Assembly: GCF_016786325.1 (NCBI RefSeq)
Contig: NZ_JADWYU010000250.1
Span: 1-36,838, forward strand
Source: Frankia nepalensis
GTDB taxonomy: Bacteria > Actinomycetota > Actinomycetes > Frankiales > Frankiaceae
Reading direction: 5' to 3'
DNA length: 36,838 nucleotides
The notes below the pieces were generated by a model. It saw only the letters and a program-made list of their open reading frames with translations. It was not told where the DNA came from and searched no databases. A program made the position numbers and the translations under genes. Each line of letters begins with the position of its first letter. Within the stretch, counting starts at the first letter, position 1. Positions 1-36,838 of the stretch are shown here, piece after piece.

Positions 1-135
1 CGCCGCCGGCAGGTGCCGCGTCAGCGCGTCCTCAGCCTCGTACAGGTGGTTGTCAGCGTCGAACACCGGGAAGTCGAGCGCCGGGAAGTCGAGCGCCGGT
101 AAGCCGTCCCTGCCCAGGTCATCGAGACCAGCCAT
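1..135 (-). CDS. Amidohydrolase family 2 protein, N-terminal part only
   Basis: The first 45 residues run off the left edge of the window. The segment PVFDADNHLYE at about residues 24-34 is typical of the start of amidohydrolase-2 (TIM-barrel metal-dependent hydrolase) proteins, where the Asp-x-x-x-His part supplies the first metal-binding strand. The ATG at 135 is preceded by a GAGG-containing stretch. A 15-bp tandem duplication at about 69-98 encodes the repeat ALDFP/ALDFP just before the domain starts. Substrate cannot be told from this fragment. Family assignment rests on the short motif. Confidence 0.65.
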   Translation of the reverse strand, partial: MAGLDDLGRDGLPALDFPALDFPVFDADNHLYEAEDALTRHLPAA

Positions 136-196
136 GGTCCTCACACCTCTGCCCTCAGCCACCAGCGGACTGATCGTCGACGTTACGTCCTTCGCC

Positions 197-218
197 CCAA
201 TATATCTATAGGTATTGG
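197..218. promoter_or_regulatory. 22-bp AT-rich imperfect palindrome, candidate operator
   Basis: CCAATA and TATTGG form perfect outer 6-bp arms around an AT-rich core containing TATA-like hexamers. It lies 61 bp upstream of the amidohydrolase start, in an otherwise GC-rich intergenic region, so promoter plus repressor site is a reasonable inference. No regulator gene is adjacent in the window. Confidence 0.4.
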
Positions 219-406
219 ACGCCGCCACCGTGCCGGTCGGCCCGTCGCCGGCGGCCGCCGGCGAGCCGGCCGACAGGGGCCGCCAGCGGTCTGCCCGGTT
301 GCCGGGACGGCGTGAGGCCGGGCGGGACGGGCCTCGTCAGCGGGCGGAACGGCGGTGGTCCGCCGAGGAGCCATGAGGCGCGGGCGGCTGTGTAAGCCCT
401 GGTCGG

Positions 407-1255
407 TCAGCCCTGGTCGGGAAGCTGAACGCGGATCCAGAGGGCGGCCGACGCGGCGAGCAGGTGGCCGTCGGGCGTGTAGATCGCGGACGAGGAGCGC
501 AGCTTGCGGCCCTCGGCGGAGTCCGCGGTGGCGACGACGACATAGGTCTCGCCGGGACGGACGGTCTCGGTGACAACCACGGTCTGGCGGGCGAGCAGCG
601 CGGCGACGTCCTCGCCGGGCGCCGCGGCCCGGTGCGCCCAGAAGGACGGGCAGTCCAGCGCCGACCACAGCAGGTGCCGGCCGATCGTGCCGTCGGGCCC
701 GGCGAGCGACGGGTCGACCGTCCACGGCACCGCGACCAGCCCGGGCGGGCCGCCCGCGACCTGGCCGGCAAGGAGACGCAGGCCGTCGCCGACGGCCCGC
801 GCGGTCCCGCAGCCGAAGCAGTCCGCGAACGGGTGCGCCGCCGCCGCCGCGGCTGCCGCCGCCTGCTCGGCCTCGTCGAACCCGACGAAGGGCGGCGGCT
901 CGCCCAGGCCGGCGGCGTTCGCCGCGCGCGCCTCGACGAGCACCGTCTCGCCCTGGACGAGCCGCACCCCACCGTCCGCCGCGGCCTCGACGGCGAGCGG
1001 CACCTCCAGCGGCGTCGGCGCCCGCAGCGCGGCCTCCGCCGCCCACCCGCTACCAGTACCGGCCTCGGCGGCGGGCTCAGCGAGGAAACCAGCGACGGTC
1101 CCCGAGATCCACCCGCCGTTGGCGCTCCCCGGCGGCCCGTTGAACCGCGCCGGTACGACCACCGTCCCGAGGACGCCGTCGCTGGCGATCGCGTCGTCGG
1201 CGGCCGGCCCGATCAGTTCGGCGCCGCGGTCAGCTGCTGTCTGGCCCATGAGCAT
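407..1255 (-). CDS. Double-hotdog thioesterase-like protein
   Basis: The 282-residue protein resembles actinobacterial thioesterase-superfamily (hotdog) proteins. The N-terminal half has FNGPPGSANGGWISG at residues 38-52, the usual opening of the first hotdog, followed by the LRAPTPLEVPL strand. The second half starts with an HPFADCFGCG segment (residues 141-150), whose C-F-G-C pair is typical of this family, followed by a second hotdog-like segment. An Ala run (about residues 132-140) links the halves. The first ATG after the upstream gene is at 1255; a second at 1249 is possible and neither has a strong ribosome site. It lies 46 bp downstream of the SMP-30 gene on the same strand, so the two may be co-transcribed. 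A catalytic activity has not been deduced; acyl-CoA hydrolysis is the family expectation. Confidence 0.65.
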   Translation of the reverse strand: MLMGQTAADRGAELIGPAADDAIASDGVLGTVVVPARFNGPPGSANGGWISGTVAGFLAEPAAEAGTGSGWAAEAALRAPTPLEVPLAVEAAADGGVRLVQGETVLVEARAANAAGLGEPPPFVGFDEAEQAAAAAAAAAHPFADCFGCGTARAVGDGLRLLAGQVAGGPPGLVAVPWTVDPSLAGPDGTIGRHLLWSALDCPSFWAHRAAAPGEDVAALLARQTVVVTETVRPGETYVVVATADSAEGRKLRSSSAIYTPDGHLLAASAALWIRVQLPDQG

Positions 1256-1301
1256 GCACGCTATCCAGTGCCGGGCCGCGCCGGTCGCCGCGCGGGTGCG
1301 C

Positions 1302-2261
1302 TCAGCCGGCGAAGGGGAGCACGGGCAGGCCGCGGACGCCGGGGTCGACGGCGAAGACGGCACCGGAGCGGGGGTGCGCCGTGGTGTCCGTCTCGTCCTG
1401 GGAGGTGGTGACGTAGAGGGTCGCGAGGTCCGGGCCGCCGAAGGCGCACGCGGTGACCTGGGGGACTGGGATCTTGACGACCGCGTCGAGACCGCCGTCC
1501 TCGTCGAACCGGCAGACCGCGCCGCCGGCCCACAGGGCCACCCAGACGCCGCCCTCGGCGTCGACGGTGAGGCCGTCGGGGAAACCGGGCCCGGCCGGGA
1601 CCGTCGCCCAGGGGCGTCGGTCGGTCAGGCCGTCCGCCGGGGAGTAGTCGAAGGCGTCGACGCGGCGGGTGGGGGTGTCGACGTAGTAGGCGCGGGTGCC
1701 GTCCGGGCTGAAGGCGAGGCCGTTGGAGATGGTGACGCTCGGCAGGATCATGCTAGCCGCGCCGTCGGGGCCGAGGCGGTAGAGCGCGCCGTCGCCCGGC
1801 GTCTTGGCATACGCCATCGACCCGCAGTAGAAGCCGCCGTCGGGGTCGCAGCCACCCTCGTTCATCCGGATCCGGCTGGCCTCGTCCCAGAGCTCGGGCA
1901 GGGGTCTCAGCCGGGTCGCCAGTTCGCTTGGCGGCCCGAACGGCGAGACGAGCGGCCCGCCTGCCTCGGCGCCCCCGTCGGGCGACGTGGCGGCGCCGGG
2001 CGACGTGGCGGCGTCAGGCGGGTCGAGCAGCGCGAAGCCGCGCTCCAGGGCCAGGACGGCGCCGCCGTTCGTCCGCGGCCGCACGACGGCGGCCACGGTG
2101 CCGACGTGATAGCGGGCCACCGCTCCCGAGGCGACGTCGACCGCGAGCACGTCGCCGACGAGCATGTCGACGAGGTGCAGGCCGCCCCATCCGGGCACCC
2201 AGACCGGCCCCTCCCCGTGGAAGGCCGCCACGTCCGTGACCTGGCTGACTGCCGTCGTCAT
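1302..2261 (-). CDS. SMP-30/gluconolactonase/LRE family protein
   Basis: A 319-residue six-bladed beta-propeller lactonase of the SMP-30/regucalcin family, which hydrolyses sugar or related lactones with one divalent metal. The expected metal ligands are visible: Glu17 in HGEGPVW, Asn180 in TISNGLAFSPDG and Asp229 in FPDGLTVD. Asn134 in RMNEGGCDPDG fits the substrate-side Asn. A low-complexity insertion (about residues 82-105, with GAATSPDG-like repeats) sits in a loop. Length is near the family norm of about 300. There is no signal peptide, so it should be cytosolic. It is probably transcribed with the thioesterase-like gene that follows. Confidence 0.85.
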   Translation of the reverse strand: MTTAVSQVTDVAAFHGEGPVWVPGWGGLHLVDMLVGDVLAVDVASGAVARYHVGTVAAVVRPRTNGGAVLALERGFALLDPPDAATSPGAATSPDGGAEAGGPLVSPFGPPSELATRLRPLPELWDEASRIRMNEGGCDPDGGFYCGSMAYAKTPGDGALYRLGPDGAASMILPSVTISNGLAFSPDGTRAYYVDTPTRRVDAFDYSPADGLTDRRPWATVPAGPGFPDGLTVDAEGGVWVALWAGGAVCRFDEDGGLDAVVKIPVPQVTACAFGGPDLATLYVTTSQDETDTTAHPRSGAVFAVDPGVRGLPVLPFAG

Positions 2262-2481
2262 CGCCGCTCCCTCGTCCCGGTCTCGCCCTGGCCGCCGCGC
2301 GTCACTGTGCCAAGCCGTGACTGTGCCAGGCCGTGGTCCACCCGGCGGGGAAGGGCCCGCAGGCCGCCGGCGCGGAGGGGCCGGGCAGGGCGCCTCCGAA
2401 CCGGGCGCGAGAACGCCGGCGGGCCCGCCGGAAGACCGGCGGGCCCGCGTGGTCGACGCGCCCCGGGACGGGGCCTCGGGA

Positions 2482-5049
2482 TCAGTGGGATTCGCCCTGG
2501 AGGGCTCGGTGGTAACGGCCGAGGGCCATGACCGGCCAGACCAGGCGGTACAGGTTGTAGTTGATGTAGAAGTAGCCGGCGAAGCCGGTACCGGTGAAGT
2601 GGTCCTCGTCCCAGGTGCCCTCGGGCGTCTGGGTGGAGGCGAGCCAGGCCGCGCCGCGGGCGGCCGCCGCGCCCTTCTCGCCCTCGCCGACCCGGTCGGC
2701 GGCGATCAGGGCCAGCAGTGCCCAGGCGGTCTGCGACGCGGTCGACACGCCCACGCCGGCCGTGGACATGTCGTTGTAGGAGTAGCAGTCCTCGCCCCAA
2801 CCGCCATCCGGGTTCTGCCGCGAGACCAGCCAGTCGGCGGCCCGCTGGATCGCCGGGTGGGAGGCGGGCAGGCCCGCGGCGCGCAGCGCCGGCACGACGC
2901 CGCCGGTGCCGTAGATGTGGTTGACGCCCCAGCGGCCGTACCAGGAGCCGTCGGCCTCCTGCGAGTGCAGCAGCCACTCGACGCCCCGCTTCGTGCGTGG
3001 GTCGTCAGCGAGCCCCAGCTCGCCGAGCAGCTCGACGACGTGCGCCGTCACGTCGGCCGACGGCGGGTCGGTGAGCATCCCGAAGTCCGCGAACGGGATC
3101 TTGTAGACGAGCTGGCCGAAGTTGTTGATGTCGAACGCGCCCCAGCCGCCGTCCGCCGACTGCATGCCGAACACCCACTGCAGGCCGCGGTAGGTGGCGG
3201 CCATGACCTTCTCCGGCTTCGGGTGGTTCACGCGCATCAGCGCGAGCATCACCTCAGCGGAGTCGTCGACATCGGGGTAGGTGTCGTTCTCGAACTCGAA
3301 CGCCCAGCCGCCGACCGGGACGTCCGGGATCGGCACCGACCAGTCGCCGCGCCGTTCGGTCACCTCCTGGGAGAGCATCCAGTCGGCGGCCTTCACCAGC
3401 GCCGGGTCGTCGCGGGTGAGGCCGGCGTCGGCCAGCGCGATCGTCGCGAGGCAGGTGTCCCAGACCGGCGACTGGCAGGCCTCCTGCATCCGTGACCCGT
3501 CGGGCCGGATGACGCTGTAGTCGTCGAGCGAGCGCAGCGCGGTCGTCAGGATCGGGTGGTCCAGCGGGTAGCCGAGCACCCGCAGCGCGATGATCGAGTA
3601 GACGGTCGGCGGCTGGATGCCGCCGAAGCAGCCGTCGGCCTCCTGCCGGATGATCATCCATCGCTCGGCCATGCTCAGCGCGAGCGCGCGCAGCGGCCGG
3701 ATCGGGTGGCGGTGGTAGACGTGCAGGAACTTGTCGATCCCGCCGAACAGCAGGGCCCAGTTGACGTGCTCCAGCGCGGTGGACTTGAGCCCCCGGGTGA
3801 CCCGGGCGCCGAGGCCGCGCAGCAGGCCGTCGGGCAGCGGAATGGGCGGCCCGCCGCCGTCCTTCGCGCGGCCGGCGACGTCGGGCACCGCCGGCGCGGC
3901 GGCCTTCCGGCCTCGCCGCCGCGCGGCCGGCGCCGGCGCGGCGGGCACGAGGGCGCCGCCAGGGGCGGCCGCGCCGGCCGGGGCCGACCCGGCGAACAGG
4001 TCCTCGAGCAGGACGTCACGCGGGTCCGTCGCCGCGGGCCGCCGGCCCCGGCGGCGGCCGGCCGGGGCCTCGGGCTCGGGGAACAGCTCCTGGATCGAGA
4101 ACGGCGGAATCCCGGTCGGCCGGTGGGCCATGAGCACCATGATGGCGACGATCGTCTGCCGCCCCCACGAGGCGAACCGATAGATCGACAGCGGCATCTT
4201 CGCCGGCACGAACATCAGCTCCGGCGGCAGGACCGGCAGGTCCTCCCAGCGCCACCAGCCGAACAGCGCCAGCCAGATCCGGGTGAACACCCGGGTGGCC
4301 GGCACGCCGCCGCGGGCGCGCGCCCAGGCGGCGGCGGCGCGCATGTGCGGCGCGTCGGGGCTGTCGCCGACCATCCGCAGGGCGATGTACGACTCGACGG
4401 TGGCCGCGAGGTCGCCGGGGCCGCCGTGGTAGATCGGCCACGACCCGTCGGGGTTCTGCTGGGGGCGGATGAACCTGGCCGTCAGCTCGGCCTGCTTCGG
4501 GTCCCAGATGCCGAGCCAGTGGCGCAGCATCAGGTCCTCGGAGTCCATCGTGGTGTTGGTCTCGAGGTCGCCCTTCCACCAGCCGGCGTCGTCCTGCAGG
4601 GAGAGCAGGTGCCCGACGGCCCGGCCGAGCGTGCCCGCGACCCGGTCCACCTCGTCCACCGGGACGAGGGCCGCCGAGGCGACGGGCGTCGCGGCGACGG
4701 TCGCCTCGGCGATCAGGTCCGCGACGGAGGGAACGGCGGCGGTGACGGTCACCGGGTCGGCGGGCGCCGGCCGGGCGATGGCCCGCTCGGCGTCGGCCGT
4801 CGAGGCGCCCGCCGCGACGGCGTCAGGCTTGCGGGGGGCGGGAGCGTCGACGCGGCCCGAGGCGGCCCGGGCACGGGGGGCGCGGGGCGGCGCGGCGCTC
4901 GCCGGAGCGGGGTCCGCCGCGGGAGCCGCGGCGGAGGTGTCCGTCGAGACGTCGGCCGCGATGGTGTCGTCGGCCGCGGCGCGCGGCGCGGGCGCGTACC
5001 TCGCGGTCCGCGACCCGGCGGAGCGCGCCGTCTCGTCAGTGGTGGTCAC
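2482..5049 (-). CDS. shc: Squalene-hopene cyclase
   Basis: Cyclises squalene to hopene/hopanol, the committed step to hopanoid membrane lipids; family members are monotopic membrane enzymes. The catalytic acid motif DXDD is DVDD at residues 593-596. QW-type repeats are clear (QNPDGSW, QEADGCFGG, QSADGGWGAF, SQEADGSWYGRWG, QNPDGGWGED, TQTPEGTW), and the C-terminal GFAGYFYINYNLYR segment is typical. At 855 residues it is about 200 longer than usual. There is an Ala/Pro-rich N-terminal extension of about 130 residues and an Arg/Ala/Pro-rich insertion at about residues 320-405. The GTG at 5049 is chosen because GAAGGAAGGGC lies just upstream; a TTG at 5085 is the alternative. No other hopanoid genes adjoin it, but a TetR gene lies upstream on the same strand. 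Confidence 0.95.
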   Translation of the reverse strand: MTTTDETARSAGSRTARYAPAPRAAADDTIAADVSTDTSAAAPAADPAPASAAPPRAPRARAASGRVDAPAPRKPDAVAAGASTADAERAIARPAPADPVTVTAAVPSVADLIAEATVAATPVASAALVPVDEVDRVAGTLGRAVGHLLSLQDDAGWWKGDLETNTTMDSEDLMLRHWLGIWDPKQAELTARFIRPQQNPDGSWPIYHGGPGDLAATVESYIALRMVGDSPDAPHMRAAAAWARARGGVPATRVFTRIWLALFGWWRWEDLPVLPPELMFVPAKMPLSIYRFASWGRQTIVAIMVLMAHRPTGIPPFSIQELFPEPEAPAGRRRGRRPAATDPRDVLLEDLFAGSAPAGAAAPGGALVPAAPAPAARRRGRKAAAPAVPDVAGRAKDGGGPPIPLPDGLLRGLGARVTRGLKSTALEHVNWALLFGGIDKFLHVYHRHPIRPLRALALSMAERWMIIRQEADGCFGGIQPPTVYSIIALRVLGYPLDHPILTTALRSLDDYSVIRPDGSRMQEACQSPVWDTCLATIALADAGLTRDDPALVKAADWMLSQEVTERRGDWSVPIPDVPVGGWAFEFENDTYPDVDDSAEVMLALMRVNHPKPEKVMAATYRGLQWVFGMQSADGGWGAFDINNFGQLVYKIPFADFGMLTDPPSADVTAHVVELLGELGLADDPRTKRGVEWLLHSQEADGSWYGRWGVNHIYGTGGVVPALRAAGLPASHPAIQRAADWLVSRQNPDGGWGEDCYSYNDMSTAGVGVSTASQTAWALLALIAADRVGEGEKGAAAARGAAWLASTQTPEGTWDEDHFTGTGFAGYFYINYNLYRLVWPVMALGRYHRALQGESH

Positions 5050-5299
5050 GAGAGTGCCCTTCCTTCGCCTGAGCAGGATGACCAATGGCGATTACGTGAC
5101 ATAAGGGAAATAACGGGCGACGCTGGGCCGCGCTGGCCGCGGGCAGGTCGTGGGGACCGGCCTGGCGGGGTGCGGTGGTGGGTCAGGGCGCCCGAGCGTC
5201 AGGGGCGCGGCCGCGGTCGTGGACCTGGTGCCGCTGGGTCTGGGGACCACCCGGTCTCAGCGTTGGCCCGGCCGGGCCGCCCGCCGGGACCGGCCGGCC

Positions 5300-6241
5300 T
5301 CAGCCGTCGCCGGCCGGGCCAGGGGGCCCGGTCGGCTGGGCCGTCCGGGGAGCCGTCGGACCGCTGGTCTCGTCTGCCGGCTTGGGTCTGGCCGGCACGA
5401 GCCTGGCCGGGCCTGGCGCCGTGACGGGCATCGCGGGGGGCGGGCTGGCCGGCTCGGCCGCGTGGGGCGCCGCGTCGGCGGGGACGAGCTGGTCGACGCA
5501 GTACTCGACCATCGCCAGCATCTCGGCGATGTCGGTGCCGCCTCCGTTGAACCAGGACCGCACGCCCACCTGCACGGCCGCGAGGAACGCCGCGGCGGTC
5601 AGCAGGGGGCGCAGGTCGGCGCCGCCGGGCGTGGGCCCGGCCGGCGGCGGGAAGCGGTGGGTGATCGCCTCGGCCAGCCGGTCGCCGAGGCCCAGCATCC
5701 GCGCCAGCATCGCCGCGCTGACCGCCGGCGCCTCGTCGGCTATCAGCAGGTGCTCGACGTAGCCGCGGAACGCCACCGGATCGGGGTTCATCGCGACCCA
5801 GGCGTCCAGCGCCGCGGCGCGCAGGGCCGCGAGCGGTGGCTCTCCGGCCGGCCGGCGCTCCACGGCGACGAGCGCCAGCTCGCCGACCTCGTCGAGCGGG
5901 GCGAGCGCGACCTCCTCCTTGCTGGCGAAGTACCGGAAGAAGGTGCGCACGGACACGTCCGCGCCGGCGGCGATCGCCTCGATCGTCGTCGCGTCGTAGC
6001 CGTGCGCGGTGAACAGCGCGTGCGCGGTGTCGACGATCGTCTGCCGCGTCCGCTGCTTCTTGCGTTCCCGCAGCCCCGCCGGTCCGGCGGTGGACGGGTC
6101 GTCCGAGGCGGGGGCGTTCGCCCGGCTGGCCGGCTGGACGACCGGGACACCCGGGGCGGGTCGCAGAACCCGCTCGGCCTGCTCGGAGAGGCCCGCGAGC
6201 AGGCGCCGGGCCGCGGTGTTCTTGGCTGTGCCGGTCGCCAT
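5300..6241 (-). CDS. TetR/AcrR family transcriptional regulator
   Basis: A 313-residue DNA-binding regulator. The TetR helix-turn-helix spans about residues 66-110 (TRQTIVDTAHALF, TTIEAIAAGADVSVRTFFRYFASKEEV). Ligand-binding helices follow, including the segment DPVAFRGYVEHLLIADEAPAVSAAM. A disordered N-terminal region of about 55 residues and a Pro-rich C-terminal tail of about 60 flank the core. The ATG at 6241 has GGGGAGGGATC just upstream. It lies about 250 bp upstream of shc on the same strand, so control of shc is plausible but not shown. An inverted repeat next to a TACGAT -10-like hexamer upstream of the gene may be its own operator. Confidence 0.9.
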   Translation of the reverse strand: MATGTAKNTAARRLLAGLSEQAERVLRPAPGVPVVQPASRANAPASDDPSTAGPAGLRERKKQRTRQTIVDTAHALFTAHGYDATTIEAIAAGADVSVRTFFRYFASKEEVALAPLDEVGELALVAVERRPAGEPPLAALRAAALDAWVAMNPDPVAFRGYVEHLLIADEAPAVSAAMLARMLGLGDRLAEAITHRFPPPAGPTPGGADLRPLLTAAAFLAAVQVGVRSWFNGGGTDIAEMLAMVEYCVDQLVPADAAPHAAEPASPPPAMPVTAPGPARLVPARPKPADETSGPTAPRTAQPTGPPGPAGDG

Positions 6242-6304
6242 GATCCCTCCCCAGGTGGGGCGGTACGCCCAGGTACGGCGCGGCCGCCCGCTTTGCCTGA
6301 CGAG

Positions 6305-6342
6305 ATCGTATGACAAGAAACGGCAGATGGCACCGACTGCCA
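6305..6342 (-). promoter_or_regulatory. Candidate tetR promoter with overlapping inverted repeat
   Basis: On the minus strand, TACGAT (6305-6310) resembles an actinobacterial -10 hexamer. TGGCA-CCGAC-TGCCA (6328-6342) is an inverted repeat lying where the -35 region would be. A run of six T on the plus strand (6344-6349) follows. Autorepression by the TetR product is inferred from this arrangement. Confidence 0.4.
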
Positions 6343-6476
6343 CTTTTTTGACAGTCCCTGGGTGTCAGCCGGATCCGCTCACGCCGGGTTTGGCTACCAG
6401 AGGTTCATGCGGGAAAACTCACGGTTGCGTCTACTGTCTGGACCGCGCTTTGGGTGGCTCTGGGTGAGCATGGGAA

Positions 6477-6509
6477 CGCCCCCTCCCGGGTCGGGCTCGG
6501 GAGGGGGCG
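6477..6509 (-). terminator. GC hairpin terminator after the Kelch gene
   Basis: A perfect 12-bp stem (CGCCCCCTCCCG pairing with CGGGAGGGGGCG) with a 9-nt loop lies 33 bp after the Kelch gene stop codon. It lacks a U tract, as is common for actinobacterial terminators. Confidence 0.75.
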
Positions 6510-6542
6510 GTGGGCCGGCGGACGCCGGCGGGTGGACGCGGG

Positions 6543-7700
6543 CTAGCTCGACTTGAGCTCGGTCACGGTGTCGCTGACCTCGCCGTTGGCCTTGCCGCCG
6601 AGGAGGTAGGCCTTGTTGCCGGTCGCCGCGGCCGCGGCGTTCTCGACGCCCTCCGGCAGGTCACCGGCCTCGGAGACGGAGTTGTCCGTCGGGTCGAACT
6701 TGTAGATCTTCGACGACTGCTGGCCGTTCGACGTGCCGCCCGCCACGTAGGTCGTGCCGTTCACCGTGAAGGCGGAGGCGTTGGTGAGGGCCTGCGGCAG
6801 CTTGCCGACCGTGGTGGTCTTGCCGGTCTGCGGGTCGAACTGCTGGATCGCGTCGGTCGGGCCGTCGTCGGCCTGCCCGCCGAAGATGGTCACCTTCTGG
6901 GCGCCGTTGGCACCGGTGGTCGCGACGGCCGGATTGCGGACCGGCTTCGCCAGCTTGCCGGCGTTCTGGAAGCTCTTGCCGTCGCTGGTGGCCAGGATGT
7001 CACCCTGGGTGTTCGATCCGTCGTCGCCGCCGACCAGGTAGGTCTTGCCGTTCGTCGACGCCGCGCCGTGGTTCTCCCGCGGGCTCGGCAGCTTGCCGAT
7101 CTCCTGGCTGGTGCCGTTGGTGAACGACTGGACGGAGTCGGTGACGCCGCCCGAGTCCCCTCCCTTGGTGTTCCCGCCGAAGACGGTCGGCGTGCCGCCC
7201 ACGGTCGCCGCCGCCGCGTCCGTCACCGCCTTCGACAGCGACCCGGCCGACGTGGCCGAGCCGGCGTTCGGGTCGACGGAGGTCACCTGGTTGGTGGCCT
7301 TGCCGGTCGAGTCCTCGCCGCCGAAGACGAGCACCTTGCCGTTGTTGGAGACGGCCGCGGCGTCGCTGACCGCGTTCGGCAGCGTGAACGGCGCCTTGGT
7401 GGCGCTCAGCGACCCGGCCCCCGGGCTGGCGGTGCTGGTCGGGCTTGCGGTGCCGGTGGGGGAGGCGGTGCCCGTGGGCGACCCCGTGCCGGTGGGCGTG
7501 GCCGTGCCGGTGGGCGTGGCCGTCGTGGTGCCCGGGCCGTTCGTCATGAACGTCTGGGCGGAGGCGCCGGGCTGGCCGTCACCACAGCCGGAAAGCAGCG
7601 CCGCCGCGACCAGCGCGCTGGCGACACCCGCGGCGGCGGTCGCACGGGTCGCCGGCCCGCGTAGGGGCCGGCGGGACGATGATCCGTTGCGTCTGTTCAC
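6543..7700 (-). CDS. Kelch-repeat lipoprotein
   Basis: A 385-residue surface lipoprotein. The signal peptide (about residues 1-37) ends in a lipobox LLSGC. A Thr/Pro/Ser linker with TPTGTA/SPTGTA repeats follows (about residues 55-90), as in cell-wall-spanning lipoproteins. Six Kelch-type repeats of about 48 residues come next. Each carries a hydrophobic-plus-GG strand (KVLVFGG, TPTVFGG, KTYLVGG, KVTIFGG, TTYVAGG, KAYLLGG), giving a probable six-bladed propeller. The GTG at 7700 is chosen because it precedes the Arg-rich n-region and has GAGGAT upstream. It is probably a ligand- or protein-binding lipoprotein; partner unknown. The gene is divergent from another lipoprotein gene. Confidence 0.85.
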   Translation of the reverse strand: MNRRNGSSSRRPLRGPATRATAAAGVASALVAAALLSGCGDGQPGASAQTFMTNGPGTTTATPTGTATPTGTGSPTGTASPTGTASPTSTASPGAGSLSATKAPFTLPNAVSDAAAVSNNGKVLVFGGEDSTGKATNQVTSVDPNAGSATSAGSLSKAVTDAAAATVGGTPTVFGGNTKGGDSGGVTDSVQSFTNGTSQEIGKLPSPRENHGAASTNGKTYLVGGDDGSNTQGDILATSDGKSFQNAGKLAKPVRNPAVATTGANGAQKVTIFGGQADDGPTDAIQQFDPQTGKTTTVGKLPQALTNASAFTVNGTTYVAGGTSNGQQSSKIYKFDPTDNSVSEAGDLPEGVENAAAAATGNKAYLLGGKANGEVSDTVTELKSS

Positions 7701-7840
7701 GTGGGCATCCTCACGCAGAGTGACGACATGGACGAGTTGACCAAGCGCGGGATCGTCGGGATGCCTGGAGATAGCGGCGTGTCGCGGCTCGGCTACTCGC
7801 ATGCGCGCGTTGTCCGCGCCGTCGCCGCCCGCGCCGCCGG

Positions 7841-7854
7841 CTAATGATCATTAG
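7841..7854. promoter_or_regulatory. 14-bp perfect AT-rich palindrome between divergent lipoprotein genes
   Basis: CTAATGATCATTAG is a perfect palindrome in the 249-bp region between the two divergent lipoprotein genes, about 95 bp before the plus-strand start. Its low GC content stands out sharply from the surroundings. A dimeric regulator controlling one or both genes is an inference. Confidence 0.45.
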
Positions 7855-7949
7855 GGTAAATCTGGCGACACCAGCCCGTTGGCGGCCAGGGGCCGGCGCG
7901 ATGATGGAGGCGACGAATGCCCGATTCGCACCGGCAGAGAGGGACGGCA

Positions 7950-8672
7950 ATGCGGCCGTGGACGCTGGCGGCGAGGGCCGCCGTTGGAGTGCTCGCCGGC
8001 GCGCTCGCGCTGGCGCTGACCGGCTGCGGGCCGAGCCTCGCGGACGACCTGCCGCCCGTCGCCGCCGCCAGCCCCACGGCCGGCTCCACGACGGGCGGCC
8101 CGTCCCAGCCCCCCGCCTCGTCGGCCAGCCCGACGCTGCCGCCCGGAGACAAGGCGTACCTGCTTCAGATCGCCGAGACGCTGCCCGACCTGGACGCCGA
8201 CGACGAATGGAAGATCCAGCAGGCGACCTGGACCTGCGTGGAGCTCGACGCCGGGATGACGCTGCGCGGGGCGGCCACCACGTCGGCGCTGGTCTCCGAG
8301 GGCAAGCTCAGTGTCGGCGACGCGGTGACCCTGGCCCGCGCGGCCGTGCCGAACTACTGCCCGGAGCACGCCGCCCAGCTGGCCACCGACGGCAACGCGC
8401 CGCTCGACCGGACACTCGACGCGAGCGGGCAGGGTGCCTGCTTCTGGCTTGACTACGCCCGCGAGCTGTCGGGCGGTGGCCAGGCGGTGGGCGACATCGA
8501 CCTTGCCTATGCCGTGTTCGCGGCGAGCGAGATGGCCAAGCGGGCGTTCCCGGCTGACTTCCGGACCGCCTGGCTCGCGATGACCAGCGACATCAGCAGC
8601 CCGGAGGGCCTGGCCGAGCGCCGCGCGCTGTGCGAGCAGCACGGCTGGGGCGGCCCCGGCCAGCCCGCGTAG
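7950..8672 (+). CDS. DUF732-type lipoprotein
   Basis: A 240-residue predicted lipoprotein. The signal peptide MRPWTLAARAAVGVLAG leads to the lipobox ALTGC at about residue 28, followed by an Ala/Ser/Pro/Thr linker to about residue 65. Residues about 67-145 (YLLQIAETLPDLDADDEW to AVPNYCPEH) look like a DUF732 domain, known mainly from mycobacterial secreted proteins, with one Cys in the middle (TWTCVEL) and one at the end (NYCPEH) that could form a disulphide. A C-terminal region of about 90 residues with two more Cys (GACFWLDY, ALCEQHG) may be a second, diverged copy. The ATG at 7950 follows GAGAGGGACGGC. Function is unknown for the family. Confidence 0.7.
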   Translation: MRPWTLAARAAVGVLAGALALALTGCGPSLADDLPPVAAASPTAGSTTGGPSQPPASSASPTLPPGDKAYLLQIAETLPDLDADDEWKIQQATWTCVELDAGMTLRGAATTSALVSEGKLSVGDAVTLARAAVPNYCPEHAAQLATDGNAPLDRTLDASGQGACFWLDYARELSGGGQAVGDIDLAYAVFAASEMAKRAFPADFRTAWLAMTSDISSPEGLAERRALCEQHGWGGPGQPA

Positions 8673-8737
8673 CGCCGAGGCCCGGTACTGCTCGCGCGGA
8701 TCCCGGGCCGATCGGCTCGATCACCGGACGGCGGGCG

Positions 8738-9739
8738 TCAGACCTGGCCCAGCCGCGAGCTCGACAGGTCGTTCGACATCGCCTGGAAGATCGGTGTGGA
8801 CGCCTGCGCGTGGCTGGCGCGACCCGACGGGCCGGTGGCCACGCTGGGCAGGCCGGGGTCGAAGGTGGCGAAGGCGCGCGGCCAGCCGTCGGCGGTGACC
8901 TCCAGCAGCAGCCGACGGGTCGCCGGGCGGTTCCAGGTCGCCGCCAGGCTCTCCCCGAGGTCCTCATAGCCCGGGCGCCGCCAGGTCTCCTCGAGCAGGA
9001 TGGCGAACGACGACGACAGCATCGCCTGGCGGGTCTCGGCCGCGGCGATCGCCGGCGGCACGCCGTCGTGGCCGCGGATGCCGGCGCTCGCCTTGGCCTT
9101 CTCCGCGTTCGCCGGATCGGTCAGCGCGAGCCGACGGGCCTCGTCCACGAAGGTCGGGACGGCGCCCAGCGGGGTGCTGACCCAGCGGTGGCGGCCGACG
9201 ACCGCCCACTCCAGGCCGCTGACCAGGTCGTACTCGGGCGACGTGACGAGCCAGCCGCGGATCAGCTCGGCGCGCCGGGCGAACGAGCGGTTGAGGTTGT
9301 CGTGCTGGCTGTACTCCCGCAGCTGGCGGGTGATCCCGGCGAGCTCGTGGAACAGCGTGGCGTCCGTGGGCGCGGCCTCGGTGATGTAGCGCAGCCGGCC
9401 CATCAGCGTCAGCAGCCCCTCGGCGTCGGCGCTGTCCGCCGCGCCGCGCCTGGCCTCCCGCCACGCCTCGGTGACCCGCCGGTGCAGGGCGGTGACGGCG
9501 GCGGCGTCGACAACGGTGACGGGCGGCATGGCGGCGCGCAGGTCGCTGTCGTGGCGGCGCCAGCCGTCGAGGTCGATCTGGCCGTCGTAGGCCGCGCGCG
9601 ACAGGGCGCCGATCTCGTCGAGCAGCGGGACGGGCCATCCGAACAGATAGGCCGGCTGTGCCCTGACTAGCTCCCGAATATCGTCATCCACGCGTCTCAG
9701 GATGAACCGTGCGGCGCGGGCCTCGGCAGGTGGGGCCAT
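8738..9739 (-). CDS. Hypothetical protein, 333 aa
   Basis: The reading frame has normal codon use and no signal peptide or membrane segment. It is mostly helical-looking and Ala/Arg-rich with scattered aromatic motifs (QPAYLFGWPVPLLDEIGALSR, VTSPEYDLVSGLEWAVVGRHRWVS). I do not recognise a family. The ATG at 9739 is the first available, with only a weak GGTGAT ribosome site. It is convergent with the DUF732 lipoprotein gene and is the last protein gene before the tRNA array, transcribed away from it. Confidence 0.6.
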   Translation of the reverse strand: MAPPAEARAARFILRRVDDDIRELVRAQPAYLFGWPVPLLDEIGALSRAAYDGQIDLDGWRRHDSDLRAAMPPVTVVDAAAVTALHRRVTEAWREARRGAADSADAEGLLTLMGRLRYITEAAPTDATLFHELAGITRQLREYSQHDNLNRSFARRAELIRGWLVTSPEYDLVSGLEWAVVGRHRWVSTPLGAVPTFVDEARRLALTDPANAEKAKASAGIRGHDGVPPAIAAAETRQAMLSSSFAILLEETWRRPGYEDLGESLAATWNRPATRRLLLEVTADGWPRAFATFDPGLPSVATGPSGRASHAQASTPIFQAMSNDLSSSRLGQV

Positions 9740-9924
9740 CGATCACCGAGGGCGGCGGGCCGCGGGCTGGCCGTGGCGGACGCCGCGCGGCGCGGGTGCC
9801 GGATCCCGGGCGAGCCGCGGCCGGCGGGCGGGCCGGAAAAATCCCTTGAAGTCAATCCGCGGTGTGGGGCATCCTGATTTCAGTCGCTCGGACGGGCCGG
9901 GCGAAAGCGGCGGAGGAGGACGAG

Positions 9925-10056
9925 ATGCGACCGAGTGGAACGCGGTCGGCGCGCCTGCCTCTTCCCACCGGGACGAGAAACGGCGACGGTCGGTTCTCCC
10001 ATGAAACCGTGCCGAGCTGGCACCACGCGGGTAACCCGGACGCGGACGTCTCGTGA
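9925..10056 (+). CDS. Possible 43-aa leader peptide
   Basis: An ATG preceded by GGAGGAGGACGAG, a strong Shine-Dalgarno match, opens a 43-codon frame that ends 21 bp before an intrinsic terminator. The peptide (start MRPSGTRSARLPLP) is Arg/Pro/Gly-rich, has a single Trp and matches nothing I know. Its position suits a leader peptide or simply a short mRNA. Coding is unproven. Confidence 0.3.
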   Translation: MRPSGTRSARLPLPTGTRNGDGRFSHETVPSWHHAGNPDADVS

Positions 10057-10077
10057 CCTGACCGGTCACTGGACTCC

Positions 10078-10118
10078 GACCGCCCCGGGACATACCCGAG
10101 AGGCGGTCTTCTTCTTTC
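10078..10118 (+). terminator. Intrinsic terminator just upstream of the tRNA array
   Basis: GACCGCC (10078-10084) pairs with GGCGGTC (10102-10108), with an inner CGGG/CCCG stem, and is followed at once by TTCTTCTTTCT. This is an unusually classical U-tract terminator for such a GC-rich genome. It lies 22 bp before the first tRNA, with no evident promoter between. Confidence 0.75.
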
Positions 10119-10156
10119 TGGGGATGTAGCTCAGATTTCTAGGGATGTAGCTCAGA
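10115..10156 (+). repeat. 21-bp tandem duplication including the tRNA-Trp 5' end
   Basis: Positions 10115-10135 and 10136-10156 are the same 21-mer with one mismatch (20 of 21). The second copy contains the first 16 bases of tRNA-Trp, so the first copy is a truncated tRNA 5' fragment carrying acceptor and D-stem sequence. Confidence 0.9.
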
Positions 10157-10213
10157 CGGTAGAGCGGCGGTCTCCAAAACCGTTCGTCGGGGGTTCGAGT
10201 CCCTCCGTCCCTG
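10141..10213 (+). tRNA. tRNA-Trp(CCA)
   Basis: Cloverleaf with acceptor AGGGATG/CGTCCCT (one T-G pair), anticodon loop CTCCAAA and discriminator G, both as expected for Trp. No encoded CCA. First gene of the array. Confidence 0.92.
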
Positions 10214-10517
10214 CCCGCGCCCCCTCGCGAGGGGAGCGCTCGTGCGCGAATGCGCGATTGACAACTCCACAGCGGACACGACATGCCAGGGCGCCATCCC
10301 TGGCTCGCCGCCTCCTCTCGGCGCCGCCAGGGCTCGTCCCCGTCGGCGCGGAAACGAGGCGGCCGTGGTACCCGGCCGGCGGTGGATGACCCGGTGGTGG
10401 TGACGTCGCCGCGGCGTTCGGACAGGAGTCCGGCGTCAGCGACGGCGGCCGCCATCAGCCGCCGGCTCGCGGGCCACAGGCAGTCGGGTGCTCGAGGCCA
10501 CGCCTCGAGCCACCAAT
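10214..10517. other. Spacer between tRNA-Trp and tRNA-Pro
   Basis: Contains a 14-bp palindromic hairpin CCCCTCGCGAGGGG (10221-10234) with flanking GCGC arms, a consensus TTGACA at 10258-10263 without a good -10, and the strong hairpin at 10490-10510. No tRNA-like T-loop and no convincing ORF. Confidence 0.5.
10490..10510 (+). other. Perfect 9-bp hairpin before tRNA-Pro
   Basis: GCTCGAGGC-CAC-GCCTCGAGC ends 7 bp before the tRNA-Pro gene. It could be a terminator or an RNase processing signal; there is no U tract. Confidence 0.6.
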
Positions 10518-10589
10518 CGGGACGTGGGGTAGAGGTAGCCCACCTGATTTGGGATCAGGCCCACGTCGGTTCGAATCCGGCCGTCCCGA
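10518..10589 (+). tRNA. tRNA-Pro(TGG)
   Basis: Perfect 7-bp acceptor CGGGACG/CGTCCCG, anticodon loop TTTGGGA, T-loop TTCGAAT, discriminator A. C1-G72 is the usual bacterial proline start. No encoded CCA. Confidence 0.92.
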
Positions 10590-10638
10590 CGACGTCGTCG
10601 CGCTCGGCCGTGGCCCCGCCACGGTCACGCGACGCCGC

Positions 10639-10711
10639 ACCCCTCTAGCTCAGTGGAAAGAGCGCCCGGCCGCGACCCGGGAGGCCGCAGGTTCGACTCC
10701 TGTGAGGGGTA
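10639..10711 (+). tRNA. tRNA-Arg(GCG), atypical C33
   Basis: Perfect acceptor ACCCCTC/GAGGGGT and anticodon stem CCCGG/CCGGG. The loop is CCGCGAC, giving anticodon GCG (reads CGC) with C instead of the near-universal U33. Bacteria normally read CGC with an inosine-modified ACG, so GCG is itself unusual. Confidence 0.8.
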
Positions 10712-10737
10712 CGAGCGGGACGACCGTCCCGCGACCC

Positions 10738-10808
10738 GCGGTCATGGCTCAGTGGCAGAGCGAGTGCCTTCCAAGCACGACACCGGAGTTCGATTCTCCG
10801 TGGCCGCT
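10738..10808 (+). tRNA. tRNA-Gly(TCC)
   Basis: Acceptor GCGGTCA/TGGCCGC, loop CTTCCAA, discriminator T as in glycine tRNAs. The first anticodon-stem pair is an A-G mismatch. No encoded CCA. Confidence 0.88.
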
Positions 10809-10811
10809 CGA

Positions 10812-10841
10812 GGAACAGGGCGTGGTGCCAGGTCCTGTTCC
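10812..10841 (+). other. 8-bp hairpin between tRNA-Gly and tRNA-Thr
   Basis: GGAACAGG pairs perfectly with CCTGTTCC across a 14-nt loop, starting 4 bp after tRNA-Gly(TCC). Role (processing or termination) unknown. Confidence 0.5.
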
Positions 10842-10912
10842 CGGTTCGTCGAGGACACCCAGCCGCCGGGCCGGCCACGGCCGACCCGGGATGCCCGGGA
10901 TCCCAAAGACGT

Positions 10913-10985
10913 GCCTCCGTAGCTCAGTTGGCAGAGCGGCCGCCTCGTAAGCGGCAGGTCGGCGGTTCGAGTCCGCCCGGCGGCT
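10913..10985 (+). tRNA. tRNA-Thr(CGT)
   Basis: Loop CTCGTAA gives anticodon CGT. Acceptor GCCTCCG/CGGCGGC has a T-C mismatch at pair 4-69. T-loop TTCGAGT, discriminator T. No encoded CCA. Confidence 0.88.
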
Positions 10986-10990
10986 CCTCG

Positions 10991-11032
10991 CCGGAAGCGG
11001 CGCGAGAACGTCCTTCCTCGCGCCGCTTCCGG
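10991..11032 (+). terminator. Perfect 16-bp hairpin inside the array
   Basis: Bases 10991-11006 pair without mismatch to 11017-11032 around a 10-nt loop, 5 bp after tRNA-Thr(CGT). It is the most stable structure in the array and probably a U-less terminator, which would split the array into more than one transcript. Confidence 0.65.
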
Positions 11033-11055
11033 AGGCCGTCTCAGCGGCATGGCAT

Positions 11056-11127
11056 GCCCTTGTAGCACAGCGGCAGTGCGTCCCCCTGGTACGGGGAAGA
11101 CCGGCGGTTCGAATCCGCCCTTGGGCT
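11056..11127 (+). tRNA. tRNA-Thr(GGT), weak acceptor stem
   Basis: Loop CTGGTAC gives anticodon GGT; anticodon stem TCCCC/GGGGA is perfect. Acceptor GCCCTTG/CTTGGGC has two adjacent T-T mismatches (5-68 and 6-67), so the stem is weakened. Discriminator T. Confidence 0.82.
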
Positions 11128-11140
11128 CGGAGCTTTTCGT

Positions 11141-11213
11141 GTGGGCGTGGTGCAGTTGGCAGCACATCACCTTGCCATGGTGAAGGTCGCCGGTTCGAGC
11201 CCGGCCGTCCACT
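11141..11213 (+). tRNA. tRNA-Gly(GCC)
   Basis: Acceptor GTGGGCG/CGTCCAC, anticodon loop TTGCCAT, perfect TCACC/GGTGA stem, discriminator T as expected for Gly. Position 2 is T instead of the usual C. Confidence 0.88.
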
Positions 11214-11217
11214 CCAG

Positions 11218-11289
11218 GGGTCTGTAGCTGAGATGGATCAGCGCCCGCCTGAAGAGCGGGAGAGGCAGGTTCGATACCTTCCGGACCCA
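11218..11289 (+). tRNA. tRNA-Phe(GAA)
   Basis: Acceptor GGGTCTG/CGGACCC, loop CTGAAGA, discriminator A. The T stem has one C-T mismatch. It starts 4 bp after tRNA-Gly(GCC). Confidence 0.87.
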
Positions 11290-11298
11290 CGCGGACAA

Positions 11299-11369
11299 TG
11301 AGGTGTCGGTCAATGGCAGGCCGCCGGGCCCTGGACCCGGAGATAGAGGTTCGAATCCTTTCACCTCAG
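11299..11369 (+). tRNA. tRNA-Gln(CTG), atypical C33
   Basis: Perfect acceptor TGAGGTG/CACCTCA; T1-A72 and discriminator G are glutamine-like. The loop CCCTGGA gives anticodon CTG with C33 in place of U33. Confidence 0.83.
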
Positions 11370-11376
11370 CTGTCGC

Positions 11377-11450
11377 GGTCGTCTAGCTCATCCGGTCAGA
11401 GCACCCGTCTGATACGCGGGAGGCACGAGGTTCAAGTCCTCGGGCGACCA
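11377..11450 (+). tRNA. tRNA-Ile(GAT)
   Basis: Acceptor GGTCGTC/GGCGACC, loop CTGATAC, T-loop TTCAAGT, discriminator A. Canonical U33. No encoded CCA. Confidence 0.92.
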
Positions 11451-11600
11451 CACCGGCCACGCGGCCGGCCCGGAACGTCATGGCGCCGGGACCGGCCCGG
11501 CCGAACTGCTTCTCCCACGCGTCGCGGCCCGCGGCGCCCCTGCCCGTCTCGCTACCGGCCGGCAGGGTCAAGGGCTCGGTACCAGCCCACGGGCCACCAC

Positions 11601-11674
11601 GCCGCTCTAGCCCAACGGGCAGAGGCACCGCGTCGAGGGCGCGGACAGTGAGGGTTCGACTCCCTCGGGCGGCA
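11601..11674 (+). tRNA. Class I tRNA with Leu anticodon GAG
   Basis: Acceptor GCCGCTC/GGGCGGC and stem CCGCG/CGCGG are sound. The loop TCGAGGG puts GAG at 34-36 with C33. Discriminator A suits Leu, but the variable region is only 5 nt, whereas true tRNA-Leu is class II with a long arm. The D arm (TAGCCCAACGG...GAGGC) matches that of the CAG tRNA at 13318, so the two form a distinct type. Confidence 0.7.
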
Positions 11675-11678
11675 CCGC

Positions 11679-11753
11679 GCTCCGTTGGAGTAAGCAGGTC
11701 AACTCGCCGGGCCCTCAACCCGGAGACTGCGGGTTCAAGTCCCGCACGGAGCA
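11679..11753 (+). tRNA. tRNA-Glu(CTC), atypical C33, CCA encoded
   Basis: Perfect acceptor GCTCCGT/ACGGAGC and stem CCGGG/CCCGG. Loop CCCTCAA gives anticodon CTC with C33. Discriminator A is followed by an encoded CCA (11754-11756). It starts 4 bp after the GAG tRNA. Confidence 0.8.
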
Positions 11754-11777
11754 CCAGGGCCGCGTCGCGGCCCGTCG

Positions 11778-11862
11778 GGAAGATGACGCCGCCGGTGGGG
11801 TGGCCCCCGTTTCGAAAACGGGTGGACGGTCAGCCGTAGGGGTTCGACTCCTCCTTCTTCCG
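11778..11862 (+). tRNA. tRNA-Ser(CGA)
   Basis: Class II, 85 nt, with a long variable arm (GGACGG/CCGT stem). Stem CCCGT/ACGGG encloses the canonical loop TTCGAAA. Discriminator G. One T-T mismatch at the base of the acceptor. Confidence 0.9.
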
Positions 11863-11866
11863 CCGA

Positions 11867-11887
11867 CCGCGGGCTCGAGGCCCGCGG
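11867..11887 (+). other. 8-bp hairpin after tRNA-Ser(CGA)
   Basis: CCGCGGGC-TCGAG-GCCCGCGG, a perfect stem 4 bp after the tRNA. Possible terminator or processing signal. Confidence 0.55.
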
Positions 11888-11934
11888 GAGCAGGAAGGCC
11901 GCGCTCGGCACCTGTCGGCGCAAACGTAACACAT

Positions 11935-12007
11935 GCCCGTGTAGCTCAGTTGGTAGAGCGGCCGTCTCTTAAACGGCGGGGCGGGGGTTCGAGACCCTCC
12001 GCGGGCA
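11935..12007 (+). tRNA. tRNA-Lys(CTT)
   Basis: Acceptor GCCCGTG/CGCGGGC, perfect stem GCCGT/ACGGC, canonical loop CTCTTAA, discriminator A. One base separates it from the next tRNA. Confidence 0.93.
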
Positions 12008-12008
12008 C

Positions 12009-12084
12009 AGCGGCGTAGAGGAGTTCGGTCGTCCTCGCGGGGCTCATAATCCCGACATCGTGGGTTCGAATCCCACCGCCGCCA
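12009..12084 (+). tRNA. tRNA-Met(CAT), initiator-like, CCA encoded
   Basis: Loop CTCATAA. Initiator-like features are an unpaired 1-72 position (A-C), A11-T24 in the D stem, the D-loop segment AGTTCGGT and a G-rich anticodon stem CGGGG/TCCCG. The acceptor is otherwise paired from position 2. Discriminator A is followed by encoded CCA (12085-12087). Elongator or Ile2 use cannot be excluded. Confidence 0.8.
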
Positions 12085-12088
12085 CCAG

Positions 12089-12161
12089 TGGCGTGTAGTT
12101 CAACCGGCAGAACGCCTCCCTGTTAAGGAGGATGCTGGGGGTTCGAATCCCTCCACGCCAG
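12089..12161 (+). tRNA. tRNA-Asn(GTT)
   Basis: Perfect acceptor TGGCGTG/CACGCCA, perfect stem CCTCC/GGAGG, loop CTGTTAA, discriminator G. T1-A72 is usual for Asn. Confidence 0.93.
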
Positions 12162-12172
12162 CGCGCCATCCA

Positions 12173-12245
12173 GGGGCCTTAGCTCAGCTGGTAGAGCAGC
12201 TCCCTCGCACGGAGAAGGCACGGGGTTCGAATCCCCGAGGCTCCA
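12173..12245 (+). tRNA. tRNA-Ala(CGC)
   Basis: Acceptor GGGGCCT/AGGCTCC contains the G3-T70 pair that defines alanine identity. Loop CTCGCAC; the first anticodon-stem pair is G-A mismatched. Discriminator A. Confidence 0.9.
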
Positions 12246-12247
12246 CT

Positions 12248-12322
12248 GTGACCGATGCCGAAGTGGTCGAGGCACCAGGTTGTGATCCTGGTCAGCAGAG
12301 GGTTCGAGTCCCTCCGGTCACC
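12248..12322 (+). tRNA. tRNA-His(GTG), no encoded G-1
   Basis: Perfect acceptor GTGACCG/CGGTCAC and stem CCAGG/CCTGG, loop TTGTGAT, discriminator C as in His. The base before G1 is T, so the G-1 normally encoded in bacteria and required by HisRS is missing. Confidence 0.87.
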
Positions 12323-12330
12323 CCAAACCT

Positions 12331-12403
12331 GGGGCTGTAGCTCAGTGGGTAGAGCACCGGTCTGGCAGACCGGCGGTCGGGAGTTCGAATCTCCCCAGTT
12401 CCA
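12331..12403 (+). tRNA. tRNA-Ala(GGC), CCA encoded
   Basis: Acceptor GGGGCTG/CAGTTCC includes G3-T70, the alanine identity pair. Perfect stem CCGGT/ACCGG, loop CTGGCAG, discriminator A followed by CCA (12404-12406). Confidence 0.92.
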
Positions 12404-12407
12404 CCAC

Positions 12408-12480
12408 GCGGGTGTCGCCTAGCGGCCAAGGCACCTCCTTGTCAGGGAGGATATCGGGGGTTCGAGTCCCCTCATCCGCG
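12408..12480 (+). tRNA. tRNA-Asp(GTC), CCA encoded
   Basis: Acceptor GCGGGTG/CATCCGC, perfect stem CCTCC/GGAGG, loop TTGTCAG, discriminator G followed by CCA (12481-12483). Confidence 0.92.
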
Positions 12481-12484
12481 CCAT

Positions 12485-12556
12485 GCCCGGGTAGCTCAGC
12501 GGCAGAGCAGCTGCCTTACAAGCAGAAGGCCGGGGGTTCGATGCCCTCTCCGGGTA
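12485..12556 (+). tRNA. tRNA-Val(TAC)
   Basis: Acceptor GCCCGGG/TCCGGGT with G-T pairs at both ends, loop CTTACAA, discriminator A. The first anticodon-stem pair is G-A mismatched. Confidence 0.88.
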
Positions 12557-12567
12557 CGTACGACCGA

Positions 12568-12640
12568 GGGTCCGTAGCTCAGCGGAAAGAGCAGCCGCGT
12601 CCTAAGCGGAGGGCCGCGCGTTCGAATCGCGCCGGACCAG
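12568..12640 (+). tRNA. tRNA-Arg(CCT)
   Basis: Loop GTCCTAA gives anticodon CCT. Acceptor GGGTCCG/CGGACCA is mismatched (G-A) at 1-72, and the first anticodon-stem pair is G-A. Discriminator G. Confidence 0.85.
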
Positions 12641-12740
12641 CCCCGTCGGGATCGATTCCTTTCCCGCCGCCCTCTCGATCGGGGGCCGAGGTCTTGGCCT
12701 CCTGGGTTGCCCGGAGAAGGGGCCTGTCCACGGAGTTCAA

Positions 12741-12813
12741 CCGCGCATAGTTCAATGGAAAGAATGCGGCCCTCCGACGGCCGAGGTTGTAGGTTCGAGT
12801 CCTACTGCGCGGA
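12741..12813 (+). tRNA. tRNA-Arg(CCG)
   Basis: Perfect acceptor CCGCGCA/TGCGCGG, perfect stem CGGCC/GGCCG, loop CTCCGAC, T stem GTAGG/CCTAC, discriminator A. Confidence 0.92.
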
Positions 12814-12827
12814 CGACGCGTCACCCT

Positions 12828-12897
12828 GGTCCCGTGGCTTGGCGGCGAGAGCGCCGCCTTGGCACGGTGCGGGCGAAGGCGCGCCCTTCTGGGACCA
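12828..12897 (+). pseudogene. Degenerate tRNA, Ala(GGC)-like
   Basis: Acceptor GGTCCCG/TGGGACC (last pair G-T; 12827 and 12897 extend it as T-A), D stem GCTT/GAGC and an anticodon arm CCGCC-TTGGCAC-GGTGC (one C-C mismatch) are recognisable. Only 19 nt remain for variable region plus T arm, and the TTCGA T-loop is gone; GGGCG/CGCCC can still pair around AAGGCG. A decayed or structurally minimal tRNA. Confidence 0.6.
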
Positions 12898-12908
12898 CGT
12901 CACATCCC

Positions 12909-12988
12909 GCTGGCGCTGGGCATTGGTGAGCCCCGCGGCCTGTAAAGCCGTCGCCTCGGCTGTGGGGGTTCGAATCCCTCCGCCAGCA
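12909..12988 (+). tRNA. tRNA-Tyr(GTA)
   Basis: Class II, 80 nt. Perfect acceptor GCTGGCG/CGCCAGC, stem GCGGC/GCCGT, loop CTGTAAA, variable arm CGCCTCGGCTGT, discriminator A. Position 8 is C rather than the conserved U8. Confidence 0.9.
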
Positions 12989-13077
12989 CGCAACGCCGCG
13001 CGCCCGCCGGTCACCGGCGCCGTCGGTCACCATCGCCGGCGGTCGCCGGCAGCGCGGCGCGCCCCGCGTTCAGGTGT

Positions 13078-13150
13078 GCCCTCGTAGCTCAGTGGACAGA
13101 GCGGGCGCCTTCTAAGCGCCGAGGCGCAGGTTCGAGTCCTGCCGAGGGCG
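13078..13150 (+). tRNA. tRNA-Arg(TCT)
   Basis: Perfect acceptor GCCCTCG/CGAGGGC, perfect stem GGCGC/GCGCC, canonical loop CTTCTAA, T stem GCAGG/CCTGC, discriminator G. Confidence 0.94.
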
Positions 13151-13317
13151 CGTACCACCGGCCGGGCGGTCGAGCCGGAGCCACGTGCTCGGCCTCGACC
13201 GAGACCTGTCCGAGGCGGCGCGTGTCGGTTCGGGTCTGGTCATCCGGAGGTCTCCGCCATCCGGTCGCGGACCAGTGAAAAGACTTTCCGCCCGGGCGGC
13301 AGGTACCCAGGCGGCAA

Positions 13318-13390
13318 GCCCATGTAGCCCAACGGAAGAGGCGTCCGGTTCAGGGCCGGAAGGTTGGGGGTTCGAATCCCTCCATGGGCA
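13318..13390 (+). tRNA. Class I tRNA with Leu anticodon CAG
   Basis: Perfect acceptor GCCCATG/CATGGGC and stem TCCGG/CCGGA. Loop TTCAGGG gives anticodon CAG with normal U33. Discriminator A suits Leu, but the variable region is 5 nt, not the long arm of tRNA-Leu. The D arm matches the GAG tRNA at 11601. Confidence 0.75.
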
Positions 13391-13400
13391 CGTTTCACCA

Positions 13401-13485
13401 GGAAGGTTGCCCGAGTCGGTAAGGGGCGCGCCCGCTAAGCGCAGGCCGGGTTCTGCCCGCGGAGGTTCGAATCCTCCACCTTCCG
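13401..13485 (+). tRNA. tRNA-Ser(GCT), atypical C33
   Basis: Class II, 85 nt. Perfect acceptor GGAAGGT/ACCTTCC, long variable arm (GGG-TTCT-CCC type), discriminator G. Stem CGCGC/GCGCA has one mismatch; loop CCGCTAA has C33. Last tRNA of the array. Confidence 0.87.
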
Positions 13486-14019
13486 CCGCTGGCCGCGGCG
13501 TCGCCGCGGTGCTCCTGGTTCCCGACCGGCGCGGGCCCGTCGAGGTTCATCCTCTCGACGCCGGACATGATCGACCTTGCTGCCTTCTGGAGGTCGTGAC
13601 CTGGCTTTGTCAGGGACCTCCCCAGGGCGCTGTCGGCGATCGTGCGCAGCAGGTTGACGCTGGCGGACGCGGCACCTGCGTGCCGGTCAGGATCCTGGCT
13701 TCTCCGGCTCCGCCTGGAGTTCGGGCCGGGAGCAGCCCGCTGTCGTGTCCGCTGTGGAGGGGTGATCTCCGGCGACGATCAGTCGATGTCCGTGGCTGGC
13801 CTGGTCTCGCCATGAGTCGGTCGGCGCGGGCCGCATGCTCGCCGCAATGGGCCACATGCCAACCGTATTCGATCCCTTGTCCCGAAAATGGCCGAAGAGG
13901 CGGATTCCCGCCTTTGGACGAGCCGGTGCGCGGCAGCCTAGCCTGGAAGTGCCCCGGAGCGGAGGAACGCCGTTTGGACACTCGGATAGCCGTAGTGCGA
14001 CTATTGGTGGTCTTTGTTG
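13486..14019. other. Region between the tRNA array and the GGDEF gene
   Basis: No convincing ORF on either strand. It holds two stem-loops just downstream of the array (13538-13560 and 13589-13621). A TTGGAC hexamer at 13974 followed 19 bp later by GACTAT is a weak promoter candidate for the GGDEF gene. Confidence 0.5.
13538..13621 (+). terminator. Tandem stem-loops at the end of the tRNA array
   Basis: CGTCGAG (13538-13544) pairs with CTCGACG (13554-13560). GGAGGTC (13589-13595) pairs with GACCTCC (13615-13621) and encloses an inner CCTG/CAGG stem. They are probably the 3' end of the array transcript. Confidence 0.5.
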
Positions 14020-15783
14020 GTGAAATCGGTCGGCGAACGCCGCGACACGTTCTCCGCCACTGCGTCCGTGGTGGGGCTGGAGCGTGCGCGGGAGAGGTTC
14101 TTCACGGCTGACGTCGTCGAGCCGGGAGGCGTTCGCGACCTCATCTGGCGGTCCTGGACCCGTGCCCGTGGGTTCGCGGTGCCCGTCGACCGGCCCGACC
14201 CGGTTCAGGTGGAGGTGAACTGGGGCGTTCCGCTCGAACGGGTCGCCCGTCCGGTGCTGCGCCACATGGCCGAGCAGTTCCAGGAGTGCGCCGTTGTCGC
14301 GGCCCTGGTCGATCCCGACGGGATCGTCCTGGCCCACTTCGGCGGTGATCCCGTGTTCACGCGGCAGATGGCGGAGGAGGGGCCGATCGTGCGCGGCTTC
14401 GACTTCTCCGAGGTCGTCGTGGGGACGAACGGGATCGGCACGGCGCTGGCCGTGGGACGCCCGGTCATGATCAGTGCGGGTGAGCACTACAGCGAGTCGG
14501 GCGGCGCGGTCAGCTGCGCCGGGGCGCCGTTGCGGGACCCGGTCACCGGAGAGGTCGCCGGCCTCGTCAACTTCACCTGCCCGGCGAAGGACGCGAGCCC
14601 GCTGCTGCTCGCGATGGCGACCTCGACCGCCGCGCAGATCGAACGGGAGCTGCTGACTGCGGCGGGCCCGGGCGACCTGGAGGTCCTGGCGGGCGGCGGG
14701 GGTCCCGCCGCGCTGCGCACGCTGGTGGCCGCCGAGCGCCGGCGGCGCGTGCTGGCCGAGCGTCTCGGCCGGGTGACCATGCGGGCGGCCCAGACGACGG
14801 ACGTCCGGCTCATCCTGGCGCGGGCCATGTCCGTGGCGGAGAAGGTGTTCCCGATCGACGCGCTCTGGGTGCTGCGCTGGCCGGCCGGCGCGCCCGCGCG
14901 GGTGATCGCCACCTACGGGGACGTCGAGCCGCGAGCCGTCGGCACCGAGGTGCCCGCCGACGTCGCCGGCCTGGTGCTGCGCGCCGCGAACGGCGAGCGG
15001 GTCGCCGGCCGTGCCGCCGGCCTGCCGGGCCGGAGCCGGCCGGCCGCCGCCTGGCTCGCGGTCCCGGCTCCGGCCGGCCTGGCCGCCGAGCGGTCGCCGG
15101 CGGGCGGACCAATGGCCTCCGCGGCGCCTGCCGCGGCCGGCGCGCCGTCCCCGCCGGCGGCGCCGACGACCGTGATCGTCGTGGCGACCGACTCGCCGGC
15201 CGGGTACGGCCCCGGCCAGCGCGCGATCGCGGGGGAGTTCCTCGCCGGAATCGCGGGCGCCTGCGGCAATGCCTGCCGGTTCCTGGAGATCAGCCGGCAG
15301 GCGACCATCGACCCGCTGACCGGCCTTCCCAACCGACGGCACTTTCTGGAGCTCGCCTCCGCCGCCTTCAGACGATGTCGCGCCGACAATCTGGAGATGG
15401 CCGTGATGATGATCGATATTGATCATTTCAAGCGGATCAACGACATCCACGGTCACTCAGTCGGGGACCAGGTCATCACGAAGGTCGCGACGTGCATCGC
15501 GTCCACCCTGCATGAGGGGGATATCGCGGGCCGGATGGGCGGCGAGGAGTTCGCCGTCGTCGCCGAACCCGCCGCTGGCGCGATGGCGCTCGCCGAACGC
15601 CTGCGCACGGCGGTGTCGGGCCTGGCAACGCCCACCCCCGCCGGCGCGCTGACGGCGACCGTCAGCGTGGGAGTGGCGTCGCTGGCCGACCGCGACGCCG
15701 CTCTCGCGGACCTGCTCGACCGCTCCGACCGGGCGATGTACCAGGCGAAGCACACGGGACGCGACCGCGTCGTCCAGGCCTGA
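14020..15783 (+). CDS. GAF-GGDEF diguanylate cyclase
   Basis: About 587 residues, predicted to make cyclic di-GMP from GTP. Residues about 60-210 resemble the AcoR-type GAF sensor (EVVVGTNGIGTALAVGRPVMI, HYSESGGAVSCAGAPLRDP). A second, Ala/Pro-interrupted GAF-like stretch spans about 235-420. The GGDEF domain starts at DPLTGLPNRRHF (about residue 430), with DIDHFKRIND and the active-site GGEEF at about 507-511. The inhibitory RxxD site is absent: the equivalent four residues are HEGD, so product inhibition at that site is not expected. No membrane segment, so a cytosolic sensor. GTG 14020 is chosen over TTG 14014 because GGTGG lies about 9 bp upstream. Confidence 0.9.
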   Translation: MKSVGERRDTFSATASVVGLERARERFFTADVVEPGGVRDLIWRSWTRARGFAVPVDRPDPVQVEVNWGVPLERVARPVLRHMAEQFQECAVVAALVDPDGIVLAHFGGDPVFTRQMAEEGPIVRGFDFSEVVVGTNGIGTALAVGRPVMISAGEHYSESGGAVSCAGAPLRDPVTGEVAGLVNFTCPAKDASPLLLAMATSTAAQIERELLTAAGPGDLEVLAGGGGPAALRTLVAAERRRRVLAERLGRVTMRAAQTTDVRLILARAMSVAEKVFPIDALWVLRWPAGAPARVIATYGDVEPRAVGTEVPADVAGLVLRAANGERVAGRAAGLPGRSRPAAAWLAVPAPAGLAAERSPAGGPMASAAPAAAGAPSPPAAPTTVIVVATDSPAGYGPGQRAIAGEFLAGIAGACGNACRFLEISRQATIDPLTGLPNRRHFLELASAAFRRCRADNLEMAVMMIDIDHFKRINDIHGHSVGDQVITKVATCIASTLHEGDIAGRMGGEEFAVVAEPAAGAMALAERLRTAVSGLATPTPAGALTATVSVGVASLADRDAALADLLDRSDRAMYQAKHTGRDRVVQA

Positions 15784-16057
15784 CCGGGCGCTTCGACGCC
15801 GGGCTCGGCGGTCAGAGCCGGCCCTGGCCCGCGGCCGCGACCGGGCCAGTCCGCCGAAAGGGGGCATACGATTCGTCCGCCGGCCGTCCACTGCCTCGTC
15901 CAGGGCCCTCGTCGCCGCGGGAGGCGCCGCGGATGGACGGCGCCGGCCTGACCTGCGCGAAGGAGCCCGACGTGCCCGCCGTCGCCCGCCAACAACGCAC
16001 GCCCGCCACTGCCGTCGCCGCGGCCCGGTCCGCGGCCGTCGCGCCCCGGCGGGCGGC

Positions 16058-17422
16058 GTGATCACCGCGGCGGGCGCCCGCCCGCTGGAGGGGCTGCACG
16101 TCGTCGAGTGCGCGAGTTTCGTCGCCGGGCCCACCGGCGGGATGACGCTCGCCCAGCTCGGCGCCGACGTCGTTCGCGTCGACCCGCTCGGCGGCGGCAG
16201 CGACTACCGGCGCTGGCCGGTCGCGCCGACGGGGGAGAGCTACTACTGGCACTCCCTGAACAAGGGCAAGCGCTCCGTCGCGCTGGACATGCGCTCGGCC
16301 GAGGGCCGCGAGCTCGTCACCGCGCTGGTCACCGCCCCGGGCGAGGACCGGGGCATCCTCATCGACAACGTCGTCGGCCGCCGCTGGATGGCCAACGACG
16401 TCCTCACCGCCCGCCGGCCCGACCTGATCCATCTGCGCGTCCAGGGCTACCCGGACGGCAAGCCGGCCGTCGATTACACCGTCAACGCCGAGGTCGGCCT
16501 GCCCGGCATCACCGGCACCGAGGAGGGCGGCGCACCGGTCAACCACGTGCTGCCCGCCTGGGACCTCGTCACCGGCCTGTCCGTGTCGACCGGGGTGCTC
16601 GCCGCGCTGCACGCCCGGTCGCGCACCGGCCGGGGCGCCTACATCGAGCTGGCCCTCTCGGACGTCGCGCTCGCCGGCGTGGCCAACATGGGCTGGCTGT
16701 CGGAGGCCGCGGCCAGCGGCCACGAGCGGCCGCGGCACGGCAACCACGTCTACGGCAGCTTCGGCGTCGACTTCGCCTGCCGCGACGGCCAGCGGGTCAT
16801 GGTCGTGGCGCTGACCGAGGGGCAGTGGGCGGCGCTGTGCTCCGTCACCGGCACCGGCGCGGTCTTCTCCGCGCTGGAGACGGCCCTGGACGCCGACCTC
16901 ACGCTGGAGGACGAGCGTTACCGGCTGCGCGAGACCATCGCCGCGGTGCTGCGGCCGTGGTTCGCCGCCCGGGACTCCAAGCAGGTCGCCGACGAGCTCG
17001 ACGCGGCCCGGGTGCTGTGGGGCCGTTACCGGGGGATGACCGAGGTCGTCGCCGCGCACGCCCGCGGGGTGCACCCGGTGCTCGCGCACGTGCTGGTACC
17101 GGCGGACGACGCGCCGCGGCGCGAGGTGCCCTCGCAGGGCCTGCCGGCGATCACCGCGCGCTCGCCGATGCGCTGGGACGGCGCCTACGGCGCGCCCGGC
17201 GAGGCGCCCCGGCTCGGCGAGGACACCGCCGCGGTGCTCGCCGAGGCCCTCGGGATGAGCGACACCGAGATCGGTCGGCTCGCCCAGAAGGGCGTCATCG
17301 CCGCGACCGACGGCGCGGACGGCGGGAACGGCAAGCCGGGGGGCGGCTCCCGGCCGGCGGGGACCCCCAAGGCGGCGGGTGCCCCGAAGGTCGACGCCGC
17401 GAAGACCGGCGGGGAGAGCTGA
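16058..17422 (+). CDS. mct: 2-methylfumaryl-CoA isomerase-like family III CoA transferase
   Basis: A 454-residue CaiB/BaiF family protein. Several stretches closely match, from memory, Chloroflexus mesaconyl-CoA C1-C4 transferase (Mct): GGMTLAQLGADVVR, VDYTVNAEVGLPGITG, VNHVLPAWDLVTG, GQRVMVVALTEGQW. Mct moves CoA within mesaconyl-CoA in the glyoxylate-assimilation half of the 3-hydroxypropionate bicycle. Asp139 in AVDYT is the expected catalytic Asp. A Gly/Ala/Pro/Lys-rich C-terminal tail of about 40 residues is extra. Start GTG 16058. The stop codon overlaps the start of the hydratase gene by one base, so the two are translationally coupled. A generic CoA transferase for another acid is the alternative. 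Confidence 0.8.
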   Translation: MITAAGARPLEGLHVVECASFVAGPTGGMTLAQLGADVVRVDPLGGGSDYRRWPVAPTGESYYWHSLNKGKRSVALDMRSAEGRELVTALVTAPGEDRGILIDNVVGRRWMANDVLTARRPDLIHLRVQGYPDGKPAVDYTVNAEVGLPGITGTEEGGAPVNHVLPAWDLVTGLSVSTGVLAALHARSRTGRGAYIELALSDVALAGVANMGWLSEAAASGHERPRHGNHVYGSFGVDFACRDGQRVMVVALTEGQWAALCSVTGTGAVFSALETALDADLTLEDERYRLRETIAAVLRPWFAARDSKQVADELDAARVLWGRYRGMTEVVAAHARGVHPVLAHVLVPADDAPRREVPSQGLPAITARSPMRWDGAYGAPGEAPRLGEDTAAVLAEALGMSDTEIGRLAQKGVIAATDGADGGNGKPGGGSRPAGTPKAAGAPKVDAAKTGGES

Positions 17423-18519
17423 TGGCGAGCGAAGCCGCCCTGGGCGCCGTCGTCGCCGAGGGGCCGTACTTCGACGAGCTGGCCGTCGGGCAGGTGTTCC
17501 GCTCGGCGCCGGGGGTGACGCTGACCAGCGGGCTGGCCGACGCGCACCGCGCGATCGTCGGCGGCCGGCTCGCGCTCGCGCTGGACGCCGCGCTCTGCGC
17601 GGACGTCACCCATACCGCGTCGGCCATACCGCCGTTCGCCCCGCCGAACGTCGTCTGGGACGTCGCCATCGGCCAGTCCACCGTGGTCACCCACCACGTC
17701 AAGGCCAACCTGTTCTACCGGGGGCTGGTGTTCCGGCGCACCCCGCGCATCGGCGACACCCTGCGCACCACGACCGAGGTCGTGGCGCTGCGGCAGAACA
17801 AGTCGCGGCCCGGCCGGCGACCGACGGGCCTCGCGGTCCTGCGGATCACGACCGTCGACCAGCACGGCCGTGGCGTGCTCGACTTCTGGCGCTGCGCGAT
17901 GTTGCCGCTGCGCGACGCGGACCTGGCCACCGGTCACGCCGACGACACCGGGATCGTCGGCACCCAGCCGACCCCGGCCGAGCTCGCCGCGGTCGTCGAC
18001 GGCTGGGATCTGAAGCCCTTCGCCGAGCTCGTCGCCGGGCCGCGGTTCACGGACCTGGCCGTCGGGCAGACCTGGCGCGTCGGCGGCGGCGACGTGGTCT
18101 CCAGCGCACCGGAACTGGCCCGGCTGACCCTCAACGTCGCCCAGGTACACCACGACGGCGCCGCCGCCGGCGGGCGCCGCCTCGTCTACGGCGGGCACAC
18201 CATCGGGATCGCGTTCGCGCAGGTGACCCGGGCCCTGCCGTCCCTGGTGACCGTCGCCGGCTGGGAGGGCTGCGACCACACCGGCCCGGTCCACGAGGGC
18301 GACACCCTGCGCGGGGAGGTGACCGTCGAGGGCCTGACGCCGCTCGTCACCGGCGGTGGCCTCGCCCGGCTGCGCTGCCTGGTCCGCGCCGACGCCGAAG
18401 CCCCGAACGTCGGGGCCCCGAATGTCGAGACCCCCGACACCGAGACCCCCGGCATCGAGGCCCTTGGCGCCCCCGCCCGCGACGTCCTCGACTGGCGCTT
18501 CTTCGCCGTCTTCCCCTGA
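17422..18519 (+). CDS. mch: 2-methylfumaryl-CoA (mesaconyl-C1-CoA) hydratase-like double-hotdog protein
   Basis: A 365-residue MaoC-type double-hotdog enzyme. In the bicycle, Mch interconverts beta-methylmalyl-CoA and mesaconyl-C1-CoA, the substrate of Mct. The N-terminal half carries GDTLRTTTEVVALRQNKS and the C-terminal half GRRLVYGGHTIGIAFAQV and VHEGDTLRGEVTVEG, all resembling Chloroflexus Mch. A hydratase motif N-x4-H-x-D is present (NVAQVHHD). An acidic Pro repeat near residues 330-352 (APNV/APNV/ETPDTETP) is inserted before the last strand and is atypical. ATG 17422 overlaps the mct stop codon. The malyl-CoA lyase and Meh needed for a complete route are not in the window. Confidence 0.8.
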   Translation: MASEAALGAVVAEGPYFDELAVGQVFRSAPGVTLTSGLADAHRAIVGGRLALALDAALCADVTHTASAIPPFAPPNVVWDVAIGQSTVVTHHVKANLFYRGLVFRRTPRIGDTLRTTTEVVALRQNKSRPGRRPTGLAVLRITTVDQHGRGVLDFWRCAMLPLRDADLATGHADDTGIVGTQPTPAELAAVVDGWDLKPFAELVAGPRFTDLAVGQTWRVGGGDVVSSAPELARLTLNVAQVHHDGAAAGGRRLVYGGHTIGIAFAQVTRALPSLVTVAGWEGCDHTGPVHEGDTLRGEVTVEGLTPLVTGGGLARLRCLVRADAEAPNVGAPNVETPDTETPGIEALGAPARDVLDWRFFAVFP

Positions 18520-18537
18520 GGCCGCCGCGGTCAGCCG

Positions 18538-19122
18538 TCAGCGGCGCTCGCCGGGCGACGGCTCGGTGGGCGGGGTGAGGCCGGCGATGAGGCGGCGCAG
18601 CGCGGGCAGGGCGGAGCGGATCCGGCCCTGGTCGACGTCGGTGAGCCGGGCGAGCGCCTCGACGACCGCGCCCTGCAGCTCCCGCTCGACGCTCTCGACC
18701 TCCTCGCGGGTCCCGTCGGACAGGTAGAGCCTGGCGATCCGGCGGTCCCGTGGATCGCCGAGCCGCTCCACGAGCCCGGCGTCGACCAGGTCGGTGAGCA
18801 GCGTGCTCAGGTTGTGCGGGCGCATCGACAGCGCCTCGGCGGCGGCGCGCACCGAGATCCCCGGCCGCTGGGCGAGCAGCCGCAGCAGCTGGATGTGGCG
18901 CGGGCGCAGCTTCTCGAACGCGGCCGGGAGGGCTGTGGGCTTCTCGGCGCCGACCGTGGCCCACAGCAGCCGGGCGGCCTCGACGACCTCCTGGGCGAGC
19001 TGCCCGGCCACGCCGTCGCGGGCCGCCATGGGGAGGTCGTGCGCGAGCCGCGGCCGGGCGCCGACGCCGGCGTGGGTCCGGCTTGGGCGTGCCGAGGACG
19101 GGGAGGGGGAGAAGGAGGTCAT
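18538..19122 (-). CDS. MarR family transcriptional regulator
   Basis: A 194-residue winged-helix regulator. The MarR domain covers about residues 40-180: helix-turn-helix SVRAAAEALSMRPHNLSTLLTDLVDAGLVERLGDPRDRR, with the wing D-x-R-D-R-R, then dimerisation helices. ATG 19122 is chosen; GGAGG lies 13 bp upstream, a little far, so a downstream start (MAARDG) is possible. It is convergent with the Mct-Mch genes and only 18 bp from them, so it may respond to related CoA or acid metabolites (inference). Confidence 0.85.
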   Translation of the reverse strand: MTSFSPSPSSARPSRTHAGVGARPRLAHDLPMAARDGVAGQLAQEVVEAARLLWATVGAEKPTALPAAFEKLRPRHIQLLRLLAQRPGISVRAAAEALSMRPHNLSTLLTDLVDAGLVERLGDPRDRRIARLYLSDGTREEVESVERELQGAVVEALARLTDVDQGRIRSALPALRRLIAGLTPPTEPSPGERR

Positions 19123-19751
19123 GTCGCGCGTGTGCCCTCCGTCCCGGCGGACCCGGTGAGACGAGGCAGCGGAAGGACGGGGCCGGCGGGCAGTGCTCGG
19201 GTCGTCCCCGTCGGGAACGACGGCCGGAACGGGAGACTCCATGGCGAGGGTGCGCGACGGGCCGACGAGGCCGCCGGCCGGGTCGCCCACCCGCGCCCGC
19301 GGCGCGGGGAGCCCGTCGGGCTGGCCGATAGTGTCGGGCTGGCCACGGCGGCGAGAGGGATGATGGGTCGCTCGCCCGGAAGACATTCCCTGTGGTGTCC
19401 GCACATCACAAAGCCTCTTCTATCGGAGTTTCCCCGCCGTTCGGCCGAAGTTTCCTGAACGTACCGTGTCCAGGAGTGCTCGACAGGACATCGCGACTGT
19501 CTGTGAGGAGACCGACTCCTACCCGAGAGTAGCTCTGTGGCGAGACCTGTTCAGTGGCGGGTGGCATCGCCGGTGCGACCGCGGCCCGGGCTGCCTGAGG
19601 GGCGTCGCCGGGCGTGGGCTAACGTCAAGCCCGTGACCAGGTACGGAACTATGCCGGGCGACCGGCTCGGCCGGCCCCGAGGCCGCCGAGCCCATGATGA
19701 CGTCGCCGCTCGCCGCCGTGAGGCATGCCGCGCCCATGAGGCTGTCGCCTC
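19123..19751. other. 629-bp divergent intergenic region, marR/uppP
   Basis: No supported gene. It contains an inverted repeat at 19391-19410, a 10-bp palindrome TTCGGCCGAA at 19440-19449 and a relatively AT-rich stretch at 19400-19460 that could hold promoters. The uppP ribosome site (GAGG) lies near 19738. Confidence 0.5.
19391..19410. promoter_or_regulatory. 20-bp inverted repeat, candidate operator
   Basis: TGTGGTGT-CCGC-ACATCACA has arms that match at 7 of 8 positions. It lies in the divergent marR/uppP region. Binding by the MarR product or another dimeric regulator is only inferred. Confidence 0.45.
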
Positions 19752-20639
19752 GTGAACTGGCTGCAAGGCGGGGTTCTTGGCCTGATCCAGGGGCTTACCG
19801 AGTTTCTCCCGGTTTCCTCCAGCGCGCACCTGCGGATCGTGCCGGCGTTCCTCGGCTGGGACGACCCGGGCGCCGCGTTCACGGCCGTCAGTCAGATCGG
19901 CACCGAGACCGCCGTCCTCCTGTACTTCCGCAAGGACATCGCGAAGATCGTCTCAAGCTGGACCCGGTCGCTGACGAATCCGAAGTTCCGGGGCACCCAG
20001 GAGACCCGGATGGGCTGGCTGATCATTCTCGGCTCCATCCCGATCTCCGTCCTCGGTGTCACCCTGAAGGACAGCATCGAGGGCCCGTTCCGCGACCTGC
20101 GCCTGATCGCGATGACGCTGATCGTCCTCGGTCTCGTCCTTGGCATCGCCGACTGGTACGCGTCGCAGGCCGGCAAGCGAGGGAAACACGCCTTCCCGCG
20201 CCGGCGCAAGACGGTCGAGGACCTCAACGTCCGCGACGGCCTGATCTACGGCCTCGCCCAGTCGATGGCGCTGATCCCCGGAGTGTCCCGCTCGGGCGCG
20301 ACCGTCAGCGGCGGCCTGTTCCTCGGGTACACCCGGGAGGCGGCCGCCCGCTACTCGTTCCTGCTCGCGATCCCGGCCGTGCTCCTGTCCGGGCTGTTCC
20401 AGCTGGTGTCGGTCGCCGACGGCTCCGGCGGCGAGATCGCCTGGGGGCCGACGATCCTCGCGACCGTGATCGCGTTCGTCGTCGGCTACTCGGCGATCGC
20501 CTGGTTCCTGCGCTACATCACGACGAAGAGCTTCGCCCCGTTCGTGATTTACCGGGTCGCGCTCGGGCTGTTGCTGCTCGCGCTGATCGCCAGCGGCCAC
20601 CTCGACGCCGAGGCCGGCGCCGAGGCCGCGTCCGGCTAA
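19752..20639 (+). CDS. uppP: Undecaprenyl-diphosphatase
   Basis: A 295-residue integral membrane phosphatase (UppP/BacA family) that recycles undecaprenyl pyrophosphate to the monophosphate carrier for peptidoglycan and wall glycans; extra copies give bacitracin tolerance. Diagnostic motifs are LTEFLPVSSSAHL near residue 15 (catalytic Glu and Ser-rich loop) and PGVSRSGAT near residue 178. About eight hydrophobic segments are visible. A basic cytosolic insert (AGKRGKHAFPRRRK) lies near residue 140. The GTG start at 19752 gives the conserved opening MNWLQG. Divergent from the MarR gene. Confidence 0.95.
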   Translation: MNWLQGGVLGLIQGLTEFLPVSSSAHLRIVPAFLGWDDPGAAFTAVSQIGTETAVLLYFRKDIAKIVSSWTRSLTNPKFRGTQETRMGWLIILGSIPISVLGVTLKDSIEGPFRDLRLIAMTLIVLGLVLGIADWYASQAGKRGKHAFPRRRKTVEDLNVRDGLIYGLAQSMALIPGVSRSGATVSGGLFLGYTREAAARYSFLLAIPAVLLSGLFQLVSVADGSGGEIAWGPTILATVIAFVVGYSAIAWFLRYITTKSFAPFVIYRVALGLLLLALIASGHLDAEAGAEAASG

Positions 20640-20681
20640 CCGGAGCGCGAGGTCCTCGCCGCGGCCGGGCCCGGCCGGTCG

Positions 20682-22568
20682 TCAGACCGTCGGCGCCCGG
20701 CGGTAGGCGGTGGCGATCCGCAGGTCGGCCTCGATGGCGTCCGCGGCGGCGCGTAGCGGTGGGAGCAGCCGGGCGACGGCGGCCTCGGCCGGCACCCGGC
20801 CGGCGGGCATCGAGACGTTGGCGGCCGCGACCACCCGGCCGGCGCGGTCGCGCACCGGTACGGCCAGCGACTGCAGCCCGTCCTCCAACTCGCCGGTGAC
20901 CAGCGCGTAGCCGTCGCGCGCGATGCCGGCGATCAGAGCGCGCAGCCGCGCCGGGTCGGTGATGGTCCGCGATGTCGGACCGGTCGCCGGGAGGCGGGAG
21001 AGCCGGTCGTCCAGCTCGGTGGGCGCCAGCCCGGCCAGCAGTACCCGGCCTATGGCCGTCGGGTACGCCGGGAATCGGGTACCGACCGTGATCGCCACAT
21101 TCATGATCCTCGACGCCTGGATCCGGGCGACATAGCGGATCTCGTCGCCCGCCAGCACGGCCAGTGACGCCGACTCGTGTACCGCCGCGACCAGCTCGGT
21201 CAGGTGCGGCTCGGCGAGCGCGGCGAGCGGCAGACTGGTCACCGCCGCGTATCCGAGCTCCAGCACCCGGGGCAGCAGCCGGAAGCGGCGTCCGTCGGTG
21301 GCGACGTAGCCGAGGTGATCGAAGGTGAGCAGCGAGCGGCGCACCGTCGCGCGGGGCAGGCCGGTCGTGCGCGCGAGGTCCGCGAGCGTCGGCGCCCGCG
21401 CGGCCGCGCCGAACGCGTCCAGCACCGCCAGCCCCCGGGCCATCGACTGCAGATAACCGGAGCCGAGCTCGGCCTTGGTCTCGCGCAGCAGCTCGGCGGT
21501 CTCGCGCGGCAGCTCGGCGGTCTCCCGCGCCGGTTCGGTGCCGGCGGCCGGGACGGCGGCGTCGGTGGCCAGGGCCCGCTCGGCCTCGGCCGCGGCGCGC
21601 CGCAGCCGCGGCAGGACCGCGGCGGCGAGCGACTCCGCCGTGTGCCGGCTGGTGTGGCTCACGACGCTCAGGGCGGCGATCGTCTGGCCCTCGGCCGGGG
21701 AGCCCGGACGCCGGTCGCGGATCGGCGCCGCGACGGCGACCAGACCGGTCTCGACCAGCTGGTCGTCGATCGAGTGGCCATCGGCGGCGGCCGCGGCGGC
21801 GCGGCCGGCGAAGCCGGTGACCGCGCCGGCGTCCGGGCCCGCCAGCGTGTCCTGGACGTCGCCCGGGGCCGCGATCGGGGTGCCGGCGGGATGCGAGGCG
21901 GGCGACCACAGCACCGGGAATCCGGTGTAGCCGGGGTCGGCGGCCACGCGCGCGCGCCAGGCGGACCACTGGGTCGCCGACCAGCCGGCGGCGAACAGGG
22001 CCCCGGGGGCGCACCGCTCCGCGGGCAGCAGGTCGCCCACCCGGAACACCGGCGCCATCGCTCGGCGCCGGGTCACCTGGAGGGCGAAGCGGACACCGTC
22101 GCCGTCGGGCACCGCGACCGACACCGACTCGTCGAACGTGTCCGCGAGCCGCGCGGCCAGGGCGGTGAGCGCGTCCGGGATCCGGCAGGAGGCGAGGTAG
22201 GCGTTGCCCAGCACCGCGAGCCGGGGAGCGAGCGTGACCGTCCGGCCGTCCTGGCGGACGAGGCCGTCGGCCGCGAGCGTCGCGACCACCCGGTCGACGG
22301 TGGCGCGGGCGAGCCCGGTGGCGCGGGCGACGTCCGCGAGCGGGGTCGGCCGGGGGCCGACCGCCGGGCCGGAGTCCGCGCGGGCCGCCAGCCAGCGCAG
22401 CACCGCCAGGCCTCGCTCGAGCGGACCCACGACGTCCCCCCGGTCGCCGGAGGCCGGATCGCCCCGGTCCTCCGGAAGACCGGCGGGCTCGACCGCTGAC
22501 CCGGCCGGCCGGCCGGCGTCGGCGGGAAGACGGGGCGCGGCCGGATGAGTCGGAGTCGTGGCTGCCAT
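20682..22568 (-). CDS. Tandem-fused IclR-IclR transcriptional regulator
   Basis: A 628-residue protein made of two complete IclR regulators in one frame. The first winged HTH is about residues 46-125 (PLERGLAVL, LADVARATGLARATVDRVVATL), with an effector domain to about 345. A charged linker with RETAEL repeats follows, then a second HTH at about 370-445 (SMARGLAVLDAF, LADLARTTGLPRATVRRSLLTF) and a second effector domain (VAITVGTRFPAYPTAIGRVLL, DGYALVTGELEDGLQSLAVPV) like the PcaR/PobR group. The usual IclR length is about 260. ATG 22568 is the first credible start. A perfect palindrome 51 bp upstream is the likely autoregulatory site. Ligands unknown; aromatic-acid-type effectors are the family expectation. 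Confidence 0.9.
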   Translation of the reverse strand: MAATTPTHPAAPRLPADAGRPAGSAVEPAGLPEDRGDPASGDRGDVVGPLERGLAVLRWLAARADSGPAVGPRPTPLADVARATGLARATVDRVVATLAADGLVRQDGRTVTLAPRLAVLGNAYLASCRIPDALTALAARLADTFDESVSVAVPDGDGVRFALQVTRRRAMAPVFRVGDLLPAERCAPGALFAAGWSATQWSAWRARVAADPGYTGFPVLWSPASHPAGTPIAAPGDVQDTLAGPDAGAVTGFAGRAAAAAADGHSIDDQLVETGLVAVAAPIRDRRPGSPAEGQTIAALSVVSHTSRHTAESLAAAVLPRLRRAAAEAERALATDAAVPAAGTEPARETAELPRETAELLRETKAELGSGYLQSMARGLAVLDAFGAAARAPTLADLARTTGLPRATVRRSLLTFDHLGYVATDGRRFRLLPRVLELGYAAVTSLPLAALAEPHLTELVAAVHESASLAVLAGDEIRYVARIQASRIMNVAITVGTRFPAYPTAIGRVLLAGLAPTELDDRLSRLPATGPTSRTITDPARLRALIAGIARDGYALVTGELEDGLQSLAVPVRDRAGRVVAAANVSMPAGRVPAEAAVARLLPPLRAAADAIEADLRIATAYRRAPTV

Positions 22569-22618
22569 GGCTACCCCGATGTTGACACCCCGAACAAGAA
22601 GACCGGAACTCGGGGTCA

Positions 22619-22639
22619 ATAGTGAATGAAATTCACTAT
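22619..22639. promoter_or_regulatory. Perfect 21-bp palindrome upstream of the IclR-IclR gene
   Basis: ATAGTGAAT and ATTCACTAT are exact inverted arms around GAA. The core GAAT-nnn-ATTC form resembles known IclR-family operators. It lies between the kinase stop and the IclR-IclR start and is the most AT-rich spot there. TATAGT at one edge could be a -10. Confidence 0.7.
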
Positions 22640-22701
22640 ACGAACAGGAGGGGCGAGCCCGCTTGCCGCCGGTCAGGACTCCAGAGAGGCAGCGGTCTGG
22701 G

Positions 22702-25146
22702 TCAGCGCAGCCTCCAGAGGGTGATCTCGCTGTCGGAGCCGCCGGAGGCGAGGGTGCGGCCGTCCGGGGAGATCGCCACGGCGTAGACGAAGAGCCGGCT
22801 TTCCAACGGCTCGGCGAGTGGCTTCGGGGCGGCCTTGTCGGTGACGTCGAGGAGGCGGACGAGGTTGTGGCCGGCGCTTCCACTGGCGAGGACGGTGCCG
22901 TCCGGGGAAAACGCGACAGCGTAGACGTTGTCGTCGTGGTCGACGGGCTGGCCGAGGGGAGTGACGTTCTGGAGGTCGGTCAGGTCCCAGCGCATGACCT
23001 CCCCGCCAAGGCCGCTGCTGGCCAGGGTGCGGCCGTCGGTGGAGATCGCCAGGCTGGTGACGTCGACGGCCGCGGCCGACAGGGGCACGCCGAGCTCGGC
23101 GGGGTCGGCCGGGTTGGTGACGTCCCAGACGTGCAGGCTGCCGCTCTCGTCGCCGCCGACGAGCGCGCGGCCGTCCGGGGTGAACCGGAGCTCCTGGACC
23201 GACGAGGGTATCCCGCCGACCGTGGCCTCGATCGGTTCGCCGACCTGCCGGGGGTCGTTCGGGTCGGTGACGTCGTAGAGCCGCAGGGAGGCGAACAGGT
23301 CCTGCGCGGCGACGGCGAGCAGGTGACCGTCGGGGGAGAGCGCCACGCTGTTGACCACGGTGGGCAGCCCTTCGTCGTCGCCCGCCGGAGGGGTCGCGCC
23401 GAGGCGCCTGGGCCTGGCCGGGTCGCTGACGTCCCAGAGGCGGGCGGTCATGTCGTCGCTGCCGGTGGCCAGCAGGCGGCCGTCGCCGGAGTACGACAGG
23501 GTCCCCACCTCGTCGGCGTGGCCGAGCAGCGGCAGGTCGTAGCCCTTGGGACTGGCCCGGTCGGAGACGTCCCAGAGCCGGACGGAGCGGTCCGCCGACG
23601 CGGTCGCGAGGGTGCGTCCGTCGGGGGAGAACGCGATCGCCCGCACGTAGCCCGTGTGGCCGGTGAGCGGCTCGCCGAGCCGCGTCGCCGGCGTGCGGGC
23701 CAGCGCCTGGGCGCTGGTGGCGTCGGTCGGAGCGGTCGCCCCGGCCGACGCCGACGGGCCCGCGCCGGACCCGTCGGTGGTGCCGGCCCCTGCCTCGGCC
23801 GTCGCCTCGCCCGGCCGCGCTGTCCCGGAGGGGGTTGCGTCCGGGCGGAGGCTGAGGACGACCACGGGAACCGCCACCAGCGCGACGACCACGGCGATGA
23901 GGGCGACCAGGGCCCTGGGGCCGGGGAACGACCGCCGGGCGGAGGGCGGCGGCGCGGGCGGGCCGGCGGGCGGCCACGAGCCAGGCTGGCCCGTGGCGCC
24001 GGGCTCGGCGGGGTGCGGCCCCGCGCGCCGAGGGCCGGGAGCGAGGCCTCCCGGGGCGAGGCGGGCGTCGGCGGGCGGGGCCTCGGTCGGCGTGTGCGTC
24101 GGCGGGTCGAGCGGGCTGGTCCGGCGTGCCGGGTTCGGCGTCGCCGGGATCGGCGCGGCGAAGGGGCGTGGAGCCGCGTCGGCCCACTGCGTGAACTGCT
24201 CCGTCATCGCCGGGTCGTCGGTGCCGCGCGGGTCGGCGGCCGGGACCCCCGGCGCCGGGGGCCGCCCGGCCGCGGTGTGGAGGTGGTGCAGCCGCAGGAG
24301 CAGCTCCTGGGCGGTGGGGCGCTCGGCGGGGTTCTTCGACAGCGCCTGGGCGATGATCGGGAACAGCGGGGCGGGGACGCCGCGCGCGTCGGGCTGCTCG
24401 TCCACGACGCGCCGCAGCACGGCCGGCGTCGGGCCCTCGCCGAACGGGGAACGGCCGGTGGCGGCGAACAGCAGGACGGCACCCCAGGCGTGCACGTCGG
24501 CGGCCGTCGTGGCCTCGTCACCCATGGCCTGCTCGGGGGCCATGTACGCCGGGGTGCCGATGCTGCCCTGGGTGAGCCCGGTGGTCGCGTCGTAGGCATG
24601 CGCGATGCCGAAGTCGATGACGCGGGCGCCGGACGAGGACAGCAGGATGTTGGCGGGCTTGAGGTCGCGGTGGACGACGCCGGCGGCGTGGATGGCGGTC
24701 AGCGCGGAGGCCACCGCGACGGCGAGCCGTTCCAGCTCGGCCTCGGGCAGGGGTCCCCGGTCGCGGACGGCGGCCGCGAGCGTCGGCCCGTCGACGTACT
24801 CGGTGACGAGGTACGGCCGGCCGGTGGTGTTGACGTCGAGGACCTCGGCCGTGCAGAAGCGCGCGACCCGTTGCGCGGCCCGCGCCTCCCGCAGGAATCG
24901 TTCCCGGAACTCCGGGACCCGGGCCAGGTCCGCCCGCACGACCTTCACGGCGACGAGGTCCTTCACCGCGACGAGGTCCGCGGCGCCCGCGTCATCCGAC
25001 CCGGCGTCGGCACCCGTACCGTCGGCGCGGCGGGCCAGATACACGCTGCCCATGCCGCCGTCGCCGAGCCGGCCGAGCAGGGTATACGGGCCCAGAACGC
25101 GCGGATCGTCTTCGTCCAGCGGCGCCGCGCGAGGAGCACCGGCCAT
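22702..25146 (-). CDS. Hanks-type Ser/Thr kinase with C-terminal WD40 propeller
   Basis: An 814-residue membrane kinase. The kinase domain is about residues 20-285: Gly loop GRLGDGGMGSVY, catalytic HRDLKPAN (HRD at 159-161), DFG 178-180, APE 203-205. A Pro-rich linker and one transmembrane segment (about 402-428) follow, then seven WD40 repeats (for example AFSPDGRTLATASADRSVRLWDVS), forming a probable extracytoplasmic propeller. The ATP-binding strand is tandemly duplicated (VAVKDLVAVKV, Lys62 and Lys68) through an 18-bp DNA duplication, so which Lys works is unclear. ATG 25146 has GGGGGA upstream, and that leader is shared with the kinase at 35698. Substrate unknown. Confidence 0.92.
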   Translation of the reverse strand: MAGAPRAAPLDEDDPRVLGPYTLLGRLGDGGMGSVYLARRADGTGADAGSDDAGAADLVAVKDLVAVKVVRADLARVPEFRERFLREARAAQRVARFCTAEVLDVNTTGRPYLVTEYVDGPTLAAAVRDRGPLPEAELERLAVAVASALTAIHAAGVVHRDLKPANILLSSSGARVIDFGIAHAYDATTGLTQGSIGTPAYMAPEQAMGDEATTAADVHAWGAVLLFAATGRSPFGEGPTPAVLRRVVDEQPDARGVPAPLFPIIAQALSKNPAERPTAQELLLRLHHLHTAAGRPPAPGVPAADPRGTDDPAMTEQFTQWADAAPRPFAAPIPATPNPARRTSPLDPPTHTPTEAPPADARLAPGGLAPGPRRAGPHPAEPGATGQPGSWPPAGPPAPPPSARRSFPGPRALVALIAVVVALVAVPVVVLSLRPDATPSGTARPGEATAEAGAGTTDGSGAGPSASAGATAPTDATSAQALARTPATRLGEPLTGHTGYVRAIAFSPDGRTLATASADRSVRLWDVSDRASPKGYDLPLLGHADEVGTLSYSGDGRLLATGSDDMTARLWDVSDPARPRRLGATPPAGDDEGLPTVVNSVALSPDGHLLAVAAQDLFASLRLYDVTDPNDPRQVGEPIEATVGGIPSSVQELRFTPDGRALVGGDESGSLHVWDVTNPADPAELGVPLSAAAVDVTSLAISTDGRTLASSGLGGEVMRWDLTDLQNVTPLGQPVDHDDNVYAVAFSPDGTVLASGSAGHNLVRLLDVTDKAAPKPLAEPLESRLFVYAVAISPDGRTLASGGSDSEITLWRLR
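24943..24978 (-). repeat. 18-bp tandem duplication in the kinase ATP-binding strand
   Basis: Positions 24943-24960 and 24961-24978 are identical at 17 of 18 bases and keep the frame. They duplicate the LVAVKD stretch that carries the invariant lysine. Confidence 0.9.
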
Positions 25147-25226
25147 GCAGTCCCCCGATGAGAAAGACCAGGCGCGGACCCTCCCCAGGCGGGCCCGCAC
25201 ATGGGCCCTCCGCGGGTGAAATTCTA
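25147..25226 (-). promoter_or_regulatory. Kinase leader and candidate -10, shared with the 35698 kinase
   Basis: On the minus strand TAGAAT (25221-25226) lies 74 bp before the ATG. The leader from CGCGGAGGGCCCA through GGGGAGGGTCCGC to GGGGGACTGC is nearly the same as 35617-35697 on the plus strand, where TATTAT occupies the same place. Confidence 0.6.
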
Positions 25227-25572
25227 GGGTCATCGCATTCGAGATGCCCGTTTTTCCGTCGCGGCCGGGAAGCGCGCGAGGACCGGCGAGACGGAATCGT
25301 GGTCGCGTTCTTCACCGTCGACCGTCCCGCGCCGGTGGCCCGGATGTTGGTGATGGGTGAATGTGAGTATCCGGGGCGCCGGGATTTCCGGATGGCTTCT
25401 CGCCGTCCGAGAAACGCCTCTCACCGACCGAACGGCGCCGGGCGTTCGACGTGCTCGGTGAGCCTCGGGGTATTCGGTGACCAGGGAGGGCCGTGCGCCG
25501 CGCCTGTCTCGCGTGGCCTCCCGCACGGGGATGACCCCCCGTCGCGGGCCGCGGCGCGGCGGGTCTGGCTGG
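25147..25572. other. 426-bp intergenic region between two minus-strand kinase genes
   Basis: No supported gene. Besides the proximal leader, the stretch around 25350-25370 (minus strand CACATTCACC...TCACCAA) resembles 35474-35494, so homology to the other kinase's upstream region extends over roughly 200 bp. Confidence 0.5.
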
Positions 25573-26622
25573 TCAGTGCGGTGGCCGCCGGAAGAGCCGC
25601 GGCCGGGGGCGGGTGGGCGGCTGGTCCGTCACGGGCGGGCCGGCGGCGCGGGTGCCAGCCCGGTGCCCCGTGTCGGCGGCCGTCGGTGGCGGGAACGAGG
25701 GCCGCGTCAGGGGAGGGCTCGCCGGCGGGGGCGGGGTGAGGGTGGCGAACCCCCGGGGGAGCAGGCGGGTGTCGTCCGCCGACGGGCCGGTGGCGTCGGT
25801 CAGCCACAGGAGCAGTTCGCGGGCGGTGGGGCGGCTGGCCGGGTTCTTGGCCAGGGCGCGGGCGACCATGGGGCGCAGCTGGGCGGGCAGGCCGGTCACG
25901 TCGGGAGTGTCCTGCAGGATGCGGCGCAGCAACTCGTCGAGCTGGGGATCGCCGAACGGGAGCCGGCCCGTGGCGGCGAAGATCATGATGCCGCCCCAGG
26001 CGTGGATGTCGGAGGCGGCCGAGGCCGGCTGGTCGATCGCCTGCTCGGGCGCCATGAAGACCGGTGTGCCCAGCCGGCCCCACGTGATCGCGGTGGCGTC
26101 GGCGTCGTCCACGGGCCGGCAGACTCCGAAGTCGATGACACGGGCCCCGGACGGCGACAGCAAGATGTTGCCGGGCTTCAGGTCGCGGTGCACCACCCCG
26201 GCGGCGTGGATCGCCGTCAGCGCTGAGGCGACGGCGACCGCGAACCGTTCCAGCTCCGCCGGGGGCAGCGGCCCCCGCTCGGTGACGGCGACGGTCAGTG
26301 TCGGCCCGTCGATGAACTCGGTGACCAGGTAGGGCCGCGGGCCGGAGACCTCGACGTCGAGCACCTCGGCGGTACAGAACCGGGCGACCCGCTGGGCCGC
26401 CATCGCCTCCCGCCGGAACCGCTCCCGGAACGCCGGCATCCGGGCCAGGTCGGCGTCTATCATCTTGATCGCGACGAGGGGGCCGCCGTTCGCGGGCCGG
26501 GCCAGGTAGACGGTACCCATCCCGCCCTTGGCGAGCCGTCCCAGCATCCGGTAGGACCCAACGGTGCGGGGGTCGGCGGGCTCGAGCGGCGCCACGTTCG
26601 GTAGCCCCGGCACCGTCGTCAC
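25573..26622 (-). CDS. Hanks-type Ser/Thr kinase, short cytosolic form
   Basis: A 349-residue kinase closely related to the WD40 kinases here, with no transmembrane or sensor part. Motifs are intact: Gly loop GRLAKGGMGTVY, VAIK (Lys53), HRDLKPGN (HRD 145-147), DFG 164-166, APE 191-193, then a Pro/Thr-rich tail of about 70 residues. The Gly loop has Ala-Lys where its paralogues have Gly-Asp. GTG 26622 is favoured because it starts at the same distance from the kinase domain as in the paralogues and has GGGTCGGGG upstream; an ATG at 26712 would add 30 residues. It follows the same order (DPRTVGSYRMLGRL) as its neighbours, so it arose by local duplication. Confidence 0.88.
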   Translation of the reverse strand: MTTVPGLPNVAPLEPADPRTVGSYRMLGRLAKGGMGTVYLARPANGGPLVAIKMIDADLARMPAFRERFRREAMAAQRVARFCTAEVLDVEVSGPRPYLVTEFIDGPTLTVAVTERGPLPPAELERFAVAVASALTAIHAAGVVHRDLKPGNILLSPSGARVIDFGVCRPVDDADATAITWGRLGTPVFMAPEQAIDQPASAASDIHAWGGIMIFAATGRLPFGDPQLDELLRRILQDTPDVTGLPAQLRPMVARALAKNPASRPTARELLLWLTDATGPSADDTRLLPRGFATLTPPPPASPPLTRPSFPPPTAADTGHRAGTRAAGPPVTDQPPTRPRPRLFRRPPH

Positions 26623-26826
26623 CCCCGACCCGTACGCCTGGCGCCGCGTGACCGCCCACCCCACGCGCGACGCGGACCTTCCGGCCCGGAGGCTACCCCG
26701 TGCGTTGCCCATGCCAACCACCGGAGTCAGCCAGCTGACTCCCGTCCCAGAGCCCTGGCCCGCGACCGGTCACGCAGACTATGGGCGGGTAGTGCTGTCC
26801 GTGACGGAAACGAGGATGTTGAGGCG

Positions 26827-27660
26827 ATGAGGGAGCGGCTTCGGGTGATCGGGGCGGAGACGGTGGCGATCGTCGAGGCCGGCTGGTACACGGCGCCCGA
26901 CGGGCGACGGATCGAGATCGCCGAGCAGGTGCGCCAGGCGGTGGCCGGGACCGTGCTGTACGGCCCGGAGCCGGTGGAGATCGTCCCGCCGCCTCCCGAG
27001 CCGGTGGCCGGCCGGATCGAGGTCACCGGGGAGAGCAGCTTCGACGCCGCCCGCCGGCTGCTGGCCGCCGGGTCAGGCCCGGTCGCGGTGCTGAACTTCG
27101 CCTCGGCCCTCTGGCCGGGCGGCGGCTTCCTCGACGGTGCCCGGGCGCAGGAGGAGTCCCTGTGCCGCGCGTCCGCGCTGTACGCGTGCCTGGTCGGCTT
27201 CGACGACTACTACCGGCCGCACCTCGAGCGCGGCGACGACCTCTACACCGATCGGGTCCTGCATTCGCCGGGCGTCCCCGTGTTCCGGGACGACGGCTGG
27301 AACCTGCTGCCCGAGCCGGTGGCGGTCGGCGTCCTCACCGCGGCGGCGCCCAACCTGCGGTCCATCCCCCGCGACGAGCCGCACCTGCTGCCTCTCGTGC
27401 CCCAGGTGTTCCGTGACCGCGGCCGGCAGGTGCTCGCCGTCGCCGCCCGGCACGGCTACCGCCGCCTCGTCCTCGGTGCCTGGGGCTGCGGCGCGTTTCG
27501 CAACGACCCCGCCGTCGTCGCCGACGCCTTCGCCGGGCTCCTGGCGCCCGGCGGCCCGTTCGCGCGCCACTTCGACGAGGTCGTCTTCGCCGTCCTCACC
27601 CAGTATCCCTCCGAGTCCCTGACCGCCCGCGTCTTCGCCAGGGCCCTCGGCGTGGGCTGA
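26827..27660 (+). CDS. Microbial PARG-like macrodomain protein (TIGR02452 type)
   Basis: A 277-residue protein with the bacterial-type poly(ADP-ribose) glycohydrolase signature: Gly98-Gly-Gly100 in WPGGGFLDG, then Gln108-Glu-Glu110 in AQEESLCRAS, where the second Glu is the expected catalytic acid. The N-terminal segment (AETVAIVEAGWYTAPDGRRIEI) is standard for TIGR02452 proteins. The family removes ADP-ribose chains from proteins or DNA ends. Length is normal. The ATG follows TTGAGGCG. It is divergent from a Ser/Thr kinase; a partner ADP-ribosyltransferase is not visible in the window. Confidence 0.85.
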   Translation: MRERLRVIGAETVAIVEAGWYTAPDGRRIEIAEQVRQAVAGTVLYGPEPVEIVPPPPEPVAGRIEVTGESSFDAARRLLAAGSGPVAVLNFASALWPGGGFLDGARAQEESLCRASALYACLVGFDDYYRPHLERGDDLYTDRVLHSPGVPVFRDDGWNLLPEPVAVGVLTAAAPNLRSIPRDEPHLLPLVPQVFRDRGRQVLAVAARHGYRRLVLGAWGCGAFRNDPAVVADAFAGLLAPGGPFARHFDEVVFAVLTQYPSESLTARVFARALGVG

Positions 27661-27699
27661 TCCCCGGCGGGAATGACCGGCGACCCCGGACGCTTGATG

Positions 27700-27713
27700 G
27701 TTGCGTCAGCAAC
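27700..27713. promoter_or_regulatory. Short inverted repeat upstream of the pirin gene
   Basis: GTTGC-GTCA-GCAAC lies 67 bp before the pirin start in an AT-richer stretch, next to TTGATG and TAGATT hexamers. Further on, ACCGGGGAGAG occurs twice before the start codon. Promoter/operator role is inferred. Confidence 0.35.
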
Positions 27714-27779
27714 TAGATTGCTGTACCGGCGGACACCGGGGAGAGCCGACAGATACCGGGGAGAGAGAGGACAGCACCC

Positions 27780-28556
27780 ATGGCTGCTGCGACCACGACC
27801 CGTGAGGCCAGCGTCGACATCCGGCGGGCGGACGACAGGTTCGCGACCCAGATGCGGTGGCTCGACTCCAAGCACTCCTTCTCGTTCGGCCACCACTACT
27901 CGCCGAGCAACACGCACCATGGCCTACTGCTGGTGAACAACGACGACATCGTCGCGCCAGGCACCGGCTTCGACACGCACCCGCACCGGGACATGGAGAT
28001 CGTGACCTGGGTGCTGGACGGCGCGCTCGTCCACCAGGACTCCACCGGGCACTCGGGCGTGATCTACCCGGGGCTGGCCCAGCGGATGAGCGCCGGGACC
28101 GGGATCCTGCATTCGGAGAAGAACGACTCCTGGCGGCTGACCGGCGAGGACGCGCACACCGACCCGGTGCACTTCGTCCAGATGTGGGTCGTGCCGGACG
28201 CCGCGGGGGTCACGCCCGGCTACGAGCAGCTGGAGATCGACGGCGAACTGCTCGCCGGCGGGCTGGTGACGGTCGCCTCCGGCATGGAGCGGGACCGGGA
28301 CGCGGCGGCGATCCACATCAGCAACAGGTATGCCGCGCTGCACGCCGCGCGGCTGGCGCCGGGCGCCGCGGTCACGTTGCCGGACGCGCCCTTCCTGCAC
28401 CTGTTCGTGCCCAGCGGCGCGGTGACGCTGGAGGGCGAGGGCGCGCTCGGCAAGGGCGACGCCGCCCGCTTCACCGGCATCGGCGGCCACCGGGTGACGG
28501 CGGCCGAGGCCAGCGAGATCCTCGTCTGGGAGATGCACGCCACCGTCGGGATGTGA
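27780..28556 (+). CDS. Pirin family protein
   Basis: A 258-residue bicupin of the pirin/YhhW family, some members of which are quercetin 2,3-dioxygenases. The N-terminal cupin has all four expected iron ligands: His67 and His69 in THPHRDMEIVTWVLDG, His111 and Glu113 in MSAGTGILHSE. The C-terminal cupin has lost metal ligands, as usual. ATG 27780 has GAGAGGA upstream. Physiological substrate unknown; redox-stress or flavonoid-related roles are family-based guesses. Confidence 0.9.
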   Translation: MAAATTTREASVDIRRADDRFATQMRWLDSKHSFSFGHHYSPSNTHHGLLLVNNDDIVAPGTGFDTHPHRDMEIVTWVLDGALVHQDSTGHSGVIYPGLAQRMSAGTGILHSEKNDSWRLTGEDAHTDPVHFVQMWVVPDAAGVTPGYEQLEIDGELLAGGLVTVASGMERDRDAAAIHISNRYAALHAARLAPGAAVTLPDAPFLHLFVPSGAVTLEGEGALGKGDAARFTGIGGHRVTAAEASEILVWEMHATVGM

Positions 28557-28585
28557 CTGGCCCGCCCGCGCGCCCGGCGCGCGGA

Positions 28586-28667
28586 CGGCGCCGGGCCGGC
28601 GGCCCCGGGGGCGGGCCGCCCGCGCCCGGGGCGCGCGGGCGCCCCGGGGGGGGGCCCCCCGGCCGCG
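28586..28667. terminator. 82-bp pure G/C tract with bidirectional hairpin
   Basis: No A or T occurs for 82 bp between the convergent pirin and MFS genes. Within it CCCGGGGCGC (28625-28634) pairs perfectly with GCGCCCCGGG (28639-28648) around a GCGG loop, and a run of nine G then six C follows. Probably a shared terminator. The region is also prone to sequencing error. Confidence 0.6.
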
Positions 28668-28692
28668 AGGCCGCCGTTGGAAGTGGGCGCCG

Positions 28693-30276
28693 TTAGAAGT
28701 GGGCGGCGGCCGGGGCCACGGCACCGTCGGCGGCGTGGCGGCCGCCGCGCAGCACGATCCCGCAGATGACGGCGGCGACGGCGAAGATGGCCGCGGCCCA
28801 GATGTAGGCGGCCTGGTAGCCGTCGATGGCGGCGAGCGCGAGCACCCGGGCCGGGTCGGCCGCGGAGTGGGGCGCCGACCCGGCCGCGGCCGGGTGGGCG
28901 GCCAGATAGCTCGCCGTCGCGGTGGTGGCGATGGTGCTCAGCAACGCGGTGCCGATCGAGCCGCCGACCTGCTGGACGGTGTTGACCAGCGCCGAGGCGA
29001 TGCCGGCGTCGTGCGAGTCGACGCCATAGGTCGACAGCGTCATCGCCGGGCCGAACACCAGGCCGAGGCCCGCCCCGGTGCACAGCAGCGGCGGCAGCAC
29101 GTGGCTGGCGTAGCCGGCGTCGAGGCCGAGCCGCGCGAACAGCAGCATCCCCACGGCGGTGACCACCATGCCGGTGACCACGACCCAGCGGGCGCCGAAC
29201 CGCGGCACCAGCTGGACTGGCGACATCGTCGCGGTGATCATGACGGCCGCGCTCATCGGCAGGAACGCGACGCCGCACATGACCGGCGAGTAGTCGAGCA
29301 CCTGCTGCAGGTAGTACGTCAGGAACAGGAACACGCCGAACATGCCGATCGCCGACAGTCCGCAGGCCAGGTAGGAGCCGCCGCGGTTGCGGTCCAGCAG
29401 GACGCGCATCGGCATCAGCGGGTGCGCGACCCGCCGCTGCAGCAGCACGAAGCCGACCATCACCACGAGCCCGCCGAACAGCAGGGCGAGCGTCACGCCG
29501 TCGGCCCAGCCGCGGCTCTCCGCCTGGGCGAAGCCGTAGACGATCGCGACCAGGCCGACGCAGGACGCGAACGTGCCGGGCAGGTCCAGCGGCGCGCGGT
29601 GGCCGCGCACGTGCGCGGCGAGCAGCGTGGCTCCGCCGATGCCGGCGACGGCGGCGAAGACCAGGTTGATGTACATGCACCAGCGCCAGCTGAGGTACTC
29701 GGTGAGCACACCCCCGAGCAGCAGCCCGATCGCGCCGCCGGCGCCGGCGATCGCGCCGAAGATGCCGAACGCCTTCCCGCGCTCGCGCGGGTCCGTGAAC
29801 GTCGTGGTCAGCAGTGCCAGCGCCGCGGGTGCCAACAACGCGCCGAACACACCCTGGAGCGCCCGGGCGATGACGAGCATCTCGAAACCGGTCGCGGCCC
29901 CTCCGAGCACGGAGGCGGCGGCGAAGCCCAGCACGCCGACCAGGAAGGCCTTCTTGGTGCCGAACAGGTCGCTGAGCCGTCCGGCCAGCAGCAGGAGGCC
30001 GCCGAACGCCAGGGTGTAGGACGTGATGATCCACTGCCGGTTGCCGTCGGAGAAGCCGAGCGAGGCCTGCGCGGACGGCAGCGCGATGTTCACGACGGTG
30101 CCGTCCAGGATCACCATGAGCTGCGCGATGCCGAGGATGCCCAGGATGGCCCAGCGGCGCGGGTCGGCCGCCTGGTCGGAGCGCGTCGCGGCGTCGGCGG
30201 TCGTGGCGGTGGCGGTCGGGGCCACCGGGCCCAGGCCGGGCTGCGCGCCCGACGGGTCGTCGACTGCGGTTGGCAT
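28693..30276 (-). CDS. MFS drug exporter, DHA2 (EmrB/QacA) type
   Basis: A 527-residue proton-driven exporter with about 14 hydrophobic segments. The first opens with ILGIAQLMVILDGTVVNIALP, the typical TM1 with the conserved Asp-Gly-Thr-Val. Motif A is GRLSDLFGTKKAFL between TM2 and TM3, and LLLGGVLTEYLSWRWCMYINLV is usual for TM6 of this group. ATG 30276 has GGGGAG 10 bp upstream. A divergent TetR gene, with an inverted repeat between them, is the likely repressor. Substrate unknown. Confidence 0.93.
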   Translation of the reverse strand: MPTAVDDPSGAQPGLGPVAPTATATTADAATRSDQAADPRRWAILGILGIAQLMVILDGTVVNIALPSAQASLGFSDGNRQWIITSYTLAFGGLLLLAGRLSDLFGTKKAFLVGVLGFAAASVLGGAATGFEMLVIARALQGVFGALLAPAALALLTTTFTDPRERGKAFGIFGAIAGAGGAIGLLLGGVLTEYLSWRWCMYINLVFAAVAGIGGATLLAAHVRGHRAPLDLPGTFASCVGLVAIVYGFAQAESRGWADGVTLALLFGGLVVMVGFVLLQRRVAHPLMPMRVLLDRNRGGSYLACGLSAIGMFGVFLFLTYYLQQVLDYSPVMCGVAFLPMSAAVMITATMSPVQLVPRFGARWVVVTGMVVTAVGMLLFARLGLDAGYASHVLPPLLCTGAGLGLVFGPAMTLSTYGVDSHDAGIASALVNTVQQVGGSIGTALLSTIATTATASYLAAHPAAAGSAPHSAADPARVLALAAIDGYQAAYIWAAAIFAVAAVICGIVLRGGRHAADGAVAPAAAHF

Positions 30277-30725
30277 GGCGGTTCTGCTCCCCAGGAGGTC
30301 GGTGTCGGACCCTGCGGCGCCATCCGCGCGAAGGGTCCCAGCGCGGGGCCCGGCCACGAGCGCGCGTGGGTGATGCGGCCGGACGGCCGGGCGCCAGCGG
30401 CCGGATCGGCGCCGGCCGCGTCGTCAGCCTACCGGGAAGCGGAGGTCATTACTCCGGTTGAGTCGCCTACCTGATGGTGATGCGCGTCCTATGCCGCCAT
30501 CGCCACCCGTGACGCGGCGGCGTTCCGGGTCGGCGTCTACGATCAGTGCTGGACGCCGGGTCGACCCGGCCCGGTCAATCCGCCGGCCCAGGCCCCGCCG
30601 ACCGGCCCGCCCGGCCCGGCCCGGGTGCGCCTGACCGGCGCCGCCCCGGACGGCGCCGGCCCGTCCCAGGCCGCGCGGCGGGTCCTCCCGATCGGGCGAG
30701 TTCGCCCCCTATGACCTAAGCGGAG
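30277..30725. other. 449-bp divergent region between MFS and TetR genes
   Basis: No supported gene. It contains the inverted repeat at 30437-30459 and a direct repeat of GCCTACC (about 30427 and 30465). Confidence 0.5.
30437..30459. promoter_or_regulatory. Inverted repeat, candidate TetR operator
   Basis: AAGCGGAG-GTCATTA-CTCCGGTT, arms matching at 7 of 8 positions. It is placed between the divergent MFS and TetR genes, in the AT-richer part of the region, as expected for TetR autoregulation and exporter control. Confidence 0.55.
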
Positions 30726-31442
30726 ATGGACGAGACCACGAACCCCGACGCGGCGGCCGCCGGCGGGGACCCGGACGAGCGGGCCCAGGCGGGCGCCGAC
30801 CGGCCGCTGCGGCGCGATGCCGAGCGCAACCGCCAGCGCATCCTCGAGGGCGCCGCGGCGGCGTTCGCGGAGCTCGGCCTCGACGTCACCACCGACGAGA
30901 TCGCGCGGCGCGCGGGCGTCGGCATCGGCACGTTCTACCGGCGCTTCCCAACCAAGGAACTGCTCATCGAGGCGCTGTTCGAGGACCGGGTCGGCAAGCT
31001 GGTCGAGCTCGCCGAGGAGTGCCTGCGCGCCGAGGACCCGTGGGCCGGGCTGGTGAGCTTCCTCGACCAGGCGACCGCCCGGCAGGTCGCCGACCGGGGC
31101 CTGAAGGAGCTGGTGTTCAGCACCGCGCACGGCCGCGCCCGGATCGCGGCGGACCGCGACCGGATCGGGCCGCTGTTCATGGCCCTGGTCACCCGGGCCC
31201 AGGACGCGGGGGCGCTGCGCGCCGACATCGCCGGCACCGACCTGGGGCTCGTCCAGCTGATGCTGATCTCCGTCGCCGACTTCACCCGCGAGGAGGCGCC
31301 CCAGGCGTGGCGGCGCTTCCTGACGATCCTGCTGGACGGCCTGCGCACCAGCCGCGACGCCCCCAGCGCGCTCCCGCTGCCCCCGCTCGACCCGGCCCAG
31401 ATCGCCCGGGCCATGGAGTGCCACCGCCCGCACGGCCGCTGA
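30726..31442 (+). CDS. TetR family regulator, likely repressor of the MFS exporter
   Basis: A 238-residue protein. The HTH is at about residues 34-82 (RNRQRILEGAAAAFAELG, TTDEIARRAGVGIGTFYRRFPTKELLIEAL), followed by a helical ligand domain typical of actinobacterial SbtR/AcrR-like regulators. An acidic, disordered N-terminus of about 30 residues precedes it. ATG 30726 follows AAGCGGAG. Divergent from the exporter, convergent with the WYL regulator. Confidence 0.92.
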   Translation: MDETTNPDAAAAGGDPDERAQAGADRPLRRDAERNRQRILEGAAAAFAELGLDVTTDEIARRAGVGIGTFYRRFPTKELLIEALFEDRVGKLVELAEECLRAEDPWAGLVSFLDQATARQVADRGLKELVFSTAHGRARIAADRDRIGPLFMALVTRAQDAGALRADIAGTDLGLVQLMLISVADFTREEAPQAWRRFLTILLDGLRTSRDAPSALPLPPLDPAQIARAMECHRPHGR

Positions 31443-31499
31443 CCCGGGGACGAACCGGGCGGCCCGCCAGCCGGGGCCGTGGCGCGCCGCCGCGCCGGC

Positions 31500-32612
31500 T
31501 CACCCCGTCCGTGGCCCGGCGCCGGTCCCGGGCGCGGCGCGGGAACCGCCGAAGAGGCCGGCGACGGACCGCAGGTAGGTGGTGAGCTCCGGCGGGCCGA
31601 GCACCTCGAAGGGAGCGCCGACGCTGGCCAGGACCAGCATCGGCCAGGCGAGGTCGTCGACGGCCATCCGCAGCCGGCACCGGTCGCCGTCTCCCGGGCC
31701 GTCGGGAGCCGCGGGGCCTTCCGGTTCGACCGTGCCCCACTGGCCCACCGCCCGCGCCACGTCGGCGACCGGGGCCCGCACGAGGACGTCGACCTGGTGG
31801 CGGCCCGAGCGTGGCACCGCGCGGACCGCGGCGCGCACGAACGCGGCCGCGTCGCCGCCGGGCAGCTCGCGCGGCCGGAACCGGGCGCCGGTCGTGAGCG
31901 GGCCGGCGATCCGGTCGAGCCGGAAGGTCCGCCAGTCGGCCCGGTCGACATCCCAGCCGACCAGGTACCAGCGCCCGCCGAGCGACACCAGCCGGTCCGG
32001 CTCGACGCGACGCCGGGTGACCGCGCCCTCCCGGTCGGTGTAGCCGAACCGGATCTGCTCGCTCGCCCTGGCGGCCAGCGCGATCGCCGTCAGCAGCCCG
32101 GCGTCGACGGGCGGCCCGCCGAGCGGCACCGGCACGGTGTAGGCGCCGAGCGCGTCGGCGCGGTGGCGTAGCCGGGGCGGGATCACCTGCGTCACCTTGG
32201 CCAGTGCCCGCACGGCCGCCTCCTCGATGCCGGCGACCGACCCGGCGACGGCGCCACGCAGCCCGGCCACGATCGCGACCGCCTCGTCGTCGTCGAGCAG
32301 CAGCGGCGGCACCGCCGCGCCCGCCTTCAGCTGGTAGCCGCCGGCCACGCCCCGGCTCGCCTGGACCGGGTAGCCCAGCTCGCGCAGCCGGTCGACGTCG
32401 CGCCGCAGCGTCCGTGGGCTCACGCCGAGCCGGTCGGCCAGCTCCATCCCCGCCCAGTACCGGTGAGTCTGCAGCAGGCCCAGCAACCGGAGCATCCGCG
32501 CGCTCGGTGACGTCCCCGCCGACCCGGCGGGCCGGCCGCCTGCCCGCTCGGCCTCGGCCTCGGCCTCGTCGAAGGCGTCCCCGACGACCCGACCGGCATC
32601 CTCGATCGTCAT
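31500..32612 (-). CDS. WYL-domain transcriptional regulator (HTH_11-WYL-WCX)
   Basis: A 370-residue regulator. A DeoR-type winged helix is at about residues 37-95 (MELADRLGVSPRTLRRDVDRLRELGYPV, GGYQL). A WYL domain follows (GRWYLVGWDVDRADWRTFRLDRI), then a WCX-type C-terminal domain (VDVLVRAPVADVARAV). WYL proteins sense nucleotides or nucleic acids and often control DNA-damage or defence loci. ATG 32612 has GGTGGT upstream. It is divergent from a WD40 kinase, with a 271-bp gap; its target is not obvious. Confidence 0.9.
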   Translation of the reverse strand: MTIEDAGRVVGDAFDEAEAEAERAGGRPAGSAGTSPSARMLRLLGLLQTHRYWAGMELADRLGVSPRTLRRDVDRLRELGYPVQASRGVAGGYQLKAGAAVPPLLLDDDEAVAIVAGLRGAVAGSVAGIEEAAVRALAKVTQVIPPRLRHRADALGAYTVPVPLGGPPVDAGLLTAIALAARASEQIRFGYTDREGAVTRRRVEPDRLVSLGGRWYLVGWDVDRADWRTFRLDRIAGPLTTGARFRPRELPGGDAAAFVRAAVRAVPRSGRHQVDVLVRAPVADVARAVGQWGTVEPEGPAAPDGPGDGDRCRLRMAVDDLAWPMLVLASVGAPFEVLGPPELTTYLRSVAGLFGGSRAAPGTGAGPRTG

Positions 32613-32883
32613 ACCACCAGGATGGCGCCCATTGCGGCCACAGGCCGGCCGCAATACCGCGCGGCTTGCCGCCGGGACGGGCGCCTGCACCGCCAGGTCC
32701 GGCGCGATGGCCACCGCGCCCGGTGCCGCCCGTGCGGGATCGGCGTCCCGTGGCCGACGGTCGGACAGCGGACACGAAACGTACACGGTTGCCCGCTTCG
32801 GAGGCCGGTAGCTTCCGAGGAAGATCCACCCTCGGGCGCCCGGCGACGGAACGGGCGGGGTCGGGTCCTCGGGTGGTGACGTG
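32613..32883. other. Divergent region, WYL regulator / WD40 kinase
   Basis: No gene. CTTCGGA (about 32801) and TTCCGAGG (about 32813) form an imperfect inverted repeat around GGCCGGTAGC, a possible operator or promoter element for the kinase. Confidence 0.35.
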
Positions 32884-35286
32884 ATGGTCGGGGTCGCGGG
32901 AGCCGCGCCGCTGGACGAGACCGACCCGCGAACGCTGGGCCCCTACCGGCTGCTCGGGCGGCTCGGGGACGGCGGCATGGGCAGCGTCTATCTCGCGCGC
33001 CGCGCGGACGCCGCCGGCGCCACGGCGGCGGGAGAGCCGCCGCTGGTCGCGCTCAAGGTGATCCGCCCGGACCTGGCGCGTGTTCCCGAGTTCCGGGGCC
33101 GGTTCCAGCTGGAGGCACGGGCGGCGCGCCGGGTCGCCCGGTTCTGCACCGCGGAGGTTCTCGACGCCGACACCGAAGGCCCCCGGCCCTACCTCGTCAC
33201 CGAGTACATCGACGGCCCCACGCTGTGGGCCGCTGTCCGTGGGCGAGGCCCGCTGCCCGAGCCCGACCTGGAGCGCCTCGCGGTCGCCGTCGCCTCCGCG
33301 CTGACGGCGATCCACGCGGCCGGGGTGGTGCACCGCGACCTGAAGCCCGGCAACATCCTGCTGTCGTCGTCCGGGGCCCGCGTCATCGACTTCGGGATCG
33401 CCCGGGCACTCGACACCACCACGATGCACACCCACGGCAGCATCGGCACCCCCGGCTTCATGGCTCCCGAGCAGGCCCTCGGACGGCCCGTCACCGCGTC
33501 CGCCGACGTTTACGCGTGGGGCGCGGTCATCCTGTTCGCCGCGACCGGCCGCACCCCGTTCGGTGAGGGCCCCACCCCGGCTGTCCTGCGCCGCGTCGTC
33601 ACCGACACCCCCGACCTAGCGGGGCTGCCCGACGGTCTGGGCCCACTCGTCGCCCGCGCGATGGCCAAGAACCCGGCCGACCGCCCCACCGCGGACGAAC
33701 TGCTCCTCCTCCTGCACCACATCCACGCCGCTCCCGTGACGGGACCCACCGCCACCGGCTCCGCCGTCACCGCGCGGGGGACGACGGGCCCCGCGGTCAC
33801 CGCGTCCGCGCGGCGGACCACCGGCCCTGGCGCCACCGGCGCCCGCGTGGCGCCGCCGACCGGACCGTCGGCCGTCGCCGCCGAGCGGGCGGTGACGGGC
33901 CCGGGCGCCGCCGGCGCCCGCCGGACGCCACCGGGCGCGCGGCGGCCCGCAGGCGCCGTCGGCCCGGGGACGCGGCCGCCACTGCCCGCGGCCTCCGGCT
34001 CCGGCCGGAACCCCGACCGGTCCGACTGGGACACCGACCTGAAATCCCTGCCGCCCATGAGCGACCGGCCCGCCGGGCCGCCGGCCGCGCGGGCGGCCGG
34101 GCAGCGCGGCCGCCGCCGGCTGACCATCGTCGTCGCCCTCGCCGTCGCGACCGCCGCGGCGGTTCCCGCGATCGTCCTGGCCGCCGCCGACCGGGACACG
34201 ACCGCGGCCGCGACCGGGGCGCGGCCGTCCGGGATGCCGCTGACCGGGCCGACCTCGGCCTCCGCGCCCGTGTCGACCGCCGCCGCCGGCTCCACGCCGG
34301 CGCCGCCGCCCGGGCCGACGACCGCGGAACTGCTCACCGGGACGGCGCCGCGCCGCGCCGGCGAGATCCGGACCGGCAGCGTGTCCGACGTGGCGCTCTC
34401 GGCCGACAGCGGCACCCTGGTGACCGGCCTGTTCAGCGGGGCCATCGAGTTCTGGCATCTGAACGGCTCGACGCCCGAGCCCATCGAGCAACGGGGGGAC
34501 GGCCTCGTGTCCACGGTGCCGCCCGTGGTGGCGCTTTCGCCCGACGGCGACACCTTCGCCCACGCGGCGGAGGGCGGGAAGGTCCTGCTCTGGGATGTCA
34601 TCGACCCCGCCGAGCCCGCCACCGCCACTCCGCTCGGCGACGCGCCCCTCGCCAGCACGGTGAACATCCTGGACTTCTCGCCCGATGGGCGCGTCCTCGT
34701 GACCAGTCACGGCGACGACGGCGCCATCCGGTTGTGGGACGTCACCCACCCCGCGGCCCCCACGCCCCTGGGCGGGCCCTTCGCCGACTCGGTGTTCGAC
34801 GTCGCGTTCTCGCCGGACGGCCGCGTCCTGGCCGTCGGTCACGCCGACGGGACCGTGCGCCTGTGGAACATCGCCAAGCCCGCCGCCCCCAGTCCGCTGG
34901 GGGATCCGGTCGACGCCGAGGGCGGCGAGCGGGTCGTCTTCTCCGCCGACGGCCGCCTCCTCGCGACGTTCGGCGGCCCGGTCCGGTTCTGGGACGTCAG
35001 CGACGCGGCCAACCCGAGGCCCGTCGGCAGGCCCATCTCCGAGGTTCCCAGCAACGGCGGGTTCGACATGGCCCTCTCGCCCGACGGCTCGGTCCTCGCC
35101 ACCGCGGAGGGCGCCGAGGGCACCGTTCGTCTCTGGGACATCCGGGACCTCGACAGGCCCGTCCGCATCGGGGAGCCGATCACCGGCCACGCCCAGGGCA
35201 GCGCCCTGCTGGCGTTCACTCCCGACGGCGCGACCCTCGTCGCCGCCGGCAACCACGACAACCTCCTCGTGTGGCGCCTGCGCTGA
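32884..35286 (+). CDS. Hanks-type Ser/Thr kinase with C-terminal WD40 propeller
   Basis: An 800-residue paralogue of the 22702-25146 kinase. Intact kinase motifs: Gly loop GRLGDGGMGSVY, VALK (Lys58), HRDLKPGN (HRD 150-152), DFG 169-171, APE 194-196. A Thr/Ala/Pro-rich linker (TGPT/TGPA-type repeats, about 285-385) leads to one transmembrane segment (about 409-434). Seven WD40 repeats follow (for example AFSPDGRVLAVGHADGTVRLWNIA). Predicted topology: kinase inside, propeller outside. ATG 32884 has GGGTGG 7 bp upstream; GTG 32881 is the alternative. Signal and substrates unknown. Confidence 0.92.
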   Translation: MVGVAGAAPLDETDPRTLGPYRLLGRLGDGGMGSVYLARRADAAGATAAGEPPLVALKVIRPDLARVPEFRGRFQLEARAARRVARFCTAEVLDADTEGPRPYLVTEYIDGPTLWAAVRGRGPLPEPDLERLAVAVASALTAIHAAGVVHRDLKPGNILLSSSGARVIDFGIARALDTTTMHTHGSIGTPGFMAPEQALGRPVTASADVYAWGAVILFAATGRTPFGEGPTPAVLRRVVTDTPDLAGLPDGLGPLVARAMAKNPADRPTADELLLLLHHIHAAPVTGPTATGSAVTARGTTGPAVTASARRTTGPGATGARVAPPTGPSAVAAERAVTGPGAAGARRTPPGARRPAGAVGPGTRPPLPAASGSGRNPDRSDWDTDLKSLPPMSDRPAGPPAARAAGQRGRRRLTIVVALAVATAAAVPAIVLAAADRDTTAAATGARPSGMPLTGPTSASAPVSTAAAGSTPAPPPGPTTAELLTGTAPRRAGEIRTGSVSDVALSADSGTLVTGLFSGAIEFWHLNGSTPEPIEQRGDGLVSTVPPVVALSPDGDTFAHAAEGGKVLLWDVIDPAEPATATPLGDAPLASTVNILDFSPDGRVLVTSHGDDGAIRLWDVTHPAAPTPLGGPFADSVFDVAFSPDGRVLAVGHADGTVRLWNIAKPAAPSPLGDPVDAEGGERVVFSADGRLLATFGGPVRFWDVSDAANPRPVGRPISEVPSNGGFDMALSPDGSVLATAEGAEGTVRLWDIRDLDRPVRIGEPITGHAQGSALLAFTPDGATLVAAGNHDNLLVWRLR

Positions 35287-35697
35287 CCGGCGCGTCGCCC
35301 GCGTCGACCGGCGGGCGACGGGCGCGCGTCGCGGGCGAGCCTCGGCGCGCCACCCGTGCCCTCCACGAGACGGCGTCGCCGCCGCGCGCCATCCAACCGC
35401 GCGCCATCCACCATGGAGGCCCATCCAAATGCGCTCGTCCCGGAAGACGTTCGCGAAACGGAGGACACCCCTTCACATTCACCACTCACCAAGAATTGGG
35501 TAGGAGAGCCACGAGACTGGTGGCCCCGGGCAGGAACCCAAATGCCCTCATCGGCGGGTCGCGCGGTTCTCTGCCGGCCCCGTGTCGGAAAACGGGCGTT
35601 TCGATTGAATCGGCCGTATTATGTCGCGCGCGGAGGGCCCAATGGGCGGGCCTACCTGGGGAGGGTCCGCACCGGGTCTTTCGTTTCGGGGGACTGC
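35287..35697. other. Intergenic region between two plus-strand kinase genes
   Basis: No supported gene. The last 80 bp are the conserved kinase leader. A stretch near 35474 (CACATTCACCACTCACCAA) resembles the region upstream of the 25146 kinase. Confidence 0.5.
35617..35697 (+). promoter_or_regulatory. Kinase leader and candidate -10, duplicated from or to 25147-25226
   Basis: TATTAT (35617-35622) lies 75 bp before the ATG. The following leader matches the minus-strand leader of the 25146 kinase almost base for base, from CGCGGAGGGCCCA to GGGGGACTGCATG. Confidence 0.6.
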
Positions 35698-36838
35698 ATG
35701 GCCGATGCGCCCGGCGTCTTACCGCTGGACTGGGACGATCCGCCCCATGTGGGGCCGTACACGCTGCTCGGGCGGCTGGGCGACGGCCCCCTGGGCAGTG
35801 TCTACCTTGCCCGCCGGGCCGAGGATCCGGATGATCCCGACCATCCGGATGACCGGTACGCGGCGGGCGGCCACCCGGACGCCGACGGCCCGGACAAGCG
35901 GGACCTCGTCGCACTCAAGGTCGTCCGCGCCGACCTGGCTCGGATCCCGGAGTTCCGGCGGCGGTTCCTGCGGGAGGCGCGCGCCGCGCTGCGGGTCGCC
36001 CGCTTCTGCACCGCCGCCGTGCTCGACGTCGACGTCGCGGGCCCCCGGCCATACCTCGTCACCGAGTACGTCAACGGGCCGACGCTCGCGGCCGAGGTCG
36101 ACGACTGGGGACCCCTGGCGGCCGTCGAACTGGAACGGCTCGGGACCGCGGCCGCCGCGGCGCTGACCGCGATTCACGCCGCCGGCGTCGTCCATGCCGA
36201 CCTCAGGCCGAGCAACATCCTGCTGTCGCCGTCCGGCGCCCGAGTGATCGACTTCGGGATCGCCCGCGCCTTGGACGCCGTCACCGCGCCCGCCAGTCTC
36301 CGCGCCGACGCCGCCGGCTACCTGTCCCCCGAACGGGCCCTGGGCGACGAGGTGACCGAGGCCGCCGACGTGCACGCCTGGGGCGCGGTCATGGTCTACG
36401 CGGCCACCGGCCGCGGTCCCTTCGGCGAGGGCTCGGCGTCCGCCGTGCTGCGCCGCGTCGTCGACGAACAGCCCGACCTGCGCGGCGTTCCCGCGGGCCT
36501 GGCCCTCATCGTCGCCCGGGCCATGTCGAAGATCCCCGCCTACCGCCCCACCGCCGAGGAACTGCTCCTCCTGCTGGACCGCGTCCGCGCCGCCGGGCGA
36601 ACCCCGCCCCCGGCGGCCGGGCCCACCGCCCAGCGCATGCTTCCCGCGCCGGCGAGGGACGAGCCCGGGGGCTGGCCCGACGCCGAGCCGTGGGATACCG
36701 GACCGCGGGACGTGGAGTCGTGGGATACCGGGGCGCGGGAGGCCAGAGCGCGGGAGGCCGGGCCGTGGGATACCGGACCGCGGGACGTGGAGTCGTGGGA
36801 TACCGGGGCGCGGGAGGCCAGAGCGCGGGAGGCCGGGC
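35698..36838 (+). CDS. Hanks-type kinase homologue with altered catalytic motifs, cut by window end
   Basis: 380 residues are visible. The fold is as in its paralogues (start MADAPGVLPLDWDDPPHVGPYTLLGRLGDG), but key motifs differ. The Gly loop reads GDGPLGSVY instead of GDGGMGSVY. HRDLKPGN is HADLRPSN (residues 166-173), losing the HRD Arg and the catalytic-loop Lys. The P+1 Gly-Thr before the APE is replaced (ADAAGYLSPE). Lys74, Asp168, Asn173 and DFG (185-187) are kept. An acidic insert (EDPDDPDHPDDR) precedes the ATP-binding strand. It is probably a pseudokinase or weak kinase. A repeat-rich linker begins near residue 330. Any transmembrane or sensor part lies outside the window. Confidence 0.88.
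   Translation, partial: MADAPGVLPLDWDDPPHVGPYTLLGRLGDGPLGSVYLARRAEDPDDPDHPDDRYAAGGHPDADGPDKRDLVALKVVRADLARIPEFRRRFLREARAALRVARFCTAAVLDVDVAGPRPYLVTEYVNGPTLAAEVDDWGPLAAVELERLGTAAAAALTAIHAAGVVHADLRPSNILLSPSGARVIDFGIARALDAVTAPASLRADAAGYLSPERALGDEVTEAADVHAWGAVMVYAATGRGPFGEGSASAVLRRVVDEQPDLRGVPAGLALIVARAMSKIPAYRPTAEELLLLLDRVRAAGRTPPPAAGPTAQRMLPAPARDEPGGWPDAEPWDTGPRDVESWDTGAREARAREAGPWDTGPRDVESWDTGAREARAREAG
36688..36837 (+). repeat. 75-bp tandem repeat, two exact copies in the kinase linker
   Basis: 36688-36762 and 36763-36837 read identically. Each encodes 25 residues containing PWDTGPRDVESWDTG and then an Ala/Arg/Glu stretch. More copies may follow beyond the window end. Confidence 0.9.

Follow-up and report, generated by a model that had tools for sequence, protein, structure and literature searches.

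The window (the whole stretch of DNA analysed, 36,838 nt) contains a dense array of supernumerary tRNA genes lying behind a short leader open reading frame (ORF) and an intrinsic terminator. With a probability of roughly 0.7, we read it as an inducible backup tRNA operon that would be gated by ribosome-mediated transcription attenuation sensing tRNA shortage. The same leader-terminator module was found ahead of tRNA arrays in other actinobacteria, on plasmids and on viral contigs.

ARAGORN called 27 tRNA genes in the window, all on the + strand within 10140–13487 (27 genes per 3.35 kb, about 8 per kb) and covering 19 amino acids, with Cys the missing one. Rfam gave 27 tRNA matches at or above the gathering level; Ser-CGA (11782–11861) is not among them, whereas a weak one at 12828–12897 (31.4 bits) is and does not belong to the ARAGORN set; the union of both is 28 genes or copies. 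These figures bear out the initial annotation, which had described 27 tRNAs plus one degenerate copy on one strand, 19 amino acids without Cys, and the GC-type anticodons CGT, CTT, CGC, CCT, CCG, CTC, CTG, CAG and CGA, all nine of which are present. By the definition quoted in PMC5966550, a tRNA array unit has at least 20 tRNA genes at a density of at least two per kb, and the window array exceeds both values.

Along the + strand, a partial duplicate of the tRNA-Trp gene 5' end (10120–10134), not found in the relatives, precedes the array's first gene, tRNA-Trp (CCA, 10141–10213), which like tRNA-Pro (TGG, 10518–10590) was identified by ARAGORN and Rfam. The ARAGORN calls continue with tRNA-Arg (GCG, 10639–10712), the sole anticodon without a housekeeping counterpart (there ACG), tRNA-Gly (TCC, 10738–10809), broken by an insertion in the relative G005, tRNA-Thr (CGT, 10913–10987), tRNA-Thr (GGT, 11056–11128), tRNA-Gly (GCC, 11141–11216), tRNA-Phe (GAA, 11218–11290), tRNA-Gln (CTG, 11299–11370) and tRNA-Ile (GAT, 11377–11451). 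A structured non-tRNA spacer, conserved in comparison with the relatives (11511–11600), leads to tRNA-Leu (GAG, 11601–11676), which has a short variable arm and is interrupted in G005, tRNA-Glu (CTC, 11679–11756) and tRNA-Ser (CGA), which is below the Rfam gathering level and has only a weak tRNA-Sec-type match in three relatives. Next are tRNA-Lys (CTT, 11935–12008), the initiator-like tRNA-Met (CAT, 12009–12087), tRNA-Asn (GTT, 12089–12162), gone or decayed in three relatives, tRNA-Ala (CGC, 12173–12246), tRNA-His (GTG, 12248–12325), where the base preceding position 1 is T and in the relatives G, tRNA-Ala (GGC, 12331–12406), tRNA-Asp (GTC, 12408–12483) and tRNA-Val (TAC, 12485–12557). The array ends with tRNA-Arg (CCT, 12568–12642), absent from three relatives, tRNA-Arg (CCG, 12741–12814), the degenerate copy (12828–12897), which has no T-loop motif and no counterpart in the relatives, tRNA-Tyr (GTA, 12909–12989), tRNA-Arg (TCT, 13078–13151), again absent from three relatives, tRNA-Leu (CAG, 13318–13391), also with a short variable arm, and a gene at 13401–13487 that ARAGORN labelled Leu-AAG. 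The latter aligns with the Ser-GCT gene of three relatives, its nearest match is Ser-GCT in the array of a Nonomuraea plasmid, and it is most likely a Ser-GCT with C33. For the array's only Met-CAT, the nearest housekeeping genes are two Met genes (73–75%) that, from their features, are presumably initiators.

Elsewhere in the genome there are 47 RF00005 matches, one a sub-threshold remnant, and the 46 intact genes span all 20 amino acids; the array is therefore supernumerary. This sets aside the possibility, raised in the initial annotation, that these isotypes have no further copies in the genome and the array is simply the housekeeping set, and it agrees with the description of the array as a second set in which some tRNAs are weakened. 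All array anticodons except Arg-GCG duplicate the housekeeping set, many fit G/C-ending codons, and identity to intact housekeeping tRNAs of the same anticodon is 57–81%. Of 25 comparable tRNAs, 11 have the same anticodon loop as their housekeeping counterpart and 14 a different one, a comparison that decides nothing on evasion of cleavage. A role as decoys, also suggested earlier, found no support; the conserved stems, and the G3:U70 pair that both tRNA-Ala genes retain, speak for working tRNAs.

The control region follows the order promoter-like site, ribosome-binding site, leader ORF, terminator, tRNA-Trp, boxA and remaining tRNAs, all on the + strand. A putative promoter (TTGAAG-N18-CATCCT, 9846–9875) was recognised by eye, and G001, G003, G005, G022 and the Nonomuraea plasmid likewise have a TTGA / [CT]A[CT][CT]CT pair ahead of their leaders. 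The ribosome-binding site GGAGGAGG (9912–9919) serves a 43-codon leader ORF (9925–10056) encoding MRPSGTRSARLPLPTGTRNGDGRFSHETVPSWHHAGNPDADVS, whose MRP(T/S) start and single Trp (codon 32 of 43, 10018–10020) are common to the three relatives. The leader tail (10030–10053) can, by folding, form a duplex with the terminator's 5' arm and is a candidate antiterminator strand. A dyad, TGACCTGACCGGTCA (10054–10068), overlaps the stop codon and, together with its flank, occurs once per genome in the four array-bearing genomes of the genus and in none of the other four. The ORF ends 21 nt before the intrinsic terminator (GACCGCC...GGCGGTC followed by TTCTTCTTTC, 10078–10118), which is kept in three relatives, and so has the layout of an attenuator: a short ORF with a ribosome-binding site, ending just upstream of an intrinsic terminator. 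No riboswitch or T-box was found in the leader, the Rfam matches at gathering level in the window being tRNAs only. Behind tRNA-Trp, a pattern scan located the boxA-like element TTGACAACTCCACAGCGG (10258–10275), and a hairpin conserved in the relatives follows (GCCAGGG-CGCCAT-CCCTGGC, 10285–10304). The boxA-like pattern occurs four times in each array genome, three times in G002, G004 and G006, and once in G007. A 16S start motif lies 203–211 bases downstream of 8 of 12 non-array copies, and none was found within the DNA examined for the other four, which include those of the window genome; wherever this could be checked, the genus copies thus precede 16S rRNA. An antitermination function at the array is predicted from this likeness to rRNA leaders.

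The leader ORF and terminator are present in the window genome (G000), G001, G003, G005, G022, the Nonomuraea plasmid and five Micrococcaceae plasmids. A model, R1, covering tRNA-Trp through boxA with the leader left out, found G215, the upstream region of which carries both leader and terminator, a prospective find. At a loose threshold, R1 matches all 35 family genomes, and of these matches just the five above 110 bits are arrays; G285, from the class scan, was rejected as its tRNA-Trp has no cluster behind it. Of 53 loci returned by pattern scans, 45 have a called tRNA-Trp (8 of 41 genome-pattern loci had none and were removed), and within the DNA examined all 45 have further tRNAs downstream and 44 have no same-strand tRNA ahead. 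The module was then sought by a procedure blind to peptide content in 46 loci, of which four had too little upstream sequence. Among the remaining 42, a terminator was detected in 32 and a leader ORF in 30 (the filter recognised no terminator at ten loci, and two lacked a leader ORF), with Trp codons in 29 of the 30 leaders and a stop-to-terminator gap of 15–30 nt in all 30. L198 is identical to L196 and was excluded from later counts. At L153 and L185 the same leader is visible by eye with a terminator T-run below the filter; both were left out of the counts. Only one of 57 control regions passed (1/26 upstream of housekeeping tRNA-Trp and 0/31 upstream of other housekeeping genes, the latter drawn from 22 of 42 housekeeping loci, some overlapping, so that double counting is possible), and this one also has Trp.

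Trp codons, which would act as control codons, occur in all but two of the 39 leaders (37); one of the two without Trp, L190, precedes an array beginning with tRNA-Trp. Among 29 distinct leaders, Trp occurs in 28 and Cys in 24, compared with 0.46 and 0.21 of protein stretches from a background of one genome only, and Gln and His are likewise enriched; crude clustering links 25 of the 29, so the p-values overstate independence. A sensor of Trp only was rejected because out-of-frame and protein-background tests showed enrichment of other amino acids too, and all amino acids were therefore tested. Leaders hold a mean of 17.6 distinct amino acids (background 14.0), and 11 of 39 hold all 20. Leader and array contents agree in 313 of 437 comparisons (permuted mean 285.2; 5 of 5000 permutations reach 313), amino acids absent from a leader tending to be absent from the matching array, and the correlation between leader and array diversity is not significant (Spearman 0.23, p = 0.30). 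Asn is in the leader and tRNA-Asn in the array of G000, and neither is found in G001, G003 and G005. The window leader itself is no pangram: its 15 distinct amino acids are not above background, and it lacks Ile, Lys, Gln and Tyr, yet the array has those tRNAs.

Of the 39 leaders, 15 have a tail that pairs with the terminator better than shuffled sequence does at p < 0.05, and 24 fall short of that level. For the window, the alternative pairing does not stand out from shuffled sequence (p = 0.09 in one test, 73 of 300 shuffles doing as well in a second, p = 0.285 in a third). In its full-length fold, the terminator stays at 0.99 when pairing is confined to RNA beyond the stalled ribosome, and falls to 0.19 only when upstream RNA may pair as well. 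The co-transcriptional test used lets only downstream RNA pair, and its zero at the stop codon arises by construction, the leader tail being covered there. A version of this test allowing upstream pairing was replaced, since it gave a clear difference in some leaders only, and equilibrium folding of whole leaders was rejected as a switching test because it toggles for some leaders only.

From the DNA sequence we infer transcription, attenuation, boxA function and the inducing signal as follows. RNA polymerase would start near 9880 and transcribe the leader ORF. A ribosome reaching the stop codon (10054) would cover the leader tail, allowing the terminator at 10078–10118 to form and transcription to stop before the first tRNA. 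When tRNAs are scarce, the ribosome would stall earlier, for example at the Trp codon, the tail would sequester the terminator's 5' arm by base pairing, termination would fail and polymerase would enter tRNA-Trp. The rRNA-type boxA may then let polymerase traverse the long untranslated cluster, and the products would refill the depleted tRNA pool and close the switch again. With nearly every amino acid represented in many of the leaders, a deficit of almost any tRNA would be sensed. The initial annotation had pictured a backup for housekeeping tRNAs cleaved by anticodon nucleases; this backup role finds support, in outline, from the putative leader attenuator, and none of the results shows a nuclease to be the cause. 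The suggested trigger is ribosome stalling on depleted tRNAs, whatever depletes them.

Insurance against tRNA cutting by the anticodon nucleases that defence or toxin systems deploy, an idea put forward for phage and mycobacterial arrays, is the rival to be taken most seriously, even if it is rather unlikely. Arrays on viral contigs and plasmids have the same leader, and a near-pangram leader would respond to the loss of any tRNA, but starvation or antibiotics would yield the same stalling signal, and PADLOC, run on 10 window proteins, matched only kinase models and one weak model, none of them specific to defence; a defence island was accordingly rejected. A GAF-GGDEF gene at 14014–15783 was rejected as a partner, the islands of the relatives having no nucleotide match to it.

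The array could also be a plasmid or phage array fixed in the chromosome and slowly decaying, its leader a relic with no current role. Arrays comparable to it do occur on plasmids and viral contigs, its tRNAs diverge from the housekeeping ones, and one degenerate gene, the loss of Asn and the two interrupted genes in relatives indicate decay. Only four of eight Pseudofrankia genomes carry the array (G000, G001, G003 and G005, in chromosomal surroundings, that of G003 on an 8.19 Mb contig), G002, G004, G006 and G007 being without it and the site being empty in the first three. Against a relic, the tRNA columns share about 90% identity with the relatives and the spacers about 65%, and of 122 stem-pair cells that have changed, 100 remain paired, 40 of them with both sides changed; the array is thus not a chance assembly, and the pattern is that of purifying selection on its tRNAs despite decay of single members. 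Conservation extends to the start and stop of the leader, the dyad and the terminator, though the array has shifted within the locus. Pfam detected no phage or plasmid genes in 28 window ORFs, as the initial annotation had noted, or in 7 island ORFs of two relatives. We consider a relic improbable. Less probable still, by a clear step, is a constitutive supplement raising tRNA dosage for a large GC-rich genome, with leader and terminator insulating it from upstream transcription; the G/C-ending codon fit and the duplication of housekeeping anticodons suit it, but four of the eight genus genomes lack the array, and insulation needs neither an ORF with a ribosome-binding site, nor a 15–30 nt gap between stop and terminator, nor biased content.

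Beyond the proposed attenuation of the window array, we lean slightly towards a broader proposal: that a universal sensor of tRNA shortage controls actinobacterial arrays, be they on chromosomes, plasmids or phages. This sensor would be a leader of 31–52 residues, which tends to hold all the amino acids served by the tRNAs of its array. Loss of any of these tRNAs would stall the ribosome, disable the terminator and release the whole set, tRNA-Trp first, via the rRNA-type antitermination site, and leader and array contents would co-evolve. To the question of what tRNA arrays are for, the recurrent leader switch offers a concrete answer, release upon tRNA shortage; it would explain the silent carriage of arrays and suggests a sensor of the whole tRNA pool instead of a single amino acid.

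The literature searched, which mostly excluded subscription papers, yielded no account of a tRNA array under attenuation, so that an earlier description is possible; the control region appears to be the new part. In trp-type attenuators, a leader peptide with control codons for one or a few amino acids has its stop near an intrinsic terminator with a competing antiterminator; the leader peptide and the stop near a terminator recur here together with a candidate antiterminator, but many leaders are near-pangrams and the output is tRNA genes. Vecchione and Sello reportedly described, in 2010, an attenuated auxiliary tryptophanyl-tRNA synthetase gene in Streptomyces, in which, as proposed here, ribosome-mediated transcription attenuation governs a spare part of the translation machinery; that system controls a synthetase gene, whereas here it is a tRNA array, with many leaders holding nearly all amino acids. 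A long tRNA array of Anabaena is said to have been described in a 2021 NAR paper. According to PMC10272220, the trn operon of Anabaena PCC 7120 is supernumerary, silent and induced by translational stress, and it resembles the window array in standing alongside a complete housekeeping set and in the stress induction proposed here; its control is by the repressor TrcR, in contrast to the predicted leader-peptide attenuation and boxA. As an object, the window array is of a known kind, a tRNA array unit, and in size, density, redundancy and amino acid coverage it is like those of Mycobacterium chromosomes, plasmids and phages, which, according to PMC5966550 and PMC12803027, are housekeeping-redundant, cover 19–20 amino acids and have a proposed antidefence role. 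The mycobacterial-type plasmid arrays L032, L090, L095 and L116 have a boxA-like element, no leader ORF with terminator was seen in them, and they do not start with tRNA-Trp; the window array does, and unlike those four it has chromosomal surroundings and a predicted attenuator.

ARAGORN called 27 tRNA genes on the + strand of the window (10140-13487), and Rfam, which missed Ser-CGA, added a degenerate tRNA at 12828-12897; together the two programs bore out the gene count and coordinates of the initial annotation. The ARAGORN label Leu-AAG for the gene at 13401 is doubtful: three relatives have a Ser-GCT call for the gene that aligns with it, and among the Nonomuraea array genes the one most similar to it is likewise Ser-GCT (76%). 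With this gene, which has C33, taken as Ser-GCT, the array provides for 19 amino acids, Cys being absent. The genes most similar to its sole Met gene are initiator-like. The sequence separating the Ile and Leu tRNAs (11511-11600) is highly conserved across four species and forms stable hairpins when folded; no Rfam family matched it at gathering level.

The window belongs to a contig of 55 kb, in a genome of 10.7 Mb. RF00005 matched this genome 74 times: 27 matches fall in the array and 47 outside it, one of the latter below the cut-off. It had been proposed that the array is a second set, a view that depended on other copies of these isotypes in the genome; the genes outside the array represent all 20 amino acids and, Arg-GCG excepted, all of the array anticodons. 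The array is not the housekeeping set. Two housekeeping genes, Leu-CAA and Leu-TAA (L087, L088), are 75-76 nt long with a short variable arm, as in the array Leu genes and unlike the remaining housekeeping Leu genes (82-86 nt). A lone, degenerate tRNA-Asp-like copy, under the Rfam cut-off, is found at G000:C166:52236-52307 of the same genome.

The array is present in four of eight genomes of the genus, including that of the window. Gene order is identical, and the three relatives have 23, 23 and 21 genes called. In these relatives (G001, G003 and G005; on an 8.19 Mb contig in G003) it lies within an island, flanked by a MarR-type gene on one side and CoA-transferase neighbours on the other, and Pfam identifies seven further ORFs from the G003 and G001 islands as metabolic (the G005 island was covered only in part). 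Three genus members without the array (G002, G004 and G006) have the MarR-type/CoA-transferase junction closed, representing the empty site, while a fourth, G007, gave no marker match for the junction. Compared with the relatives, the window array is on the opposite side of the CoA-transferase genes, and is flipped. A GAF-GGDEF gene (14014-15783) adjoins the moved and flipped array, and nothing in the corresponding locus of the three relatives matches it at the nucleotide level. Further along (22702-36838), in a region rearranged among relatives, there are several Ser/Thr kinase genes on both strands, two with WD40 propellers; the one kinase scanned matches kinase models of PADLOC's PD-T4-6.

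Alignment of the window with the three relatives showed 89.6-90.0% identity in tRNA columns versus 64.5-66.6% in spacer columns. Across the 24 genes common to all four genomes, the pair was kept in 60 stem cells with one-sided and 40 with two-sided change, and broken in 22, these counts being cells rather than independent events. Several features run counter to selection: tRNA-Asn is lost or decayed in all three relatives, two Arg genes are missing from them, Gly-TCC and Leu-GAG are interrupted by insertions in G005, and the window His gene is without the G that precedes position 1 in the relatives.

The conserved region ahead of tRNA-Trp, the first gene of the array, comprises a promoter-like site, GGAGGAGG, a short ORF (the leader; 9925..10056, 43 codons in the window versus 37 in the relatives), a stop codon within a dyad, and a terminator (10078..10118) 21 nt further on. 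The dyad and its flank occur once in each array genome and are absent from the four other genus genomes. The same arrangement, with differing sequences, was found at a Nonomuraea plasmid array and in a genome from another genus of the same family (G022), where the leader precedes a six-tRNA cluster (W A H D M Y; L072, 9720-10399), a mini-array or remnant near helix-turn-helix/DUF5753 genes. Five Micrococcaceae plasmids also share it. No such leader was seen at four mycobacterial-type plasmid arrays (L032, L090, L095 and L116, the last judged by eye); a boxA-like element lies upstream of these arrays.

A covariance model spanning tRNA-Trp to boxA, with the leader left out, scored the five family arrays at 114-126 bits versus 83.6 bits or less for others among the matches listed, and across 393 class genomes it recovered one false hit and one further array (G215), which has a leader ORF with two Trp codons followed by a terminator. 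A pattern scan gave 41 loci in species genomes and 12 in viral contigs, with tRNA-Trp called at 33 and 12 of these, respectively. At all 45 there are further tRNAs downstream, and at 44 no same-strand tRNA precedes tRNA-Trp in the available upstream sequence (down to 21 bases at one locus), the exception having one 3.6 kb upstream. Leaders were then detected from a terminator, a ribosome-binding site and a stop codon close to that terminator, ignoring peptide content and choosing between competing ORFs by the best ribosome-binding site and start. Upstream sequence was sufficient at 42 of 46 loci (the 45 plus G215); a terminator was found at 32 and a leader ORF at 30, a set that includes two identical leaders and the two Pseudofrankia loci that gave rise to the idea. 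Trp was found in 29 of the 30, and the stop lay 15-30 nt from the terminator in every one, where the rule permitted up to 82. Only one of 26 housekeeping tRNA-Trp controls passed (a weaker terminator, and an ORF with a Trp), and none of 31 other housekeeping tRNAs.

With 41-residue stretches from 20 window proteins as background, enrichment in the 29 distinct leaders was seen for Trp (28/29), Gln (28), Cys (24), His (24), Met, Asn, Lys and Tyr, and not for Phe. These leaders average 17.6 distinct amino acids, compared to 14.0 in same-length background, 13.7 in out-of-frame readings and 14.5 in shuffled ORFs. All 20 occur in seven of the 29 (11 of all 39 leaders collected), and in one viral-contig leader within just 37 residues. 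For 23 arrays complete within the available sequence (Met excluded, the window's last gene taken as Ser), leader and array agreed on the presence or absence of amino acids in 313 of 437 cases versus 285.2 in permuted pairings, and 5 of 5000 permutations reached 313, a statistic that ignores shared descent. Amino acids missing from the leader were also missing from the array in 42 of 63 cases, compared with 103 of 374 for those present, and how many different amino acids a leader holds was not significantly correlated with how many its array covers (Spearman 0.23, p=0.30). The window leader has 15 amino acids; of the five missing, Cys alone is also missing from the array. In Nonomuraea gerenzanensis (L091), Trp and seven other amino acids do not occur in the leader, nor does the reduced array (A G L E R C) serve any of these eight; the 14.1 kb of sequence available around it yielded no tRNA-Trp. 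The leader that departs most clearly from the Trp rule is that of Paractinoplanes ferrugineus (L190): it holds 19 amino acids, all but Trp, and the array behind it starts with tRNA-Trp.

In 31 of 39 leaders, the tail's pairing with the 5' arm of the terminator exceeded the mean of shuffled tails, and 15 of the 39 were significant at p<0.05; for the window leader, the shuffle tests were not significant. In partial transcripts with a ribosome at the Trp codon, where only RNA downstream of the ribosome was free to pair, the pairing formed at 0.53-0.91 in all 12 leaders folded (for the one lacking Trp, the ribosome was set 11 codons before the stop), and 300 shuffled tails reached the observed pairing in 5% or less for five of the 12. 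With the ribosome at the stop, pairing is zero by construction.

After tRNA-Trp lies a boxA-like element, TTGACAACTCCACAGCGG, which would serve in Nus-type antitermination. The pattern TTGANAACTCNACAGNG has four copies in each array genome, one of them in the array, three each in G002, G004 and G006, and one in G007. All non-array copies are TTGAGAACTCAACAGCG. Among 14 loci examined, two were array copies, and 8 of the 12 others were followed, 203-211 bases on, by a 16S start motif; the remaining four, two from the window genome, had too little sequence or no motif.

The most economical account of these sequence features is that the array is a silent back-up tRNA operon, which would be released when translation of the leader stalls. 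A literature search found no paper joining a tRNA array with a leader peptide, or a tRNA gene cluster with an attenuator, and the joint mention of tRNA array and boxA that it returned was incidental for both terms. In mechanism, the proposed switch resembles the attenuation reported for an auxiliary TrpRS gene. In purpose, the proposed back-up array resembles the Anabaena trn operon, which is repressor-controlled and induced by translational stress (PMC10272220).
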